This document shows, one piece after another, positions 1 through 64,000 of a stretch of DNA of 64,000 nt. Origin of the DNA: Terriglobia bacterium (GTDB lineage Bacteria > Acidobacteriota > Terriglobia > Acidiferrales > UBA7541); the NCBI GenBank assembly GCA_020072785.1, contig JAIQGG010000002.1, positions 248,001 through 312,000 of the forward strand, written 5' to 3'. The notes under the pieces are model-generated. The model was not told the origin of the DNA and ran no database searches. It saw nothing but the letters and a program-made list of their open reading frames with translations. The translations under genes and the position numbers were made by a program. The stretch's first letter is position 1; every line of letters begins with the position of its first letter.

Positions 1-1405
1 GGGTCATCTCCTCCGGGCGGACCAGCTTGTCGAACTCTTCGCCCGTCAGGAAGCCGAGCTTGATGACCGCTTCGCGCAGGCTGAGGTGCTCGTGATGCGC
101 AGTGTGCGCGGCCTTGGCGGCTTTGTCGTAGCCGATCTTCGGCGAGAGCGCAGTGACCAGCATCAGCGAATTCTTGACGTAGTGATCGATCTGCTTGCGG
201 TTGGCTTCGATCCCAACGGCGCAATGATCCACGAAACTGTTGCAGACGCCGGCGAGCAACTCGACGGAGTGCAGGTAGTTGAAGATCATCACCGGCTTGA
301 AGACGTTGAGCTCGAAATTGCCCTGGGAGCCGGCGAAGCCGATGGCCGCGTCGTTGCCCATCACCTGCACGGCGGCCATGGTCATGGCCTCGGACTGCGT
401 AGGGTTCACTTTGCCCGGCATGATGGAGGAGCCCGGCTCGTTTTCCGGCAGTGAGAGTTCGCCGAGGCCGCAGCGCGGGCCGGAAGCCAGCCAGCGAATG
501 TCGTTGGCGATCTTCATCAGCGAGGCCGCGAGAGTTTTCAGCGCGCCGCTGGCGAAGACGATCTCGTCATGCGCGGAAAGCGCGGCGAATTTGTTGGGAT
601 GCGAGCGGAAGGGCAGGCCGCTCAGCTCGGCGATTTTCCGGGCGGCGCGCTCGGCGAATTCCGGGTGGGCGTTCAGCCCCGTGCCGACGGCGGTGCCGCC
701 GATGGCCAGGTCGTAGAGCCCGTCGAGCGCCTGCTCGAGGCGTTTGGCGTCGCGCTCCAGCAGGCTCACCCAGCCGGAAAATTCCTGGCCGAGGGTGAGC
801 GGCGTGGCGTCCTGCAGGTGCGTGCGGCCGATCTTGACGATGCCGGCGAACTCCCTGGCTTTCGCGTCCAGGGCGTCGCGCAATCGCTTCACCGCGGGGA
901 GCAGGCGCCGCGAGGTCTCCGTGGCGGCGGCGATGTGCATGGCCGTGGGGAAGGTGTCGTTGGAGGACTGCGACATGTTCACGTCGTCGTTAGGATGGAT
1001 GGGCTTCTTGCTGCCCAGCACGCCGCCGGCGATCTCGATGGCGCGGTTGGAGATCACTTCGTTGACGTTCATGTTGGTCTGCGTGCCGCTGCCGGTCTGC
1101 CAGATGCGCAGCGGGAAATGGTCGTGAAGCTTTCCGGCGATGACTTCGTCGGCGGCCTGGGCGATGAGCGTGGCTTTTTCGGCGGGGAGCTTGCCGAGGT
1201 CCTGGTTCACCAGGGCGCAGGCCTTTTTCAGGAGGCCGAAGGAGCGGATCAGCTCGGGGGGCATGGTGTCCTTGCCGATGGCGAAGTGGATCAGGGAGCG
1301 CGCGGTCTGCGCGCCGTAGTAGCGGTCGGCGGGCACTTCCATCTTGCCCATGCTGTCGGTTTCGGTGCGTGTGGGTACGCCCTTGGGCGGCGTCATCTCG
1401 GCCAT
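1..1405 (-). CDS. fumC: Class II fumarate hydratase (3' end outside window)
   Basis: Fumarase of the TCA cycle, hydrating fumarate to L-malate in the cytoplasm. Read on the minus strand from the ATG at 1405, the N-terminus contains [12 protein letters not shown] and YYGAQTARS, as in class II fumarases. The superfamily signature [13 protein letters not shown], which carries the catalytic loop, is encoded near 400-440. The last visible residues, [16 protein letters not shown], match the usual C-terminal end, so only a handful of codons are missing beyond base 1. The visible 468 codons fit the usual length of about 460-470. Aspartase and argininosuccinate lyase share the fold, but the N- and C-terminal motifs favour fumarase. 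Confidence 0.95.
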
Positions 1406-2185
1406 CGGAGGCTCCTTCGCGGGAATGGGGTGGTGCGGGCTAAGTTTAGCAGCAAACCCAGACGGGAGGCAGGGAGGGGAGGAAGCAAGGAGACAGGGTA
1501 GGGGAAGGATTTCGGGAAGAGATACCCCCCACCCCCGTTGTTTTTGCAAAGAGTGCGGGAATGCCTGATTTTGAAGGGGTTGCGGCGCGCTCCTGTTTTT
1601 GGAAGAGCGTAAGAGCGGCAAATAAAGGAGTTACAAACGCACAGTTTTGGTGAAAGAGCGAAGAGTGCGGAAGCGCAGGACTCCAAAGGAGTTAGATGAG
1701 CAGGGTAGTAGTGGCCGAGGATTGGCAAGGTGCGGCTGGAGCGGGTCGGCATAAACGCCATATGTTATCATATAAGTACTAAGTGTCAATTGATTACTGG
1801 TAAATGGTTTGTCTGCTGCGGGATAGCGGGGTGTCTGTTCGAATTGGCACCGGGAAAAATGGGGGAGCGCGTATTTCTGCGACAAAGAGTACGGCGCCCA
1901 GCAACAGTCAAGAACCCCACACGCCCCGGCTGGGTCAGGGTAAACGCCACCCGCGTATCGTGCAGCCGCGACCACCTTCCAGCGGACAAATCAGAGAAGA
2001 CAAGAGGCCGGGCTAAAGCCCGGCCTCTACATAGTAAAGGCAGGATGGCTGGGTAAATCCGATGATGCCGCGGCAGGAACGGGCACGGAAGGGAGGCAGC
2101 ACTATTTGCCCGGTCCGCGCACGCAGGGGTGCAGACGCGCACAAAATCCCGTATGATAGACAGGAATGTATCGCATTACGACACA
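1406..2185. other. Non-coding stretch between fumC and the TPR gene
   Basis: No convincing gene. The stretch holds an AT-rich patch at about 1755-1805, three loosely similar segments (starting near 1549, 1610 and 1660) that share AAGAG(T)GCGG followed by AAGGAGTTA-like sequence, and a perfect palindromic repeat at 2004-2030. The upstream regions of the divergent genes fumC (minus) and the TPR gene (plus) both fall here. Confidence 0.6.
2004..2030. repeat. Short palindromic dispersed repeat, copy 1
   Basis: A perfect 11-bp inverted repeat: GAGGCCGGGCT at 2004-2014, the two-base loop AA, then its exact reverse complement at 2017-2027, followed by TAC. A second element of the same design (GC-rich stem, AA loop, TAC tail) lies at 15367-15391. 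The shared loop and tail, despite different stem bases, suggest a REP-like intergenic family. No T-run follows on the plus strand, so it is not a classical terminator. Confidence 0.7.
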
Positions 2186-3403
2186 ATGACACCGCCTCTC
2201 CAATGTCCCCGCTGTGGCCGGCTGCTGACGAGGGAAGGCGCTGCCTGCCCGGAGTGCACTTCGCGGTTCGAGCAGTGGCGGCGCTCGCGGGCCACCTTCG
2301 TCCTGTTGAGTGTGCTGCTTCTGGCGCCGCTCTTTGCGATCACCGGAGGAATTGTGCGCCTGTACCATGCGAAGCAGCAGGCCCTGGCGAACGAATGGAG
2401 CCGCCGCGGAAATACGAGCCTCGCGCAGGGGCGTTCCCAAGAAGCCCTCGAGGAGTTTCGCAACGCCCTGCACTATGCGCCGGAGAGTTCAGATTTGCAG
2501 CTCGCGCTGGCCCGCGCGCTCTACCATGAAGGACGCCTCGAGGAAGCGGAGAGTTACCTCCTCAGCCTGCGCACCACGAACAGCGAAAATCCGGAGGTCA
2601 GCCTGGAGCTGGCCCGCGTGCTCGCGGCCCGCGGTCAGATTGACGAAGCCGTCCGCCGTTTCCACGAAGCCATTTACGGAAACTGGTCCGGGCGCTCCAA
2701 GCAGAGCCGGCTCGCGGCACGCAGCGAACTCATCGGATTGCTACTCGCCGAGAACCGGCGGGAGGAAGTCCGCGCGGAATCCCTCGCGCTCTCGGCCGAG
2801 TATCCGTTCGACCCCGCGGTTCACGAGCGCGCGGGAGACTATCTCGAACGCACCGGCAATCCGCGCAGCGCCCTCCAGGAATATCGTGGCGCTCTGAAGC
2901 TGGACCCGAAGTTGCCAGGGGCATGGGCAGGGGCTGGGCGCACGGCCCTCGCGCTGGGAGAATTTGCCACCGCGCAGCGCGATCTGAAGAGCGCCGAGCA
3001 GGCGGGCGAGGGAGATGGCATGCTGGCGTTGACCCGGGCCGTGGCTGCGCGCGGCGCCGCACTGGATCCCGTCCGTGCAAATCTGGCTCCGGAGGAGAGG
3101 CGCCGCCGCATCCTGCACATCTTTGAGATTGCGGAGGCCCGCGCGCAGTCGTGTTTCCCGAGTGTTCTGGCGCGGAAGAAAGACGCGCTTCCCGCGGACC
3201 TCGAACCGCTCGCCACGACCCGCAGGGCCCTCCCCGCAAAAATCACCGAGCTTGCTCTGCGGCGAAACGAGACGCTGGCTGGCCAGGCTCTCGCCTGGGC
3301 GTATGCCACTGAAAAACTGGCCCGCACACGCTGCGGCCCGGGCGAAGCCGCGGACCAGGCGCTGCTGCTCCTGGCGCAGCGGGAACACGAGGGGGAGCCG
3401 TGA
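2186..3403 (+). CDS. Zinc-ribbon, membrane-anchored TPR protein
   Basis: Starting at the ATG at 2186, the 405-residue product opens with a zinc-ribbon (CPRCGRLL...CPEC). A hydrophobic segment follows (about residues 33-55, FVLLSVLLLAPLFAITGGIV), then a long TPR-like alpha-helical region (for example NTSLAQGRSQEALEEFRNAL and ALARALYHEGRLEEAESYLL). Earlier in-frame starts at 2129 and 2153 would only add a basic leader before the zinc ribbon. The likely role is as a cytoplasmic/membrane scaffold, with the Zn ribbon in the cytoplasm and the TPR domain probably periplasmic. It overlaps the next gene by 4 bases (GTGA), suggesting co-translation with the CLC protein. No specific partner is known to me. 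Confidence 0.8.
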   Translation: MTPPLQCPRCGRLLTREGAACPECTSRFEQWRRSRATFVLLSVLLLAPLFAITGGIVRLYHAKQQALANEWSRRGNTSLAQGRSQEALEEFRNALHYAPESSDLQLALARALYHEGRLEEAESYLLSLRTTNSENPEVSLELARVLAARGQIDEAVRRFHEAIYGNWSGRSKQSRLAARSELIGLLLAENRREEVRAESLALSAEYPFDPAVHERAGDYLERTGNPRSALQEYRGALKLDPKLPGAWAGAGRTALALGEFATAQRDLKSAEQAGEGDGMLALTRAVAARGAALDPVRANLAPEERRRRILHIFEIAEARAQSCFPSVLARKKDALPADLEPLATTRRALPAKITELALRRNETLAGQALAWAYATEKLARTRCGPGEAADQALLLLAQREHEGEP

Positions 3404-5184
3404 GCGATCCGCCGCAAAACAACGGGGCACCGGCGGCCCCGGGCCGGCTCGACACTCTTCTGCGCACGAGCCGGGAATTCCGGCTTTCCGAGGAACAGCT
3501 TTTTCTTCTGCTGGCGGTGCTGATCGGCACGTTCGCGGGAATCGCCGTGGTCGGTTTCCGCATGGCTATCGAATGGAGCCGTTTGTGGCTGCTGGGCTCG
3601 GCGGAGAGTCCGTCCGTGTTGCGTGTGCTTCTCGCGCCGTCTTTGACCGGTCTCTTCGCAGCCATCCTAGTGACGCGCTATTTCCCGCACGTCCGCGGCA
3701 GCGGCGTCAATCAGACCAAGACCGCCGTGTACATTTCAGACGGCTACATCCCCTTTCACACTGTTTACGGCAAGTTTTTTCTGTCCTCGCTGGTTATCGG
3801 CGGCGGGCACTCGCTGGGGCCCGAAGACCCTTCGCTGCAGATCGGCGCGGGGCTGGCCTCCGCGCTGGGCCGCCGGCTGCGGCTTTCCCGGGAGAAGCTG
3901 CGGCTGATCGCGCCGGTCGGCGCCGCGGCAGGGCTCGCGGCGGCTTTCAACTCACCCATCGCCGCAGTGCTCTTCGTGATCGAAGAGATCATCGGAAAGT
4001 GGAGTTCGGGGATCCTCGGCGCAATCGTGCTTTCCGCGGTTTCCGCGGTGGTCGTGATGCGCAGCTTTCTGGGCACGGAGCCGCTTTTCCGAATTCCCGC
4101 GTTCCATCTCGCGCACCCCGCCGAGCTGCTCGGCTACGCCTTCCTTGGCCTCGCGGGCGGAATTTTCTCTTTGTTCTTTGTCCGGCTGGTGGTCTGGCTG
4201 CGTTCGCAACTGCGCCGCCTGCCTCCCTGGACGGAATATATCCAGCCTGCGGTGGCGGGCCTTCTGCTCGGCGTCATCGGACTCTGGCTGCCGCAGGTTC
4301 TCGGCGCGGGCTACGACGTCATGGACCAGTCCATGCATGGCCGGTATATCTGGCAGTTTCTCGCGTTGCTGGCACTGGCGAAGGTGCTGGCCACGAGCCT
4401 TTCGCTTTCGAGCGGGGCCCCCGGCGGCATGTTCGCGCCCACGCTCTTTGTCGGGGCGATGCTCGGCGGCGCGGTCGGCGGCATCGAGCATCATTTCTTC
4501 CCGGCACTGACAGGCACGGTCGGCGCCTATGCCCTGGTCGGCATGGGCACGCTTTTTGCGGGATTCCTCCGCGTGCCGATGACCTCGGTCTTTATGGTGC
4601 TGGAAGTCAGCGGCAATTACTCGATCATCCTGCCGGTGATGATCTCGAACACCATCGCTTACTTGATCTCGCTGCGCTTCCAGCCGACCCCCGTCTTCGA
4701 CTTGCTCGCGCGGCAGGACGGGCTCGATCTTCCGTCCCTCGAAGAGGTGCGCGAGGAGGAGGCGCACCGCGTGGAAGACGCCATGCGAACACCGGACTTC
4801 GCCCCGCTGCACGGAGAAGAGAGCGCTTCCCAGGCGCAAGTACAACTCGCGCAGAGCACGAGTCTTTGGCTGCTATTGCATGACCGCGAGAGCGGCTGGC
4901 ACCTCGTTTCGCGCGAGGGCCTACTGGCGAAGCTGGCCGCGGCGCCCCCGGGCCTTCCGCTTGCGGAGGTTTTCGCTCCGCGTCCGGTTCCGGCCGTGTA
5001 TCCCGACCAGAGTCTGGAAACTCCTCTTCGCCACATGGGAGAGTGTCCGTTTCTCCCGGTTGTGCACCGCGCGAACCCGGCCCGCCTGGTGGGGATTATT
5101 TCCCGCGACGATATCCTGCGCACCTATGCGCGGCCGGCGGGACCAGCCGGCTCATCTTCCGGGACGGAGAGCGGCCACGCCTGA
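3400..5184 (+). CDS. CLC-family chloride channel/antiporter with C-terminal CBS domains
   Basis: A 594-residue membrane protein. The GTG start at 3400 follows GGGGGAG and overlaps the previous stop. CLC motifs appear in order: GSGVN (the GSGIP selectivity-filter position), LGPEDPSLQIG with Glu142 at the external gating-glutamate position, LFVIEEI containing the internal proton-glutamate position, SSGAPGGMFAPTLFVGAMLG, and a last transmembrane block around VPMTSVFMVLEVSGNYS. About 150 C-terminal residues resemble a CBS pair ending LVGIISRDDILRTYA. Both glutamates are kept, so H+/Cl- exchange is more likely than a passive channel; this is inference. The filter proline is replaced by Asn. Confidence 0.93.
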   Translation: MSDPPQNNGAPAAPGRLDTLLRTSREFRLSEEQLFLLLAVLIGTFAGIAVVGFRMAIEWSRLWLLGSAESPSVLRVLLAPSLTGLFAAILVTRYFPHVRGSGVNQTKTAVYISDGYIPFHTVYGKFFLSSLVIGGGHSLGPEDPSLQIGAGLASALGRRLRLSREKLRLIAPVGAAAGLAAAFNSPIAAVLFVIEEIIGKWSSGILGAIVLSAVSAVVVMRSFLGTEPLFRIPAFHLAHPAELLGYAFLGLAGGIFSLFFVRLVVWLRSQLRRLPPWTEYIQPAVAGLLLGVIGLWLPQVLGAGYDVMDQSMHGRYIWQFLALLALAKVLATSLSLSSGAPGGMFAPTLFVGAMLGGAVGGIEHHFFPALTGTVGAYALVGMGTLFAGFLRVPMTSVFMVLEVSGNYSIILPVMISNTIAYLISLRFQPTPVFDLLARQDGLDLPSLEEVREEEAHRVEDAMRTPDFAPLHGEESASQAQVQLAQSTSLWLLLHDRESGWHLVSREGLLAKLAAAPPGLPLAEVFAPRPVPAVYPDQSLETPLRHMGECPFLPVVHRANPARLVGIISRDDILRTYARPAGPAGSSSGTESGHA

Positions 5185-5272
5185 CGGACGAGCCCGGCGT
5201 GTGCCTAGCGGTCACGTTGCCGAACCCGGAGCGCCGGGTCTGCTGTTTGGGTATACCGGCAGCCGACTACGG

Positions 5273-5278
5273 TATAAT
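5273..5278 (+). promoter_or_regulatory. Candidate -10 element upstream of the radical SAM gene
   Basis: A perfect TATAAT sits 72 bases before the radical SAM start codon. A good -35 box is not evident at 16-18 bp (nearest is TTGGGT at 5247, 20 bp away). The transcript would begin at about 5285 and carry the G-rich leader described separately. Confidence 0.4.
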
Positions 5279-5307
5279 TTGGCAGGGCAAAATCCCGGAA
5301 CATTTTT

Positions 5308-5348
5308 GGGCAGGGTATAAGCAGGGAACAGGCAGGGCATAGGCGGGG
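5308..5348 (+). promoter_or_regulatory. G-rich leader with iterated GGCAGGG units
   Basis: Four GGG runs (5308-5310, 5313-5315, 5324-5326, 5335-5337) and a GGGG run (5345-5348) lie within 41 bases directly before the radical SAM ATG at 5350. They are spaced by 2-8 bases, which satisfies the usual pattern for an intramolecular G-quadruplex in the mRNA. The last G-run also occupies the Shine-Dalgarno position. Confidence 0.35.
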
Positions 5349-5349
5349 C

Positions 5350-6426
5350 ATGAAACAGGGGTACGGCAAATCGGGGGCATCGTTGCAGGTGTGGTTCTGG
5401 CGCGCGTTGCGCTTTTTCTATACGCGGGCGCGGGAGCTGCGCATGATCGCGAAGGCGCTGCTCTTCACCGGTCATCCGGTGCTGGTGCACATCATCCCGA
5501 CGCGGCGGTGCAACCTGGCGTGCACGTACTGCAACGAGTTCGACGACGTGTCCAAGCCGGTGGCGCTGGAGGAGATGAAGCGGCGGCTGGACTATCTGGG
5601 GGCGATGGGCACGTCGGTGATCACCATCAGCGGCGGGGAGCCGCTGCTGCACCCGGAGATCGAGGAGATCATCCGGCACATCCGGCGGCACGGGATGATC
5701 GCGGGGATGATCACCAACGGCTTCCTGCTGACGAAAGAGAAGATCGAAAAGCTGAACGCAGCGGGGCTGGAGCACCTGCAGATCAGCATTGATAACACGA
5801 CGCCGGACGAGGTGTCCAAGAAGAGCCTGAAGACGCTGGACCAGAAGCTGGGGCTGCTCGGGAACCACGCCTATTTCCAGGTGAACATCAATTCGGTGCT
5901 GGGCAGCGGGGTGAAGGACCCTGAGGACGCGCTGCGCATCGCGCATCGCGCCGTGGACCTGGGGCTGACCAGCACGGTGGGGATCATCCACGACCACAAA
6001 GGGCAACTGAAGCCGCTGGGGCCGCGGGAGATCGAGATTTTCGAAGAGATCATGAGGCTGGGGAAGCGCTCGTTTTCGCGGTTCAACGGCTTCCAGCACC
6101 GGGTGGCGCGCGGGAAAGTGCACGACTGGCGCTGCCGCGCGGGTTCGCGCTACCTGTACATCTGCGAGGACGGCCTGGTGCACTGGTGCTCGCAGCAGCG
6201 CGGCTATCCGGGGATTCCGCTGGCGCAGTACACGGCGGAGATGCGCCGCCGCGAGTTTCAGACGGAAAAGTCGTGCGCGCCGCAGTGCACGGTTTCTTGC
6301 GTGCAGCAAGTGGGCATTCTGGACAACTGGCGCGCGCCGCAGAAACTGAAGCCGCTGGCGCCGCAAGCGGCGCAGCCCGGACTGGTGAACATCTCATCGC
6401 CGTCGTCTTCCCCGCAACCGCGCTGA
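5350..6426 (+). CDS. Radical SAM protein of unknown substrate
   Basis: A 358-residue radical SAM enzyme. The [4Fe-4S] motif CNLACTYC places cysteines at residues 54, 58 and 61. It is followed by the glycine-rich SAM-binding strand [17 protein letters not shown]. The C-terminal third has extra cysteines (CRAG..., [16 protein letters not shown]) that could hold an auxiliary cluster in the manner of SPASM/twitch proteins. About 30 residues precede the barrel and are basic/aromatic ([19 protein letters not shown]), possibly a membrane-associating helix. It resembles the MoaA/PqqE-type superfamily but lacks a diagnostic signature for HpnH or MoaA. The next gene, an ABC ATPase, begins 103 bases downstream. 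The substrate is unknown. Confidence 0.85.
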
Positions 6427-6529
6427 GGCCGCGGGCCTTCCCCTGGAGCGCTTTTCTGCCTTTGCCGTTCCCGCACAGGTGCACAGCAGTTCGATTGACG
6501 GCGGGGCAGTAACTCCGAAGAATAGAGCC

Positions 6530-7492
6530 ATGCCGGGTCCTGCGATTGAAATCGAAGGTCTGACGAAAGACTATCCCGTCGGCTTCTGGCTGGCGAAGAA
6601 GAAGCGCTCGCTCGACAACCTGACGATGCAGGTGGAGCGGGGCGAGGTCTTCGGGTTCCTGGGGCCGAATGGCGCGGGCAAAACCACCACCCTCAAGCTG
6701 CTCATCGGGCTGATTTTTCCCACGGCGGGCACGGCGCGCATTCTGGGCAAGCCGGTTTCCGACGTGGGCATGCACCGGGAGATCGGCTACCTGCCGGAGC
6801 AGCCCTACTTTTACGACTATCTGACGGCATACGAACTGCTGGATTACTTCGCGCGCTTCCATGACCTGACGGCGGCGGACCGGCGCGAGCGCGTCGAGCG
6901 GCTGCTGAAGAAGGTGGGGCTGGAGACGGCGCGGAAAATCCAGCTGCGCAAATATTCGAAAGGGATGCTGCAGCGCGTGGGGCTGGCGCAAGCCATCGTG
7001 CACAACCCGCAGGTGGTGATCCTGGACGAGCCGATGTCCGGGCTGGACCCCGTGGGGCGGCGCGAGGTGCGCGACATCATTCTGGAACTGAAGCGCGACG
7101 GGCGCACCGTGCTGTTTTCCACGCACATCCTGAGCGACGCGGAGATGCTCTGCGACCGCGTGGGGGTGATCGCCGGCGGCACGCTGCGCGGCGTGGGCGC
7201 TCCGGGAGAGATCGTGGGGATGAAGGCGAAGGGCATGGAGATTTTGTTCGAGCTGCCGGGCGGGAGCGGCAGCAGCGCCGCGGCCATTGTGGCCCAAGCG
7301 ACGCAGACCGGGAACCGCTACCGCATCGAGGTGCCCGAGGAGGAACTCTTCGGCGCGCTGGAGCAACTGCGCGGCGCGGGCGGGCGCATCCTTGCGGTAG
7401 CGCAGGTGAAAGCGACGCTGGAAGATTATTTCCTGGAGCTGGTGGGGGCGGAGGGCGCGCAAGCCGCCGCGGTGGAGGTATCCGGGCGATGA
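6530..7492 (+). CDS. ABC-2 exporter ATP-binding subunit
   Basis: A 320-residue ATPase chosen to start at ATG 6530 (MPGPAIEIEG), the usual distance before the first strand; an upstream GTG at 6479 is in frame but adds a non-homologous leader. It has Walker [11 protein letters not shown], a signature loop in the form YSKGMLQRVGLAQAI, Walker B VVILDEPMSGLDP and the switch His in FSTHILSD. About 90 residues after the nucleotide-binding domain form the C-terminal extension typical of multidrug/lipid ABC-2 exporters (CcmA/NatA class). The permease gene starts inside its stop codon region (4-base overlap, ATGA), so the two form one transporter. The cargo is unknown. Confidence 0.92.
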   Translation: MPGPAIEIEGLTKDYPVGFWLAKKKRSLDNLTMQVERGEVFGFLGPNGAGKTTTLKLLIGLIFPTAGTARILGKPVSDVGMHREIGYLPEQPYFYDYLTAYELLDYFARFHDLTAADRRERVERLLKKVGLETARKIQLRKYSKGMLQRVGLAQAIVHNPQVVILDEPMSGLDPVGRREVRDIILELKRDGRTVLFSTHILSDAEMLCDRVGVIAGGTLRGVGAPGEIVGMKAKGMEILFELPGGSGSSAAAIVAQATQTGNRYRIEVPEEELFGALEQLRGAGGRILAVAQVKATLEDYFLELVGAEGAQAAAVEVSGR

Positions 7493-8265
7493 AGCACGCG
7501 GGGATCGTGGCCTGGAACACGTTTCGGGAGGCGGTGCGCGACCGGGTGCTCTACAACCTGGTGTTTTTCGCGCTGCTGATGATCGCCTCGGCCATCCTGG
7601 TGGGGCAGATCTCCATCGGCATCGAGGACGTGGTCATCGTGAGCCTGGGCCTGACGGCCATCTCCCTGATCGGCCTGCTGATGGCCGTGTTCATCGGCGT
7701 AGGGCTGGTGTACAAGGAGATGGACAAGCGCACGCTGTATGCGCTGCTGGCCAAACCGGTGCATCGCTGGGAGTTTCTGCTGGGGAAGTTCGGCGGGCTG
7801 CTGCTGACGCTGACGGTGAACACGCTGGCGATGGCCGCGGGGCTGTTCGGAGCGATGCTGCTGGTGCAGCATGCGCTGAAGGCCGCGGACGTCTCCGTGC
7901 TGATCGCCGTGTACTTCATTCTGCTGAAGCTGGCGATTGTGGTGGCGCTGGCGCTGCTGTTTTCCTGTTTCACGACGCCGCTACTGGCGATCTTGTTCAC
8001 CACCGGGCTGTATGTGACCGGGATCTTCGCGCAGCAGATCCGCACGTTCGGGAATATCACGGGGAACCGGGCGCTGGATGCGGTGGCGGCGTGGATTTCC
8101 TACCTGCTGCCGAATTTCGAGAATTTCAACGCCATCGCTTTGGCGGCGCACCGGGAAACGATTCCGGCGGCGCTGGTGCTGCAGAACACGGTGTATGCCG
8201 GGATCTATTGCGCGATCGTGCTGGCGGCGGCTTCCGTGATTTTCTCGCGGCGCAATCTGAAGTGA
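7489..8265 (+). CDS. ABC-2 type permease
   Basis: A 258-residue integral membrane protein with about six hydrophobic segments and the N-terminal amphipathic stretch of ABC-2 permeases (AWNTFREAVRDRVLYNLVFF). A loop YKEMDKRTLYALLAKPVHRWEFLLGK matches the conserved cytoplasmic coupling region of NosY-like permeases. It overlaps the ATPase gene by 4 bases and is followed after 14 bases by the next gene. The three probably form one operon. The substrate cannot be told from sequence. Confidence 0.88.
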   Translation: MKHAGIVAWNTFREAVRDRVLYNLVFFALLMIASAILVGQISIGIEDVVIVSLGLTAISLIGLLMAVFIGVGLVYKEMDKRTLYALLAKPVHRWEFLLGKFGGLLLTLTVNTLAMAAGLFGAMLLVQHALKAADVSVLIAVYFILLKLAIVVALALLFSCFTTPLLAILFTTGLYVTGIFAQQIRTFGNITGNRALDAVAAWISYLLPNFENFNAIALAAHRETIPAALVLQNTVYAGIYCAIVLAAASVIFSRRNLK

Positions 8266-8279
8266 GGCGATGCCAGGGC

Positions 8280-9176
8280 ATGACTTCCCGCAAACCCATT
8301 GCCGTGCTGCTCCTGGTGGTGCTGCCGATCGGCTTCGCGGCCGTCTGGGGGCTGCAGAAGAGCCTGGACCGGCAGCTGGCCGCCGTGCACCAGGAGCGGG
8401 ACGACCTGGTGCTGCGCTCCGGGCGGCTGATGAAGGTGCTCAGCCTGGAATACGGGACGTTTCTCGCGGATCTGTATTGGACGCGCGCGGTGCAATATTA
8501 CGGCGACAAGCACGCGCGCGCGGATGCGAATTTCGATCTGCTCGCGCCGCTGCTGGATCTGACCACGACGCTGGACCCGCACCTGGTGGTGGCCTACCGT
8601 TTCGGAGCGGTATTCCTCTCGGAGCCCGCGCCACGCGGCGCTGGCCGCCCCGAGCAGGCCGTGGAGCTGATCCAGCGCGGTATCGCCAGCAATCCCGAGC
8701 AGTGGCGCCTGTGGCAGGACCTCGGCTTCATCTATTACTGGGAGCTGCGCGACTATCCCAAGGCCTCCCAGGCATTTCTGGAGGGCAGCAAGCGTCCCGG
8801 GGCGGCCATGTGGATGAAGGTGCTGGCCGCGAAGGTGGCCGAAGAGGGGCGCTCGCGCGGGGTCTCGATGTTTCTCTGGGCGCAGATTCACGACTCCACG
8901 AGCGATCCGCTGATCCGCAAAAACGCCTTGAATCACCTGCAGACGCTGCGGGCCGAAGAGGACCGCGAGCACCTGGATGAACTGGTGCAGCAGTTCGTGC
9001 AGCGCTTCCGGCGCGTGCCGCAGACGGTGCAAGAGCTGGTCAGCGCGGGGCTCCTGCCGGGTATCCCGGTGGACCCGCAGGGCTATCCCTACGTGCTGGG
9101 GCCGGATGGCAAATCGCGGCTGCATCCCAAGAGCCCGCTGGCCGCCGACCAGCCCGGCAAAGCCGCTGCGCGCTGA
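8280..9176 (+). CDS. Membrane-anchored TPR-like protein of unknown function
   Basis: A 298-residue product starting at the ATG 14 bases after the permease stop. Residues 6-24 form one hydrophobic anchor (IAVLLLVVLPIGFAAVWGL), followed by a short coiled-coil-like stretch and a helical repeat region (for example LIQRGIASNPEQWRLWQDLG and YYWELRDYPKASQAFLEGSK). The C-terminus (IPVDPQGYPYVLG) resembles the end found in acidobacterial proteins next to ABC-2 exporters. Being last in the operon suggests an accessory or scaffold role for the transporter. This is inference, and I do not recognise a named family. Confidence 0.75.
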   Translation: MTSRKPIAVLLLVVLPIGFAAVWGLQKSLDRQLAAVHQERDDLVLRSGRLMKVLSLEYGTFLADLYWTRAVQYYGDKHARADANFDLLAPLLDLTTTLDPHLVVAYRFGAVFLSEPAPRGAGRPEQAVELIQRGIASNPEQWRLWQDLGFIYYWELRDYPKASQAFLEGSKRPGAAMWMKVLAAKVAEEGRSRGVSMFLWAQIHDSTSDPLIRKNALNHLQTLRAEEDREHLDELVQQFVQRFRRVPQTVQELVSAGLLPGIPVDPQGYPYVLGPDGKSRLHPKSPLAADQPGKAAAR

Positions 9177-9652
9177 GTGTTACGGACGCCCCCTGATAAA
9201 TTGGCAAGACGCACCGCGTGCGCGGAACGGGAGATGCGCGAGCGCGATTTACGCGGGCGGAGTGCGATTCCCCGGCCTCTGAATCTCAATAAGATACTGG
9301 CTCAGAACAGCTTATGGTTAACCATCTCCCCCCTGTCCGGAAGTACAGGTCGGCGTTGAGAGGGCCAGCAAATGGCAAGCGAAACTTGGCATGCCGGTTG
9401 GCCAATATGTAACCTACTGAAAAATAATGACTAAAACCGCTCCGAAGTGAAACAGACGGGTACTAGGAGATTGGTTGGGGGACCAAAATGTGTCTTTTGT
9501 ACCATCGCCAAAGGGACCCCATATGCTGTCCAATGGGTCAGGCGCGACTTAAGCAGAGTAGGAAGTCCGGGGCGCGCTTCCAAATAGATAAAGAGAACCA
9601 AGCGGGACAGCACTCAGACATCGAGAAGTCGGGACTGGAGCCGGGAATCGCG
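9177..9652. other. Gap without a recognisable gene
   Basis: About 475 bases with lower GC than the surroundings. Short frames are present but none has a good start, a ribosome site and a plausible protein. I see no repeat or structured RNA that I can name. Confidence 0.5.
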
Positions 9653-9952
9653 ATGAAGACAAAGGATAAGGGCCGGAAGTGGATGTGGTTTTTTCTGGTG
9701 GTTGGGGCAGGGTTGCAGTCGTACGCCGTGCGGGAACTGGTGACGGTGTTTGCGCTGTTTGCCGTGGGCTTTGCCGCGCTGGCGCTGGTGGCGGCGGGCG
9801 GATACGTGACGTACCGCGGGCTGGAAGCCGGAGTCGCGCAGGTGGCGCGGCTGGCTGCACCAGTGGTTGCCACAGTGCCGCGCGGGCTGGGTTTTGCGGA
9901 GGAGCTGGGCCGCCGTGCGATCGGCCGGCCAGGCTCGGAAGCGGCGCGGTAA
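9653..9952 (+). CDS. Small membrane protein of unknown function
   Basis: A 99-residue protein from the ATG at 9653, with a basic N-terminus (MKTKDKGRKWMW). One or two transmembrane helices follow (FFLVVGAGLQSYAVREL and VTVFALFAVGFAALALVAAGGYV), then an alanine-rich tail. The frame continues upstream, but that part is hydrophilic and unlike a protein N-terminus, and a GGAG lies about 13 bases before 9653. No family is recognised. It stands alone, convergent with the SDR gene. Confidence 0.55.
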   Translation: MKTKDKGRKWMWFFLVVGAGLQSYAVRELVTVFALFAVGFAALALVAAGGYVTYRGLEAGVAQVARLAAPVVATVPRGLGFAEELGRRAIGRPGSEAAR

Positions 9953-10034
9953 CGAGTTTCTACGGCCCGGCAGAGCAGGCTCCTTGGGATTGGCGTTCCG
10001 AGAGCTGAGACGTGCCGGTCGTGAATAAACAGTA

Positions 10035-10080
10035 AGAAGAAAAGAGGTCAATCGCTGCTCGCGGCGGTTGGCCTTCTTCT
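10035..10080. terminator. Possible bidirectional terminator between convergent genes
   Basis: An imperfect hairpin in which AGAAGA, AGG, CAA and CGC on the left pair with GCG, TTG, CCT and TCTTCT on the right around a TGCTC loop. On the minus strand the sequence after the stem is T-rich (TTTTCTTCTT), so it would best terminate the SDR transcript. It also lies downstream of the small membrane protein gene. Confidence 0.4.
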
Positions 10081-10124
10081 ATTGGGGCGGGTGATTTACG
10101 CCCAAGACCAGCCTGGACAGGGCG

Positions 10125-10907
10125 TCAGTAGAAGGCGGCGCCGCCGTCGACGTTGAGGGACTGGCCGGTGATGGCGCTGGACTGGCTGGAGCAGAGGAAG
10201 AGGGCGGCGCGGGCGATTTCCTCGGCGGTTTGCGCGCGGCCCTGCAGGAGGCCGTTCAGAAAACCCCGCAGTTGTTCTTCTTCGTTCACGCCCAGGCGCT
10301 TGGCGAGGTCCGCGCCGAGCTCCCGAGACATGCGCGTTTCGGTGACCGGGCCGGGGCAGATGGCGTTGACGCGCACGCCCTTGCGCGCGGCTTCGGCGGC
10401 GGTGACGCGGGTGAGGCCGAGCAGGCCGGCCTTGGCCGCGGCATAGGCCGAACCCCAGCTGAACGCGGCCTTCGCCGAGAGGCTGGACATGTTCAGGATC
10501 ACGCCGGAGCCGCGCGCATACATCTCCGGCAGGACGAGCTGGCTGAGGAGGAAGGCGCTGCGCAGGTGGACGTTGAGGACGGCGTCGAAAGCGGCCAGCG
10601 GGTAGTCCTCGACGGGGAGGACTGGGCCGTAGTGGCCGGCGTTATTGACGAGGATGTCGATCCTGGAGAATTGGGCGCGGGCGGCGGCGACGAGCTTTGC
10701 GCCGTCGGCTTCGCGCGTCAGGTCGGTGGTGGCGTAGGCGGCGCGGTAGCCGGCGCGGGTCAGTTCGCCGGTTGTGGCTTGGAGTTCCGATTCCGTGCGC
10801 GCAGTGAGGAAAACGGCGGCGCCTTCTTCGGCAAAGCGTCGTGCGATGGCGCGGCCGATGCCGCGGCTCGAGCCGGTGATGAGAGCGACCTGGTCTTGGA
10901 GAAGCAT
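10125..10907 (-). CDS. Short-chain dehydrogenase/reductase (FabG-like)
   Basis: A classical 260-residue SDR. It has the Rossmann glycine motif TGSSRGIG at residues 11-18, the NNAG structural motif at 88-91, catalytic Ser141/142, Tyr155 and Lys159 (YAAAK), and the conserved PGP turn after VRVNAICPG. The C-terminus SLNVDGGAAFY matches the FabG type. The Arg-containing end of strand beta2 (TART) suggests NADP(H) preference. The gene is isolated and convergent with the small membrane protein gene, so the substrate is not indicated; a general 3-oxoacyl or ketone reductase role is the safest description. Confidence 0.9.
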   Translation of the reverse strand: MLLQDQVALITGSSRGIGRAIARRFAEEGAAVFLTARTESELQATTGELTRAGYRAAYATTDLTREADGAKLVAAARAQFSRIDILVNNAGHYGPVLPVEDYPLAAFDAVLNVHLRSAFLLSQLVLPEMYARGSGVILNMSSLSAKAAFSWGSAYAAAKAGLLGLTRVTAAEAARKGVRVNAICPGPVTETRMSRELGADLAKRLGVNEEEQLRGFLNGLLQGRAQTAEEIARAALFLCSSQSSAITGQSLNVDGGAAFY

Positions 10908-11034
10908 GAGAAAGAGAGGATAGAGGCAAGGAACCAGGGAAGCAAGGAGGTAAGGAAGTAAGGAGAGAGAGGGCGCCGGAGCGAGGTTGTTCCGGACGCA
11001 GGGAGGCGTGCGCGGCGGGCAGCGGACTGGGGCG

Positions 11035-12771
11035 CTACCCGCGCGGTATGTCGGCGAGAGAGTTGTCGGTGGCCCGCCGGCCCCAGTGCTCGACGGGGGG
11101 CGCGTCGGGACCGATCTCGCGGAAGATGGCGCGCGCGCGTTTCAGGGCCTCGGCGATGTTGGGGCAGATATTCTCGCGGCCCACGTGCTCCTCGAATTCG
11201 GCCTGGTGCATGAGCCGCGCGGGCTGTTTCGGCGCGCCGCAGAGAATGAGGCCGCGCCGGGAAGCGTGGACCACGTCGGCGAAGTGCTCGAGGGCCTGCA
11301 ATCCGGTGGCGTCAATGGCGGTCATGTTGCGCAGGCGCAGGATGACGATGGGCGGAAGTTCCGCGACGCGGGAGATGACTTCCTCGAGCTTGTCGGTGGC
11401 CCCGAAGAGAAACGGCCCGTGAATGCGGAAGACGGCGACGTAGGGCGGAATGTCCTTGTCCTGGAGAATGTGCACGCGGCCCTTTTCGACGTACTCCGGG
11501 GTCACTTGGGAAACCGTGGTGGTCATGGTGACCTTGCGGATGAAGACCAGCGCGGCCAGGATCATGCCGGCTTCGACGGCCACGGTCAGGTCGGCGAAGA
11601 CGGTCAGGCCGAAGGTCAGCAGCCAGGTACTGATTTCCAGGCGCGAGAGCTTCAAAAGTTCGGGAATCTCCTGCCATTCGCCCATGTTGTAGGAGACGAC
11701 GAAGAGGATGGCGGCGAGCACGGAGAGCGGGATGAACTTGGCCAGGGGCGCGGCAAAGAGCAGCACGGCCAGCAGCGTCAGGGCATGAATCATGCCCGCG
11801 ACCGGTGTTTTCCCCCCGGAGCGGATGTTGGTGGCGGTGCGGGCGATGGCTCCGGTTGCCGGCAGGCCGCCGAAGAGCGGCGAAATGATGTTGGCCACGC
11901 CCTGTCCGAGCAGTTCGACGTTGGGGTTGTGCTTGTCGCCGCTCATGCGGTCGGAGACCACGGCGCTCATCAGCGATTCAATAGCGCCGAGCATGGCCAC
12001 GGTGATGGCCGGGGAGATGAGCGGGCGGATCAGATCCACGCGGAACGTGGGGAAGGCCAGATGCGGCAGGCCGGCGGGGATGCCGCCGAAACGCGTGCCG
12101 ATGGTTTCCACGGGCAGGTGCAGGGCCCAGACCGCGGCGGTGGCTGCGAAGAGCGCCACGATGTAGCCGGGAACTTTCTTGATGTAGCGGGCGAAGACGA
12201 TGATGAGGGCCAGCGCCGCGCAGGCCAGGGAGGTCTCCAGCACCGAAAAGGAGCGGAAATTGTGCGCCAGCGTTTCCATGCGCCCGAGGAAATCGCCGGG
12301 AACTTTGTCGACCTTCAGGCCGAAGAAGTCCTTGATCTGCGTGCTGGCGATGATCACCGCGATGCCGTTGGTGAAGCCCACGACGACGGGGCGGGGGATA
12401 AACTTCACGGCGGAGCCCAGACCGGTGGCGCCCAGAACGACCAGCAGGATGCCGGCCAGCAGCGTGCACATGTACAGGCCGTCGACGCCGTGGTGCAGGA
12501 CGATCCCGGAGATCACCACCACAAAAGCGCCGGTGGGCCCGCCGATCTGCATCTTGGAGCCGCCCAGCGCGGAGACCAGAAAGCCCGCCACCACCGCGCA
12601 ATAGATACCGGTTTGCGGGGGCATGCCCGAGGCGATGGCAAAGGCCATGGCCAGGGGCAGGGCAACCAGGCCGACGGTGACGCCGGCGATGAGGTCCGAG
12701 AAGAAGTCGCGCTTGGAATAGTTCCGGAGCGTTAGTACCGATTTAGGAAGCCACTCAGTCAGGTCGAACAT
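11035..12771 (-). CDS. SulP-family anion transporter with STAS domain
   Basis: A 578-residue SLC26/SulP carrier. The N-terminal motif (FFSDLIAGVTVGLVALPLAMAFA) and the PPQTGIYCAVVAGFLVSALGGS segment are characteristic, and IQIGGPTG-like sequence (MQIGGPTGAFVVVISGIV) marks the transport core. After about 10-14 membrane spans the last 130 residues form a STAS domain (PPYVAVFRIHGPFLFGATDKLEE, with IVILRLRNMTAIDATGLQALE). Members carry sulfate, bicarbonate or other anions with Na+ or H+. Substrate is not resolvable here. A sigma70-like promoter lies directly upstream on the minus strand. Confidence 0.93.
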   Translation of the reverse strand: MFDLTEWLPKSVLTLRNYSKRDFFSDLIAGVTVGLVALPLAMAFAIASGMPPQTGIYCAVVAGFLVSALGGSKMQIGGPTGAFVVVISGIVLHHGVDGLYMCTLLAGILLVVLGATGLGSAVKFIPRPVVVGFTNGIAVIIASTQIKDFFGLKVDKVPGDFLGRMETLAHNFRSFSVLETSLACAALALIIVFARYIKKVPGYIVALFAATAAVWALHLPVETIGTRFGGIPAGLPHLAFPTFRVDLIRPLISPAITVAMLGAIESLMSAVVSDRMSGDKHNPNVELLGQGVANIISPLFGGLPATGAIARTATNIRSGGKTPVAGMIHALTLLAVLLFAAPLAKFIPLSVLAAILFVVSYNMGEWQEIPELLKLSRLEISTWLLTFGLTVFADLTVAVEAGMILAALVFIRKVTMTTTVSQVTPEYVEKGRVHILQDKDIPPYVAVFRIHGPFLFGATDKLEEVISRVAELPPIVILRLRNMTAIDATGLQALEHFADVVHASRRGLILCGAPKQPARLMHQAEFEEHVGRENICPNIAEALKRARAIFREIGPDAPPVEHWGRRATDNSLADIPRG

Positions 12772-12785
12772 TTTTCGTCCCCAAA

Positions 12786-12814
12786 ATTATAACATCCGGA
12801 CCGCCTGTTGTGCA
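12786..12814 (-). promoter_or_regulatory. Candidate sigma70 promoter for the SulP gene
   Basis: On the minus strand TGCACA (12814-12809) and a perfect TATAAT (12791-12786) are separated by 17 bases. Transcription would start only about 8-10 bases before the ATG at 12771, leaving a very short leader that still contains GGGGA. Confidence 0.45.
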
Positions 12815-13002
12815 GGGCCGAGGCTGCGCGGCACGCAAGTAGGCATGGGGGAGGGCCGGGCGGAGGAAAGCGGAACGGAAGAGCTGGTCTACTACTGCGC
12901 CGGGAGGGGGGCCGGCGGGGCCTGCAGGCCGCGAAATGTAAAACACGGATGGCTCCCGGGAGCGGGTTTAAGGTATTATTCTTTTTTGTTTGCACCGCCA
13001 TT

Positions 13003-13980
13003 ATGACAAAGCAACCGACCGGGAAGAAGGACGGAAAAGTGCTGTTACGCGTGCGGCCGCGGGGATTCTGCGCGGGCGTGGTGCGCGCGGTGGATATCGT
13101 GGAGCTGGCGCTGGAAGCTTACGGCGCGCCGGTCTACGTACATCATGAAATCGTGCACAACACCTACGTGGTGGAGCAGTTGCGGCGGCGCGGCGCGATC
13201 TTCGTGGAGACGATCGGCGAGGTGCCGCACGGCGCGGTGCTGGTCTTCAGCGCGCACGGCGTGCCGCCCACGGTGCGCGACGAGGCCAAGGAGCGCTCAC
13301 TGCGGGTGATCGATGCCACCTGTCCTTTGGTCACCAAGGTGCATCTCGAGGCGCTAAAGTTCGCCCGCGAGAGGCGCACCATTATTCTGATCGGCCACAG
13401 AGACCACCAGGAGATCGTGGGCACTTCGGGCGAGGCCCCGGAGCAGACCATCGTGGTGGACTCCGTGGAAGCAGTGGACGCGCTGGAAGTGCGGGACCCG
13501 GAGCGGCTGGCGTTCCTGACGCAGACCACACTGAGCCTGTACGACACGCAGGAGATTGTCGCCCGGCTGCGCCAGCGCTTTCCGAAGATTTTGGGACCGG
13601 CGAGTGACGACATCTGTTACGCCACGCAGAACCGCCAGGAGGCGGTCGAGCAGGTGGCCAAGGATGTGGATCTGATCCTGGTGGTGGGTTCGCCGAACAG
13701 TTCGAATTCCAACCGGTTGGTGGAAGTGGCACAACGCCACGGGGTCAAAGCCCAGCTGATCGACTCGGCCACGGACATCGACCCTGCCTGGCTGGAAGGC
13801 GTGAAGGGCATCGGGCTGACTGCCGGGGCCTCGGCGCCGGAAGTGCTGGTGCAGCAGGTGAGCGACCGCCTGGCGGGGTTTGGCTTCACCGACCAGCGCG
13901 ACTTGAACTTGATCCGCGAAGATGTGCGCTTCACGCTGCCACCGGAACTGGCGACGATCGCGCCGGCGCCGCGGCGCTAG
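13003..13980 (+). CDS. ispH: 4-hydroxy-3-methylbut-2-enyl diphosphate reductase
   Basis: Last enzyme of the MEP isoprenoid pathway, reducing HMBPP to IPP and DMAPP with a [4Fe-4S] cluster. The three cluster cysteines are Cys23 (GFCAGV), Cys107 (DATCPLV) and Cys205 (DICYATQNRQ). The substrate histidines (VHHEIVHN, SAHGVPP) and the NSSNSNRL motif are present. Starting at the ATG at 13003 gives 325 residues, close to the family norm; an upstream extension in frame is basic and non-homologous. It stands alone, preceded by a T-rich leader. It supplies the isoprenoid units needed for the hopanoids implied elsewhere in the window. Confidence 0.96.
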   Translation: MTKQPTGKKDGKVLLRVRPRGFCAGVVRAVDIVELALEAYGAPVYVHHEIVHNTYVVEQLRRRGAIFVETIGEVPHGAVLVFSAHGVPPTVRDEAKERSLRVIDATCPLVTKVHLEALKFARERRTIILIGHRDHQEIVGTSGEAPEQTIVVDSVEAVDALEVRDPERLAFLTQTTLSLYDTQEIVARLRQRFPKILGPASDDICYATQNRQEAVEQVAKDVDLILVVGSPNSSNSNRLVEVAQRHGVKAQLIDSATDIDPAWLEGVKGIGLTAGASAPEVLVQQVSDRLAGFGFTDQRDLNLIREDVRFTLPPELATIAPAPRR

Positions 13981-14106
13981 GCGGGAGAAGAGATGGAAAG
14001 GTAGAAGCGTGGAACGGTTGCAGAGGTTTGGTTTTGCGGCAGGGATAGCCCGCAGGGACAGACCAGAGCGCGGGCGGCGGGGAACTACAACAATAAGGAG
14101 TGAACT

Positions 14107-15096
14107 TTGGCGGTTCGAATCGTCCGTCAGCCGAAGAAGATTGCCCTGATCGGGGCGCCCTCGAGCGCCGCGGCCTTCGCGCCGGGTTTGGAGAAGGCCC
14201 CAGCGGCGCTGCGCGCCGCGGGACTCATCGAGCGGCTGCAGTCCATCGGCTACGAGGTCACGGACCTGGGCGATTGCGCGCCGCGCCTGTTCGCGCAGGA
14301 CGACGAACATCCCCGGGCGCGCAATGCCGCCGAAGCGGTGGCCGGGCTGAACGATCTGCGGCTGCGCGTGGAGCAGGGAATCAAGATGGGCGCGCTGGCG
14401 CTGGTGCTGGGCGGGGACTGCGTGCAGAGCATGGCCGTGGTGGCGGGAGCGCGGCGCTATTACAAGCACGTCAATCTGCTGTGGCTGGACCGCGACGCGG
14501 ATCTCAATACCCCGGCGTCGACGCCTTCCGGGCGGCTGGACGGCATGGTCGTGGCGGCCTTCACGGGGCGCGGCGCACCCGAATTGGTGCGTTTCTGGGG
14601 CGAGCCGCCGCTGGTGCGCGAGGTGGACGTAACGCTGTTCGGCATCGAACGGCTGGATCCCGCGGAGCAGGAATTTCTAAACAGTTCGCCGATGCGCCGG
14701 GTTTTCGCCGTGGATGCGCAGCGCAAGGGCGTGGCCGCGGCGGCGGAGCAGGCCCTGCAGGAGATGCATGCCGACGGGCGCGACTTTGTCCTGCACTTCG
14801 ATGTGGACGTCATCGCCCAGGAGGAGCTGAGCGCCGTGCCGGTGGGCGGCTCCGGCGGATTCAACGCCGCGGACGTGAGCGAGGCCCTGCGCGTCTTCCT
14901 GGCGCACAAGCGAGTGCTGGGGCTGGACATCGCGCAGTACAATCCGGAAAAGGACGCCGATGGCGCGGGAGCCCGGCTCCTCGTGGAGCTGCTCGCCGAG
15001 GCCCTGGCCGCGCGTTTCGCAGCCCTGGAGCAGCCCGAGGCGCAGGCCGCCTCTCCCGCGGAGAACGGTCCCGGCGCCACAACGTCCGTTTCCTGA
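14107..15096 (+). CDS. Arginase/ureohydrolase-fold protein with altered metal ligands
   Basis: A 329-residue protein of the arginase-agmatinase-HDAC superfamily. The TTG start is supported by AAGGAG six bases upstream. The three metal motifs are recognisable but changed: GGDC (Cys105 where most family members have His), WLDRDAD (Asp130 where His is expected in DAHxD; Asp128 and Asp132 kept), and HFDVDV (Asp232 and Asp234 kept). Four of six metal ligands are therefore conserved. A GGDC variant may still bind metal with a different preference, or the protein may have another activity. No polyamine or arginine genes are adjacent to suggest a substrate. Confidence 0.8.
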   Translation: MAVRIVRQPKKIALIGAPSSAAAFAPGLEKAPAALRAAGLIERLQSIGYEVTDLGDCAPRLFAQDDEHPRARNAAEAVAGLNDLRLRVEQGIKMGALALVLGGDCVQSMAVVAGARRYYKHVNLLWLDRDADLNTPASTPSGRLDGMVVAAFTGRGAPELVRFWGEPPLVREVDVTLFGIERLDPAEQEFLNSSPMRRVFAVDAQRKGVAAAAEQALQEMHADGRDFVLHFDVDVIAQEELSAVPVGGSGGFNAADVSEALRVFLAHKRVLGLDIAQYNPEKDADGAGARLLVELLAEALAARFAALEQPEAQAASPAENGPGATTSVS

Positions 15097-15417
15097 AGCA
15101 GCGCTCGCGCTTTTCTCTTCCTTTCCTCGCGCCGTACCCAAACAGCGGCATTCGACAACGAAAAAAAAGCCAACTTTCCAATGCGTTCCTTGCAACGCCG
15201 GCCATGCGCTGAATTCCGCCCGGGAGTTAACCCGGATTTCTCACCAGGACGGATGCAAGATGCCGCAATGCCCGTACGGAGAGCGGTTGGAGAAAATTCT
15301 CCCGGTGGGATGTAAACCGACATTGCGCCGGGAGCGCCGGAACAGGCAATCGTGCTCGTGCTGCAGGGGGCGGGGCAAGCCCCGCCCCTACAGCGTGACT
15401 CTTGTGAGAAATGCAGG
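15097..15417. other. Intergenic gap with a palindromic repeat
   Basis: About 320 bases between convergent genes. It holds no supported gene. The only structure seen is the palindromic repeat at 15367-15391. Confidence 0.6.
15367..15391. repeat. Short palindromic dispersed repeat, copy 2
   Basis: GGGGCGGGGC at 15367-15376, loop AA, then its exact reverse complement at 15379-15388, followed by TAC. Same architecture as the element at 2004-2030. Confidence 0.7.
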
Positions 15418-16344
15418 TTAACGGCTATGCGGGGGCTGCGCGGCATCGGCGCGCTTGCGCCAGTAGCGGGCCAGGCCCATCCAGGAGAGATCGAGTCCGC
15501 CGTTGAAAATGTAGTGCGCCGCTTCGGCCGCAGGCAGTGCGCGCAGGATTTCGCCTTCCATCTGCTCGACAAAGGCCCGCGCCGCGGCAGCTTCGTCGGC
15601 GTGCGTGCGCAGCAACTCGCCCGCGAGTGCGGTCCACTCGCGCAGGCGCTCGCGATAGCGGGAGAGGTGGTCCGCGGCATCGCGCACGAAGCCGAAGTGC
15701 GTGAGCAATAGGCGTGCGGGGCGGCGCGCGGCGATGGCGTTGAGCGAGGCGTACCACAGTTCCATGTTGATATCCGGCGGGGGAGTGGCGGGGAGGATCA
15801 GCGCCTGGCCCTGAATGCGGATGCCCCCGGTGTCGCCGATGAACGCGACTCCTTCCAGGGAGTCGAAATAGCTGACGTGGTGCGAGGCATGACCGGGAGT
15901 GTAGACAACGTCCAGTTTGCGCGCGCCGAAGGCCAGCGTCTCGCCGCCTTCGAGGATGCGCAGATTTTCCTGCGGCACGGGCAGAAACTCGCCGAACAGG
16001 CGCTGGATATTTTCGCCGTAGAGGCGCTTGGCGCTGGCCATGAGCTTCGCAGGGTCGGCCAGGTGCGGCGCGCCGAGCTTGTGCACGTAGACCGCCAGCC
16101 GGGGGTTCTCGCGGAGGAGCGCGCCGGTGGCCGCCGCATGGTCCAGGTGGATGTGCGTGAGCAACACGGCGTTGAGATCGGCCACGGCCAGGCCGCGGGA
16201 ACGCAGTTGCGCGCGCAGCGTTTCCAGCGTGGCAGCGGGGCCGGGATCGACGAGCGCGCTATGCCCGTCGGATTCGAGCAGGCAGGCCGCGATGGAACGC
16301 GGGCGCCCGGTCCAGTTCAGATCAAGAAGGGTGATGGCGGCCAT
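15418..16344 (-). CDS. Metallo-beta-lactamase-fold hydrolase
   Basis: A 308-residue MBL-fold protein. The HxHxDH zinc motif is in LLTHIHLDHAAATG, with further ligands in YTPGHASHHVSY, FIGDTGG and LLTHFGFV. The start was set at the ATG at 16344 (MAAITLLDLNW); an in-frame upstream start adds 14 residues without homology. The C-terminal ~80 residues are helical with a Trp/Arg-rich end. Proteins of this kind hydrolyse thioesters, lactones or glyoxalase-type substrates. There is no neighbour that narrows the function. Confidence 0.87.
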   Translation of the reverse strand: MAAITLLDLNWTGRPRSIAACLLESDGHSALVDPGPAATLETLRAQLRSRGLAVADLNAVLLTHIHLDHAAATGALLRENPRLAVYVHKLGAPHLADPAKLMASAKRLYGENIQRLFGEFLPVPQENLRILEGGETLAFGARKLDVVYTPGHASHHVSYFDSLEGVAFIGDTGGIRIQGQALILPATPPPDINMELWYASLNAIAARRPARLLLTHFGFVRDAADHLSRYRERLREWTALAGELLRTHADEAAAARAFVEQMEGEILRALPAAEAAHYIFNGGLDLSWMGLARYWRKRADAAQPPHSR

Positions 16345-16531
16345 GACGAAACTAAAAGTATAACTCTTCCGCGGGATTGGGGGCAAAGCCCGCAGGCCCT
16401 GCCGGCAGGAAATCAGCGGCCGTCGCAGCTATGCGGCGCTGAGAGTCAGCGGAAAGATCGTTCCAGGCTCGAAAGCAGCCCAGCCCGCACGATTTCAGAA
16501 GGACCGAGGTACCGAATTGCAGGAGGGGACA

Positions 16532-16681
16532 ATGGAAAACCGCGGGCTTAGTTCCAAAACGGGAAAATATACCCTTGTAATCTTGTATTCCACACATAAA
16601 GAAAGATTTATATCGGTAATTGCGAGAGGACGGTTGACACTAGTTCCATTTTGGAATAGAAGAGGGTTAGTGCGACGGTAA
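16532..16681 (+). CDS. Possible 49-residue small protein
   Basis: An ATG at 16532 follows AGGAGGGG by 2-6 bases, an unusually strong ribosome site, and opens a 49-codon frame ending TAA at 16681. The product would be basic (about 12 Lys/Arg), beginning MENRGLSSKTGKYTLVILYS. Against it: the frame is short, is AT-rich and runs through apparent promoter elements and a TTCC/GGAA dyad. No homologue is recognised. It may instead be a leader region. Confidence 0.3.
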   Translation: MENRGLSSKTGKYTLVILYSTHKERFISVIARGRLTLVPFWNRRGLVRR

Positions 16682-16727
16682 CTAAACGATTGATTCTACG
16701 TTCGGTAATAAATATTCCGAAGTGGAA
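16552..16727 (+). promoter_or_regulatory. Three TTCC-N5/6-GGAA dyads upstream of the NtrC-type gene
   Basis: Dyads at 16552-16565 (six-base spacer), 16644-16656 and 16715-16727 (five-base spacers). The middle one lies inside a sigma70-like promoter spacer and the last overlaps the -24 region of a sigma54-like site. Repeated half-sites at this spacing are what a dimeric activator would bind. Confidence 0.4.
16634..16662 (+). promoter_or_regulatory. Candidate sigma70 promoter
   Basis: TTGACA at 16634-16639, a 17-base spacer, and TAGAAG at 16657-16662. The spacer contains a TTCC-N5-GGAA dyad. It would drive the NtrC-type gene from about 16669. Confidence 0.5.
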
Positions 16728-16738
16728 CCAAGGGTGCA
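16723..16738 (+). promoter_or_regulatory. Candidate sigma54 (-24/-12) promoter
   Basis: GG at 16724-16725 and GC at 16736-16737 are separated by exactly ten bases, in TGGAAC...TGCA context. The -24 side matches the TGGCAC consensus except for one base, while the -12 side is GTGCA rather than TTGC. Transcription would start near 16749, about 35 bases before the ATG at 16784. rpoN itself lies at 54716. Confidence 0.35.
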
Positions 16739-16783
16739 GTCATTTCCGATATGGGAGCCATCGGACAGAAGAAGGCGAGTGCC

Positions 16784-18169
16784 ATGAATGAAGAGATCCT
16801 CTCGCGGTGCGCGGCCCCGATGACCGTGCTGGTGGTGGACGACGAGCAAAGCACGCGCGAACTGTGCGCGACCGTGAGCGCGGAGTGCGGCATGAAGGTG
16901 CAGGCGGTGGGGAGCGCGGAGGAAGCGCTGGAGGTGCTGGAACAGTTTCCCGTGGACATTCTGCTGACCGACCTCAAGCTGCCGAATACCAGCGGCCTGG
17001 ATCTGCTGAAGCGCGTGCGCGGCCTGTACCCGCACACGGCGGTGCTGGTGCTCACGCAATACGGCTCCATCGAATCGGCCGTGGAAGCGACGCGGCTGGG
17101 CGCGGTGGATTACGTCACCAAGCCCTTTCATGTGGAAGAGTTGAAGGCGCGGCTGGAGCGCCTGGCCCGCGACTTGGAGCTGGACCAGGAGAACCGCCTG
17201 CTGCGCGAGCAACTGCGGACACGCCCGGGTTTCGGCGGGCTGATCGGCCTGACCCCCAAGATGCAGCGGGTCTTCAAGATGATCGAGCGGGTGAGCCAGC
17301 ACGAATATCCGGTGCTGATTCTGGGGGAGAGCGGCACGGGCAAGGAGCTGGTGGCGCGCTCCATCCACTTCTCCGGGCCGCGCAAGGACAAGCCTTTCGT
17401 GCCCGTGGACTGTTCCTCGCTGGTGCCCACGCTCATCGAGTCGGAGCTGTTCGGCTACGTCAAGGGCGCGTTCACCGGGGCATTCAACGCCAAGCAGGGG
17501 CTGCTGGAAGCCGCGAACACCGGCACGCTGTTTCTCGACGAGATCGGGGACATGCCCGTGGACATGCAGGCCAAACTGCTGCGCGCGCTGCAGGAGCGCG
17601 AGGTCAAGCCGGTGGGCTCGACGGAGCGCCGCTCCATCAACGTGCGCGTGATCGCCGCCACCAACCGCGACCTGGAGCAAGCCATCCGCAACGGGCAGTT
17701 CCGCCAGGACCTCTATTTCCGGCTCAACGTGGTGCAGCTGAAGCTGCCGCCGCTGCGCGAGCGCAAGAGCGACATCCCCATCCTGGTGACCAGTTTCCTG
17801 GAAAAATTCTGCGATCCGCAGCAGGCTCCGCGGACCATCTCCAACGACGCCCTGCAGCGGCTGATGGCCTACGACTGGCCGGGCAATGTGCGCGAGCTGG
17901 AAAACGCCATCGAGCGCGCGGTGGCTTTGGGTTCGGGACCGATCGTGCACGTCGCCGACCTGCCTTCCAATCTCATCTACCCCACGGGGGACCGCGCCCC
18001 GGAGAGGGAAGAGCTGCTGCCGCTGGAGGAGCTGGAGCGCCGGGCGATCCTGCGCACGCTGCGGCAGACGGGTGGCGACAAGCTGGCCACGGCGCGGCTG
18101 CTGGGCATCGGCAAGACCACGCTATATCGTAAACTCAAGCAGTACCACGTGGATCATTCCCCTCAGTAG
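16784..18169 (+). CDS. NtrC-type sigma54-dependent response regulator
   Basis: A 461-residue activator with three domains. The receiver (about residues 10-125) has the acidic pair VDDE, phospho-acceptor Asp63 in LLTDLKLP, and TKPF. The AAA+ domain (about 150-385) has Walker A GESGTGKE, the sigma54-contact loop GAFTGA and Walker B TLFLDEIGD. A Fis-type helix-turn-helix lies at the end (LATARLLGIGKTTLYRKLKQ). The ATG at 16784 follows GAAGGCGAG; another in-frame ATG at 16751 would add 11 residues. The hybrid kinase downstream is its likely partner. Targets are unknown, and the upstream dyads suggest autoregulation. Confidence 0.94.
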   Translation: MNEEILSRCAAPMTVLVVDDEQSTRELCATVSAECGMKVQAVGSAEEALEVLEQFPVDILLTDLKLPNTSGLDLLKRVRGLYPHTAVLVLTQYGSIESAVEATRLGAVDYVTKPFHVEELKARLERLARDLELDQENRLLREQLRTRPGFGGLIGLTPKMQRVFKMIERVSQHEYPVLILGESGTGKELVARSIHFSGPRKDKPFVPVDCSSLVPTLIESELFGYVKGAFTGAFNAKQGLLEAANTGTLFLDEIGDMPVDMQAKLLRALQEREVKPVGSTERRSINVRVIAATNRDLEQAIRNGQFRQDLYFRLNVVQLKLPPLRERKSDIPILVTSFLEKFCDPQQAPRTISNDALQRLMAYDWPGNVRELENAIERAVALGSGPIVHVADLPSNLIYPTGDRAPEREELLPLEELERRAILRTLRQTGGDKLATARLLGIGKTTLYRKLKQYHVDHSPQ

Positions 18170-18510
18170 CATCACTCCTTCCGCCGCACCCGGCCCCTTC
18201 GCACAGAAGATTTCCCGGTCATTCCGGGTGCTGAATTTGTCAGCTCCGCCATTGGCGCCCAGGCCCACTCTGGGAATTCCACCCTCCCGGAAGTATCACC
18301 TCGAAACTCAGCGCTGAGGCTGTTCGAATCAGAGTCCGCTAACCCTAAATAATTTCAGGTAGTTAGACTTTGATGCGATGGCGACGCCTGTGCATATGCA
18401 GTTCTGGGAAGAAAAAGCGCGCAGCCCTGTACCCGAGAGACCTGCGCCCAGGAGAACTGGCAATAGCCGGGCGGATCTGGGCGCAGCGGTGCGGTACCGC
18501 CGGAGACTTA
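18170..18510. other. Gap between the activator and the hybrid kinase
   Basis: About 340 bases without a supported gene. There is a CCCGG-N5-CCGGG inverted repeat at about 18213-18227 and a palindrome CTCAGCGCTGAG near 18308-18319. Neither is followed by a T-run. The kinase frame is open upstream to 18370, but that part does not resemble a domain. Confidence 0.5.
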
Positions 18511-21438
18511 ATGACCCTGTGGGGAAAACAAAAAGAGCCAGCGCGGTTCGGTTCCAGTGTGGCGCAGGCGGCCGCGGCAGGAACTGCGCGGGAAGAGTTG
18601 CTGCAAATCGCCCTGCGCGTTCTGCGGGAACGCACCCACGCGGACCGTATCGGAGTGTGGCTCAGCGAAGCGCAGGGTGAGGCGGTGTTCCGGGGCAGCG
18701 TGTGGGATGCCAGCCAAGCGGACACCCCGGCGGCCTGGAACCGTCTTTCGCCGGAGATCTCCCCGCTGCGCAAATTTGCCGTGCGGGGAGAGAGTGTGGA
18801 GCAAGTGCTGGACGGCTCCCCGGAGATGCCCGTCATCGGCCCGCTGGTGGGAATGCAGCGCGCGTTATGGGTGCGGGTGCAAGCGCAGGGATGCTGGCAG
18901 GGGATGATCCTGGTGGCTTCGCGGCGGCGTCAGGCGGATTTCCCGCGCGCGGCGGTGGAATCCCTGGCGGCGGAACTGGCCCTGGCGCTGGCCCTGGAAG
19001 CAAGCCAGGAGCAGTCCGGCGCGCGGCATGCCGACCTCACCTTCGCCCGGCGCATACTGACCGCGGCGGAGAGCGGCAGCGATACCGACACGCTGCTGCG
19101 GGAGCTCGCACAGGAGGGGCCCAAAGACGCAGGTGTCGGCTTCCTCGCGGTGGCCCGGCTGTCGGAGGAAGACGCGGGGGTGCTGGATTTCGCGTGGAAG
19201 AGCGGCGATTTGCAGTGGACCGCGCAACTGTCGGATGAGCCGCTGCAGAGCCTGTGGCGGCGCGCGCTGGAGACCGGGCGTGCGGTGGGCAGCGAGCCCG
19301 TGGAGGCCTTGCCGGAAGGGAACTACGCACGGTGGGTGGCGCTGCCCCTGGCGCGCGGCGGCCGGCCATTGGGCGTGCTGGTGGCCGGGCTGCGCCGCGG
19401 CCGCTCTTCGCTGGCGTCGCTGGAATGGCTGGAGCTGCACGCCGCTCTGGCCGCCGATCTGCTCGCGCGCCTCCGGCGGCGCGAGGAAGAGCGGGCCCGC
19501 GAAGCCGCGGTGCGCAGCCGTGTGGAAATGGCCGGCGAACCTCTGCTGCTGCTGAATGCCGGGGGCCAGATTGTTGCGCTGAGCGCGGGCGCCCGGCGGC
19601 TGCTCGGCGAGCCCGCCGTGCAGGCGGGCGCTTCTTTCGCGGACCTCTTCCGCGCGCGTCCGGCACCAGAACCGGCGCAAGAGGTCGCCGCGTGGATTCA
19701 CGCGGCGCTGGGAAGCGCGGCGGGCAGCCTGCCACCGCTCGAGGGAGAATTGCTTTCGGGCGCGCGTGTGCGCGCGCGGACCCTATTCCCGCTGCCCGAG
19801 GACCTCCTGGCCGTCGCGCTGGAGCGCCCGGCGGCCGAGACCGGGGCGCCTTCGGGAAGCCTCGCAGAAGACCAGCTGCTCACCCTGCTGGAGTGGGTCG
19901 AGCAGGGCGTCGTGCTCTACGACGCGGAGCAGCACATCCGGGCCATGAACAGCCGCTTCGCGCAGATCGCCGGGCTCGAGCTTGCGCCGGGCGGGCGGCC
20001 GCAGACGCTGGAGGCCCTCATCGAGCAGGTCAGTCCGCTGGCGGCCGAGCCGGAAACGCTGGCACGCCGCTGGCGCGAACTCGCGCGCATGCAGGAGGGC
20101 GGCGTGCGCGAGGAGCTGCAACTGGCGCGGCCGGTGCCGCGGATCCTGGAGCGCGCAGCGCGGCCGGTGCTGGACGCCTCCGGGCAATGCGTGGGCTGGC
20201 TGGAGATCTACCGCGAACTGACGGCGCAGCGCATCTTTCAGTCGCGGCTGCTGCAAGCGGAAAAGCTGGCGGCGCTGGGGCAAATGGTCGGCGAGGTGGC
20301 CCACGAACTGAGCAATCCGCTCACCAGCATCCTCGGCTACGCGCAGCGCCTGCTGCTGCGCCGCGACGCCCCGCAGGGCGAGGAGGTCCAGAAGATCTAC
20401 CAGGAAGCCGAGCGCGCCGGGCGCATCCTGCGCCAGCTGCTGCAGAGCAGCCGGGAGGTCCGTCCGGAGCGCAAGCGCGTTTCGCTGAACGCCATCGTCC
20501 TGCGCGCGCTGGAGCTGCAGCGCCTGGGCATGCCCGCGGGGCAGATTCGCGTGGAGACGGAGCTGGATCCGGCCGCGCCGCAGCTGATCGGCGATCCCGA
20601 CCAGTTGCAGCAGGTGGTGATGAATCTGGTGGCCAATGCCCAGCAGGCCATCGAGCACAGCCGCGGCCGCGGCGTCATCCGCGTCACCACGCGGCGCACC
20701 CGCGAGCGCAGAGTGCGCCTGGAGGTGGCCGACGACGGCCCGGGCATCCCGGCGGCGCTGCTCGCGCGCATCTTCGATCCCTTTTTTACCACCAAGCCGC
20801 CCGGGCTGGGCACCGGGCTGGGGCTGGCCATCGTGCTGAGCGTCGTGCGCGAGCACGGCGGGCAGGTGCACGTGACCAACCGGGCGGGCGGCGGCGCGCT
20901 GTTTTCCGTGGACCTGCCGCTGGCCGAACAGGAAGCGGCGGGCGGGCGGGTACCGGCAATGCGCAAGGCGCCCGGGGCGCCGCCGTCCGAGCGGCAGATC
21001 GCCGCCGGGCCGCCGGAAGCACCCGCCGGTACGCGTGTGCTCATCGTGGAGGACGAACCCACGGTCGCGAACCTGCTCGCGGAGGTTCTCCGGGACGAAG
21101 GCATGACCGTCGAGGCGCTGCTCGACGGGCGCGAGGCGCTGGCGCGCGCCGCGCAGCGCCGCTACGACCTGGTGATCTGCGATCTGAAGATGCCGGGGCT
21201 CGGCGGGCAGCAGTTCTACGAGGCGCTGGCCAGCGCGGGAAGCCCGCTGCGCGACCGGGTAATTTTTGTGACCGGAGACCCGCTCTCCACGAAGACGCTG
21301 GAATTCTTCGAACACCACCGCCTGCCGTACGTTCCCAAGCCGTTTCGCGTGGAGGAACTGCTGCAGACGGTTCGCGGCGTGCTCCAACAACGCGCCGCGG
21401 TCATCTCCAAACAGGCAACAGCGAGGCACTCATCATGA
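18511..21438 (+). CDS. Hybrid sensor histidine kinase with GAF, PAS and receiver domains
   Basis: A 975-residue cytoplasmic-looking kinase; the ATG at 18511 follows GGAG by five bases. N-terminal GAF-like sensory regions (about residues 20-330) are followed by two PAS-like segments (about 345-460 and 465-575). The DHp domain has His598 in VGEVAHELSNPLTSILGYA. A GHKL ATPase (NLVANAQQAI, DDGPGIP, GTGLGLAIV) and a C-terminal receiver (LIVEDE, Asp891 in VICDLKMPG, PKPFRVEE) complete it. No transmembrane segment is seen, so it senses a cytoplasmic signal. The internal receiver implies phosphorelay. It overlaps the next gene by 4 bases. Confidence 0.93.
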   Translation: MTLWGKQKEPARFGSSVAQAAAAGTAREELLQIALRVLRERTHADRIGVWLSEAQGEAVFRGSVWDASQADTPAAWNRLSPEISPLRKFAVRGESVEQVLDGSPEMPVIGPLVGMQRALWVRVQAQGCWQGMILVASRRRQADFPRAAVESLAAELALALALEASQEQSGARHADLTFARRILTAAESGSDTDTLLRELAQEGPKDAGVGFLAVARLSEEDAGVLDFAWKSGDLQWTAQLSDEPLQSLWRRALETGRAVGSEPVEALPEGNYARWVALPLARGGRPLGVLVAGLRRGRSSLASLEWLELHAALAADLLARLRRREEERAREAAVRSRVEMAGEPLLLLNAGGQIVALSAGARRLLGEPAVQAGASFADLFRARPAPEPAQEVAAWIHAALGSAAGSLPPLEGELLSGARVRARTLFPLPEDLLAVALERPAAETGAPSGSLAEDQLLTLLEWVEQGVVLYDAEQHIRAMNSRFAQIAGLELAPGGRPQTLEALIEQVSPLAAEPETLARRWRELARMQEGGVREELQLARPVPRILERAARPVLDASGQCVGWLEIYRELTAQRIFQSRLLQAEKLAALGQMVGEVAHELSNPLTSILGYAQRLLLRRDAPQGEEVQKIYQEAERAGRILRQLLQSSREVRPERKRVSLNAIVLRALELQRLGMPAGQIRVETELDPAAPQLIGDPDQLQQVVMNLVANAQQAIEHSRGRGVIRVTTRRTRERRVRLEVADDGPGIPAALLARIFDPFFTTKPPGLGTGLGLAIVLSVVREHGGQVHVTNRAGGGALFSVDLPLAEQEAAGGRVPAMRKAPGAPPSERQIAAGPPEAPAGTRVLIVEDEPTVANLLAEVLRDEGMTVEALLDGREALARAAQRRYDLVICDLKMPGLGGQQFYEALASAGSPLRDRVIFVTGDPLSTKTLEFFEHHRLPYVPKPFRVEELLQTVRGVLQQRAAVISKQATARHSS

Positions 21439-22124
21439 GGACGCAGCACGATTCGATTCTGATCCTGAGCCGGGACGCGGACTTTGCGGCCGCCTGCCGG
21501 AGCGCTCTCGAATCCGGAGCAGGCGGCCTGCAAGTGGAATTTGCCACCGGGTTTGAGCACGCGCGGCTGCTGGCCGAGCGGACCAACCCCTGGCTCGTGG
21601 TTCTCGACGAACCCGCGCTTGCGCCGGTTGTCCCGGAGGAGACGGAGGGACAGCCGTCTCTGGATTTGGCGGTGACGCTTTTCGCCGACATGACGCCGGT
21701 GGTCGTCCTCGGAGCGCCCGAGCACCAGGGGGAGATTGCGGCGCTGGTCGCCGCCGGAGCCGCGGAGTTCGTCGCCCGTTCCGGCGACTTCTTGCGCAGC
21801 ACACTGGCGCTCATCGAGCGGCGGCTGCAGCAGCGGGAGCAGGAGGCTTCCGGGGCCTCGTTTCCTCTCGCGCGCGAGCGGGCGGAGAGACTCGAGGCAG
21901 ATTTCGGGGAAATGCTGCGCCATGAACTGAATAACCCGCTCACCGGAATCCTTGGCAATGCCGAACTGCTCCTCGCGGAAGTGCGCCGGCGCCGGGACGG
22001 CCGGCTGCCGCAGGGCGCGCAGCAGCGCCTGGAAACCATCACGGACCTGGCCGTGCGGCTGCGCGAGACGGTGCGCCGTCTGAGCCAGCAAGTCGACGAG
22101 CGGCAGACGCGGACGACGGTGTAA
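21435..22124 (+). CDS. Receiver-like plus DHp (H-box) protein without an ATPase domain
   Basis: A 229-residue protein overlapping the hybrid kinase gene (ATGA). Residues 5-130 look like a divergent receiver: acidic residues at SRDAD, a candidate phospho-Asp58 in LVVLDEP, but Arg instead of the conserved Lys (EFVARSG). A helix leads into a histidine-kinase H-box with His163 (LRHELNNPLTGILGNAELLL) and a second helix (RLETITDLAVRLRETVRRLS). The sequence stops there, with no GHKL catalytic domain. It could be an Hpt-like phosphotransfer dimer or a competitor for the kinase. Translational coupling to the kinase argues for a role in the same pathway. Confidence 0.8.
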   Translation: MRTQHDSILILSRDADFAAACRSALESGAGGLQVEFATGFEHARLLAERTNPWLVVLDEPALAPVVPEETEGQPSLDLAVTLFADMTPVVVLGAPEHQGEIAALVAAGAAEFVARSGDFLRSTLALIERRLQQREQEASGASFPLARERAERLEADFGEMLRHELNNPLTGILGNAELLLAEVRRRRDGRLPQGAQQRLETITDLAVRLRETVRRLSQQVDERQTRTTV

Positions 22125-22148
22125 GGCGCGGTTTCCTGGGAGGTTTGT

Positions 22149-22952
22149 ATGCAGCGTATAAAACAGGTCCTGGTTTGTTTTTTGGCGTTCGCCGTTGCCG
22201 CACAGGGACAGGGAAATACGTTCGACAAGGTGCGGTACAACGGGGGGTCGGTAGACTCAAAAGTGAACCCGAAAGATTGGGACAACCACCTGACAATCAC
22301 CTCGGACACGATTACCCTGGCTCTGAAGGACGGTAGAAAAGTTGATATTGCCGCGAAGTCGGTGACCTCGCTCAGCTACGGACAGGAAGCGCACCGCCGC
22401 GTGGGAACGATGATCGCCTTGGCTGTGCTCGTTGCTCCCGTCGCTCTCTTCGGCCTCTTTCACAAAACGCGGCTGCACTACATAGGGATTCAGTACGCAA
22501 CTCCAGATGGGAAGACAGGGGGCATTCTGTTGCAGGGCGATAAGGACAACTACCGCGCCATCCTGGTTGCATTACAAGGCGTGACTGGGGCGCCGGTTTC
22601 AGTGGGCGAAAAGGAGCGGGGGTTTGTCCCGGTGGGAATCCAAACCAACGTTTCAAAGGGAGAGGGCGAGGAGAAGACGGCTAAGGAAAAGGCTCCAGGC
22701 AATATGGGTGCGGAGAGTAAGCCCGCCGAAAGCGCGGCAAAGGAAACCGTGAACGTCTCTTCCAATCCGGCGGGAGCGGATGTGCTGGTGGATGGAGAGT
22801 TTGTCGGAAACTGTCCCGCTGTGCTCAAGCTCGGGTCTGGCAAGCACACCGTAACCGTGAAAATGTCCGGATATAAGGACTGGTCACGGGAGATCACGGT
22901 GCAGTCCGGGTCGGAAGTGCAGTTGACCGCGAACCTGGAAAAACGGAATTAG
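22149..22952 (+). CDS. Secreted PEGA-domain protein
   Basis: A 267-residue protein with a strong ribosome site (GGGAGG, six bases before the ATG) and a signal peptide (VLVCFLAFAVAAQGQG). A beta-rich region follows and carries a hydrophobic segment (VGTMIALAVLVAPVALFGLF). After a Lys/Glu-rich linker comes a PEGA domain (about residues 200-265): VNVSSNPAGADVLVDGEFVGNCPAVLKL...HTVTVKMSGYKDW. PEGA domains occur on surface or periplasmic proteins and probably bind cell-envelope components. It stands alone downstream of the two-component genes. Confidence 0.8.
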   Translation: MQRIKQVLVCFLAFAVAAQGQGNTFDKVRYNGGSVDSKVNPKDWDNHLTITSDTITLALKDGRKVDIAAKSVTSLSYGQEAHRRVGTMIALAVLVAPVALFGLFHKTRLHYIGIQYATPDGKTGGILLQGDKDNYRAILVALQGVTGAPVSVGEKERGFVPVGIQTNVSKGEGEEKTAKEKAPGNMGAESKPAESAAKETVNVSSNPAGADVLVDGEFVGNCPAVLKLGSGKHTVTVKMSGYKDWSREITVQSGSEVQLTANLEKRN

Positions 22953-22978
22953 AGTCACGCGGCGGCGGATTGCTTTTG

Positions 22979-23476
22979 TCAGCGGGCAGGCAGCCGGCTG
23001 GAGGCTTCCTGAAGGGAAACCTGTTTTTTTCCGCCGGCCACCCACTGCGTGCCGACTTCGCGGAAGCCATAGCGCGCATGGAAGCGGCGGGAAACCTCGT
23101 TGGGCGGATGGATATCGAACTCGCAAGTCACCACGGCAATTTTATTTTTGCGCGCAAAGGCGAAGAGGTCGTCGTAGAGCGCGGCGCCCAGGCGCTTTCC
23201 CTGCACCGCCAGGGAGACCACGACACGGTCAACGTACAGGAATGCGCCGTAGCGCCCGCTAAACCAGAGATAGTTCGGGCTGTCGTAATCGGCGCCTTCG
23301 CGAAACGCCAGCAGGAAGGCCACGACGGCCGAACCCCGCTCGACCACCCGGTGATAGGCCGCCTGGCGGTGCAAGTGTTCCAAGCGGGGCAAGGTGAGCG
23401 GGCTGAGGAAGTGTTCCGATTCCACGTTGAGCGCCAGGATGGCCGGGAAATCGGAGATGGCTGCGTCGCGAATCAT
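22979..23476 (-). CDS. GNAT-family N-acetyltransferase
   Basis: A 165-residue acetyltransferase. The acetyl-CoA-binding region is seen as VDRVVVSLAVQGKRLGAALYDDLFAFA (motif A, with QxxxxG/A form QGKRLGA), followed by motif B (FHARYGFREVG). The N-terminus MIRDAAISDFPAILALNVES is typical of Rim-like GNATs. The acceptor is unknown. It is the last minus-strand gene before the ABC exporters, separated from them by 62 bases. Confidence 0.85.
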   Translation of the reverse strand: MIRDAAISDFPAILALNVESEHFLSPLTLPRLEHLHRQAAYHRVVERGSAVVAFLLAFREGADYDSPNYLWFSGRYGAFLYVDRVVVSLAVQGKRLGAALYDDLFAFARKNKIAVVTCEFDIHPPNEVSRRFHARYGFREVGTQWVAGGKKQVSLQEASSRLPAR

Positions 23477-23538
23477 CGCTAATCCGAAGTTTTTATTTTT
23501 CGTTGCCGATCAGGCGGAATTGTATCACCCGCAGTGCC

Positions 23539-24363
23539 CTACGAGCCGGTGGAGGAGTAGCGGCGCAGGCCGAAGCGCCAGGCCGTGGCGGCGAGCGCCA
23601 GGGTGGCCGCGGCGACCAGCGGGATCAGCGGCGCGTAGGCGCGGAACTCCGCGCGGCCGAGCAGCCGCGCGCTGGGATAGAACGTGGCGAAGCCGAAGGG
23701 CACGATCCAGCTCAGCACGAAGCGGATGTAGCTGCTGTAGATGGAGAGCGGGTAGCGGCCAAAGGCCAGCAGGTTCCAGAAGGGCGGATGGATGCCGATG
23801 CGGTCCTCGAACCAGAAGGAAAACGTGGTCAGGAACAGAAACACCGAAATGTAAATGACGCCGCCGCAGAGGCCGAAAAACGCCAGCAGGGCGGCGTCGA
23901 GCAGCGTCCAATGGTGCGCGAGCCTGCGCCCCGCCCAGGCGACGATGACCAGTCCCACGAGCACCTCGTGGAACGACTCGATGCGGAAGGTTTCAAAGAG
24001 CACCTGGAAGAGCGAGGAGATGGGCCGCAGCAGCACGCGGTCGAATTTACCCTCCATGATGTAGGTGGATCCGAATTCGTAGAGGTTCATGCTCAGGACG
24101 TTAAACAGGCCGAAGGGGATCAGCGAGAAGCCGTAGAGGAAGAGGACCTCCTCCATGCGCCAGTTGGCGAGGCGAGGCACCTTCTGGAAGAGGGTCCAGA
24201 CGAAGCCGAGGGAAAAGACGGTGGCGGCCACGGAGGTGGCCAAAGAAACGAAAAAGTCGGCGCGGTAGCTGACGCGCACCTTGGCGTACTGCGCGAAGTA
24301 GGCGCCGAGGAGGAGCGCGTGCCGCCGCAATTGAGACCCGAACTGGAAAAGAATCTTCCGCAT
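23539..24363 (-). CDS. ABC-2 permease, second subunit (DUF990-like)
   Basis: A 274-residue membrane protein with about six spans. The sequence MNLYEFGSTYIMEGKFDRVLLRPIS matches the conserved cytoplasmic loop of the ABC2_membrane_6/DUF990 permeases, which usually come as two different permeases with one ATPase. The ATG at 24363 lies one base after the stop of the upstream permease gene. Together with the two upstream genes it forms a complete exporter of unknown cargo. Confidence 0.88.
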   Translation of the reverse strand: MRKILFQFGSQLRRHALLLGAYFAQYAKVRVSYRADFFVSLATSVAATVFSLGFVWTLFQKVPRLANWRMEEVLFLYGFSLIPFGLFNVLSMNLYEFGSTYIMEGKFDRVLLRPISSLFQVLFETFRIESFHEVLVGLVIVAWAGRRLAHHWTLLDAALLAFFGLCGGVIYISVFLFLTTFSFWFEDRIGIHPPFWNLLAFGRYPLSIYSSYIRFVLSWIVPFGFATFYPSARLLGRAEFRAYAPLIPLVAAATLALAATAWRFGLRRYSSTGS

Positions 24364-24364
24364 C

Positions 24365-25213
24365 TCACCCGCCGTGAATGGTGATCTTGCGCGTCGCGCG
24401 CGTCCACCAGAGGTGGCCCAGCGCCAGCAGCGCCGCGACCCAGGCATACTGCAGCGCCACGAGGCGCAGCGAGTCCATCGGGGAGAGCATGCCCAGGTAG
24501 ATCTGCAGCGGCGTTGAGGCGATGTGTTCGAACGGCAGCCACGAGGAGAGGACCTGCACAGCGTGCGGGAAAAACTTTAGCGGGATGAGCAGGCCGGAGA
24601 GCAGCTCGATCAGCCAGAACTTGGCGCGGATCAGCGCCAGGATGGATTTCAGGGGGATGGCGCAGGTGCCGATCAGGAAATTGATCGCGCCCATCAGGAA
24701 GAAGCTGCCGAGAGCGGCGAAGAAAAACAGCGCGAGGTGCACTCTCGAGGCCGGCGCCAGCACCGGGAAGAGCAGCCCGATGACCACCGCGACCGGCGCG
24801 GTGAGCATGATCAGGCGGAAGGCCGATTCGCCCATGGCCCGCGAGAGCCACATCCACTGGACGGAGACCGGCTTGATCAAGTCCATGGCGATCTTGCCTT
24901 CGATCACCTCGTAGGCCATCTCCTGGTCGATGGTATTCCAGTAGAAGGAGCGCAGGATCCAGCCGACGCTGACGTAGGTGAGGATCTGCGGGAGCGAGAA
25001 GCCGGCGATGGGCTCCGACGTTTGAGAAAAAACGGCGCGCCAGATGAAGTAGTACACCGTAACGTTGATGAGGTAGGTGAGGATGCCGGTGTAGTAGCGC
25101 ATGCGGAAGGCCAGGATATTGACGAAGCCGATGCGCGCGAATTCGCGGTAGGTGGTGAGTGTGGCGCGGAGCGGCGTGCGCGCAGCGGCCAGAGAATGCG
25201 AAGCGGTGCTCAT
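24365..25213 (-). CDS. ABC-2 permease, first subunit
   Basis: A 282-residue membrane protein. The N-terminus (YREFARIGFVNILAFRMRYYTGIL) and the loop YWNTIDQEMAYEVIEGKIAMDLIKP parallel the corresponding parts of the partner permease, as expected for paired ABC-2 subunits. The start ATG overlaps the stop of the ATPase gene (ATGA), so translation is probably coupled. Confidence 0.88.
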   Translation of the reverse strand: MSTASHSLAAARTPLRATLTTYREFARIGFVNILAFRMRYYTGILTYLINVTVYYFIWRAVFSQTSEPIAGFSLPQILTYVSVGWILRSFYWNTIDQEMAYEVIEGKIAMDLIKPVSVQWMWLSRAMGESAFRLIMLTAPVAVVIGLLFPVLAPASRVHLALFFFAALGSFFLMGAINFLIGTCAIPLKSILALIRAKFWLIELLSGLLIPLKFFPHAVQVLSSWLPFEHIASTPLQIYLGMLSPMDSLRLVALQYAWVAALLALGHLWWTRATRKITIHGG

Positions 25214-26268
25214 GGCTGGGAAGCGGAGGCGTCCGGGGTCAGGGCCTCGCCGCCGTAGATGCGCTTGACGATCTCTTCGATGGGCTCGTCCTCGATGACG
25301 AAGTCGCGCACTTCCACCGCGCCGAGAATCTGGCGGATGAGGTCCGCTGTGGCAAAGCGCTTGCGGTCGAAGACGATGCGGCAGGTCAGCTCGTCCAGGC
25401 GCTCGAGATGCAGCGCGCCGTTGGCGGGAGCGGCGGCGAGGGCCTGCTCGAAGGCCGCCAGACGCGGGATCTGCTCGCCGTCGCGCAGGATGAACTTGAT
25501 CTGCTTGGTGCGCAGGAGCTGCTCTTTCAGCCCGGCGAGCGGGCCGTCGAAGAGCAGCGCGCCGCGGTCGATGATCATGATGCGCCGGCATAGTTCCTCG
25601 ATGTCGTCGAGGTCGTGGGTGGTGAGCAGGATGGTGGTTTTGTAGCGCTCGTTGATGGCTTTCAGGAACTGCCGGATGTGGTCCTTGGCCACGACGTCGA
25701 GGCCAATGGTCGGCTCGTCGAGGAAGAGGATGGGCGGGTTGTGCAGCAGCGCGGCGGCCAGGTCGCAGCGCATGCGCTGGCCCAGCGACAGCTTGCGCAC
25801 CGGGGTGTGCAGGAATTCGCGCAGCGCCAGCACCTGGTCGAAGAGCTCCATGCGCTCGTCGAAGTCGCGCTGCGAGACGTCGTAGATGCGCCGCAGCAGC
25901 TTGAACGATTCGATCACCGCGATGTCCCACCATAGCTGCGTGCGCTGCCCGAAGACCACCCCGATGGTCTTCACGTAGGCCGCGCGCTGCCGGAAGGGGA
26001 CGAAACCGTTGGAGACGATCTCCCCCGACGTGGGCACCAAAATCCCCGTCAGCATCTTGATGGTCGTGGATTTTCCCGCGCCGTTGGGGCCGATGTAGCC
26101 GACCATTTCGCCGCGCGCGATCTCGAAGTTGATGTTGTCCACGGCTTTCAGCGTCTGGTAGTCGCGGTGAAAGAGGTTGACCAGCCCTCCGGCGATGCCT
26201 TCGCGGCGCCGGAAGGTGCGGAAGTGTTTGGAGAGCGCGCGAACCGAGATGAGCGGGCCGTCAGCCAT
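25210..26268 (-). CDS. ABC-2 exporter ATP-binding subunit
   Basis: A 352-residue ATPase. It has an unusual long strand-1/2 loop (RTFRRREGIAGGLVNLFHRDYQT) before Walker A GPNGAGKST, as in ATPases of the DUF990 exporters. The Q-loop is IGVVFGQRTQLWW, the signature KLSLGQRMRCDLAAALLHNP, Walker B ILFLDEPTIGLD, and the switch LTTHDLDD. The C-terminal ~100 residues are the accessory domain seen in this class. It is first in a three-gene minus-strand operon with the two permeases. Confidence 0.93.
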   Translation of the reverse strand: MADGPLISVRALSKHFRTFRRREGIAGGLVNLFHRDYQTLKAVDNINFEIARGEMVGYIGPNGAGKSTTIKMLTGILVPTSGEIVSNGFVPFRQRAAYVKTIGVVFGQRTQLWWDIAVIESFKLLRRIYDVSQRDFDERMELFDQVLALREFLHTPVRKLSLGQRMRCDLAAALLHNPPILFLDEPTIGLDVVAKDHIRQFLKAINERYKTTILLTTHDLDDIEELCRRIMIIDRGALLFDGPLAGLKEQLLRTKQIKFILRDGEQIPRLAAFEQALAAAPANGALHLERLDELTCRIVFDRKRFATADLIRQILGAVEVRDFVIEDEPIEEIVKRIYGGEALTPDASASQP

Positions 26269-26391
26269 AGAGTCAGGATTCTAACACTTGGACGGGCTTT
26301 GTCCGCTTTCGTGAAGGGGCCGCGGCCGCGTCGTAAAATTCGAGCGCTCCCGCAGGGGCGCGATCGATCGTGCCCGCCGGTAGCAACCACC

Positions 26392-27609
26392 TCAGGAGCG
26401 GAACAGCACCGACTCGCGCTGGAACATTTTCACGGCCAGGAAGATGGCCGCCCCCGCGTAGACGCTGGTGGAGAGAAAAATCAGCGCGATGTAATTCCAG
26501 TGGTAGGTGCCGACCATGAGCTCCTTGCAGAGCAGGCTGACGTTGAGAATGGGAATGACCGCGAGCTTGGGCGTCAGCTCGATCCCCGGCAGCATCGAGG
26601 CCACCGCGGGGATGATGACCACGAAGGTCATCGGCGTGAGGTAGCTCTGCGCTTCCTTATAGCTCTTGGCGAAAAGCGAGATGGTCAGCATGGCCGCGGC
26701 GAAGAGCACGGCGACCGGCAGGGCCATGAGAAAAACGGCCAGCACCGCGCCGAGGCTGAGTTTCAAGTGCCCGGGCGCGACCTGGCCGCCTTTTCCGGCC
26801 ATGTCGAAGACCCGCAGCCGGCCCATGGCCCAGAAGGACACGCCCATGGAAAACACGGAGAGCGCGGCGGTGGCCAGCGAGGCGGTGAGCACCAGAAAGA
26901 ATTTGCCGAACACCAGCTGGGTGCGTGAAACCGGGCTGGAGAGGATCGTCTCCATCGTGCCGCGCTCTTTTTCCCCGGCGGTCAGGTCCATCGCCGGATA
27001 CATCGCTCCGGTCATGCACAGCAGGATGACCATGTAGCCGACCAGCCCGCCGAGCGCCGCGCCGCCCACCTTCTCCGGCGGGGCTACGTTTTCCTGCTTC
27101 ACCTCGAAGGGCTGCAGCAGATTTTCCGGGAGGTTTCTTGCCGCCAGGAGGCCTTTCACCACGTCGTCGCGGTAGCCCTTGAGAAATGTTTCAATGCGGC
27201 TGGCGGCGAACGTGGACTTGATCTCGCCCTCGTAGCTGTAAATGATGACTTTCGCCGGCCGGTTCTGCGCGACCTGCGCCTCGAAGCCCGGCGGAATCTC
27301 CACCGCCGCGCGGATCTCCTTGTTCTCGATCTGCTGTTTCCAGTTGCCCGTGGCGGGCACCACCTGGAACTGTTCCAGCGCGCGCAGTTTTTCGGAGAGA
27401 CGCGGGGAATCCGCGCCGCCCAGGAGCATGATCCTGGGCGTCTCCTGCCGGGCCTTGCCGATGAGCACCGAGGCCATGGCGCCGAAACCCACAGAGAGCA
27501 GGGGAAAGAGCAACAGCGGCACGACAATGGTGGAGATGAGCGTGCGGCGGTCGCGCAGCGCCTCGGTCAGCTCCTTGCGGTAGACAATTCCGGCGTAACG
27601 CAGGCTCAT
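26392..27609 (-). CDS. NatB-like ABC-2 permease
   Basis: A 405-residue permease of the NatB/YhaP type. One transmembrane helix near the N-terminus (TLISTIVVPLLLFPLLSVGFG) is followed by a large extracytoplasmic domain of about 150 residues, then a cluster of five or six helices. The motif DLTAGEKERGTMETILSSPVSR is the conserved cytoplasmic elbow of this class. In Bacillus NatAB exports sodium; other members export lipids, heme or peptides, so the substrate here is open. The start lies one base after the stop of the ATPase gene. Confidence 0.88.
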   Translation of the reverse strand: MSLRYAGIVYRKELTEALRDRRTLISTIVVPLLLFPLLSVGFGAMASVLIGKARQETPRIMLLGGADSPRLSEKLRALEQFQVVPATGNWKQQIENKEIRAAVEIPPGFEAQVAQNRPAKVIIYSYEGEIKSTFAASRIETFLKGYRDDVVKGLLAARNLPENLLQPFEVKQENVAPPEKVGGAALGGLVGYMVILLCMTGAMYPAMDLTAGEKERGTMETILSSPVSRTQLVFGKFFLVLTASLATAALSVFSMGVSFWAMGRLRVFDMAGKGGQVAPGHLKLSLGAVLAVFLMALPVAVLFAAAMLTISLFAKSYKEAQSYLTPMTFVVIIPAVASMLPGIELTPKLAVIPILNVSLLCKELMVGTYHWNYIALIFLSTSVYAGAAIFLAVKMFQRESVLFRS

Positions 27610-27610
27610 C

Positions 27611-28366
27611 TCAGATCTCCCCCGCGCCGGTGTGATGCGGCCCCACGACCTTCACGAAAATCTCCTCGAGGTCCTGCTCGCCGTGCTGCGCGCGGAGCCC
27701 GGCCAGCGTGGCTTCGGCGAGCAGCTTGCCGTCGTGGATGATGCCGATGGTGTCGCAGAGCTTTTCCACTTCGCTCATGACGTGCGTGGAGAAGATGACG
27801 GTCTTGCCGCGGTCGCGGCACTCGCGGATGAAGGCAAGGATGGTCCGCGCGGTCATGACGTCCAGCCCCAGGGTCGGTTCGTCAAAGATCATCACCGGAG
27901 GATCGTGCACCAGCGTGCGGGCGATGGAGACCTTCTGCTTCATGCCCGTGGAGAGTTTGTCGCAGCGCCGCTCGCGGAAGCTGTCCATTTCCAGCCGCGC
28001 GAAGATTTCCGCCACGCGCCGCTGCAGCGTGACCTCGTCCAGCCCGTTCAGCCGCCCGAAGTATTCCACCATCTCCTGCGCCGTCAGCCGCGGATAGAGC
28101 GCCGTGGCGGTGGAGAGAAAGCCGACGCTGGCGCGCACTTTTTCCGGCTGCGCGACGATGTCGTAACCGGCCACGGCGGCCGTGCCGTCCGAGGGCTCCA
28201 GGATGGTGGCCAGCATGCGCAGTGTGGTGGTCTTGCCCGCGCCGTTGGCCCCCAGCAAGCCGTAGACCCGCCCGGGCTGGCAGGTAAAGCTGACGTTTTC
28301 CACGGCGTGGATCTCTCCGCGCTTCTTGTCCCGAAACCGTTTGCAGAGACCGCGCGCTTCAATCAT
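27611..28366 (-). CDS. NatA-like ABC exporter ATPase
   Basis: A 251-residue ATPase with Walker [11 protein letters not shown], signature [19 protein letters not shown], Walker [14 protein letters not shown] and the switch His in FSTHVMSE. It pairs with the NatB-like permease immediately downstream. A 58-residue zinc ribbon gene lies 35 bases upstream on the same strand and may be in the same transcript. Confidence 0.92.
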
Positions 28367-28401
28367 GGCAAGGGATCATGGGATCGGACGTTTCCGGCTG
28401 T

Positions 28402-28578
28402 TCAGCCTTTATGGCAGCTGGGGCATTGCTTGGCGTCGTAGTTCTCCGGCGCCACGCGGAACATCCCGTTGCACTGGATGCACACTCGGTGGATGGCGGG
28501 AGCGCCCGGTGGCGGGACCGGTGGGGGCCCTTTATGTTCGGGCTTGTTTGCTTGGGGTGCGGCCGGTGCACTGCTCAT
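28402..28578 (-). CDS. 58-residue zinc-ribbon protein
   Basis: Read on the minus strand from the ATG at 28578: a Pro/Ala-rich N-terminal half, then a compact zinc ribbon CIQC...CPSCHKG with two CxxC knuckles 17 residues apart (VCIQCNGMFRVAPENYD then AKQCPSCH). It ends at TGA 28404-28402. It sits 35 bases upstream of the NatA-like gene. There is no Shine-Dalgarno, but a TAGAAT lies six bases before the ATG, which would make the message leaderless. Function is unknown; a regulatory or adaptor role is possible. Confidence 0.6.
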   Translation of the reverse strand: MSSAPAAPQANKPEHKGPPPVPPPGAPAIHRVCIQCNGMFRVAPENYDAKQCPSCHKG

Positions 28579-28584
28579 GAGCGG

Positions 28585-28590
28585 ATTCTA
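28585..28590 (-). promoter_or_regulatory. Candidate -10 element for a leaderless transcript
   Basis: TAGAAT on the minus strand ends six bases before the zinc-ribbon ATG. No clear -35 is visible. Transcription would begin at or next to the start codon. Confidence 0.35.
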
Positions 28591-28629
28591 GCACGAGACC
28601 GGCCGCCGCCGCGCCCACGCGCATTCCCG

Positions 28630-28658
28630 TTGGCCGGACAGGGAAACGCCAGTAGAAT
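28630..28658 (+). promoter_or_regulatory. Candidate sigma70 promoter for the CRP/FNR gene
   Basis: TTGGCC (28630-28635), a 17-base spacer and TAGAAT (28653-28658). The leader to the TTG start at 28703 would be about 38 bases. Confidence 0.5.
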
Positions 28659-28702
28659 CGAGCGGTTGCACCGGCGCGCGCGGTGCGGGAAATGAGGCGG
28701 CT

Positions 28703-29404
28703 TTGCCCCTGGGCGCAAACGCAGAAGCGATCTTGCGGCGGATTCCCCTGTTTGCCGGGCTGACGGAGAGCGAGCTGCACGCCCTGGCGGCGCGCGTCAG
28801 CTCCAGGCACTTCGGCCGCGGCGAGCTGCTGTTTTCCGAGGGCGATCCCTGCCAGGGTCTGTTCATTGTCGCCGCGGGCAAGGTGCGCATCTTCAAGATG
28901 TCCGCGTCCGGCCGCGAGCAGATCCTGGCGCTGGAAGGCGCGGGCAGCACGATTGCCGAACTGCCTGTCTTCGACGGCGGCAACTATCCGGCCTCGGCCT
29001 CGGCCGCCGAAGATGCGGAAGTGCTGTTCATCTCCCGCAAGGATTTCCAGAACTTCTGCCGCGAGCATCCCGAAGTAGCGCTGAAGGTGATTGCCGTGGT
29101 CGGCGGGCGCCTGCGCCGCCTGGTGGGCATTATCGAGGAGTTGTCCTTCACCACGGTGCGGCAGCGCCTGATCACCCTGCTGCTGCGCCTGGCGCAGGAG
29201 AAAGGCGCCATGAGCAAGCAGGGAATCCGCATCGAGCTGGGCGCCAGCCACCAGGAACTGGCCGCGGAACTGGGCACGGTGCGCGAACTGGTGTCGCGCA
29301 ACTTGGGGCGGCTGCAGGCCGAAGGCCTGATTGAGGTGGAGGGCCGGGAGATCATCGTGAAGGACGCCGCCGGGCTGAAACGCGAGCAGGCGGCCGCGGA
29401 ATGA
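28703..29404 (+). CDS. CRP/FNR-family transcription regulator
   Basis: A 233-residue regulator starting at TTG 28703, with GAGG five bases upstream. The cNMP-binding-like beta-roll (residues 15-125) lacks the N-terminal cysteine cluster of FNR, so it is not an obvious Fe-S oxygen sensor. A dimerisation helix precedes the Crp-type winged HTH (about 180-225). In the recognition helix Glu195, Ser198 and Arg199 (RELVSRNLGR) match the E--SR pattern of FNR/DNR-type proteins that read TTGA half-sites. The iron-repair gene ric lies 88 bases downstream behind a matching dyad, pointing to a nitrosative or redox stress sensor. Confidence 0.9.
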   Translation: MPLGANAEAILRRIPLFAGLTESELHALAARVSSRHFGRGELLFSEGDPCQGLFIVAAGKVRIFKMSASGREQILALEGAGSTIAELPVFDGGNYPASASAAEDAEVLFISRKDFQNFCREHPEVALKVIAVVGGRLRRLVGIIEELSFTTVRQRLITLLLRLAQEKGAMSKQGIRIELGASHQELAAELGTVRELVSRNLGRLQAEGLIEVEGREIIVKDAAGLKREQAAAE

Positions 29405-29429
29405 GGCCGATCCCCGTTTTTCCCGCCCC

Positions 29430-29471
29430 GTGACTTTTGTCACTGCCAGCCCCAGCAGGCCTCTCTAGGAT
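29430..29471 (+). promoter_or_regulatory. FNR/DNR-type operator and -10 upstream of ric
   Basis: GTGACTTTTGTCAC at 29430-29443 is a perfect 5-bp dyad with a four-base spacer, the geometry of CRP/FNR-family sites (TTGAC-N4-GTCAA type). TAGGAT at 29466-29471 is a candidate -10. A start at about 29478 places the dyad centre at -41.5, the class II activator position. No good -35 is seen, as expected for an activated promoter. Confidence 0.55.
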
Positions 29472-29492
29472 GAAGTCATCAGGGAGGCGAAA

Positions 29493-30221
29493 ATGCAACT
29501 TTCGCATGACAGCAAATTGAAAGATGTGGTTCTGAATCATCCCGCGACGGCCGTGGTCCTGGAAAAGGCCGGCCTGGATTACTGCTGCGGGGGCAAGCAG
29601 ACGCTCGGCGAGGCGTGTATGCAGGCGGGCATGCCTCCGGAGGAACTGCTGGCGCGGCTGCAAGAAGCGGCGAGCGAGGACTCGCCGGAGAAGCAGAATT
29701 GGGCCGCGGCGCCGCTCGGGGCGCTGGCCAGCTATATCGTCGAAAAGCACCACGGCTACGTCCGCGAGGCTCTGCCGCGCATCACCGCGCATCTGGAGAA
29801 AGTGGCGGAGAAGCACGGCGAACGCCACCCCGAACTCTTCAAGATCCGGCAGGATTTCGACCTGGTGAGCCGCGAGATGACGCAGCACATGCAGAAAGAG
29901 GAGATGATTCTTTTTCCCTTTATCCAGCAGATGTCCGATGCGGTGGAGAGCGGCGCCGGGCTTTACGCGCCCTTCTTCGGCAGCGTGCAGCAGCCGGTCG
30001 CGATGATGATGCAAGAGCACGATACGGCTGGCGGGCTGGTCAACGAGATGAACAGCCTGAGCGGCGGTTATGTGGCGCCCGCCGACGGCTGTACCACCTA
30101 TGAGCTGGTCTACCGCGAGCTGGCGGAATTCGACCACGACCTGCGCACCCACGTGCATCTGGAGAACAACATCCTCTTTCCCCGCGCCGTCGAGCTGGAG
30201 CAGAAGCTGACGTACCGCTAG
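29493..30221 (+). CDS. ric: Iron-sulfur cluster repair protein (RIC/ScdA/YtfE)
   Basis: A 242-residue di-iron protein that repairs Fe-S centres after nitric oxide or oxidative damage. The N-terminal ScdA domain has the conserved cysteine pair in GLDYCCGGKQTL. The hemerythrin-like domain supplies His/Glu ligands in IVEKHHGYVREALPRI, MTQHMQKEEMILFPFI, MQEHDTAGGLVNEM and DLRTHVHLENNILFPRA. The start follows GGGAGG. A strong rho-independent terminator closes the gene. The upstream CRP/FNR gene and operator suggest it is induced by that regulator. Confidence 0.95.
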   Translation: MQLSHDSKLKDVVLNHPATAVVLEKAGLDYCCGGKQTLGEACMQAGMPPEELLARLQEAASEDSPEKQNWAAAPLGALASYIVEKHHGYVREALPRITAHLEKVAEKHGERHPELFKIRQDFDLVSREMTQHMQKEEMILFPFIQQMSDAVESGAGLYAPFFGSVQQPVAMMMQEHDTAGGLVNEMNSLSGGYVAPADGCTTYELVYRELAEFDHDLRTHVHLENNILFPRAVELEQKLTYR

Positions 30222-30239
30222 TCCGGGTTGCACGCGCCG

Positions 30240-30276
30240 GCCCGCCGGGAGACCTCCACCCGGCGGGCTTTTTTTT
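30240..30276 (+). terminator. Rho-independent terminator after ric
   Basis: A perfect 10-bp GC-rich stem, GCCCGCCGGG (30240-30249) with its complement at 30259-30268, a nine-base loop, and a run of eight T at 30269-30276. Confidence 0.92.
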
Positions 30277-30328
30277 GTTTCCGGGGCTGGCGGCATTCCA
30301 GGGAGCGGTGGGGACATCCACATCCAGC

Positions 30329-30348
30329 GTGACCGCAAAGCGGTCAAC
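30329..30348 (-). repeat. GACCGC/GCGGTC palindromic repeat, copy 1
   Basis: Minus-strand copy of GTTGACCGC, TTT, GCGGTCAC. The GTTGACCGC half is exact. It lies between the ric terminator and the HlyD-like gene. Confidence 0.75.
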
Positions 30349-30450
30349 ACTACTGGGCTGGGTGTGGGCTCTCGCCGGACTCGCGCAAGAGGTTGCTGGA
30401 GAAAGCGCTCGGGGAATTGCTAGAATGAAGGATATCGGCTAGGAGTGGAG

Positions 30451-30493
30451 CGCCCTGCGGTCACACTGGGAGTTGACCGCTGCGCGGTCACAC
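30451..30493 (+). repeat. GACCGC/GCGGTC palindromic repeat, copies 2 and 3 in tandem
   Basis: A partial copy (CGCCCTGCGGTCACAC at 30451-30466) is followed by a complete copy (GTTGACCGC, TGC, GCGGTCACAC at 30472-30493). Both are followed by a TGGAG/TGGGAG-like tail. They lie about 110 bases before the HlyD-like start codon. Confidence 0.75.
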
Positions 30494-30602
30494 ATGGAGA
30501 GGTTGGCGAGGCAGCGCTGCCGGCCGGCATCCCCGCACAACTGGAGCAAAGTGCCGCGGAACGGCGGGAGGATTGTGGTCCGGCCCCGGCAAACGGATAA
30601 CC

Positions 30603-31859
30603 ATGGAACGCAAGCTGCGAAATCGGATTCTGTTGTTCCTGCTGCTGGCGGGCGTGATCGCCTATGTGCTGGTATGGATGAGCGGGCGCCAGCCGGCGGC
30701 CAAAATCGCCGCGGTCCTGCCCGCGCGCGAGAATTTGGTGGCCTCCATCAGCAGCAACGGGAAAGTGGAGCCGATCGCGCCGTTCGTGATGCGCGCGCAG
30801 CTGGCCACTTTCGTGGATAAAGTCTATGCGCTGGAAGGACAAAGCCTGCACAAAGGGCAGCCGATCCTGGAGCTGGACGTAAAGGACGCCGCGGCGCAAC
30901 TGGCGCAGGCCCGCGCCAGTCTGCTGCGCGCGCAGGACGATCTGCGCGCCGCCCGCGCCGGCGGGCGCAGCGATGACATCGCCCGCGTTACAGGGGATCT
31001 GGTGCGCGCGCAGGCCGAGCGCGACCGCCTGCTGCGCGACAACGAAGCCCTCAAGCGCCTGGTGGCCCAGCAGGCCGCCACCAAGGACGAGCTGGCCGCC
31101 AACGAAGTGGCTCTGGCGCGCGCGCAATCCGAATACAACCGCCTGGCCGCGGTTAAGCAGGAGTTTGCCCGCCAGGTGCTGCTGGACGCCCAGCGCGCCG
31201 CCCTGCAGGTCGAGCAGGCGCGCAGCGAAGTGGCCGCGCTCGAGGAAAAGGTCCGCGAGAGCCGCGTCGTGGCTCCCGCCGACGGCACCTTGTATTCCCT
31301 CCCGGTGCGCACCGGCGATTTCGTCAAGGTTGGCGATCTGCTTGGGGAGATGGCCAATCTCCGCCAGGTGCGCGTGCGCGCCTTCATTGACGAGCCGGAG
31401 CTCGGCTCGCTGGCTCCCGACGAGCCGGTGACTATTACCTGGGACGCTCTGCCCAGCCGCTCCTGGCAGGGCCGCACCACGGTCATTCCCAAGCAGGTGG
31501 TGGCGCGCGGCACGCGCAGCGTCGGCGAGCTGTTGTGCGCCGTGAACAACGACAAGCTCGAGCTGCTCCCCAACACCAACGTAAACGTGCTCATCAACGC
31601 CAAGGAGCGTCAGCACGTCCTGGCCGTGCCGCGCGGCGCCGTGGAGCTGGAAGGCGGGCAGCGCTATGTTTTTGTCGTCAAGGACAACGATCTGGGCGTC
31701 GGCAAGAAGCACCTGGAGAAGCGCCAGGTGCAGGTCGGCATCGCCAGCCCCACCAGCTATGAGATCACCGGCGGTCTCCAGGAGGGCGAGTATGTCGCGC
31801 TACCGAGCGATGTCGATCTGAAGGACGGCATGGCCGTGCGCGTGGTCAATCTGGAGTAG
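30603..31859 (+). CDS. HlyD/MacA-like periplasmic adaptor
   Basis: A 418-residue membrane fusion protein. It has an N-terminal anchor (ILLFLLLAGVIAYVLVWM), a biotinyl-lipoyl half-domain, a long coiled-coil hairpin (about residues 95-220, rich in Ala/Gln/Arg heptads), the second lipoyl half (VVAPADGTLYSLPVRTGDFVKVGD) and beta-barrel and membrane-proximal domains. The ATG at 30603 was chosen because it directly precedes the basic residues of the anchor. It is first of a run with a TPR protein, an FtsX-type permease and a TolC-type channel, so it should bridge the inner-membrane and outer-membrane parts of one efflux pump. Confidence 0.9.
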   Translation: MERKLRNRILLFLLLAGVIAYVLVWMSGRQPAAKIAAVLPARENLVASISSNGKVEPIAPFVMRAQLATFVDKVYALEGQSLHKGQPILELDVKDAAAQLAQARASLLRAQDDLRAARAGGRSDDIARVTGDLVRAQAERDRLLRDNEALKRLVAQQAATKDELAANEVALARAQSEYNRLAAVKQEFARQVLLDAQRAALQVEQARSEVAALEEKVRESRVVAPADGTLYSLPVRTGDFVKVGDLLGEMANLRQVRVRAFIDEPELGSLAPDEPVTITWDALPSRSWQGRTTVIPKQVVARGTRSVGELLCAVNNDKLELLPNTNVNVLINAKERQHVLAVPRGAVELEGGQRYVFVVKDNDLGVGKKHLEKRQVQVGIASPTSYEITGGLQEGEYVALPSDVDLKDGMAVRVVNLE

Positions 31860-31886
31860 CAAGCGGGCGGCGGGGCAGGGTTTCCG

Positions 31887-32879
31887 ATGCGCAGCTCCAT
31901 CCTGGCACTCTTTCTTCTGGCCTCCGGCCTCGGGGCTGGCTTCACCGCGGCGCAAGGAGATTCGCGCGCGCTTTTCGAAGCGGGCCGCCAGGCCTACGAA
32001 GCCAGCCGGTATCCCAGGGCCGTGCAGCTTCTCCAACTGGTTGTGGCGGGCGATTCCCGGAACGCCGACGCTCTGCTCCTGCTGACCAAGTCCTACATCG
32101 AACTGGCGCAATACGACAAGGCCGTGGACAGCGCCGAGCGTGCCGTGGCCCTCGCCCCGCAGAGCTCCCTCTACCATCAGTGGCTCGGCAAGGCCTACGG
32201 CGAAAAGGCCGAACACGCTTCCTGGTTCTCCGCGATCTCCCTGGCCAAGAAGACGCACAAGGAATTCGAGATCGCCGTGCAGCTGGACGAGCACAATTTC
32301 GCCGCCCGCCAGGACCTCATCGAGTTCTATTGCAGCGCCCCGGGCATGGTCGGCGGCGGAGTAGATAAAGCCACGCCGCACATCGCCCGCCTGCTGGTGC
32401 TGGATGCCTCCGAAGGGCATTACGCGAAGGGCAACTGCCGCCGCCAGAAGAAGGATTTTGCCGCGGCGGACGCCGAATTCACCCTAGCCCTGGAATCCGG
32501 CCCGAAAGCCCCGGACCTGATCTACGACATCGGCGACTATGCCGTGAAGCAGAAGCAGCCGGCGCGCCTGCTGGCTGTCGTGGAGGCCGGCCAGAAGGCG
32601 GATCCCGCCGATCCCCGCGGCGATTACTACCAGGCCGTCGCCTTCCTCCTGAAAAACGAAAAAGCCGAGCAGGCCGAGCAGCTCTTGCGCTCCTACCTTC
32701 AGCGCGCACCGGTGCGCAACGCTTATCCGCGCCCCGCCGCCGCGCACGACTGGCTGGGGCACGCCCTCGAACGGCAGGGCAAGATCGCCGAGGCCTTGCA
32801 GGAATTTCGGGCCGCCCTGCAGGCCGATCCACGCAACAAGGATGCGCGTGAGTCCGTGGAGCGTCTGGAAAAGCACTGA
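31887..32879 (+). CDS. Secreted TPR protein
   Basis: A 330-residue protein with a signal peptide (ILALFLLASGLGAGFTAAQG) and at least five TPR-like repeats, for example ALFEAGRQAYEASRYPRAVQ, KSYIELAQYDKAVDSAERAV and AHDWLGHALERQGKIAEALQ near the C-terminus. It lies 27 bases after the adaptor gene. It is probably periplasmic and may help assemble or load the efflux complex. This is inference from position. Confidence 0.8.
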   Translation: MRSSILALFLLASGLGAGFTAAQGDSRALFEAGRQAYEASRYPRAVQLLQLVVAGDSRNADALLLLTKSYIELAQYDKAVDSAERAVALAPQSSLYHQWLGKAYGEKAEHASWFSAISLAKKTHKEFEIAVQLDEHNFAARQDLIEFYCSAPGMVGGGVDKATPHIARLLVLDASEGHYAKGNCRRQKKDFAAADAEFTLALESGPKAPDLIYDIGDYAVKQKQPARLLAVVEAGQKADPADPRGDYYQAVAFLLKNEKAEQAEQLLRSYLQRAPVRNAYPRPAAAHDWLGHALERQGKIAEALQEFRAALQADPRNKDARESVERLEKH

Positions 32880-33059
32880 GCGGACTCTCGCCAGAAAGAG
32901 ATCCCATCGACGCACTTCTCTTCGGACCACGCGGCGGCGCCAGGAAACGCGCGATGGCGCTGGCGCAGATCGCAGCGCAGGATGACGGCATGGCCCTCGA
33001 TGCGCGAAGCGCCATGGTATCGTTTGGAGGTAGACCAGTGAAGGGCCGGGCATAAGCCG

Positions 33060-34262
33060 ATGATGAATCTGCGCGAGACATTCACCGTTGCCACCGACGC
33101 GCTGCGCGCGAATAAGCTGCGCGCCATCCTCACCTCCATCGGCGTGATCATCGGCAGCGCTTCCCTGGTCCTGGTGGTCACCGTGGCGCTCACCAGCCGC
33201 AAGTTCGTCATCTCCCAGATCGAAGGCGTGGGCTCCAACCTGGTGTGGGCGGAAATGGTCAAGCCCCCGGACAAAGTCCTGCCTCTCAGCCACGAAATTA
33301 CGCTTGCGGATATGGAGGCCGTGAAGGCCTCGGTGCCGGAGGTGGTGGAGGTGGCGGGCATCCGGGAATTGCCCATGACCGCCATAGTCGGCGGCACGGT
33401 ACGGGCGGTGAATCTGATCGGCGTTACCGAGGGTTACCAGACCATCCGCCGCCTGGTGATTTTCCGCGGCCGCTTCTTTGATTCCGTGGACATGGAGACG
33501 CGCGGCAAAGTCTGCCTGATCACCGAGCAGCTGGCCGCGCGGATCTTCCGCCAGGGAAACCCCATCGGCAAGCCCCTGCGCATGGGCGAGCTGACCTTTA
33601 CGGTGATCGGCGTGTTCCGCGAGCGCGTCACCACCTTCGGCCTTTCCGAGATCCAGGACGAGTCCGTGCTCATCCCCTTCACCCTGATGAAGTACTACAC
33701 CGGATCGGACGTGGTGCGCCTGCTGGACGCCCAGGCGCGGCGCCCCGAAGACGTGCCGCGCGTGCAGCGCCAGATCGAGCTCTTGCTGCGCAGCCGCCAT
33801 CCCGCCGAAGCCGAGTACAAGGTGCAGACCCTCACGGCCATTCTTGCCGCGGCGCAGAACATCTCCCTGGCGCTGACCATCGTGCTCCTCCTGATCGCCT
33901 GCATTGCCCTGCTCATCAGCGGCATCGGCATCATGAACATCATGCTGGTCACGGTTACCGAGCGCACCAAGGAGATCGGCATCCGCAAGGCCATCGGCGC
34001 CTCCCGCCGCGAAATCCTCGCGCAGTTTCTCGTGGAAGCTTTTCTCCTCAGCGGGGGCGGCGCCGTGATCGGGATTCTGGTGGGCCTGGCCATTCCCGCG
34101 GTCATCCAGCCCTTTCTCCCCGGCAACCTGCGTGTGCCGGTTTCCGGCCTTTCCGTGGTGATCTCCTTCGTAGTTTCCTGCTCCACGGGGATCTTCTTCG
34201 GCTACCTGCCCGCCAACGAAGCCGCCAAGCTGCAGCCCGTCGAATCCTTGCGCTACGAGTAA
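33060..34262 (+). CDS. MacB/FtsX-type ABC permease without fused ATPase
   Basis: A 400-residue permease with the MacB layout. One N-terminal helix (LTSIGVIIGSASLVLVVTVAL) is followed by a periplasmic domain of about 210 residues (MacB_PCD) and then three C-terminal helices with the FtsX core (ISGIGIMNIMLVTVTERTKEIGIRKAIGASRREI). MacB proteins normally carry an N-terminal ATPase domain, or sit beside a LolD-like ATPase gene. Neither is present here, so the ATPase must be supplied in trans. An alternative in-frame start is the ATG at 33063. Confidence 0.9.
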   Translation: MMNLRETFTVATDALRANKLRAILTSIGVIIGSASLVLVVTVALTSRKFVISQIEGVGSNLVWAEMVKPPDKVLPLSHEITLADMEAVKASVPEVVEVAGIRELPMTAIVGGTVRAVNLIGVTEGYQTIRRLVIFRGRFFDSVDMETRGKVCLITEQLAARIFRQGNPIGKPLRMGELTFTVIGVFRERVTTFGLSEIQDESVLIPFTLMKYYTGSDVVRLLDAQARRPEDVPRVQRQIELLLRSRHPAEAEYKVQTLTAILAAAQNISLALTIVLLLIACIALLISGIGIMNIMLVTVTERTKEIGIRKAIGASRREILAQFLVEAFLLSGGGAVIGILVGLAIPAVIQPFLPGNLRVPVSGLSVVISFVVSCSTGIFFGYLPANEAAKLQPVESLRYE

Positions 34263-34381
34263 CGCTGGGGCGGGGAAGAGAGTTTGGCGCCGCCCCGCCA
34301 GGGGTAGAATGAGCACAGCCAGCACAAGGCCGGCGGCACATCCAGGGGGACTCCGGGAAGGTCCTGCAGGGGGAGACAACG

Positions 34382-35707
34382 ATGGCACGCAAAACGTGGG
34401 GAAAGAGACTGGTGGGAAGCGCGGCGCTGGCGGTGCTGCTGTGCGCGACGCTGCAGGCGCAGAGCCAGCCGCCGGCGGCGCCCGCAACGGTGGCGCTGAC
34501 GCTCAAGCACGCCATCGAGCTCGCTCTTCAGAACAGCCGCGACATTCAAGTGGCCCGCATCCAGACCAGCCTCGCCGAACGCGCCGCTTACGTCACCAAG
34601 GCCGAATTCCTGCCCAACCTCTACGCCGGCTCCGGTGTGGGCTACACCAAAGGCATTCCCGAGACTCCCGGGGGACGCGCGCCTTCTCTCTTCAACGTCA
34701 CCTATACCGAGCAGGTCTTCAACCGCCCGCTCTGGGGGCAGGCCCGCGAGCTGCAGGAACAGGTGAGCGCGCAGAAGCTGGTGCTCGAGGATGTGCGCAA
34801 CAACGTGATCCAGCGCACCGCCACGGCTTACCTCGAACTCGGCAAGGTGCGCCACTCCCTCGAGCTGCTGCGCAGCGAGCAGGCCAGCTCGGAAAAGATT
34901 CTGCAGATTACCCGGGAGCGCCAGAGCGAAGGCTTTGAGTTGCCCCTCGAAGTGACCCGGGCCCAGCTCACGCGCGCCCGTATCGTCCAGCGCATTTTGC
35001 AGCTCGAAGGCCGCGAGGACGAGATCGAAGTCTTTCTGCGCAACCAGCTGGGCCTGGCCGCCGAGCAGCCCCTCGAGGTGACTCCGGAGGAGCTGCCCGG
35101 AGCCGCGGAACAGGCCGGCGCAGACCTCGTGGCCCTGGCCCTGCACGACAATGTCGCCGTGCAGATCGCGGAATCCGATACGCGCGCCCGCGAATTCCGC
35201 CTGCGCGGCGAAAAGGGCGGCTACCTGCCCACCCTGCAGGCCGTGGCCGTTTACAGCCTGCTCGCGAAATTCAACAACTACGAACAGTTTTTCACGAGCT
35301 TTGAACGCAACAACGTAAATGTTGGGATGCAACTGCAGATTCCGCTCTTCAGCGCCCGCGTTAAGGCCGCCGTCGGCGTTGCGCAGATCAATCTCGATGC
35401 CGCCAAGGCCAACCTGGCCAACAAGAAGACCGAGGTTTCCGCCGACGTCCGCCAGAAGACGCGGCGCATCCGCGAAAGCGACGCCGCGCGCGAGGTCGCA
35501 CGCCTGGAGCTGCAGGTCGCCCAGCAGAACGCGGCCCTCCTCCAGGCCCAGTTCACCGAGGGCAAGGCCAACCTGCGGGACGTTGAAAACGCCCGCCTCG
35601 ACGAGAACGAGAAGTGGATGGCCTTTCTCGATGCCACCTTTCAGCGCCAGCGGGCCCAGCTCGACCTGCTGCGCACCGCCGGCCAGCTCGACAAGGTGTT
35701 CCAATGA
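34382..35707 (+). CDS. TolC-type outer membrane efflux protein
   Basis: A 441-residue OEP-family protein with a signal peptide (GSAALAVLLCATLQAQS) and two repeated OEP halves dominated by long amphipathic helices. The opening ALTLKHAIELALQNSRDIQVAR and the YTEQVFNRPLWGQAREL stretch are typical of the family. GGGGGAG precedes the ATG. It should form the outer membrane tunnel for the adaptor and permease encoded just upstream. Confidence 0.93.
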   Translation: MARKTWGKRLVGSAALAVLLCATLQAQSQPPAAPATVALTLKHAIELALQNSRDIQVARIQTSLAERAAYVTKAEFLPNLYAGSGVGYTKGIPETPGGRAPSLFNVTYTEQVFNRPLWGQARELQEQVSAQKLVLEDVRNNVIQRTATAYLELGKVRHSLELLRSEQASSEKILQITRERQSEGFELPLEVTRAQLTRARIVQRILQLEGREDEIEVFLRNQLGLAAEQPLEVTPEELPGAAEQAGADLVALALHDNVAVQIAESDTRAREFRLRGEKGGYLPTLQAVAVYSLLAKFNNYEQFFTSFERNNVNVGMQLQIPLFSARVKAAVGVAQINLDAAKANLANKKTEVSADVRQKTRRIRESDAAREVARLELQVAQQNAALLQAQFTEGKANLRDVENARLDENEKWMAFLDATFQRQRAQLDLLRTAGQLDKVFQ

Positions 35708-35753
35708 TCCTCCTCCGCCCGCGGCGCGCCCTGGCGCCGCTGGACACCCGCTG

Positions 35754-37136
35754 ATGCTGGAGCGCGACTCGCTCGCCGTTTTTCTCGAGGCCGCGCGGCG
35801 CCTGGATGCAGGCTTCGCGGCGCTGCCGGAGTTTGCGACCGCTGCTCCCGGCATGGAGCGCTTCCCGGAAGTCCTGTTCGCCGCCGCCGACCGCCTGCGC
35901 GACAACTATCCTTACTTCCACCCGCTCTACGCCGGCCAGATGCTCAAGCCGCCGCACCCCGTGGCGCGCCTCGCCTATGCTCTGGCCCTGTGGATCAATC
36001 CCAACAATCACGCCCTCGATGGCGGGCGCGCCAGCTCGGCCATGGAGAAAGAAGCGGTCGCGGAACTCGCCGCCATGTTCGGCTGGCGGGATTTCCTCGG
36101 GCATCTTTGCGGCGGCGGCACCATGGCCAATCTCGAAGCCCTGTGGATTGCCGGACAGGTGCACCCCGGCAAGACCATCCTCGCTTCCGCGCAGTCCCAC
36201 TACACGCACAGCCGCATCTGCGGCGTCCTGCAGCTGCCTTTCGAAGCGCTGCCCTGCGATGTCCGCGGACGCATGGATGGCGCGGCGCTTGCGGCGCGCC
36301 TGGCGCGCGGCGGCGTGGCCGCCGTCGTGGCCACCCTGGGCACCCCCGGCACCGGCGCCGTCGATCCGCTGCCGGAGATCCTGGCCCTGCGTGAACGCCA
36401 CGGCTTCCGCCTCCATGTGGACGCCGCTTACGGCGGCTATTTTGTCCTGGCGGAAAATCTCGGTGCGGAAGCGCAGAGCGCCTTCGCGCGCCTCGGGGAA
36501 GCCGATTCCCTCGTCATCGATCCCCACAAGCACGGCCTGCAGCCCTATGGCTGCGGCTGCGTCCTCTTCCGCGATCCCGGCGTTGGCCGTTTCTACCGGC
36601 ACGATTCGCCCTACACCTACTTCACCTCCGCGGAGCTGCATCTCGGCGAGATCAGCCTGGAATGCTCCCGCCCGGGAGCCGCGGCAGTGGCGCTGTGGGC
36701 CACGCAGAAGCTGCTTCCGCTGAGCCAGGGCGGGGAGTTCGCCCGCGGCCTGCAGCGGGGCCGCGAGGCGGCGCTGGCCCTCTATCAGAAATTGCTCCGC
36801 GACGCCCGCTTCGTCGTCCCCTTCGAGCCGCAACTGGACATCCTCGTTTTCGCGCCGCGGGCGCCGAGCGTCAGCGAAGCCTCGGCGCTCTCCCGGAGCA
36901 TTTTTGCCGCCGCCGCCCGCCGCCAGCTCCATCTGGCGCTGGCGGATTTGCCCGTGGAGTTTTTTGCGGACCAGGCGCCAACCATGCGCCGCGACCGCGC
37001 CATGCTCACCTGCCTGCGTTCGGTGCTGATGAAGCCCGAGCACCTGGACTGGATCGAAAAAATCGCGGAACTCCTCTCCGCCGCGGCCGAGGAGGTGCTC
37101 GCTGCAAGCAGGGGTACGGAGACGAACCAGCCCTGA
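35754..37136 (+). CDS. Group II pyridoxal-phosphate-dependent decarboxylase
   Basis: A 460-residue fold-type I PLP enzyme. The PLP lysine is Lys259 in DPHKHGLQPYGCGCVLF, preceded by the cofactor Asp in LHVDAAYGGYFVL. NNHALDGGRASSAMEKEAV and HLCGGGTMANLEALW match the glutamate/tyrosine/aromatic-L-amino-acid decarboxylase group. ATG 35754 is the first start that gives the usual N-terminus. It follows tolC by 46 bases and may be co-transcribed. The substrate is unknown; it may serve tyrosine, tryptophan, glutamate or aspartate. The link to the efflux genes or to the hopanoid genes downstream is only positional. Confidence 0.87.
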   Translation: MLERDSLAVFLEAARRLDAGFAALPEFATAAPGMERFPEVLFAAADRLRDNYPYFHPLYAGQMLKPPHPVARLAYALALWINPNNHALDGGRASSAMEKEAVAELAAMFGWRDFLGHLCGGGTMANLEALWIAGQVHPGKTILASAQSHYTHSRICGVLQLPFEALPCDVRGRMDGAALAARLARGGVAAVVATLGTPGTGAVDPLPEILALRERHGFRLHVDAAYGGYFVLAENLGAEAQSAFARLGEADSLVIDPHKHGLQPYGCGCVLFRDPGVGRFYRHDSPYTYFTSAELHLGEISLECSRPGAAAVALWATQKLLPLSQGGEFARGLQRGREAALALYQKLLRDARFVVPFEPQLDILVFAPRAPSVSEASALSRSIFAAAARRQLHLALADLPVEFFADQAPTMRRDRAMLTCLRSVLMKPEHLDWIEKIAELLSAAAEEVLAASRGTETNQP

Positions 37137-37277
37137 GGAATTGGTTTGGGCCGGGAAAGCCAGTCGGGTAGAATAAAAGCCTGGTTTCCGTGCTCTAAAC
37201 AGCCGTCCGCCGCGTGCGGTGCTGTTTTGGGGTGGTGGTGTGGGGGAAACCTGTCCCGATTGGATTGAGGGTGAAGA

Positions 37278-38786
37278 ATGCCGGATGTAATGAAGACGCT
37301 GCTGCTGAATCCGCCGAGCTTTGAGAATTTCGACGGCGGAGCCAGTTCGCGGTGGCCCGCGACGCGCGAGATCGAATCCTACTGGTACCCCGTGTGGCTG
37401 ACCTACCCGGCGGGCATGCTCCCGGGCAGCCGCCTGCTGGACGCCTCGCCGCACAAGGTGAGCTGGAAGCAGACCATCGAGATCGCCAAGGACTACGAAT
37501 TTCTGGTCCTCTTTACCTCTACTGTCGGGTTCGCCAGCGACCTGAAACTCACCCGCCTGATCAAGGAACAGAATCCCGGTCTGAAGATCGCCTTCGTCGG
37601 CCCGCACGGGCACATCAAGCCGGACGAGACCCTGCAAGCCAGCGAAGACATCGATTTCGTGACCCGCGGGGAGTTCGATCACTCCGTCGTGGAATTCGCC
37701 CAGGGCCAGCCGCTCGCCGAGATCGCCGGGATCAGCTACCGCAAGGACGGCAAGGTCGTGCACAACCCGGACCGCGCGCAACTGCACACCGCGGAACTCG
37801 ATGCGCTCCCCTTCGCCGCCGAAATTTACAAGCGGGACCTGGAGATCGAACGCTATACCGTGCCCTTCTTGCTGCATCCCTTCGTTTCCTTCTATACCAG
37901 CCGCGGCTGCCCCGCGTTGTGCACCTTCTGCATGTGGCCGCAGACCATTTCCGGGCACGCCTGGCGCGTGCGTTCCGCGGAGAACGTGGCCCGCGAAGTG
38001 AAGTTCGCCATCGAAGCCTTTCCGCAGATGAAGGAAATTTTCTTCGACGACGACACCTTTAACATCCGCAAGGACCGCGTCCTCGAAATCTGCAAGCTCT
38101 TCAAGCCCCTCAAGTTCCGCTGGTCCAGCACGGCCCGCGTGCACAGCGACTACGATACGCTCAAGGCCATGGCCGATGCCGGCGCCCGCCTCTTCATCGT
38201 GGGCTTCGAATCCGGCGATGCGCAAATCCTCAAGAACATCAAGAAGGGCGCTACCGTCGAGATGGCCCGCACCTTCATGAAGAACTGCCGCAAGGTCGGC
38301 ATCCGCGTGCACGGCGACTTCATCATCGGCTTGCCCGGCGAGACCCGCGAGTCCATCGCCAATACCATCGAGTTCGCCAAAGAGCTCGATTGCGAGACCA
38401 TCCAGGTTTCCCTGGCCCATGCCATGCCCGGTACCGAGCTCCACGACCAGATGGCCCGCGACGGCTTCCTGCGCGTCGAGGCCCTCGCCGATTCCAGCGG
38501 CCACCAGCTCCCGCACATCGAGTTCCCGCACCTCTCCAAGGCCGAGATGATGGCCGGGGTCCACCGCTTCTACGACGAGTACTACTTCCGCCCCAAGGTC
38601 GCCTGGCGCATCGTCCGCGAAGCCCTGTGGGACGCCCACGAGCGCAAGCGCCTGTATCACGAGGCCGTGGATTTCCTTAAACTTCGTGCGGAACGCCTGA
38701 AGTGGGCCCGCCAACAGCACGACGAGCCGGCCAAAACCGTGGTCCCCGTGCCGGGCGCCACCACTACGGCTTCGGCCAACGATTAA
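37278..38786 (+). CDS. hpnJ: Hopanoid biosynthesis B12-binding radical SAM protein HpnJ
   Basis: A 502-residue protein with an N-terminal cobalamin-binding-like domain (about residues 5-165, opening KTLLLNPPSFENFDGGASSR, characteristic of HpnJ) and a radical SAM domain. The cluster cysteines are Cys211, Cys215 and Cys218 (CPALCTFC). HpnJ acts late in extended hopanoid side-chain synthesis, converting the glucosaminyl group of bacteriohopanetetrol into the cyclitol ether. Two hpnI-like genes are within 8 kb, but hpnK (deacetylase) is not seen in the window. Translation starts at the ATG after GAGGGTGAAGA. Confidence 0.93.
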   Translation: MPDVMKTLLLNPPSFENFDGGASSRWPATREIESYWYPVWLTYPAGMLPGSRLLDASPHKVSWKQTIEIAKDYEFLVLFTSTVGFASDLKLTRLIKEQNPGLKIAFVGPHGHIKPDETLQASEDIDFVTRGEFDHSVVEFAQGQPLAEIAGISYRKDGKVVHNPDRAQLHTAELDALPFAAEIYKRDLEIERYTVPFLLHPFVSFYTSRGCPALCTFCMWPQTISGHAWRVRSAENVAREVKFAIEAFPQMKEIFFDDDTFNIRKDRVLEICKLFKPLKFRWSSTARVHSDYDTLKAMADAGARLFIVGFESGDAQILKNIKKGATVEMARTFMKNCRKVGIRVHGDFIIGLPGETRESIANTIEFAKELDCETIQVSLAHAMPGTELHDQMARDGFLRVEALADSSGHQLPHIEFPHLSKAEMMAGVHRFYDEYYFRPKVAWRIVREALWDAHERKRLYHEAVDFLKLRAERLKWARQQHDEPAKTVVPVPGATTTASAND

Positions 38787-38796
38787 TCCACCGCAG

Positions 38797-39225
38797 ATGG
38801 GACACCAACGCAGGCTGCGCATCAAGACTCTGGCCTTGGTCTGTGCCATGGTCGTGTGCGCCAACGCCGGAGACCTGCTGCTCAAACGCGGCATGACCCA
38901 GGTCGGAGCGGTCCAGCTTTCCGCCGCGGGACTCTCCCACGCTTTCCTGCTTACGGTTCTTAATTCCACGATCTGGATCGCCATTCTGTTTCTGCTGGGC
39001 TTCATGTTCAGCTATATGACCGCAGTTTCCTGGGCGGACTACAGCTACGTGATGCCTGCGGGAGCCTTCGGCTATGCGGCACTGACGTTTCTGGCGGTGG
39101 TCTTCCTCGGGGAGACGGTGACGCCGCGGCGCTGGGCCGGCGTGGCGCTCATCTGCGCCGGCGTGCTTCTGGTGGGACAGACGAAGCCGCGCACCACCGC
39201 TGCGACGCCCCAGGTGACGCCATGA
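38797..39225 (+). CDS. Small EamA/SMR-type membrane protein A
   Basis: A 142-residue protein with four transmembrane helices, similar to half an EamA transporter (AFGYAALTFLAVVFLGETVTPRRWAGVALICAGVLLV is the family end; shown motif GETVTPRRWAGV). It begins 10 bases after hpnJ and overlaps the next small membrane protein by 4 bases. The pair resembles ArnE/ArnF, which together flip an undecaprenyl-phosphate sugar; that role is inferred. Confidence 0.8.
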   Translation: MGHQRRLRIKTLALVCAMVVCANAGDLLLKRGMTQVGAVQLSAAGLSHAFLLTVLNSTIWIAILFLLGFMFSYMTAVSWADYSYVMPAGAFGYAALTFLAVVFLGETVTPRRWAGVALICAGVLLVGQTKPRTTAATPQVTP

Positions 39226-39593
39226 TGCGCAGCATGGGAATGCTCGGGGTGCTGATTCTGAGCAGCACGGGGGGTGAAATCGCCATCACCCACGGGATGA
39301 AGGTGGTCGGTGAGCCGGAGCGGTTGCGGCCCCGCGCTTTGCTGCTCTTCCTCGGGCGGGCCCTTCGCAATACCTGGTTCTGGACCGGCGTGCCGCTGCT
39401 GGCGCTTTCCTTTTATTCCTTGCTGGTGCTGCTCTCCTGGGAGCCGGCCAGTTTTGTCATTCCGGCCTCCGCACTGAACTACGTCGTGGGAACGTTTGGG
39501 GCCAAGTACCTCCTCGGCGAAGAAGTGAACGCTGCGCGCTGGGCGGGTGTCATCCTGGTCTGTGCCGGCGTGGCCCTGGTGGCGGCGGGATAG
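39222..39593 (+). CDS. Small EamA/SMR-type membrane protein B
   Basis: A 123-residue four-helix protein, partner of the preceding gene, whose stop it overlaps (ATGA). The C-terminal motif GEEVNAARWAGVILVCAGVA parallels that of the partner. Dual-gene, antiparallel arrangements are typical of heterodimeric SMR-like flippases. It lies within the hopanoid/glycosyltransferase run. Confidence 0.8.
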   Translation: MMRSMGMLGVLILSSTGGEIAITHGMKVVGEPERLRPRALLLFLGRALRNTWFWTGVPLLALSFYSLLVLLSWEPASFVIPASALNYVVGTFGAKYLLGEEVNAARWAGVILVCAGVALVAAG

Positions 39594-39681
39594 GCAGAGA
39601 AGAGCAATGACGGCTCCCCGGACCGCGGTGTGCAGCAAGAAGATCAGTCTTTGATTCTTGGGAAGGCCGGCTCGGGAGAGA

Positions 39682-41037
39682 ATGAGGGTGGGCGTGGCAC
39701 ATCGCGATTCAGCAGTGCTCTCGACCGCAGCCGCTTCTCGATCCACGCGCACCATCTTGATCCTGGTCCTCGCTGCGCTGGTGGTCCGTATCGCCGTGAT
39801 TCCCTTTGTGATCGATGAGCACCTCAAGCCCGCTCGCGATCACTGGAAGTTCGGCTGGGAGGAAGGCAAGATCGCGCGCTCGCTCGCGACCGGCCAGGGC
39901 TTCAGTTCACCCTTCTTCGAGCGCACGGGCCCGACCGCCTGGACCACTCCGGTATATCCAGGACTGCTTGCCGGCGTCTTTTGGCTTTTCGGCGTCTACA
40001 CGCGTGCTTCGGCCTGGGCCATCCTTATTTTGAACGCTGTCTTTGCCTCTCTCACCGGCATCCCCGTCTATTTCCTGGCGCGGCGCGGCTTCGGACCGCC
40101 CGCCGCCTTTTGGGCCGGCTGGGTCTGGACTCTCCATCCCTACTCCATCTTTCTCTCCTCCAGCTTCATCTGGGGAAACTGCCTCGATGCTCTGATGATG
40201 GCCCTGCTCCTCTGGGTCACGCTGGCGATCGAGGACCAGACCAGCCTCGTGCGCTGGATCGGCTATGGTCTCCTGTGGGGAGTGGCGGCGCTGAACAATG
40301 CGGTCGTCCTCTCCACGCTTCCTTTTCTTCTCGGATGGCTGGCCTGGCGCCGCCAGCGGCGCGGCAGAGCCTGGCGCTTGTCCACGATTGCCACGCTCTT
40401 GACGCTGGCCCTCACCGTCTCCCCTTGGTTCGTCCGCAACTACGCCACCTTCGGCCGCTTCATTCCCTTCCGCGACACCTTCTGGCTGGTCTTCTGGATG
40501 GGCAATACCGGGGACGCCTCCGCTCCCTATCCGGACTGGGCCAATCCGGCGCACAACGATGCGGAGCTCGCGAAATACTACCGCCTCGGAGAGCTTGGCT
40601 ACATGCAGGAAAAGCGCAGTGCCTCGCTCGATTACCTCCGGCAGCACCCGGGCCTGTTCCTGCGGACTTCCGCCAAGCGCTTCCTCTTTACCTGGACCGG
40701 TTTCTGGTCCTTCAGGCCGGCCTATCTGGCTGCGGAGCCGCTGGAATTCGCCAACATTGGATTTTGCGCCGCGCTCACCGCGTTGCTGCTGGCCGGATTG
40801 CGCCGCGCCTATCTCCTCAACCGGCCGGCCGTGCTTCCTTTTGCGCTTGTCTTGCTCAGTTATCCGCTGGTGTACTATTTCACGCACACGGACATCGACT
40901 ATCGCCATCCCATCGATCCCGTAGCGGCGGTTTTCATGGGCGTGCTGATCGCGGGCTGGCGCAGGAAGCACACGAAATCCGGCGCGGGATTCGGGACCAC
41001 GGAATTCGTATCCGAATCCCCGGGCTTGCGGGGATAA
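39682..41037 (+). CDS. GT39-like membrane glycosyltransferase
   Basis: A 451-residue polytopic protein with about 10-12 helices. An acidic residue pair near the first periplasmic loop (IDEHLKPARDHW) and FWLFGVYTRASAWAILILNA fit the ArnT/PMT superfamily, which moves sugars from polyprenyl phosphate to lipids or proteins on the periplasmic side. ATG 39682 follows GGGAG by three bases; a TTG at 39658 is in frame but has a weaker site. The hpnI-like gene begins six bases after its stop, so the two are surely co-transcribed. Confidence 0.8.
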   Translation: MRVGVAHRDSAVLSTAAASRSTRTILILVLAALVVRIAVIPFVIDEHLKPARDHWKFGWEEGKIARSLATGQGFSSPFFERTGPTAWTTPVYPGLLAGVFWLFGVYTRASAWAILILNAVFASLTGIPVYFLARRGFGPPAAFWAGWVWTLHPYSIFLSSSFIWGNCLDALMMALLLWVTLAIEDQTSLVRWIGYGLLWGVAALNNAVVLSTLPFLLGWLAWRRQRRGRAWRLSTIATLLTLALTVSPWFVRNYATFGRFIPFRDTFWLVFWMGNTGDASAPYPDWANPAHNDAELAKYYRLGELGYMQEKRSASLDYLRQHPGLFLRTSAKRFLFTWTGFWSFRPAYLAAEPLEFANIGFCAALTALLLAGLRRAYLLNRPAVLPFALVLLSYPLVYYFTHTDIDYRHPIDPVAAVFMGVLIAGWRRKHTKSGAGFGTTEFVSESPGLRG

Positions 41038-41043
41038 GGGCGA

Positions 41044-42098
41044 GTGGACCGGGAGATGGCCTTGCAACTATTGCGATGGGCGGCGCTGCTTACAGCGCTC
41101 GGGCCGCTGGTCTACTACGCCCTGGCCATCTACTGCGGCTGGGATTTTTTCCGCCGCGTGCGCCGCACATCGCCGGCCGCTTCTTCTTTCACTCCTCCGG
41201 CGAGCATCCTCAAGCCCGTGCGCGGGGTGGACTGCGGCGCCTATGAGAATTTCGCCAGCTTCTGCCGCCTAGACTACCCCGAATACGAAATCCTCTTCGC
41301 CGTCGGCGACGCCGATGATCCCGTCATCCCGCTCATCGAGAAGCTGCAGCGCGAATTTCCCCGGCGCCGCATCCGGCTGCTCGCCTCCGTGCCCCAGATC
41401 GGCGCCAACCGCAAGGTGAACAACTTGTGCGCGCTGGTGCGCGCCGCGCAGCATGACCTGCTGGTGATCAACGATAGCGACGTGCGCGTCGAGCCCAGCT
41501 ATCTGCGGGAAGTGGCTGCGCCGTTTGCCGATCCCCGGCTGGGCGCGGTGACCTCATTCTTCCGCGGCCGCGTCGAGGGCGGTGTCGCCGCCGCCCTGGA
41601 AGCCCTGGTGCTCGCCACAGAGACGGTGCCCAATGCCCTCGTGGCCCGGAAAATCGAGGGCAAGGTGCAATTCGCCTTCGGCTGGACCATGGCCACCACC
41701 CGCCAGCACCTCGCCTCCATCGGCGGCTTCGAGGCCATGGCCAATCACCACTCCGACGATTTCGAGCTGGGCAACCGCAGCTGACCTTCGGCCTGCCCTG
41801 GGCCGTCCTCGCCGCCCTTCTGGCGCCTTCCGTCACAATCGCCGCGAGCTATCTCGCGGCGTATCTGTTCCTGCGCTTGTTGCTCGTCTGGACCGTGGGC
41901 GTCTGGGGACTCGACGATCCCGTGACGCGGAAAAGCCTGTGGCTCGTGCCTCTGCGCGACGCCTTGAACTTTGCCGTGTGGATCGCCGGTTTTTTCACCA
42001 GCAAAATCCGCTGGCGCGGTCTGGAGTTCCGTGTCCAGAAGGGGCTTCTGGTTCCCGTGCAGGACGCCGGGGATGCGCAGGCCGCTCCCCGCGCCTGA
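41044..42098 (+). pseudogene. hpnI: hpnI-like glycosyltransferase, copy 1, interrupted by deletion and frameshift
   Basis: HpnI adds GlcNAc to bacteriohopanetetrol. The N-terminal part reads from GTG 41044 to a stop at 41782-41784 (246 residues). It has an N-terminal helix, ASILKPVRGVDCGAYENFAS, the DxD-type region (INDSDVRVEPSYL) and HHSDDFELGNR. After the stop, homology resumes in another frame (LTFGLPWAVLAALL... to stop at 42096-42098), including WGLDDPVTRKSLWLVPLRDA. Compared with copy 2 about 142 bases are missing at roughly 41779-41783. That segment would encode the QxxRW catalytic motif. The gene is probably non-functional unless this is an assembly error. Confidence 0.82.
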
Positions 42099-42228
42099 AC
42101 GCTCTGTTTTTTTGGCGGCCGGTGGTTGAATCAGGGCGATCCAAGTACTATAGAAGCTCCAAAGAATAAATCAGAAGGGACGCCGCAGGGCGTAACTCCT
42201 TTCGCCGGTCAAACGTCCAAGACCAGAT

Positions 42229-44082
42229 ATGCGCCTGAACGCCAAGCCAGCCTCCGGTACACAGGACACCAGCCGGCGTGCGGCACTGTTCCTTCTCCTG
42301 TTTTTCTCCGCGCTCGTCTACCTCGGCAATGCGGGCTTTCCCGGCCTGCTCGATGATGCCGACTCTTCCCACGCCATGGTCGCTCGCGAGATGCTGCAGC
42401 GCCACGACTGGGTCATCCTGTACATGAACGGCATCCGCTACCTGATGAAGGCCCCGCTGCACTACTGGGCCGTGGCCGCCAGTTACCGCGCGTTCGGAAG
42501 CAACGAATTTTCCACGCGTCTGCCCGTGGCCCTGGCCATGATCGGCCTGGTGCTGCTGGTGAACGCCTTTGCGCGCCGCTTTTTCGGCCCGCGTGCCGGC
42601 CTCTATAGCGGTCTGGCCGCCTGCACCGGCGCGGGATTTTTTCTCTTCACGCGCATTATGATTCCGGAGGCCATCTACGCCCTGGAATTCACCGCCGTCT
42701 TCTATCTGTTTCTGCGGGGCTGGACCGGCTCGCTCGAGCCGCGCCTGGCCTACTGGGGAGCCGCGCTGTTCACCGCGCTGGCCATGCTTACCCGCGGCCT
42801 CGTCGGGGTGATTTTTCCCGTGGCCGTCCTCGGCCTGTTCATCCTGGCCACGCGGGGCTGGGACCGCTGGCGCGAGTTGCGGCCCGTTTCCAGCAGCCTG
42901 GTCTTTCTCCTGGTTGCCGCCCCCTGGCACATCCTCGCCAGCCTCCGCGCGCCCACCTTCTTCTGGTCGTACTTCATCAACGAGCATTTCAAGCGCGCCG
43001 TCGGCACCCGCTTTCCACCGGACTACGAAGCGGTCCCGCTGTGGTTGTGGCTCGGCGCGCATTTCATCTGGTTCTTTCCCTGGAGCGTCTTTTTTCCAGG
43101 GGCTTTGCGGAATATCCCCCATCCCCGCACCTGGAAGGCATTGTCTATCGAAGGACAGGCGCGGCTGCTGCTGCTCTTTTGGGCCGGATTCATTCTGCTC
43201 TTCTTCTCGCTCACCTTTGGTTCGCGCATGGAGTATTACAGTTTCGGCGCCTGGCCGGCCATCGCCATGCTCTTGGGTACTGGCCTGGCGCAGGCGGAGC
43301 AGGATGGCCGGCGCTGGGTGGGCGCGATGCAGTCGGCGCTGGCGCTTCTCGGCGCGGGAATCGCCGGCGTGCTGGCCACCCTGCTGTGGCGCTCCGCCAA
43401 CGTGCAGGTCCATGGCGATATCGCGTCGCTTCTGCAGGAGCGGGAAATCAATTTCTACCGCGTCTCCATGGCCCATGTGTTGGATCTGACCCCGCAGGCC
43501 TTTGCCGTGCTGCGGCTCCCGGCGGCGCTGGCTGCCGTGGCTTTGTTGTGCGGTTTCGGGGCCGCTTGGTGGCTGCGCCGCGCCCAGCGCGCCTCCGGCG
43601 CGGCGATCTGCATGGCCGCCACTATGGCCGTGTTTTTTTTCGCTGCCAATATCGCCCTGGGCGATTTCGGACCCTATCTTTCGGCGCGCCCGCTGGTGCG
43701 GAAAGTGCAGTCGCAGATGCGCCCGGAGGACGTGGTGGTCTTCTACGGCGAGTTTGACCTCGGCTCGAGCGTGGCTTTCTACACCCATCGGCGGCTGCTG
43801 CTTTGGAATGGGCGCTACAACAATCTCCTGCCAGGCTCTTACTATCCCGATGCGCCCCATCTGTTTCTGACGGATGCGGACTTTCTCCCGCTCTGGCAGG
43901 GCCCGCAGCGCGTCATCCTGTTTGTGCCCGCGGAGAAGCGCCAGGAAGCCATCCAGCGGCTCCCGGATGCGCGAGCCCACCTGCTTGCCGAATCCGGCGG
44001 AAAAGCCGTCTACGTCAATCATCCGCTTTCCGGCTCTTCTGCTCCGGGCGCCCCGGCGCCCGGAGCGGCGCCGGGAAATTGA
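42229..44082 (+). CDS. ArnT/PMT-like glycosyltransferase
   Basis: A 617-residue integral membrane enzyme of the ArnT/GT83 kind. It has about 11-12 helices, a diagnostic first periplasmic loop with acidic residues (GLLDDADSSHAMVAREML), the GIRYLMKAPLHYW segment typical of undecaprenyl-phosphate-sugar transferases, and a soluble C-terminal domain (about residues 490-590). It lies between the two hpnI-like genes. Related enzymes attach aminoarabinose or other sugars to lipid A; a hopanoid or other lipid acceptor is a guess from context. Confidence 0.87.
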   Translation: MRLNAKPASGTQDTSRRAALFLLLFFSALVYLGNAGFPGLLDDADSSHAMVAREMLQRHDWVILYMNGIRYLMKAPLHYWAVAASYRAFGSNEFSTRLPVALAMIGLVLLVNAFARRFFGPRAGLYSGLAACTGAGFFLFTRIMIPEAIYALEFTAVFYLFLRGWTGSLEPRLAYWGAALFTALAMLTRGLVGVIFPVAVLGLFILATRGWDRWRELRPVSSSLVFLLVAAPWHILASLRAPTFFWSYFINEHFKRAVGTRFPPDYEAVPLWLWLGAHFIWFFPWSVFFPGALRNIPHPRTWKALSIEGQARLLLLFWAGFILLFFSLTFGSRMEYYSFGAWPAIAMLLGTGLAQAEQDGRRWVGAMQSALALLGAGIAGVLATLLWRSANVQVHGDIASLLQEREINFYRVSMAHVLDLTPQAFAVLRLPAALAAVALLCGFGAAWWLRRAQRASGAAICMAATMAVFFFAANIALGDFGPYLSARPLVRKVQSQMRPEDVVVFYGEFDLGSSVAFYTHRRLLLWNGRYNNLLPGSYYPDAPHLFLTDADFLPLWQGPQRVILFVPAEKRQEAIQRLPDARAHLLAESGGKAVYVNHPLSGSSAPGAPAPGAAPGN

Positions 44083-44132
44083 CGTGGCGCCGCGGGCGGC
44101 TCTAGAGTAACCACAAGAACGGACGGAATTCT

Positions 44133-45345
44133 TTGCCGATCCTGCTTCACTCGCTCTGGCGTTACGCGCTGCTGCTCGTGGCGGCGGCGCCCCTGGCCTA
44201 TTACGCCGCCGCGACCTTGGCCGCCGCGCGCTTTTTCCGCCGCGAGCGCGCCCGCCAGCTCCCCGCGTTTACTCCCCCGGTGAGCGTCCTGAAGCCCGTG
44301 CGCGGCGTCGATTTCGCTTCCTACGAAAATTTCGCCAGTTTCTGCCTGCAGGACTATCCCGACTTCGAGCTGCTCTTCGCCGTCAACGATTCCGCCGATC
44401 CCGCCGTCGAACTGATCCACCGCCTGATGGCCGAATTCCCGCAGCGCCAGATCCGTCTGTTCATTGGCGCGCAGCCCCTCGGCGCCAACCGCAAGGTCAA
44501 CAAGCTCTGCCGCCTGGCCGCCGCGGCGCGCCACGATATCCTCGTCGTCAGCGACGGCGATGTGCGCGCCGGCCCGCGCTACCTGCGCGAAGTCGCCGCC
44601 CCCTTCGCCGATCCGCAGACCGGCGTCGTCACCTGCTTCTACCGCGGCATCGCGCAAGAAAACCTCTTTGCCGCTATCGAAGCCATCGGCGCCTCTTCGG
44701 ATTTTTTCGCCGGCGTCCTCATGGCCCATTGGCTCGAGGGCATGAGCTTCGCCCTGGGCGCCACCATGGCCACCACCAAAGCCTGGCTCGCCAAAATCGG
44801 CGGCTTCGAAGGCCTCGCCGCCACGCACTCGGACGATTACGAGCTCGGTCATCGCATCGCCCTGCAAGGCGGCCGCATCGTCCTTTCCCGCGAACCCGTC
44901 TGGACCATGTATCCGGCGCAGTCCGCGCGAGGTTTCTGGGAGCATCTGGGAGCATCAGGTGCGCTGGGCGCGCACCGTGCGCCTCTGCCGCCCGCTTTCC
45001 TTCGCCGGTCTGATCTTCACGCACGGCCTGCCCTGGGCCCTGCTCGCCGCGCTCCTCGTTCCCGGCAAAGCCTTGGCCGCCGCTTGGCTCGCCGGCTGGC
45101 TCCTCCTGCGCCTGCTGCAGGCCTGGGTGGTCGGCGTGTGGGGCGTCGGCGACGACGTTCTGCGCCGCAAGCTCTGGCTCGTGCCCTTCCGCGACGCTCT
45201 GTACTTTGCCGTCTGGCTCGCCAGTTTTACTTCCAATCGCATCACCTGGGGCGGCGCCGAGTTCGCGATGCAAAAGGGCCAGATGATCGCCGTCGAAGAA
45301 GACAACCCTGCCGCCGCGGCCCTTTCCACACGCCCGCGCAGTTAG
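44133..45345 (+). pseudogene. hpnI: hpnI-like glycosyltransferase, copy 2, frameshifted by a 10-bp tandem duplication
   Basis: From TTG 44133 the frame encodes VSVLKPVRGVDFASYENFAS, VSDGDVRAGPRYLREV and THSDDYELGHRIALQGGRIV, as expected for HpnI/GT21. At 44935-44954 the sequence TCTGGGAGCA occurs twice in tandem. Removing one copy restores ...GFWEHQVRWARTVRLCR, giving the QxxRW motif and an intact protein of about 400 residues ending at 45345. As written, the frame shifts right before that motif and continues to an unrelated end at 45545. Copy 1, about 3 kb upstream, is damaged in the same region. Confidence 0.87.
44935..44954 (+). repeat. 10-bp tandem duplication inside hpnI copy 2
   Basis: TCTGGGAGCA at 44935-44944 is repeated exactly at 44945-44954. 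A single unit keeps the hpnI frame; two units break it. The arrangement could change by replication slippage. Confidence 0.95.
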
Positions 45346-45428
45346 CCGCCGGAACTCTAAACTCGTTCTCCCTCCGCAGCCTTTGCCGAATTTCGTATTT
45401 CGAGTTTCGCCTTTCTCCCCCGCCCGGG

Positions 45429-45457
45429 TTGACGCTTGGCGCTTTCCTGATTAAAGT
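45429..45457 (+). promoter_or_regulatory. Candidate promoter for tRNA-Gln
   Basis: TTGACG (45429-45434), a 17-base spacer and TAAAGT (45452-45457). Transcription from about 45464 would give a leader of about 60 bases before the tRNA. Confidence 0.5.
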
Positions 45458-45523
45458 AGAAGAGATGAATCGCGGTTGCCGGGACACCCGGAGTTGCCGC
45501 GGTTCCTTTTTGTTCCTCCCCGC

Positions 45524-45598
45524 TGGGAGGTCGTCCAATCGGTAGGACTCCAGACTCTGACTCTGGCTATCCTGGTTCGAGTCCAGGCCTCCCAGCCA
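45524..45598 (+). tRNA. tRNA-Gln (anticodon CTG), CCA encoded
   Basis: A full cloverleaf can be drawn. The acceptor stem is TGGGAGG (45524-45530) with CCTCCCA (45588-45594). The anticodon arm is CCAGA-CTCTGAC-TCTGG, anticodon CTG. The T arm is CCTGG-TTCGAGT-CCAGG. G at 45595 is the discriminator and CCA at 45596-45598 is encoded. The 5-bp stems are perfect. Confidence 0.96.
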
Positions 45599-45938
45599 AA
45601 TTTTCTTGCCGCCAGCACCCAGGAAAGAAAGGCCTTCTGGCTTCTTCGCAGAAGACTTCGCGGAGTTGTCCGCGTTCGGGACGCACGTGGGTAGGGAATA
45701 CCGGCTGGGCATCTCCAAGATGGGCAAGAAGTTCGCGCTCTTGCCGAACATGAGCAAGGTGCTGTGCACGGAGGAGTCGCCACGGCCTGTGAAGAAGCTT
45801 CCGCGGGCGCTGCGACCGGGCCCGAAGAAGAAAAGTAAAGGAAAGAGTGTCCGGGGCGGCTGGCCGAGCTGGCCGTCCGCTTTCCATCTTGACGCTGCTC
45901 CGATCGCTCGCCGCTGCGGATTTACCCTAAAAAGCTGC
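45599..45938. other. Gap between tRNA-Gln and the rhodanese gene
   Basis: An open plus-strand frame runs through here (for example ISKMGKKFALLPNMSKVL), but it has no ribosome site and no family I recognise. It continues antisense to the rhodanese gene. I regard it as unassigned, possibly a decayed gene. Confidence 0.35.
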
Positions 45939-46430
45939 TTAAAGCCCCTTTTGGATGGGGTAGCCCTTGGCCACCCAGTCCGTGGCGAAGTCCGTGGGGA
46001 GGATGAGTACGCGCAGGTGCGTGAAGCCCATTTCGCGCAGCGCGGCGAAGGCCGGGCGGATGTTGGGGCAGTGCGAAAGGGGGCAGCAGCCGCAATAGAC
46101 CACCAGATTCGTCTCGCGCGGAAGAGTTCCCGCCCATTTTTTCAGATCGGCAAGGCCCTGTGCGGCCGACGCGGAGCCGTGGAACGTAGCCCCGGGGATG
46201 TGCGCGCCTTCGAAGAGGGTGCGGAAACCGGCACAGACGACAACCGGGGCGCCGGCGCTCTTCGCCGCCGCGAGCTCGCGGACGAGATCCGCCGGCTGGA
46301 CGGTCTGTGCGGGCGTCCAGGGATCGGACGCGGCGGGCGCCGGCAGGAATGCCAGCAGCACGGCGAGTGCGGCGAGCATGCCGAAAACGAGCAGGGCTTT
46401 CAGGGATGCGCTTTTTTTCTGGACAGGCAT
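45939..46430 (-). CDS. Exported rhodanese-like protein
   Basis: A 163-residue protein with an N-terminal signal or anchor (LKALLVFGMLAALAVLLAFL) and a single rhodanese-fold domain (residues 40-160). The active loop reads YCGCCPLSHCPN: four cysteines, not the usual CxxxxR/T loop of sulfurtransferases. Such loops recur in acidobacterial rhodanese-like proteins. It may act in periplasmic sulfur or redox chemistry rather than thiosulfate sulfur transfer. It is separated from the next minus-strand gene by 30 bases. Confidence 0.8.
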   Translation of the reverse strand: MPVQKKSASLKALLVFGMLAALAVLLAFLPAPAASDPWTPAQTVQPADLVRELAAAKSAGAPVVVCAGFRTLFEGAHIPGATFHGSASAAQGLADLKKWAGTLPRETNLVVYCGCCPLSHCPNIRPAFAALREMGFTHLRVLILPTDFATDWVAKGYPIQKGL

Positions 46431-46460
46431 ATGCGGACACCTCGCTAGGGGAATTTGTAA

Positions 46461-47429
46461 CTAGCCGCCGGATTTCGCCGTGCGCTGGCGTTGCATTTTC
46501 TGCGCCGTGGTGCGCAGCGTCTCTGGGACGTTTTTGTTGGAGATGAGCATCTTGAGGTCCTGGGCATTCAAGAGCGGCAGCATGTGCAGAGAAACGTCCA
46601 GCGGCGTCTTGGGATTGTTCATGAGGCTGCGGATGACCAGGTAGTTCTTGCGGAAATTACGGTTGTTGGCGATGAGCCGCAGGATCTCGTCGCTCAGGTT
46701 GGTCATCGCCGCGAAGGATTCGACTTCGCGGTCGGTCAGGCGCGGCGACTGCAGGACGGCGCGCTGCACGACCTTGTTGGAATCGCGAATCAGCGAGCGC
46801 CGCTCGCCCGAGCCCCCTTTGAGGGCCAACTGCACACGCTGAGATACGGTCATCTTGGCGAGCCTTTGCAGCAGCGTCTGCTGTTTGACCTTATCCGGCT
46901 CCGCGGCGGCCACCCCTTCCGCCAGCGCGGCTTCATCCACCGCCGAGCTGCGCAGTTCCTCGAGCTGCTTTTTCTGGTTGATCGTGACCGAGGTGGAATG
47001 TTCGAGCGCGGCAGCCAGCGCCGGGCAGCCGCTGACGCGGTCCAGCTCCTCCATCAGCGCCTGGATGTGCTGCGTGGAAAGATGGCGCACCACGGGAACG
47101 AGATCTTCGGCGGGGCAGGCCTTGTTGTGAACCAGGGCTTCGCCGATGCCCGGCTTGTCCGCGAGATTGTGCGCGCAGTAGTGGAAGAGCGCAGGCAGGG
47201 TCTTTTCCCGCTTGAGGGCGGCCACGAAGGACTCGACGGACTGCGCGAGCAGCGCCTGCTGGGCATGCTCGGCGATCATGGTGTCGTCATCGACGGAAAA
47301 GACGACCAGGATTTCGGCGCGGTCGGGGGGCTCGAGATGCAGGGTGCCGCCGCAGATGGCCAACTTGCGCTCGCGCGTGGCGCGCCCGATGCGAAACTGC
47401 TCGAGTTGTTCAGCGGTAAGAGGATCCAC
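46461..47429 (-). CDS. Conserved hypothetical protein, helical
   Basis: A 322-residue, mostly helical, cytoplasmic protein without signal peptide or membrane helix. The C-terminal half contains repeated ~40-residue helical units (for example LSDEILRLIANNRNFRKNYL and TPLDVSLHMLPLLNAQDLKM), resembling HEAT-like arrays. The N-terminus (MDPLTAEQLEQFRIGRATRERKLAI) is unlike any family I can name. It overlaps the rodZ gene by 20 bases, so the two are translationally linked. This suggests a link to cell shape or envelope control, but the function is unknown. Confidence 0.75.
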   Translation of the reverse strand: MDPLTAEQLEQFRIGRATRERKLAICGGTLHLEPPDRAEILVVFSVDDDTMIAEHAQQALLAQSVESFVAALKREKTLPALFHYCAHNLADKPGIGEALVHNKACPAEDLVPVVRHLSTQHIQALMEELDRVSGCPALAAALEHSTSVTINQKKQLEELRSSAVDEAALAEGVAAAEPDKVKQQTLLQRLAKMTVSQRVQLALKGGSGERRSLIRDSNKVVQRAVLQSPRLTDREVESFAAMTNLSDEILRLIANNRNFRKNYLVIRSLMNNPKTPLDVSLHMLPLLNAQDLKMLISNKNVPETLRTTAQKMQRQRTAKSGG

Positions 47430-48228
47430 GGGTTGTCTGCCTCAGGTCTTTGCGACTTAAGCTGATTGTACCCGAGGAGCCGGGAGTGCCAATGGGCGGC
47501 ATGGCCTGGCCGTTCAATTCCAGCAACACCGCGCTGGAGTCTGCGGCGGTTACTTCGAAGCGCTCATTGGCGGCGAAGTGCAGAGTGTCGCCGGAGTGCA
47601 TTTCCCCGTCCAGGAGGACGACGCCGTCGGCCACGATGCGCACGCGGGTGGCGGCGCTGGCGGAAACGGAGAGATCCAGGGAGGAGTCCGCGGGGGCGCT
47701 GGCGGCAGGCTTCTTTTCCGCCGGCGCAAGTGACGCAGCGGCGGCGGGCGTGGTGACAGGGGGCGCGGTGGCCGCCGGTGTGCTGGCAGCGGACGCGGAG
47801 GATGGAGAATTCACCGGGACGCTGACCGCGGCGGTGTGCGCGGAGCGGCGCGCGGAAAGACGGCGCCAGCCGTAGACAGCGCCGACGAGAAGCAGGAGGA
47901 ACACGAGGGCGGCCACGGCGGCGGGGAGCCAGCGCGGCATCTCCTGAGGCGTGGGCGCGAGGGTCTGGTACGGCTGCGGGGGCGGCTCCTTGCTGCGGGC
48001 CAGATCGAATTCGGCGAGGAGGCTGTCTTCGTCGAGGCCGAGGTAGCGGGCGATGCTGCGCACGAAACCGCGGGCGAAGACGCCGCCGGGCAGCTTGCTC
48101 CACTCCTCGCTTTCCAGGGCTTGGAGATAGCGATTGGAGATGCGTGTGGCGGCGGAGATCTCATCCAGGGAAACCTCGCGCATCTCGCGCTCGCGCTTCA
48201 ATCGCTCGCCAAAAGTGCCCTGGGCCAT
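47410..48228 (-). CDS. rodZ: RodZ-like cytoskeletal protein
   Basis: A 272-residue protein with the RodZ layout. An N-terminal Xre-type helix-turn-helix (GERLKREREMREVSLDEISA, TRISNRYLQALE) is followed by one transmembrane helix (about 112-134, WLPAAVAALVFLLLLVGAVYGW), a low-complexity Ala/Pro/Ser linker, and a C-terminal beta domain (DUF4115-like, VRIVADGVVLLDGEMHSGDTL). It links MreB filaments to the cell wall machinery. Start at the ATG at 48228; an in-frame upstream extension is Pro/Arg-rich and unlikely to be translated. Confidence 0.88.
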   Translation of the reverse strand: MAQGTFGERLKREREMREVSLDEISAATRISNRYLQALESEEWSKLPGGVFARGFVRSIARYLGLDEDSLLAEFDLARSKEPPPQPYQTLAPTPQEMPRWLPAAVAALVFLLLLVGAVYGWRRLSARRSAHTAAVSVPVNSPSSASAASTPAATAPPVTTPAAAASLAPAEKKPAASAPADSSLDLSVSASAATRVRIVADGVVLLDGEMHSGDTLHFAANERFEVTAADSSAVLLELNGQAMPPIGTPGSSGTISLSRKDLRQTTRGSSYR

Positions 48229-48421
48229 AAAAAGGAACCTGCCAGAAGTATGCGGCTGGTGACGGGGCGGGGTGCGGAAACCCGTCCGAGGAACTATAGG
48301 CGGGCCGTGGGGGAGTGTCAAACGGGAGCAAGAAAAAGAAGGTCAGCTACACGGCGCCTGATTCAGGCGAAGAGATGTACCAGCGGCATTGCGCCATCCG
48401 CCTGGCTTTAGGGAAAAAGCT

Positions 48422-49834
48422 TCAATCGCCGGTCTTGGAGAGGATCTTTACCAATTCGTATAAGAACGTCTGGCCTTCGTAGAAGGATTGCACGCTCATC
48501 CGTTCATCCCGTCCATGGAAGCGGATGTCATCGCGGTCCATGAAAAGACCCTGGACTCCATAAGTCGGAATGCCAGCCGCGCGCAGGTATGCCCCGTCGG
48601 TTGCGCCCATGACCATGGTTGGCACGACCGGCACACCGGGCCAAAGAGTGTCCGTGACGCGGCTAACGGCTTTCAATACATCCGGCCGCAAAGCAGAAGC
48701 CGGTCCCTTCGTCACGTCGTGGATAATCTTCACGGTGACCTGGTCGTCTGCCAGGATCTTTTGCAACGTGTTCTGCACATAATCGACGGAATCCTCGGGC
48801 AGGACCCGGCAGTTCACGGTCGCAGCCGCAAGTTGTGGCAAAGCGTTCATCGCGTGCCCGCCTTCCAATTGCGTTGCCACACAGGTAGTGCGGAGCGTGG
48901 CGTTCCACGCCGGAGAAGCCGCTGCAACCCGCGGCATGGCCTCCTGCGAACCTTCGGCGACCTTCGCGAGATCTTCTTTCAGGGGGCCCGTTTCGAGCTT
49001 GGCCATCTGCTGGAAATAAGCCGCGGTCACTTCGTTGGTCTTCAGCGGAAATCCGAAGTGCGAAAGGCGTTCCAGAGCGCCGGCGAGATGATAGATGGCA
49101 TTATCCGGCACCGGCAGCGAGCTGTGACCGCCCTTGTTTCGCACCTCCAGCCGAAAATTGATCACGTACTTCTCGCTCACCTGCAAGTCGTTGGAGATAT
49201 TCTTGCCGCCCGCCGATTCGCCCCAACCGCCCTCGTTCAGAGCCAGCTCTGCATCGATCAGATCCCGGTGGTTCTTGAGCAGCCAAACGACACCGTTGTA
49301 CGGACCGCCGCCCTCTTCATCCGCGGTAAGCGCCACGATGATATCGCGGTCGGGCCGGAACCCTTCCTGCTTGTAGCGGATCAAGTTTGCGATCCAGATG
49401 GCCGCCTGTGCCTTATCGTCACCGGTGCCCCGGCCGTAAAAGTAGCCATCCTTTTCAATGAATTGAAACGGGTCCAGACTCCAGTCCTCCCGCTTGGCTT
49501 CCACGACATCCGTGTGGGCGAGAAGCAGAAGCGGCTTGCGGGCCCCCGTGCCGTGATAGCGAACCACGAGATTAGCCTTCTTTGGGTTCGCGCCGCCCAC
49601 AAAGATATCGGACTCGGGGAATTCCGCGGCTCTCAACCGCGCTGCCGCTGCCCGGACAACGGGAGTGGTCGCGCCCGTCGTATAACCAGACTGGATTTCG
49701 ACAAATTCTTTGTAGATAGCGTGCGCGAGCTGTTTTTCCGCCTCCGGCCGCATCGATTGGGCGCTGAGGGTAGCCGCGCAGAGAAACGGGATGAGGAGCA
49801 ATCCGAGGATGGGACACTTTTTTACGGTCAGCAT
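48422..49834 (-). CDS. Exported M20-family metallopeptidase
   Basis: A 470-residue peptidase with a signal peptide (ILGLLLIPFLCAATLSAQS). Zinc ligands and catalytic residues are in LLLAHTDVVEA (His, Asp) and LTADEEGGGPYN (Glu-Glu). A dimerisation domain follows (VRNKGGHSSLPVPDNAIYHL). It ends with a conserved ligand region (IRFHGRDERMSVQSFYEGQ, His ligand). M20 enzymes of this type cleave C-terminal residues of di- or tripeptides. It is probably periplasmic or secreted and involved in peptide scavenging. It is not obviously linked to its neighbours. Confidence 0.92.
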   Translation of the reverse strand: MLTVKKCPILGLLLIPFLCAATLSAQSMRPEAEKQLAHAIYKEFVEIQSGYTTGATTPVVRAAAARLRAAEFPESDIFVGGANPKKANLVVRYHGTGARKPLLLLAHTDVVEAKREDWSLDPFQFIEKDGYFYGRGTGDDKAQAAIWIANLIRYKQEGFRPDRDIIVALTADEEGGGPYNGVVWLLKNHRDLIDAELALNEGGWGESAGGKNISNDLQVSEKYVINFRLEVRNKGGHSSLPVPDNAIYHLAGALERLSHFGFPLKTNEVTAAYFQQMAKLETGPLKEDLAKVAEGSQEAMPRVAAASPAWNATLRTTCVATQLEGGHAMNALPQLAAATVNCRVLPEDSVDYVQNTLQKILADDQVTVKIIHDVTKGPASALRPDVLKAVSRVTDTLWPGVPVVPTMVMGATDGAYLRAAGIPTYGVQGLFMDRDDIRFHGRDERMSVQSFYEGQTFLYELVKILSKTGD

Positions 49835-50299
49835 CGCGACATTGTTCCACGATGGGCATATTGATGCAACTTTTCAATGCCGCCTTTTCAATGCCGCCAC
49901 ACTTCTCGCGCGATTGCCTGAAGCCAATGCCCCTATGCTCTGGAGGGAGCCGATCGCCTTCCAGCGGCTTACCCGAGTGTGTTTAGGAAATGGCTCTGCT
50001 TGGCCGCCGAGTGTTTAGCGCTAGCTGGCGGGAACAGCCGTGGGGGCTGAAAAACTCACTCATTATCACCAGCCATCGGCAGGGTTACCCGCCCGCCGAG
50101 GAAACCCCACCGCTACTAGGCAGAAATGAGCGGCCAAGAGAGAGATGCGGGTATGGCAACCCAGGGCGAGGAGTTAGTTGCGCGTCGGAAAGCGGGCTGC
50201 TTATACTGGCCTGTAGCGCGGCCCGTCATGGGAACCTTTCCGCGGGTGCAGGCAGTAGTGCAGGCCGGCGGAGAACTTGAGGCACGGATTTAACCAGAC
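49835..50299. other. Gap of 465 bases upstream of the GGDEF gene
   Basis: Only a 14-bp perfect tandem duplication (49871-49898) stands out. No tRNA, riboswitch or convincing short gene is seen. Promoters for both flanking genes (divergent) should lie here. Confidence 0.5.
49871..49898. repeat. 14-bp tandem duplication
   Basis: TTTTCAATGCCGCC occurs twice in direct tandem, just upstream of the M20 peptidase gene. Confidence 0.9.
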
Positions 50300-51457
50300 A
50301 TGGAGGAAGTGAAACAATTTCCGGCCGTGGAACGACGCCGCAACCCGAGTGTGGCGCTAGAACGGCGCGAAGCGGGCGAAGTCGCCATCTTCCAGGAGCT
50401 GGGCAAAGCCCTCACGTCTTCCCTCCAGCTCGACCAGGTCCTCAGCACAATTATGGAGAAGATTGACCAGTTTTTGCGTCCGGACAACTGGTCGCTGCTG
50501 CTGCTGGATGAGAGCAAGCAGGAGCTGTATTTCGAGCTGGCCATCGGCAAGGCCTCGCAGTCGCTGAAGGATGTGCGCATCAAGATGGGGCAGGGCATCG
50601 CGGGCTGGGTGGCGCAGCACGGGGAAGCCGTGGTGGTGCCGGACGTCTCCAAGGACACGCGTTTTTTCTCGCAGGTGGACGAAAAGACGAAAATGGAGAC
50701 GCATTCGATCGTGGCCGTGCCGGTGAAGTTCCGGGACACCTGTCTGGGCGTGATCGAGCTGATCAACTGCTACGGCAAAGAGGGCTTCCAGGAGCGCGAC
50801 CTCAAGCTGCTGGAGGCGCTGGCGGATTTCGCGGCCATCGCCCTGGAGAACGCGCGGCATGTGAAGCGCATCCACGAACTGACGATCACCGATGACTGCA
50901 CGAGCCTGTACAACGCGCGGCACATGACATTTATCCTCGATACGGAAATCTACCGCTCGAAGCGCTACAACTACGAATTTTCCCTGGTGTTCATCGACCT
51001 GGACCACTTCAAGCTGGTCAACGATACACACGGCCATTTGGTGGGCTCGCGGCTGCTGGGGGAGATCGGCGAGGCGCTGAAGACCCACTGCCGGCTGATC
51101 GATTTTGCCTTTCGTTATGGCGGGGATGAGTTCGTGATCCTGCTGCCGCAGACGTCCAAGGAAAATGCGCTGAACGTGGCGCGCCGGCTGCACCGCCTGG
51201 TTCGCGAGACAGTGTGGCTGGTGAAAGAAGGCCTGAACATCCACGTCACGGCGAGCATCGGCGTGGCCGCCTATCCGCAGGATTCGCGCACCAAAGAAGG
51301 CGTGATGCACCTGGCGGACGAGGCCATGTACCTGGTGAAGAATACGAATCGCGACAGCGTGGCCGCGGCGAACATGGGCATCCTCAGCCCGCAGTCCGCG
51401 GAAACCCCCGGATCGCCGGACGCCGCCGGAAGTTCCCGAGCCACGGACAGAACCTGA
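50300..51457 (+). CDS. GAF-GGDEF diguanylate cyclase
   Basis: A 385-residue soluble protein with a GAF sensor (about residues 25-185; MGQGIAGWVAQHGEAVVVPD and AVPVKFRDTCLGVIELIN) and a GGDEF cyclase domain (about 190-355). The active site is RYGGDEFV and the metal-site loop VFIDLDHFKLVNDTHGH; the D-LTGLYN motif is degenerate (DDCTSLYNARH). No RxxD inhibitory site is evident. It makes c-di-GMP in response to a small ligand. The gene is 145 bases before the LPS-export genes, with a repeat pair in between. Confidence 0.92.
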   Translation: MEEVKQFPAVERRRNPSVALERREAGEVAIFQELGKALTSSLQLDQVLSTIMEKIDQFLRPDNWSLLLLDESKQELYFELAIGKASQSLKDVRIKMGQGIAGWVAQHGEAVVVPDVSKDTRFFSQVDEKTKMETHSIVAVPVKFRDTCLGVIELINCYGKEGFQERDLKLLEALADFAAIALENARHVKRIHELTITDDCTSLYNARHMTFILDTEIYRSKRYNYEFSLVFIDLDHFKLVNDTHGHLVGSRLLGEIGEALKTHCRLIDFAFRYGGDEFVILLPQTSKENALNVARRLHRLVRETVWLVKEGLNIHVTASIGVAAYPQDSRTKEGVMHLADEAMYLVKNTNRDSVAAANMGILSPQSAETPGSPDAAGSSRATDRT

Positions 51458-51525
51458 CCCCGGAAGCGCGCGCGGGCGCGTGTTGTTCCTTGCCTCTGGC
51501 TTACCTATACTCAAAGCGAACGGAC

Positions 51526-51574
51526 GTTGACTGCTTCGCGGTCACACTTGCCGTTGACCGCTCTGCGGTCACAC
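51526..51574 (+). repeat. GACCGC/GCGGTC palindromic repeat, copies 4 and 5 in tandem
   Basis: Two near-identical units: GTTGACTGC-TTC-GCGGTCACAC at 51526-51547 and GTTGACCGC-TCT-GCGGTCACAC at 51553-51574, five bases apart. They lie directly before the ribosome site of the lptC/lptA-like gene. Confidence 0.85.
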
Positions 51575-51601
51575 GTACAAAGGAGCCGGCGCACCCGCAC
51601 G

Positions 51602-53953
51602 ATGCGCAGAACAGAAGCGGCGCGCTATGCGCGCTGGTCGGCTGGCGTGGCGATGGTTCTGGTGGCCATTACCCTAGGGGTGTATGTGCAGCGCGGCTGG
51701 GTGGCCCGGCGCGAGCGGAGGAAGGCCCCGCCGCCGGCGCCGCCGAGCGTGGAGAAGCAATCCACGGCGCTGACCTTTTCGAAAGTGGAAGGGAACCGCA
51801 CGCTGTTCACGGTGCGGGCATCGCGCTCCACGCAGTTCCGAGGGCGGGCGGAAGACCTCCTGGAAGACGTGCAGATCACGATTTTCGGGCGCAACGGCGA
51901 GCGCCACGACACGATCCACACGCGCAGCTGCCAGTACACCAAGGACGGCGGGAGGATCGCCTGCGCGGGCGAAGTGCAGATGGAGCTGCAGAGCGCCGCG
52001 GACGCGGAGCGCGCGGCGCAGGAGCGGGGAGCGCCGGCCACGCGCACCGTACACGTGGAAACGCGGGGCGTGAGCTTCGACCGCGAGAGCGGGGTGGCGC
52101 GCACGGAGCAGACCGTGAAATTCGCGTTCCCGGACGGGGAGGGGCAGGCGCAGGGGCTGGAGTATCGCTCGGACGAGGGGCTGCTGCGGCTGGAGAAAGA
52201 CGTGCGCCTGCGGGTGAAGCGGTTGGCGGAGGGCCGGGGGAAGGCGGCGGGCGTGGCGGGCGAGGAAGTGAACCTCACGGGAGCGAGCCTGGAATACCGG
52301 CGGGAGCAGCGGGTGATGAAGCTGGGCGGGCCGGTGCACGCTGTGTCGGAAGCTGCGGAACTGGCGGCGGGAGAGATGACGCTGGAGTTGGACGCGAATT
52401 ACCGCGCGCAGCGGCTGGTGGCGAAGGCGGGAGCGGCCAGCGGCGCGCGGCCGGAGGTGCGCGCGCAGCGCAGGGGCGGAGCGGGGCGGGTTTCCGCGGA
52501 CGAGATGGTCGCGGAGTTGGATGCCGGCGGGGCAGTTCGCCAGGTGCAGGGAACGGGGCAGGTGCAGGGGGAATTCTTGAATGGGGCGGTGGCGACGACA
52601 CTGGCCGCGCAGCACGTGGCCTTGGAATTTGCCGGGCGCAGCGCGGAGCCGCAGCAGTTGACGGCCACGGGCGCGGTGCAGGCGGAAACGCGCGCGGCGC
52701 GGCCAGGCGGCGCCGGGGAGACGCTGCGGCGGCTGCAGAGCGAGGCGGTGCGATTGAAATTCGCGCGGCGCGGCGCCAAAGGCGGGGCGCGCCTGGAGAG
52801 CGCGGAGACCCTGGCGCCGGGATCACTGGAGTGGGTTGACCGCTTTGCGGTCACACCTGGAGAAGAAAGCGGCGCGGGGCAGAGCGCGATGCGGCTGCAG
52901 GCGGAGCACATTCAGCTTGCGCTGCTGCCGAACGGACGCGCGGGCGAGGCCCTGGCGCGGGGGAACGTGCAAATCCAGCGGACGCTGCCGGGCCGGCCGG
53001 AGGAGACCAGCACGGCGCGGGAGGGCACGGCGCGCTTCGACGCGCAGGGCGACTGGACGGAGATGACGCTGCGGGGGGACGTGAAGGTGCGCGCCGGGGA
53101 GCGGCGCGGGCAGGCGGATACGGCAGTGTTCGTGCGGGCGGCGCAGACGGCGCAGCTGAGCGGAAACGCGCTGGTGAGCGATGCGGGAACGCGCACCACG
53201 GCGCACACGATTACCTTTTACCAAACCACGGGCGAGATTCTTGCGGAGGGCGGGGTGCGCTCGACGGATCTGGCGCCCCGCGGCGGGGCTGTGCAACTGG
53301 CTCCGGTGCCGGCGAATCTCTCGGCGGAGCGGTTGCAGGCCAATGCGCAGACGGGGCGGGCGGTCTACTCCGGGCACGCGCGGCTGTGGCAGGGCGATTC
53401 GGTGCTGGAGGCGGACAGGATCGAGATGCTGCGCAATGAGCGGGTGCTGAACGCGAGTGGAAACGTGCGCGCGGTCTTTCCTCAGACGGCGGCGGCACCG
53501 GGCGCGGCCGGGAGCCGGGCGCAGGGCGCGGGACGCGGCGGGCCGGCGCTGTGGCACGTGCAAGCCGGGACGCTGAGCTACCGCGAAGCGGAGAGCCGGG
53601 CGCGGTTGGAGGGCCAGGTGCTGGCGCAATCGGCGGGGCAGAGCATCCGCGCGGCGGCGCTGGACCTGGAATTCCGGCGCGGGGCGAACGGCGGGGCGCA
53701 GCAACTGAGCCGCGCGGTGGGCACCGGCGGGGTAACCGTGGCCCAGGATGGGCGGCGGGGCACCGCGGAGCGCGCGGAGTACAGCGTGAAGGAGGGGAAG
53801 TTCGTGCTTTCCGGGGGGAATCCGACGCTGTACGACGAGGCCAGCGGCACCACGACGGGGCGTCAATTGACCTTCTTTCTAGCGGATGATACGATCATCG
53901 TGGACTCAGAAAAAGGAACGCGCACGCTGACGAAGCACCGAGTCGAGAAATGA
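51602..53953 (+). CDS. LptC-LptA-type LPS export protein (fusion)
   Basis: A 783-residue protein with one N-terminal transmembrane anchor (residues 11-33, WSAGVAMVLVAITLGVYVQ). An LptC-like beta-jellyroll follows and then several OstA/LptA-like beta repeats (for example DADTAVF-type RRGQADTAVFVRAAQTAQLSG, VLEADRIEMLRNERVLNASG, YRRE...MKLGGPVHA). It should form the periplasmic bridge that carries LPS from the LptB2FG transporter outward. The start ATG 51602 excludes a repeat-derived upstream frame. Residues 412-419 (VDRFAVTP) are encoded by a GACCGC repeat. The gene lies six bases before lptB. Confidence 0.8.
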   Translation: MRRTEAARYARWSAGVAMVLVAITLGVYVQRGWVARRERRKAPPPAPPSVEKQSTALTFSKVEGNRTLFTVRASRSTQFRGRAEDLLEDVQITIFGRNGERHDTIHTRSCQYTKDGGRIACAGEVQMELQSAADAERAAQERGAPATRTVHVETRGVSFDRESGVARTEQTVKFAFPDGEGQAQGLEYRSDEGLLRLEKDVRLRVKRLAEGRGKAAGVAGEEVNLTGASLEYRREQRVMKLGGPVHAVSEAAELAAGEMTLELDANYRAQRLVAKAGAASGARPEVRAQRRGGAGRVSADEMVAELDAGGAVRQVQGTGQVQGEFLNGAVATTLAAQHVALEFAGRSAEPQQLTATGAVQAETRAARPGGAGETLRRLQSEAVRLKFARRGAKGGARLESAETLAPGSLEWVDRFAVTPGEESGAGQSAMRLQAEHIQLALLPNGRAGEALARGNVQIQRTLPGRPEETSTAREGTARFDAQGDWTEMTLRGDVKVRAGERRGQADTAVFVRAAQTAQLSGNALVSDAGTRTTAHTITFYQTTGEILAEGGVRSTDLAPRGGAVQLAPVPANLSAERLQANAQTGRAVYSGHARLWQGDSVLEADRIEMLRNERVLNASGNVRAVFPQTAAAPGAAGSRAQGAGRGGPALWHVQAGTLSYREAESRARLEGQVLAQSAGQSIRAAALDLEFRRGANGGAQQLSRAVGTGGVTVAQDGRRGTAERAEYSVKEGKFVLSGGNPTLYDEASGTTTGRQLTFFLADDTIIVDSEKGTRTLTKHRVEK
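52835..52856 (+). repeat. GACCGC/GCGGTC palindromic repeat, copy 6, inside the lptC/lptA-like gene
   Basis: GTTGACCGC, TTT, GCGGTCACAC at 52835-52856. It keeps the reading frame and encodes VDRFAVTP within a low-complexity loop between beta repeats. Confidence 0.85.
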
Positions 53954-53959
53954 CGAGGT

Positions 53960-54685
53960 ATGCTGAAGCTTCAGGCCGCCGATATCAGCAAGACGTATCG
54001 TGGACGGAAGGTCGTTGACGACGTTGAGCTGGAGATCGGTCAGGGTGAAGTCGTCGGGCTTCTGGGACCTAACGGCGCAGGAAAGACCACTACTTTCTAC
54101 ATCCTCGTGGGTCTCACGCGGCCCGATTCCGGCCGAGTTCTCCTGAACGGCAGCGAGATCACGGACCTCCCCATGTATCTCCGGGCCCGCAGTGGAATCA
54201 GCTATCTCCCCCAGGAACCTTCGGTGTTTCGCCAGCTGACTTGTGAAGAGAACCTGCTGGCGGTGCTGGAGACGCTGCCCCTGACGCCGGAGCAGCAGCG
54301 GGACCGCCTGGAGGAGCTGTTGATGCAGATGGGGCTGGAGACAGTGCGGACGAACAAGGCCTACTCGCTGTCGGGCGGGGAGCGGCGGAGGCTGGAGATC
54401 GCGCGGTCGCTGACCCTGCAGCCGTCCTTCATTCTGCTGGACGAGCCGTTTTCAGGGATCGACCCGCTGACGGTGAAGGATCTGCAGGAGATCATCCGCG
54501 GGCTGAGCCGCATGGGGATCGGCGTGCTAATCACCGATCACAACGTCCGGGAAACATTAAACGTCACGGATCGCGCATACATCCTGAATCATGGCAGAAT
54601 CTTTAGAGCGGGCACTCCGGAAGTGCTGAGCACGGACCCGGAAGTGCGCCGCGTATACCTGGGAGATCATTTCCGCCTGAACTAG
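53960..54685 (+). CDS. lptB: LPS export ABC transporter ATPase
   Basis: A 241-residue ATPase: Walker [11 protein letters not shown], signature [15 protein letters not shown], Walker [13 protein letters not shown], switch [10 protein letters not shown]. The ending and length match LptB, and the neighbour on the 5' side is lptC/lptA-like. It drives LPS extraction from the inner membrane with LptFG. Followed after 30 bases by rpoN, the usual order. Confidence 0.95.
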
Positions 54686-54715
54686 CGGTGCGGGGTTCGC
54701 GGCGGAGAGCGAAAC

Positions 54716-56158
54716 ATGAGCTGGCAAGGACTCAAGCTCAATCTGAGGCTGGCGCAGAAGCAGATTCTGACGCCCGGTCTGGTACAGATGGTGAGCGTGC
54801 TCGCGCTCAACCGCCTGGAGCTCCGCGAGATGATCAACCAGGAGATGGTGGAAAATCCCGTCCTGGAAGAGCTGAGCGAAGAGCCTACGGTCTCCGACAA
54901 CTACAGCGATGAAACCTTCCTGAAAGCCGAAACCGAAAAGATTCCGGAAAAAGAAGCGGCGAACCCTTTTGATGAATTCGACGTGGGCAGCTTTTTCAAC
55001 CAGTACCTGGATAGCGGTGGCGACGGCGGGCAATCGCAGGAGCGCGAAGTCTCCGAGCGGCCCTCCTTCGAGAAGTTCCTCTCCTCGCCGACCGGGCTGA
55101 CCGAACATCTGACTTGGCAACTGAGCGTGACCATCTGCTCGGAGAGCGTCTGCGAGATCGCCGAGAGCATTATCGGCAACCTGGACGAAAACGGCTACCT
55201 GATGGCGACGCTCGAAGAGCTGGCGCAGGAGGGCCAGTATTCTCTGGAGGATATTGAGGACGCGCTGGCGGTGGTGCAGGAGTTCGACCCCCTGGGAGTG
55301 GGCGCGCGGGACCTGCGGGAATGCCTGCTCATGCAGCTGAAGACCCTGGACCCGCAGAACACGCTGGCGCAGCAGATCGTCGCGGAGCACCTGAAGTTCG
55401 TGCAGGCCAACCAGCTGAAGGAGATCGCGCGCGCGCTGAACCGTCCGGTGGAAGTGGTGAAGCACGCCGTGGACGTGATCAAGAAGTGCGATCCGCGGCC
55501 GGGGCTGCGCTACAACAAGACCGAGCCGCGGCTGGTGGAGCCGGACGTTTACTTCCGGAAAGTGGACGACCAGTGGCAGGTGTTCCTGAACGAGGACGAC
55601 ATGCCGCAACTGCGGCTGAGCCCGACCTACCGGCGGCTGCTGGCGCGGGACGCGGCGGACCGCGACGTGCGCAATTACGTGAAAGAGCGCTTCACGGCCG
55701 CGATCCAGCTGCTGAAGAACATCGAACAGCGCAAGCACACGATCCTGCGCGTGTGCCAGTCGATCATCGCGCGGCAGGGCGAATATCTGGACCACGGACC
55801 GGACGCCCTAAAGCCGATGATGATCAAAGAGGTTGCGGAAGAGGTGGGCGTGCACCCCTCGACGGTGAGCCGTGCGGTGGCCAGCAAGTACGCGCACACG
55901 TCGCAGGGCGTGATCGAGCTGCGCTCGTTTTTCTCCGAGTCCGTGAACGGGCCGGAGGGCGGCGGGATGTCGCTGCTGACGCTGAAGCGCGTGGTGAAGA
56001 AGATGATCGAGGAAGAAGATACGGCCAAGCCCCTGACCGACGACCAGATCGCGAAGAAGCTGGAAGAAAACGGCATTCGCGTGACGCGGCGCACGGTGGC
56101 CAAATACCGCGAAGACATGCGCATCCCCAGCACCCACCAACGCCGGGTGAAGGCCTAG
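54716..56158 (+). CDS. rpoN: RNA polymerase sigma-54 factor
   Basis: A 480-residue sigma54. Region I is Gln/Leu-rich (LRLAQKQILTPGLVQMVSVL), region II is acidic, and region III ends with the HTH and the RpoN box region (TRRTVAKYREDMRIPST). GGAGAG lies about six bases upstream of the ATG. It is the partner for the NtrC-type activator at 16784. The hpf and ptsN genes that often follow rpoN are absent; rapZ follows 13 bases later. Confidence 0.96.
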   Translation: MSWQGLKLNLRLAQKQILTPGLVQMVSVLALNRLELREMINQEMVENPVLEELSEEPTVSDNYSDETFLKAETEKIPEKEAANPFDEFDVGSFFNQYLDSGGDGGQSQEREVSERPSFEKFLSSPTGLTEHLTWQLSVTICSESVCEIAESIIGNLDENGYLMATLEELAQEGQYSLEDIEDALAVVQEFDPLGVGARDLRECLLMQLKTLDPQNTLAQQIVAEHLKFVQANQLKEIARALNRPVEVVKHAVDVIKKCDPRPGLRYNKTEPRLVEPDVYFRKVDDQWQVFLNEDDMPQLRLSPTYRRLLARDAADRDVRNYVKERFTAAIQLLKNIEQRKHTILRVCQSIIARQGEYLDHGPDALKPMMIKEVAEEVGVHPSTVSRAVASKYAHTSQGVIELRSFFSESVNGPEGGGMSLLTLKRVVKKMIEEEDTAKPLTDDQIAKKLEENGIRVTRRTVAKYREDMRIPSTHQRRVKA

Positions 56159-56171
56159 GCGCGGCGGCTCC

Positions 56172-57047
56172 GTGAAACGCGCGCCGACCCACGAAGCCCG
56201 CCAGCTGGTCATCCTCACCGGCCTCTCCGGTTCCGGGAAAAGCACGGTCTTGCGGGCGTTCGAAGATATGGGTTTCTACTGCGTGGACAATCTGCCGGTG
56301 GAGCTCATTCCGACGTTTGCGGAGCTGCACGCGCAGGGGGGCGGGGAATTCAGCCGTGCGGCGCTGCTGGTGGACGCGCGGGAAGGCGCGCAGCTGGAAA
56401 AGCTGCCGCCGCTGTACCGCAAGCTGAAGCGCGAGCATCCGGTGACCCTGGTGTTCATCGAAGCGAGCGAGGACGCGCTGCTGCGGCGCTACAGCGAGAC
56501 GCGGCGGCCGCATCCGCTGGGCAAGGATTCTTCGGTGCGCGAAAGCCTGAAGCGCGAGCGGACTATGGTGGACCCGATCCGCAAGATGTCGGATGTGGTC
56601 ATTGATACGTCGCGGTTCAACGTCCACGAACTGCGGCAATTCATCACCAAGCGGTTCAAGACGGCCGAGCACCAGCCCCTGCTAGTGTCGTTGGTGAGTT
56701 TCGGATACCGCTATGGGCTGCCGACGGACGCGGATCTGGTTTTTGACGTGCGCTTTCTGCCGAACCCGCATTTCGTGGCGACCCTGCGGCGGTTTTCCGG
56801 GCGCGCTCCCAAGGTGGTGCGCTACCTGAAGTCGTTTCCGCAGACGGGGGAGTTTCTGCGGCGGATCGAAGGACTGCTGACTTACCTGATCCCCCACTAC
56901 ATCCGCGAGGGAAAAAGTTATCTGACCATCGCCATCGGCTGCACGGGAGGCCGGCACCGCTCGGTGATGCTGGCGGAAGCGATGCGCAAGGCGCTGGCGA
57001 AGCGCGGATTCGAGACCAAGGTCGTGCATCGCGATGTGGAGAAGTAG
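56172..57047 (+). CDS. rapZ: RNase adapter/nucleotide-binding protein RapZ
   Basis: A 291-residue P-loop protein: Walker A GLSGSGKST, the conserved FYCVDNLP, SFGYRYGLP, DVRFLPNPH and IGCTGGRHRSV motifs. RapZ (YvbJ/YvcJ) in Enterobacteria controls glmS mRNA via a small RNA; elsewhere the role is less clear. The GTG start at 56172 is 13 bases after rpoN. Part of the housekeeping operon. Confidence 0.95.
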   Translation: MKRAPTHEARQLVILTGLSGSGKSTVLRAFEDMGFYCVDNLPVELIPTFAELHAQGGGEFSRAALLVDAREGAQLEKLPPLYRKLKREHPVTLVFIEASEDALLRRYSETRRPHPLGKDSSVRESLKRERTMVDPIRKMSDVVIDTSRFNVHELRQFITKRFKTAEHQPLLVSLVSFGYRYGLPTDADLVFDVRFLPNPHFVATLRRFSGRAPKVVRYLKSFPQTGEFLRRIEGLLTYLIPHYIREGKSYLTIAIGCTGGRHRSVMLAEAMRKALAKRGFETKVVHRDVEK

Positions 57048-57167
57048 GCGGGGCGTCTCGCGCCACGCCCTCGGGAGACGCGCCGGGACCCCGGGGAAAC
57101 TTGACAGGCCGCAGCGCGGCGCATAGCGTACCAATTGCGAATTTCCGGGGAAGAGAAAGGCGAGGGC

Positions 57168-59039
57168 TTGCTGGTTTCACCCCAATTGCGCCGGTTGTTG
57201 AGTTATGTGCGGCCGTACCTGGTGCGCATGTCGCTGGGCGTGGTGTTGCTGGCGTTCGTGGCCCTGGCCGAAGGGCTCATCGCCCTGCTGCTCCGGCCGG
57301 GGATTGACCAGGTGCTGAAGCCGAATCTGTCCGTGTCCAGCGTGCCGCTGGTGACCATCCCGTGGTCCCACAAGGTGATTTACCTGAACCACTTTTTTCC
57401 GCCGAGCATTCACAATGTGTGGACGATTTTCGCGATCAGCCTGGTCATTCTCTCCGTCGCCAAGGCCGTCGCCGAATATCTGGGCGCGACGCAGATTCAA
57501 TACGTGGGCCACGCGGCGGTGACCGATTTGCGCAATGCGGTGTACGCCAGGATCATCCGCCAGCCGATCGGCTTCTTCCAGCACAATCCGACGGGGCGGG
57601 TGCTTTCGACGACCATCAACGACGTGGAGCGAACGCGGATCGCCCTGTCGGAATATCTGGCCGACCTCTTCCAGAAGGGCTTCACCTTCCTGGTGTTCGT
57701 CGCCGTGCTGCTGGTGGTGAACTGGAAGATGGCGCTCTGCGCGGCGGTGCTGCTGCCCCTCGTGGTGCTGCCGGTGAACAAGTTCGGCCGGAAGATCCGG
57801 CGCTCGGCGGAGAAGAGCCAGACGCGGCTGGGAGACCTCAGCCAGATCCTGCAGGAAACGGTGAGCGGGAACCGGATCGTGAAAGCCTTCGGGATGGAGG
57901 AGTTCGAAATCAGGAAATTCCGCGAAGCGGCGCGGCGGCTGCTGCGGGAGAGCATGCGCTGGGTGCGGGCCGCGGTGATTACCTCGCCTCTGATGGACCT
58001 GCTGGGCGCGGTGGTCATCCCCCTGATCCTGCTCTATGCGCGGGACCAGATCCGGCATCAGGTGATGACCGAGGGACAGTTTTTCGTGTTTCTGTATGCC
58101 ATGTTCAACGCCTACATGCCGGTGAAGCGCATGGGCTACGTCTATCAGCAGTTCCAGGCGGCGCAGGGCGCGAGCACCCAGGTGTTCGCGTATCTGGACC
58201 GCGAAGAGGAAGTGCACGAGGCGGCCGGGGCGCGCCAACTGGAGACGTTCTCGGGTGAGATTGAGTTCGACGATGTAGGGTTTGCCTACGAACAAACACC
58301 GGTGCTGCGGGGGATCAGCTTCCGCACGCGCAAGGGCGAGGTGATCGCCCTGGTGGGGTCGAGCGGGGCAGGGAAGACCACGCTGGTGAATTTGCTGCCG
58401 CGCTTCCACGACGTGACCAGCGGAGCAGTGCGCATCGACGGGGTAGATGTGCGGGAACTGTCGCTACGCTCGCTGCGCAGCCAGATCGCCATAGTGACGC
58501 AGGAGAACATCCTGTTTCACGACACCGTGTGGAACAACATTTGTTACGGGCAGACCAACGTGGAGGAAGCGCGGGTGGTGGCGGCGGCGCAGGCGGCGCT
58601 GGCCCACGATTTCATTCTGGAGCTGCCCCAGGGGTACCATACCGTGCTGGGCGAACGCGGTCAGAGATTGAGCGGGGGGCAGCGGCAGCGCATCGCCATC
58701 GCGCGGGCCATCTTGAAGGATTCGCCGATTCTCATACTGGATGAAGCGACGTCGGAGCTGGATTCGGAGTCGGAGCGGCTGGTGCAGGCGGCGCTGAGCA
58801 ACCTCATGGTGGGGCGCACGGCGTTTGTGATCGCGCACCGCCTGGCGACGATCCGGCGGGCGGACCGCATCCTGGTGCTGGAAGACGGGCAGATCCGGGA
58901 AACCGGCACGCACGGGGATCTGCTGACGCGCGGCGGGCTGTATGCGCGGCTCTACGATTTGCAATTTGCGGATGACGAGAGCCTCGCGCCGGCGCGAGCG
59001 GAAAACGGACAGTTGCGGGAGCCAGCGAGCCAATCATGA
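57168..59039 (+). CDS. msbA: MsbA-like lipid exporter ABC transporter
   Basis: A 623-residue half transporter: six transmembrane helices (about residues 5-315), then the nucleotide-binding domain with Walker A GSSGAGKTT, LSGGQRQRIAIARAI, Walker B ILILDEATSELD, and a switch in IAHRLATIRRADRI. MsbA flips lipid A-core across the inner membrane, feeding the Lpt system encoded upstream. Start chosen at TTG 57168 (LVSPQLRRLLSYVRPYL), preceded by AAAGG; a TTG at 57135 is in frame but lacks a ribosome site. It overlaps yicC by four bases. Confidence 0.9.
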   Translation: MLVSPQLRRLLSYVRPYLVRMSLGVVLLAFVALAEGLIALLLRPGIDQVLKPNLSVSSVPLVTIPWSHKVIYLNHFFPPSIHNVWTIFAISLVILSVAKAVAEYLGATQIQYVGHAAVTDLRNAVYARIIRQPIGFFQHNPTGRVLSTTINDVERTRIALSEYLADLFQKGFTFLVFVAVLLVVNWKMALCAAVLLPLVVLPVNKFGRKIRRSAEKSQTRLGDLSQILQETVSGNRIVKAFGMEEFEIRKFREAARRLLRESMRWVRAAVITSPLMDLLGAVVIPLILLYARDQIRHQVMTEGQFFVFLYAMFNAYMPVKRMGYVYQQFQAAQGASTQVFAYLDREEEVHEAAGARQLETFSGEIEFDDVGFAYEQTPVLRGISFRTRKGEVIALVGSSGAGKTTLVNLLPRFHDVTSGAVRIDGVDVRELSLRSLRSQIAIVTQENILFHDTVWNNICYGQTNVEEARVVAAAQAALAHDFILELPQGYHTVLGERGQRLSGGQRQRIAIARAILKDSPILILDEATSELDSESERLVQAALSNLMVGRTAFVIAHRLATIRRADRILVLEDGQIRETGTHGDLLTRGGLYARLYDLQFADDESLAPARAENGQLREPASQS

Positions 59040-59974
59040 GTGCAAACCGGGAAACGGCAGGGCGGATGCAGGAATGCGTATCGATGACGGGCTTTGCCAT
59101 GGCCCGCGGCGAATACCAGGGCTGGGCCCTGCGCATGAGCGTGAAGAGCGTGAATCACCGGTTTTTGGACGTGAAGCTGCGCCTGCCGGAGGGATTCGAT
59201 CTCTACGAAGCGAAGCTGCGCCAAGCGGTGCGGGAAAAGATTCAACGGGGGCACGTGGAGGTATACGTGAATATGGAGCCGAGCGGGGCGGCGCCGCTGC
59301 AGATCAATCAGGAACTGGCGCGGGCCTTTCTGCATGCGGCAGAGGAGCTGCGGCGACAGACCCAGGGGCCGAGCGGAGTGGACGTGATCGCACTGCTGCG
59401 CCTGCCAGGAGTGGTGATGGGCGTGGCGCCGGCGGTGCCGGAAACGGAAGAAGAGCAGGAACGCATGGGCGGCGCCCTGGTGGCCTGCCTCACGGAGGCC
59501 CTGGGGAAGCTCGTGGAGATGCGCCGGATCGAAGGGCGGCATCTGGTGGAAGAGTTGCGCGCGCGGCTGGCGCGCATCGCCGAGCAGGCCGCGCAGATCC
59601 GGGAACTGGCGGTGAAGGTGCAGCCGGCGTTTCACCGGCGGCTGGAAACGCGGCTGAAGGAACTGCTCAGCGGGTCGGGGCTGGAGCCGGCGCGCATCGC
59701 GCAGGAAGCGGCGCTGCTGGCGGAGCGCAGCGACGTAAGCGAGGAACTGGACCGGCTGCGCAGTCATCTGACACAATTCGCGCAGCTCCTGGACAGCGGC
59801 GGGGAAGCCGGCAAGAAGCTCGATTTCCTGCTGCAGGAGATGCACCGCGAGGCCAACACCCTGCTTTCGAAGACCCCGGGCGCGGAAAGCGAAGGACTGG
59901 CCATCACCGGGCTGGCGCTGGAGGTCAAGTCGGAGATTGAAAAGCTGCGCGAACAGGTGCAGAACATCGAATGA
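59036..59974 (+). CDS. yicC: YicC/YloC-family endoribonuclease
   Basis: A 312-residue YicC protein, which has been shown in E. coli to act in RNA degradation. Seen: MTGFAMARGEY, SVNHRFLDVKLRLPEG, REKIQRGHVEVYV and the C-terminal LDFLLQEMHREANTLLSK signature. Overlap ATGA with msbA at the start and with gmk at the end (59971-59974). The trio yicC-gmk-rpoZ is a widely conserved order. Confidence 0.95.
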   Translation: MSANRETAGRMQECVSMTGFAMARGEYQGWALRMSVKSVNHRFLDVKLRLPEGFDLYEAKLRQAVREKIQRGHVEVYVNMEPSGAAPLQINQELARAFLHAAEELRRQTQGPSGVDVIALLRLPGVVMGVAPAVPETEEEQERMGGALVACLTEALGKLVEMRRIEGRHLVEELRARLARIAEQAAQIRELAVKVQPAFHRRLETRLKELLSGSGLEPARIAQEAALLAERSDVSEELDRLRSHLTQFAQLLDSGGEAGKKLDFLLQEMHREANTLLSKTPGAESEGLAITGLALEVKSEIEKLREQVQNIE

Positions 59975-60609
59975 GCGCGGGGAGCCAGGTCGAGCCGATG
60001 GTGCTGATCGTGTCGGGTCCTTCGGGATCGGGAAAATCTACACTGGTGCAGCGCATCCTGGAGCTGGAAGATACGATGCCCTCGATCTCCTGCACGACGC
60101 GCCCCCGGCGCGCGACCGAGAGCAGCGGGAAGTGCTATGATTTTATTGGAGAAGCCGAGTTTGAGGCCATGGTCCGGCGCGGCGAATTTCTTGAGTACGC
60201 GCGGGTCTTCGGCAAGCACTCCTACGGCACGCCGCGCAAGTGGCTCGAGAAGTCGCGGGCGACGCGCAAGGACCTGGTGCTGGAGATTGACGTGCAAGGC
60301 GCGGCGCAGGTGAAGGAGAAGCTGCCGGAAGCGGTGGCCATCTTTATCTTGCCGCCGTCGCGGGAAGAGTTGGAGCGGCGGCTGCGCAGCCGGGGGCAGG
60401 ATTCCGAAGACGAAATCCGGCGGCGGCTGGGGCAGGCGCGGGATGAGATTCAGGCGTTCGGCCGGTATTATGATTATTGCGTGGTGAATGACGACGTGGA
60501 GCGCGCGGGACGCGAAGTGCAGGCCATCGTAGTGGCGCTGCGCTGTGCCAGCGCGCGCAACCGCGTCCGGGTTCAAGAGCTTCTTGCCTCGTTCGGAGGG
60601 AAAGATTGA
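59971..60609 (+). CDS. gmk: Guanylate kinase
   Basis: A 212-residue GMP kinase: P-loop GPSGSGKST, GMP-binding TTRPRRATESSGKCYDFI, YGTPRKWLE, and LEIDVQGAAQVKEKLP. It converts GMP to GDP. Coupled to yicC (4-base overlap) and rpoZ (one base gap). Confidence 0.97.
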   Translation: MSAGSQVEPMVLIVSGPSGSGKSTLVQRILELEDTMPSISCTTRPRRATESSGKCYDFIGEAEFEAMVRRGEFLEYARVFGKHSYGTPRKWLEKSRATRKDLVLEIDVQGAAQVKEKLPEAVAIFILPPSREELERRLRSRGQDSEDEIRRRLGQARDEIQAFGRYYDYCVVNDDVERAGREVQAIVVALRCASARNRVRVQELLASFGGKD

Positions 60610-60610
60610 G

Positions 60611-60832
60611 ATGAGCGCGCAGTCCAAAGCACCAGAAAGCAAGTTTGCCTATGTCGTCATCGCGGCACGCCGCGCGCGCCAGCTCATGGCCGGCGCCCCG
60701 CCGCTCCTGGATAATCCCCACACGCAGAAGGCGACGCGCGTCGCCCTGGAAGAACTCGATCACGGTCTGCTGGAGTTCGAACTGCCGGAAGTTCCGGCAG
60801 AAGATGACAAGGAAAGCAAGCGCCGGAAGTAG
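60611..60832 (+). CDS. rpoZ: RNA polymerase omega subunit
   Basis: A 73-residue protein starting at ATG 60611, one base after the gmk stop codon. The core matches omega (KFAYVVIAARRARQLMAGA, ATRVALEELDHGLLEFEL). It helps assemble the beta' subunit of RNA polymerase. Position after gmk is diagnostic. Confidence 0.9.
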   Translation: MSAQSKAPESKFAYVVIAARRARQLMAGAPPLLDNPHTQKATRVALEELDHGLLEFELPEVPAEDDKESKRRK

Positions 60833-60849
60833 CCGCGCGCGGAGGCGGG

Positions 60850-62088
60850 ATGCGCATCACCCTGGGCGTGACCGGCGGCGTGGCGGCCTACAAGGCCGCC
60901 GAACTGGCGCGCCGTCTGCAGCAGGAGGGCTTCTCCGTGCAGGTGGTGATGACCCGCAGCGCGCGGGAGTTCATCACCCCGCTGACCTTCGCCGCGCTCA
61001 CCGGACAGAAAGTAATCACCGAGCTGTTCGCCGCCGACTCCGGCGGCCCCCCCAATCTCGACAGCGCCATCGAACACATCGCCGTCGCGCAACGCACGGA
61101 CCTGCTGCTGGTGGCTCCAGCCACCGCGGAGACTCTTGCGAAATTCGCACGCGGCCTGGCTGACGATTTCCTTTCCACGCTGTACCTGGCGGCGACGGCG
61201 CCGGTCGTGGTGGCCCCGGCGATGAACGTGAACATGTGGCAGCACGCGGCCACGCAGGAAAATGTCGCGATGCTGCGGGCGCGGGGCGTGCGCATCGTGG
61301 AGCCCGGCGAAGGCTACCTGGCCTGCGGGATGACCGGAGCGGGGCGGCTGGCGGAAATCGACGAGATTCTGGCGGCGGTGCGCGAGGCGCTGCAGCTGAA
61401 GCATGATCTCCAGGGGGAGACCGTGCTGGTGACTGCCGGGCCGACCTGCGAAGACCTCGATCCGGTGCGCTATCTGACCAACCGCTCCTCGGGGAAAATG
61501 GGTTATGCGGTGGCCGAAGCGGCGGCGCGCCGCGGCGCCCGCGTGATTCTGGTGAGCGGGCCGGTGGCGCTGGCGGCTCCCGAGGGCATGGAGCGGGTGA
61601 GCGTGCGCACGGCGGAAGAGATGCACCGCGCGGTGCTGGAGAAATTCCCGTCGTGCACGGCGGCGGTTTTCGCGGCGGCCGTGGCGGATTACCGTCCGGC
61701 GGAGAAGCGGACGCAGAAGATGAAGCGCAACAAGGCGCCGCTCACGATTTCTCTCGAACCGACTCCGGACATCCTCGCGGACGTGGCGCGGCAGAAGGGC
61801 CAGCGGGTGCTGGTGGGCTTCGCGGCGGAGACCGAACACCTGGCGGAAAACGCGCGCAAGAAGCTGGCGGCCAAGAACGCCGACCTGATCGTGGCCAACG
61901 ACGTGAGCGCACCGGGCGCGGGCTTCGACCAGGACACCAACGTCGTGACGCTGTTCGCCCGCGACGAGCGCGAGAGCGCGCTGCCGCAGATGAGCAAATT
62001 CGAAGTCGCCCAGCGCATCCTCGACGAAGTGCTGCGGCTGCGCGCCACGCCGCGCCTGGCGCCGGTGGCTCGGCGCTCGCAGGCCTGA
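60850..62088 (+). CDS. coaBC: Bifunctional phosphopantothenoylcysteine decarboxylase/synthetase
   Basis: A 412-residue CoaBC of coenzyme A synthesis. The N-terminal flavoprotein decarboxylase has TGGVAAYKAAEL, PAMNVNMW and the CoaC active Cys in ACGMTGAGRLAE. The C-terminal CoaB has TAGPTCEDLDPVRYLTNRSS, SGKMGYAVA and AAVADYRP. Located 17 bases after rpoZ. Confidence 0.96.
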   Translation: MRITLGVTGGVAAYKAAELARRLQQEGFSVQVVMTRSAREFITPLTFAALTGQKVITELFAADSGGPPNLDSAIEHIAVAQRTDLLLVAPATAETLAKFARGLADDFLSTLYLAATAPVVVAPAMNVNMWQHAATQENVAMLRARGVRIVEPGEGYLACGMTGAGRLAEIDEILAAVREALQLKHDLQGETVLVTAGPTCEDLDPVRYLTNRSSGKMGYAVAEAAARRGARVILVSGPVALAAPEGMERVSVRTAEEMHRAVLEKFPSCTAAVFAAAVADYRPAEKRTQKMKRNKAPLTISLEPTPDILADVARQKGQRVLVGFAAETEHLAENARKKLAAKNADLIVANDVSAPGAGFDQDTNVVTLFARDERESALPQMSKFEVAQRILDEVLRLRATPRLAPVARRSQA

Positions 62089-62095
62089 AGCGATC

Positions 62096-63007
62096 ATGCC
62101 CGCCCGCCTCGACGAAGCACTCCGCGAAAAGCTGACCCAGCGCCTCCGCTACTACGAGGACATCGGAATCACTCTGTTCTATCGGGGCCGGGCTGCGGCG
62201 GCCGCCGCGGCCGAGCCGGAATTGCCGTCCATTGAGCTTTCCGTGGAAGCCCCCGTGGAAGAATCTGTCGCATACGAATCCCCATCCGCTGCTGTCCCGG
62301 AAAAGGAAGAGATCTTGGCGAAGCGCTCTGCCGCACCCGCAACATCCCATTCCAGCCCTGCCGTGCCGAAGGCCGCTGTGCTTTTCACTCCCCCGGCGCT
62401 CTCGCTCTTCGAATCCGCCGCGCGCGTGGCCGGCGATTCGCTGGTAAAAATCCGCGCGGAGATCGGCGAGGACTGTCAGCGCTGCAAGCTGTGCCGCCAG
62501 CGCAGCAAGATCGTCTTCGGCGACGGCAATCCGCGCGCCGAGCTGGTCTTTGTGGGCGAAGGGCCGGGGCACGACGAAGATGTGCAGGGACTGCCGTTCG
62601 TGGGCCGCGCCGGGAAGCTGCTGACGCAGATGATCGAGGCCATGGGCCTGGCGCGGCAGGACGTGTACATCTGCAACGTGGTGAAGTGCCGCCCGCCGGA
62701 GAATCGCCAGCCGGAAAAGGACGAAGTGGAGATTTGCTCGCCCTACCTGGTGCGGCAGATCGACGCGATCGCGCCGAAAGTGATCGTGGGCCTGGGAGCC
62801 ACGGCCTCGCGCACCCTGCTCAACACCGAGCGCGGAATCTCCCAGTACCGCGGAGAGTGGCAGGAGTTCCGCGGCAGGAAGTTCATGGCCACCTATCATC
62901 CCGCCTACCTGCTGCGCAACCCGGCCGCCAAGGCCGACGTCTGGAAAGACCTGCAGAAAGTCATGGCCGTGCTCGGCCTGGCTCCCAGGAAGGGCAAGCC
63001 GGCGTAG
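62096..63007 (+). CDS. Family 4 uracil-DNA glycosylase
   Basis: A 303-residue glycosylase. Cluster cysteines begin CQRCKLC (Cys127, 130, 133), followed by the uracil-site motif GEGPGHDED with PFVGRAG, and TYHPAYLLRNP as the second motif. The first ~110 residues are an extra low-complexity extension (Ala/Glu/Pro/Ser rich), absent from most family-4 enzymes. The gene is seven bases after coaBC. It removes uracil arising by cytosine deamination. Confidence 0.92.
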   Translation: MPARLDEALREKLTQRLRYYEDIGITLFYRGRAAAAAAAEPELPSIELSVEAPVEESVAYESPSAAVPEKEEILAKRSAAPATSHSSPAVPKAAVLFTPPALSLFESAARVAGDSLVKIRAEIGEDCQRCKLCRQRSKIVFGDGNPRAELVFVGEGPGHDEDVQGLPFVGRAGKLLTQMIEAMGLARQDVYICNVVKCRPPENRQPEKDEVEICSPYLVRQIDAIAPKVIVGLGATASRTLLNTERGISQYRGEWQEFRGRKFMATYHPAYLLRNPAAKADVWKDLQKVMAVLGLAPRKGKPA

Positions 63008-63095
63008 CCGGCATGGCAATTCTCCGTGGCCTGTCTGCCGCGCTGCTCCTGCGGGAGAAGCCGCCGCTGCCAATCCTGCTAAACTACAACGCGCA

Positions 63096-64000
63096 ATGAG
63101 CGAACTGTACTGCGATGTGGCGTTGCCGGTGCCGCTGGCCTCCCTCTTCACCTATGCCGTGCCGCGGGAGATGGCGGAGACCGTGCGCGTGGGTAGCCGG
63201 GTGCTGGTGCCCTTCCGGCGGCGCACCTTCGTGGGCGTGGTGGTGGCGCTGGGTACGCAGCCACCGGCCACGGCGCAGATGCGGCCCATCACCCAGCTGC
63301 TCGATCTCCTGCCGGCGCTGCCTCCCTCCCTGATGGAACTCGGCCAGTGGATCACCAGCTACTACCTCGCTCCCCCGGGCGAAGTCTTTCGCGCCATGCT
63401 CCCGCCGGTGACGGAACTGCGCTCGCGGCAGGAGCTGCGGCTCACGCGGGCGGGGCGCGCGGCAATTGCCGAAGGCCCAGAGGGCGGCCTCTCCGCGGAC
63501 GAACTGGACACGTTGCAGGAAGTGGAGCGCGGGGAGAAGCGCGCGGGATTTGCCGTGCTGCCGAAGCAGGAAGAGAAGAAAACGCTGGCCGCCCGGCTGC
63601 TGCGCCGCGGCCTGCTGCAATTGCAGGAAGGCCTGGTCGGGACGAAACGCCGGCTGCAGCGCGTGATCGCCTGGAAGAGCGGGGCAGCGGAGAGTCTGAC
63701 GCACCTGGCGGAAAAAGAGGAGCGCATCCGGCAGATACTGGAAGTGGAGCGCGGGCCGCTGCCGCTGCCGGTGCTGTTGCGCGTGGCGCACGTGACGCGC
63801 GCGGTGATCGAGCGCCTGGTGAAGCAGGGGTTGCTCGAGAGCTGGGAAGAGCCCATCGATCCGGGCGAAGATCCCTTCGATGCGGGCTTCACACCCCCGG
63901 CCCACGAGCTCAACGAAGGGCAGGCGGCGGCGGCCGCGGCGATTCGCGCGCGGCTGGATGCGGGGGAATTCGGCGTGAGCCTGCTCTTCGGCGTCACCGG
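63096..64000 (+). CDS. priA: Primosomal protein N' (PriA), 3' end outside window
   Basis: The visible 301 residues are the N-terminal 3'-end-binding domain (LYCDVALPVPLASLFTYAVP, VGSRVLVPFRRRTFVGVVV, ITSYYLAPPGEVFRAMLPP), a winged-helix linker and the start of the helicase. The window ends in LLFGVTG, the first half of Walker A (GVTGSGKT). PriA restarts stalled replication forks. Confidence 0.93.
   Translation, partial: MSELYCDVALPVPLASLFTYAVPREMAETVRVGSRVLVPFRRRTFVGVVVALGTQPPATAQMRPITQLLDLLPALPPSLMELGQWITSYYLAPPGEVFRAMLPPVTELRSRQELRLTRAGRAAIAEGPEGGLSADELDTLQEVERGEKRAGFAVLPKQEEKKTLAARLLRRGLLQLQEGLVGTKRRLQRVIAWKSGAAESLTHLAEKEERIRQILEVERGPLPLPVLLRVAHVTRAVIERLVKQGLLESWEEPIDPGEDPFDAGFTPPAHELNEGQAAAAAAIRARLDAGEFGVSLLFGVT

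Follow-up and report, generated by a model that had tools for sequence, protein, structure and literature searches.

Two neighbouring hpnI paralogues interrupted by independent indels in a subdivision 2 acidobacterium: a probable recent loss of HpnI

The hpnI region and its two lesions

The window, a 64,000-nucleotide stretch of one contig of a Terriglobia bacterium, carries two broken genes of hpnI, a sugar transferase for hopanoids (membrane lipids), among intact genes for sugar and lipid modification (Table 1). Copy 1, whose break went unmentioned in the earlier sequence-only reading of this DNA, lies 2 kb upstream of copy 2.

Table 1. Coordinates of the genes and lesions in the hpnI region (window positions)
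Feature	Position	Strand	Remarks
hpnJ	37278–38786	+	Intact; TIGR03471, 720.9 bits (cut-off 577.6)
Two small EamA membrane proteins (ArnE/F-like flippase pair)	38797–39593	+	Intact
PMT_2 family membrane glycosyltransferase	39658–41037	+	Intact
hpnI copy 1	41044–42099	+	Also broken; N part 41044–41778, C part from 41781 in another frame
Junction of the 148-bp deletion in hpnI copy 1	41777–41779	+	From the own-versus-sister alignment
PMT_2/ArnT-like glycosyltransferase	42229–44082	+	Intact; lies between both hpnI copies
hpnI copy 2	44133–45345	+	Frame broken at 44945; TIGR03472 match on both sides of the lesion
10-bp tandem duplication, TCTGGGAGCA twice plus TC	44935–44956	+	Shifts the frame by +10 bp directly ahead of the HQVRW motif

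The TTG start of copy 2 is that of the sequence-only reading and is uncertain. Direct reading bears out what was claimed there, namely that TCTGGGAGCA stands twice in tandem at positions 44935–44954 and shifts the frame of the gene; the run of period 10 is 22 nt long (2.2 units). With both copies read, the HpnI sequence is lost after GFWEH and nonsense continues to position 45545 in the frame from 44133. With one copy read, the frame runs through to the normal end at 45345, as had been predicted, and gives a protein of 400 aa (GFWEHQVRWARTVRL...). The profile TIGR03472 is matched at positions 8–264 before the repeat and 266–370 after it, indicating that the duplication is the sole defect of copy 2. 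The break had been placed right before a QxxRW motif; the position is correct, but the motif reads HQVRW, with H in place of the Q or R of (Q/R)xxRW, and the same H is present in all relatives. A tRNA-Gln gene (CTG) is located just downstream of copy 2, at positions 45524–45598.

The TCTGGGAGCA tandem exceeds chance: when the window was shuffled, a tandem with a unit of at least 10 bp arose once in ten shuffles. It is also the only tandem of its kind found breaking a gene in 524 kb of this genome.

In copy 1, the alignment to the closest relative (sister locus L041) ends at sister position 13862 and restarts at 14008, with 148 bp missing. The deleted segment, from after DDFELGNR to LTFGLPW, contains the HELRW motif, and its loss also shifts the frame; the N part matches TIGR03472 positions 4–233 and the C part positions 285–367. 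In the protein alignment, the lost segment overlaps the lesion site of copy 2. Perfect microhomology at the deletion was considered and rejected, because the sister sequence differs on the 3′ side and just 0–3 bp can be claimed.

The genome (3.73 Mb, 11 contigs, 98.9% complete) holds no HpnI match above the curated cut-off of 310 bits. Its best scores, 261.9 and 232.4 bits, belong to the two hpnI copies and fall short because of the two lesions, while the sister copies reach 340.8 and 361.8 bits and HpnI above the cut-off is present in 44 of the 61 genomes searched. The next match is a distant glycosyltransferase (116 bits) with similar-scoring counterparts in many congeners. In neither copy do the catalytic core and a (Q/R/H)xxRW motif share one frame, copy 1 having lost the motif and copy 2 carrying it out of frame, whereas a motif of the HELRW or HQVRW type was found in the orthologues checked. 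The two genes belong to the HpnI family by descent and are not intact members.

Elsewhere in the genome, the genes for squalene-hopene cyclase and HpnH are intact and lie side by side on contig C2 at 1.01 Mb, and an hpnK-like deacetylase gene is intact on contig C8, with a score below the family cut-off, as in congeners.

The segment 37278–45345 brings together hpnJ, the ArnE/F-like EamA pair, the two transferases of PMT_2/ArnT-like type, and both HpnI genes. In congeners, too, several of these genes are found with hpnI, a grouping suggestive of a polyprenyl-carried sugar module tied to HpnI rather than of plain hopanoid glycosylation. Synonymous divergence from the sister is 0.54 in the PMT_2 gene at 39658–41037 and about 0.2 in its neighbours, as if the former had been replaced by recombination in one lineage.

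Relatives and the age of the lesions

The closest relative is the metagenome-assembled genome (MAG) Terriglobia bacterium SRVP_26, which is syntenic at about 91% nucleotide identity and carries both hpnI copies intact in the same order (copy 1 with 402 codons; copy 2 at L041:10001–11203, 400 aa). The other relatives are Acidobacteria gp2, Candidatus Acidiferrum, and Acidoferrales MAGs.

All 27 copy 2 loci at which the site can be read have a single 10-mer and an intact frame, and all 13 copy 1 orthologues are intact and keep the motif. Of the 36 genomes of the genus, ours alone has the two-copy string; the other 35 lack it. At the repeat site the sister reads TTTCTGGGAGCACCAGG; on our branch the C after AGCA has become T, so that TC flanks the unit on both sides.

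In two further species of the genus HpnI genes are also broken, at three loci: L180 (G030:C168), L181 (G029:C340), and L182 (G030:C235). Genome G030 has a nonsense TGA in a copy-1-type hpnI and a frame break in a third HpnI paralogue, which is also frame-broken in G029; both of these breaks sit in the C-terminal membrane part of the third paralogue. The gene hpnJ is whole in 32 of the 36 genomes. These cases come from fragmented MAGs and do no more than suggest that HpnI copies are lost now and then in the genus.

Window positions 27786–34144 are about 98.9% identical to a sister contig (G007:C29), and from 34144 on the identity is about 92%, so a boundary of recent recombination or exchange near 34.1 kb is likely. 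Right after the stop of copy 2 in the sister (L041, about 11204–11250), a short repeat of the CTCGAAA type is expanded, with hardly any of it in our genome. The sister genome also contains many copies of short dispersed intergenic, REP-like repeats (L122:11620–11670 and L138:13000–13330).

Pairwise dN/dS values against the sister are 0.22 (N part) and 0.11 (C part) for copy 1 and 0.19 and 0.14 for copy 2, all inside the range of the neighbouring genes. The earlier impression that codon use and conservation downstream resemble a maintained gene is supported, with purifying selection on both sides of the lesion; downstream drift, which had been named, together with uniformly two-copy reads, as a refuting sign, was looked for and not seen (0.14 for the C part of copy 2).

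Polarised with up to six outgroups, the amino-acid changes in the hpnI copies are equal on our branch and on the sister branch. We counted 12.5 and 11 nonsynonymous changes on our branch against 91 and 83 expected under neutrality since the split, in a simple branch count in which ambiguous sites were split half to each branch. The 95% upper limit on the neutral part of our branch is about 8% for each copy, and by this count both lesions would date to about the last 8% of it. The persistence of codon constraint downstream makes the lesion of copy 2 very recent; its recency, one of three options in the sequence-only reading, is supported, since the two branches are equal in nonsynonymous changes and every relative has one copy of the 10-mer.

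The gene hpnJ has 9 amino-acid changes on our branch and 2 on that of the sister (p about 0.07, not significant); a first sign of relaxed selection after HpnI loss is a possible reading of this non-significant excess.

Origin of the lesions

Frame breaks were surveyed in stretches totalling 524 kb of our genome and 720 kb of the sister, of which 180 kb could be aligned, with about 135 coding-like ORFs; lesions that split an alignment are visible only in the locus region of this sample, where alignments were merged. Of the 46 genes aligned in the neighbourhood of the locus, only hpnI copy 1 (−148) and copy 2 (+10) show a clear net change of frame where the sister gene is intact; small unbalanced indels at alignment ends were left out of this count. 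No other convincing frame-breaking lesion was found among the approximately 135 genes over 180 kb, the candidates being effects of start sites or spurious ORFs. Those at positions 55460, 69365, 104065, 269401, and 315743 of contig C2 are extended starts or spurious ORFs.

Six further tandem duplications of 10–20 bp, all with lengths indivisible by 3, were also examined and set aside. The one at window positions 49870–49898, a perfect 14-bp duplication (CTTTTCAATGCCGC), is intergenic and lies upstream of a minus-strand peptidase-like gene (48422–49834). On contig C2, the tandem at 378829 lies in a sister alignment without net length change; that at 397091, where the sister differs by 5 bp net, is probably shared; those at 11549 and 465255 are within repeat-rich, poorly conserved stretches; and that at 6502 was assessed from reading frames only.

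We favour, at a probability of about two in three, a recent and probably sequential loss of HpnI in one lineage of subdivision 2 Acidobacteria by two ordinary indel mutations. Copy 2 would have been inactivated by a single 10-bp tandem duplication, the simplest route to which is slipped replication at a pair of TC dinucleotides spaced 10 bp from each other in TTTCTGGGAGCATCAGG; judging from the sequence, TC on either side of the unit would permit a 2-bp slippage. Copy 1 would have been inactivated by an independent 148-bp deletion. In each copy the lesion removes the (H)xxRW motif and the membrane part at the C-terminus or puts them out of frame, and for this reason neither gene should yield a working glycosyltransferase. 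The hopanoid core and hpnJ remain. Loss of one copy may have relaxed selection on the other. Provided that the lesions exist in the living cells and the proteins are dead, losing the sugar step was presumably tolerated or favoured.

That both lesions fall on one paralogous pair speaks most strongly for loss of function and against random error, and the second broken copy shifts weight away from a switch or an error towards recent function loss. It should be noted that recency is also compatible with polymorphism or assembly error, and that the lesions may be absent from the population or unfixed in it.

An error of sequencing or assembly, with a faulty consensus standing for a genome that really has a single 10-mer (and perhaps a full-length copy 1), agrees with the singleton state and the lack of downstream drift. 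In a survey of frame transitions, frameshifted genes that were unclustered and had good homologues to either side often proved to be sequencing errors or fresh indels (PMC3711429). The lack of any other convincing frame error in about 135 genes nevertheless indicates high consensus quality; base-calling errors do not usually take the form of a perfect 10-bp duplication or a 148-bp deletion; and the error would have to strike both paralogues of one gene by accident (about 1e-4 for two random genes of 135). Since the sole convincing lesions in this sample are in these paralogues and are of different kinds, we regard error as less likely, and on balance rather improbable. Real broken alleles segregating with intact ones, of which the assembler chose the broken path and which imply no switching, would suit the extreme recency of both lesions and a metagenome-type consensus that hides variants; the broken allele must then dominate at two sites 3 kb apart, and we consider such a polymorphism distinctly unlikely.

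Phase variation, in which copy 2 would be switched on and off by slippage within the tandem 10-mer, had been offered as an option in the sequence-only reading and gains from the fact that dropping one unit restores the frame and from the conserved 3′ part of the gene. It finds no support in the comparison: there are only two units, while known slippage loci typically have longer, many-unit tracts (examples in PMC3711429); the absence of the repeat from all 35 congeners and the single unit in all orthologues mean that no repeat is maintained; and the irreversible deletion in copy 1 points to loss of function. Our literature search returned no paper on phase variation of hopanoids and nothing usable on slippage rates of short repeats. 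We hold it very improbable that such slippage is at work, and equally so that copy 2, with copy 1 gone, is a live two-state switch by which a soil bacterium toggles glycosylation of hopanoids or another lipid through gain and loss of a 10-bp unit. Preservation of HpnI activity by programmed frameshifting or by separate translation of the N and C parts could draw on a GTG start at 44959, from which the C part is open to 45345; it is hardly credible, given that the frame is unbroken here in every relative, that the duplication is unique to our genome, and that copy 1 shows no comparable arrangement and lacks 148 bp.

According to a review of the hopanoid pathway, HpnI acts before HpnK and HpnJ (PMC12583986), and therefore loss of HpnI should halt both later steps if Acidobacteria share this route. 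That they do is uncertain, because an ArnE/F-like pair and two ArnT-like transferases are present here and because in a 2017 survey of Acidobacteria subdivisions 1 and 3 had hpnI and hpnJ but no hpnK (PMC5462960).

Neither a small duplication nor a small deletion is unusual as a genetic event. Should both lesions be real, this organism is a natural HpnI double mutant beside a sister species with both copies, providing a ready comparison for the role of HpnI in Acidobacteria, where hpnI and hpnJ occur with no clear hpnK. The case also warns that hpnI-like DNA in a genome does not equal production of a sugar-bearing hopanoid.

Comparison with known systems

Like slipped-strand phase-variable (contingency) loci, copy 2 has a tandem repeat inside the ORF of a surface- or lipid-modifying enzyme, and loss of a unit restores the frame; unlike them, its repeat has two units and is not conserved, and in the one genome of the species it shows a single state. 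The tract, 2.2 units of 10 bp, falls short of hypermutable length and is kept in none of the 35 relatives.

The likeness to HpnI (TIGR03472), the bacteriohopanetetrol GlcNAc transferase, lies in the profile match over the retained parts and in congener orthologues that score above the cut-off; in contrast to intact HpnI, both copies here are frame-broken and under the cut-off, and the function in Acidobacteria is a predicted one.

The locus resembles a recent bacterial pseudogene formed by a short tandem duplication or microdeletion: the lesions are singletons, close relatives are intact (with syntenic orthologues in the sister), no drift has accumulated after the lesion, and the genes carry no further one. 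It differs from the typical case in that two paralogues of one function were struck independently within a short time.

Follow-up and report, generated by a model that had tools for sequence, protein, structure and literature searches.

REPs of the GTAG and CGTC superfamilies are hairpins of 20–40 bp that occur in hundreds of copies and lie mostly between genes, but in many species they are also found within genes, in frame in proteins unrelated to one another (Di Nocera et al. 2013, PMC3733652). RPE-4 and RPE-6 are CGTC-type REPs of Rickettsia that lie in frame in genes (PMC3733652). The class 3 TnpA Y1 repeat structures of Acidobacteria reach up to ~600 copies in Solibacter (PMC6006769). In single-strand transposition, guide sequences choose both the flanking target and the element's final nucleotides (PMC6006769, PMC8266576). 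In-frame insertion of REP-like sequence is already known from the Rickettsia RPEs and the GTAG/CGTC REPs; distinctive in the repeat described here are its 27-nt unit, the phase of its target and its restriction to one genus in our sample.

This repeat has the features by which REPs are broadly recognized (a 20–40-nt hairpin, in high copy number, mainly intergenic), with 281 copies in the genome and 115 of 166 sampled units between genes. Its likeness to GTAG/CGTC REPs extends to in-frame intragenic units. Those families, however, form HH/TT dimers, whereas the units here form 27-nt head-to-tail arrays. CGTC REPs carry a CGTC tag, a stem of 8–9 bp, a loop of 4–5 nt and a CCA tail; here there is no CGTC, the stem is 7 bp and the loop 3 nt. 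The sequence logo shows no GTAG on either side, where GTAG REPs have it terminally at the hairpin foot. In a REPtron the repeat flanks its cognate tyrosine transposase gene, but we found no flanked RAYT among the three Y1_Tnp loci of this genome, and no correlation across the genus. Rickettsia RPE-1, RPE-4 and RPE-6 are likewise palindromic mobile repeats tolerated in frame in protein genes, but RPE-1 is longer and RPE-4/6 are CGTC-type, whereas the present unit is 27 nt, lacks the CGTC tag and belongs to Acidobacteriota. With IS200/IS605 elements and class 3 TnpA Y1 repeats it shares a hairpin, the lack of target duplication and a target motif at one end that resembles the other end. In place of a CnGA foot there is TTGA here, with one hairpin; the Y1 proteins show no class 3 motif and no transposase is linked. 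Small dispersed repeats of cyanobacteria, also very small mobile units of about 21–27 nt, are comparable in size but come from a different phylum.

The locus lies in a 64,000-nt stretch (the window) of the 3.73-Mb, 11-contig genome of a soil Terriglobia bacterium (Acidobacteriota; G000). The preliminary description had reported a palindromic element in frame within an LptC/LptA-like gene, with further copies upstream of this gene and of a HlyD-like gene. The relevant features, in window coordinates, are as follows.

51602–53953, + strand: LptC/LptA-like LPS-export gene, 783 aa (ORF with ATG at 51602 and stop at 53953; Pfam matches)
52835–52861, + strand: 27-nt unit, in frame, encoding VDRFAVTPG (exact consensus core; unit length from empty sites)
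52837–52853, + strand: hairpin TGACCGC-TTT-GCGGTCA, 7-bp stem, 3-nt loop (predicted ssDNA fold −7.3 kcal/mol, z −4.2)
52862–52866, + strand: GAAGA adjoining the 3′ end of the lptC unit, fitting the derived target motif RWNGA
51526–51552, + strand: intergenic unit 1, 5′ of the lptC gene (motif scan; pair also in G007)
51553–51579, + strand: intergenic unit 2, head-to-tail with unit 1 at a 27-nt period (motif scan)
51580–51584, + strand: AAGGA, the commonest target pentamer, after the intergenic pair 5′ of lptC
30327–30348, − strand: intergenic copy 5′ of the HlyD-like gene (motif scan)
30445–30498, + strand: intergenic head-to-tail pair of 27-nt units (starts 30445 and 30472), 5′ of the HlyD-like gene

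The host protein matches PF03968 LptD_N (LptD_N/LptA; 5.6e-28) and PF06835 LptC (7e-7), and was matched in 59 of 61 genomes searched. The 22-nt core GTTGACCGCTTTGCGGTCACAC at 52835–52856 (+) is identical to the element first reported, and the copies upstream of both genes are present as claimed. The coding reading stands with one correction: the lptC unit is 27 nt and contributes nine residues (SLEW VDRFAVTPG EESG), not the eight of VDRFAVTP. With up to 3 mismatches allowed, the window holds 6 copies altogether, where shuffled sequence would be expected to give 0.03.

Two features of the surrounding sequence involve the closely related genome G007. Window positions 27786–32785 are 99.8–100% identical to G007 (C29:1–5000; L106), while neighbouring synteny is about 91%, and G007 has a second, 91%-identical version of the stretch on C26 (L117). 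This may reflect recent transfer, gene conversion or cross-binning of assemblies. Also on G007 C29 (L107, 4274–8181), downstream of the intergenic repeat pair, a truncated duplicate of the lptC 5′ end is followed by a 3.6-kb ABC-permease/ATPase/PadR cassette.

A genome-wide search, which the preliminary description had proposed together with a scoring of coding copies, returned the 281 copies at up to 2 mismatches; a reversed-pattern control returned 0. G007 carries 260 copies, G005 108 and other species of the genus 0–19. The family is restricted to one genus among the sampled genomes, matches with ≤1 mismatch being confined to it across 151 genomes of the class. An Rfam search gave no family matches, and the sequence is undescribed in open-access papers searched by words rather than by sequence.

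We took a census of units in 2.0 Mb (contig C1 and the first 1.24 Mb of C2). The 166 units fall into 122 clusters, 83 single, 34 double and 5 triple, and neighbouring units share the same orientation at a spacing of almost always exactly 27. Each unit comprises the 22-nt core, with consensus hairpin GTTGACCGC-TTY-GCGGTCACRC, and a 5-nt tail (about AWRNA). Over ~360 kb of aligned orthologous sequence, 90.8% identical between G000 and G007, an occupied site mostly exceeds its empty counterpart by 27, 54 or 81 nt, and arrays mostly differ in length by +27 or +108. Other measured gaps (23, 25, 28, 50, 53, 55 and 83 nt) are consistent with one to three units once small indels or alignment slack are allowed for. 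Because the two genomes differ by whole 27-nt multiples, we take the unit to be 27 nt. No target duplication was seen between their empty and occupied sites. At G007 C106:1198–1381 (L105), seven head-to-tail units, six of them followed by the same tail TTATC, lie between two thiolase-like genes; this array is probably a recent slippage expansion.

Sequence conservation around the units is one-sided. The 5′ flank has almost none, whereas the last unit is followed by R-W-N-G-A; position 31 is G in 102 of 122 clusters. The strict form of the motif follows 50 of 122 clusters, fewer than half, against a background of 1.5%. Since the target G is already present in 15 of 17 usable empty sites in the G007 comparison, RWNGA is for the most part a target that predates insertion rather than a piece of the unit. 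GTTGA, with which the unit itself begins, also fits RWNGA. Unit orientation showed no association with local GC skew, and thus no lagging-strand preference. AAGGA targets resemble Shine–Dalgarno sequences. Among intergenic clusters on C1 and C2 with a same-strand downstream gene, 13 of 58 end ≤25 nt from its start, and units near gene starts may alter translation initiation.

Genes are strongly avoided, since 115 of the 166 units are intergenic in a sample that is 83% coding. Genes were called with a home-made codon-usage caller whose starts are uncertain, so 15 units near a called N-terminus are ambiguous and were kept apart. The remaining units are 19 internal, 4 C-terminal, 10 partial and 3 in short ORFs. 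Translated, the internal and C-terminal ones are VDRFAVT-like (17), LTASRS-like (3) or antisense CDREAVN-like (3). Four of the six unit frames are open, and the two that contain stops are never used by these units. Hosts with recognized domains include asparaginase, a class-I GATase/C26 peptidase, DapD, TilS, a CocE/PepX hydrolase, a YdjM-type membrane protein and a TonB protein. The last of these (G000 C1:574394–576520) has five VDRFAVT units in linker regions, three of them in tandem. The in-frame unit in lptC, initially regarded as unusual, is therefore not exceptional to this gene, with ~19 of 166 sampled units gene-internal.

That insertions stay in frame is no special coincidence, the unit being nine codons long. 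Gene-internal RWNGA sites in G000 are phased so that 18,686 would yield VDRFAVT and 19,498 CDREAVN, and 2,518 of 50,205 (5%) would place a stop in frame; owing to nine-codon length and target phase together, most coding insertions thus leave the frame unharmed. The observed excess of the VDRFAVT over the CDREAVN frame is beyond what target phase alone explains and may reflect selection on the peptide. A direct coding case occurs in G007 (L123:11556), where a unit adds nine residues inside a 549-aa ORF (ALPHPLRG^VDRSAVTLE^KDGG) and the G000 allele is empty (ALPHALRG^KDGG). Here and in lptC, a palindromic element lies in frame in a gene and is missing from orthologues, as expected of an RPE-like coding element; DapD, TilS and others carry units within their ORFs as well. 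A further candidate, a C-terminal insertion at G007 L125:19459, was dropped because no gene is called there.

We then compared the lptC site across relatives. The G007 orthologue carries two units at the same point as the single unit here (WVDRLAVTKTVDRIAATP), an addition of 27 nt. Because these two units are unlike in loop and tail, the second probably inserted separately, or else one unit may have been lost from the present genome. Conservation of the segment among relatives at large would have spoken against an inserted repeat, but VDRFAVTPG is absent from 28 of 28 other lptC orthologues of the genus. In the nearest-scoring of these, W-EES or W-TEH are directly joined, and removing VDRFAVTPG in silico leaves GSLEW-EESG, resembling LDW-EESS of G009. 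The linker is too variable for its length to serve as a test: across the 28, removal of the nine residues gave a better global score against 6 of 28 orthologues and a worse or equal score against 22. An exact empty lptC allele was not found in a sample where one orthologue is 89% identical and the others about 55% or less. The view that a mobile REP-like unit turned coding in lptC draws instead on its absence from the 28 orthologues, its doubling in the closest relative and whole 27-nt insertions at empty sites elsewhere. As judged from sequence, insertion in lptC is well supported by the behaviour of the family rather than proven by an empty allele. The unit adds VDRFAVTPG to a linker between LptA-like repeats, most likely as a tolerated, near-neutral passenger and not as a functional part; a tolerant loop at this site, as originally suggested, is plausible.

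At the level of sequence comparison, the unit size, presence/absence polymorphism, pre-existing target, 27-nt arrays, restriction to one genus among the sampled genomes and coding copies are established. We consider it likely that the family is a non-autonomous mobile repeat of 27 nt that inserts without target duplication directly 5′ of an RWNGA-like site and survives in genes as nine codons. Its insertions resemble those of IS200/IS605-type elements in having a fixed flanking motif that is similar to the element end, as read from GTTGA/TCAAC. The lack of target duplication, the fixed motif and this resemblance lead us to expect transposition as single-stranded DNA, as in IS200/IS605 or REP elements, which would be carried out by an HuH/Y1-type enzyme. 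Read on the other strand, the unit ends in TCAAC and its adjoining target is TCNWY, so that one cleavage specificity could serve both ends. Counting against the model are the lack of a transposase linked to the unit, the lack of association between orientation and GC skew, and the strict target motif at fewer than half of the clusters. The predicted junction is GTTGACCGCTTCGCGGTCACACATACA followed directly by AAGGA. The GTTGA start of one unit would in turn be the target for the next, building head-to-tail arrays with a unit-length period. Coding insertions would be tolerated as 27 nt equals nine codons and RWNGA phasing puts the element's stop in frame at ~5% of sites. We propose more tentatively, as a possibility falling somewhat short of an even chance, that the unit is self-targeting: its length, target and own end would together keep almost all coding insertions in frame and give rise to head-to-tail arrays, with VDRFAVTxx recurrently added to unrelated, partly essential proteins.

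An alternative is a classical REP of the GTAG or CGTC superfamily, mobilized by a resident RAYT and occasionally caught in genes. Copy number, the short hairpin, the mostly intergenic location and the intragenic units all match the REPs of PMC3733652, and the genome does encode three Y1_Tnp genes. None of these three has good flanking units, however, and across the genus neither Y1_Tnp numbers nor homologues track unit abundance, the most similar homologues occurring in species with few elements. A RAYT was rejected as driver on these grounds, and a class 3 TnpA because its Y motif is unseen in the three Y1 proteins. Considering also that neither superfamily tag appears in the logo and that head-to-tail pairs dominate here, while GTAG/CGTC families form mainly HH dimers, we regard a classical REP as possible but doubtful.

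The arrays could also stem from replication slippage or duplication of an ancestral repeat, dispersed by recombination rather than transposition. In some arrays, such as the seven-unit one of G007 C106, units and tails are indeed identical, and neighbouring units share more with each other than do units paired at random (7.5 versus 5.8 of 11 variable positions). Yet in 39 of 44 adjacent pairs the loop and tail clearly differ, which speaks against simple slippage, and an insertion mechanism is required for lone units that have exact empty sites and a target motif; this explanation is partly refuted and, as a whole, unlikely. That the palindromes are selected binding sites of a regulator or nucleoid protein, with coding copies incidental, would fit the many copies 5′ of genes and the 13 of 58 clusters ending close to a same-strand gene start. 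We judge this quite improbable, given that presence varies between close relatives, whole tails and units are gained or lost, many units lie within unrelated genes and none were found in other genera sampled. Lastly, VDRFAVTP might be ordinary conserved protein sequence that resembles the repeat by chance, as a linker of variable length that is not clearly shorter in most orthologues might suggest. An exact 22-nt match to a 281-copy family, missing from 28 genus orthologues and doubled in the closest relative, makes such a coincidence extremely improbable.

A mobile 27-nt repeat of this kind, present in hundreds of copies and with both a close relative and exact empty sites for comparison, lets one read directly how some of the smallest mobile DNA known has spread. 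The comparison also offers an explanation, at the level of sequence, for how such an element can land in genes and not destroy them. The same nonapeptide, recurrently added to unrelated proteins, represents a route from non-coding repeat to protein sequence. If self-targeting holds true, the 27-nt unit would be one of the smallest gene-friendly transposable units.
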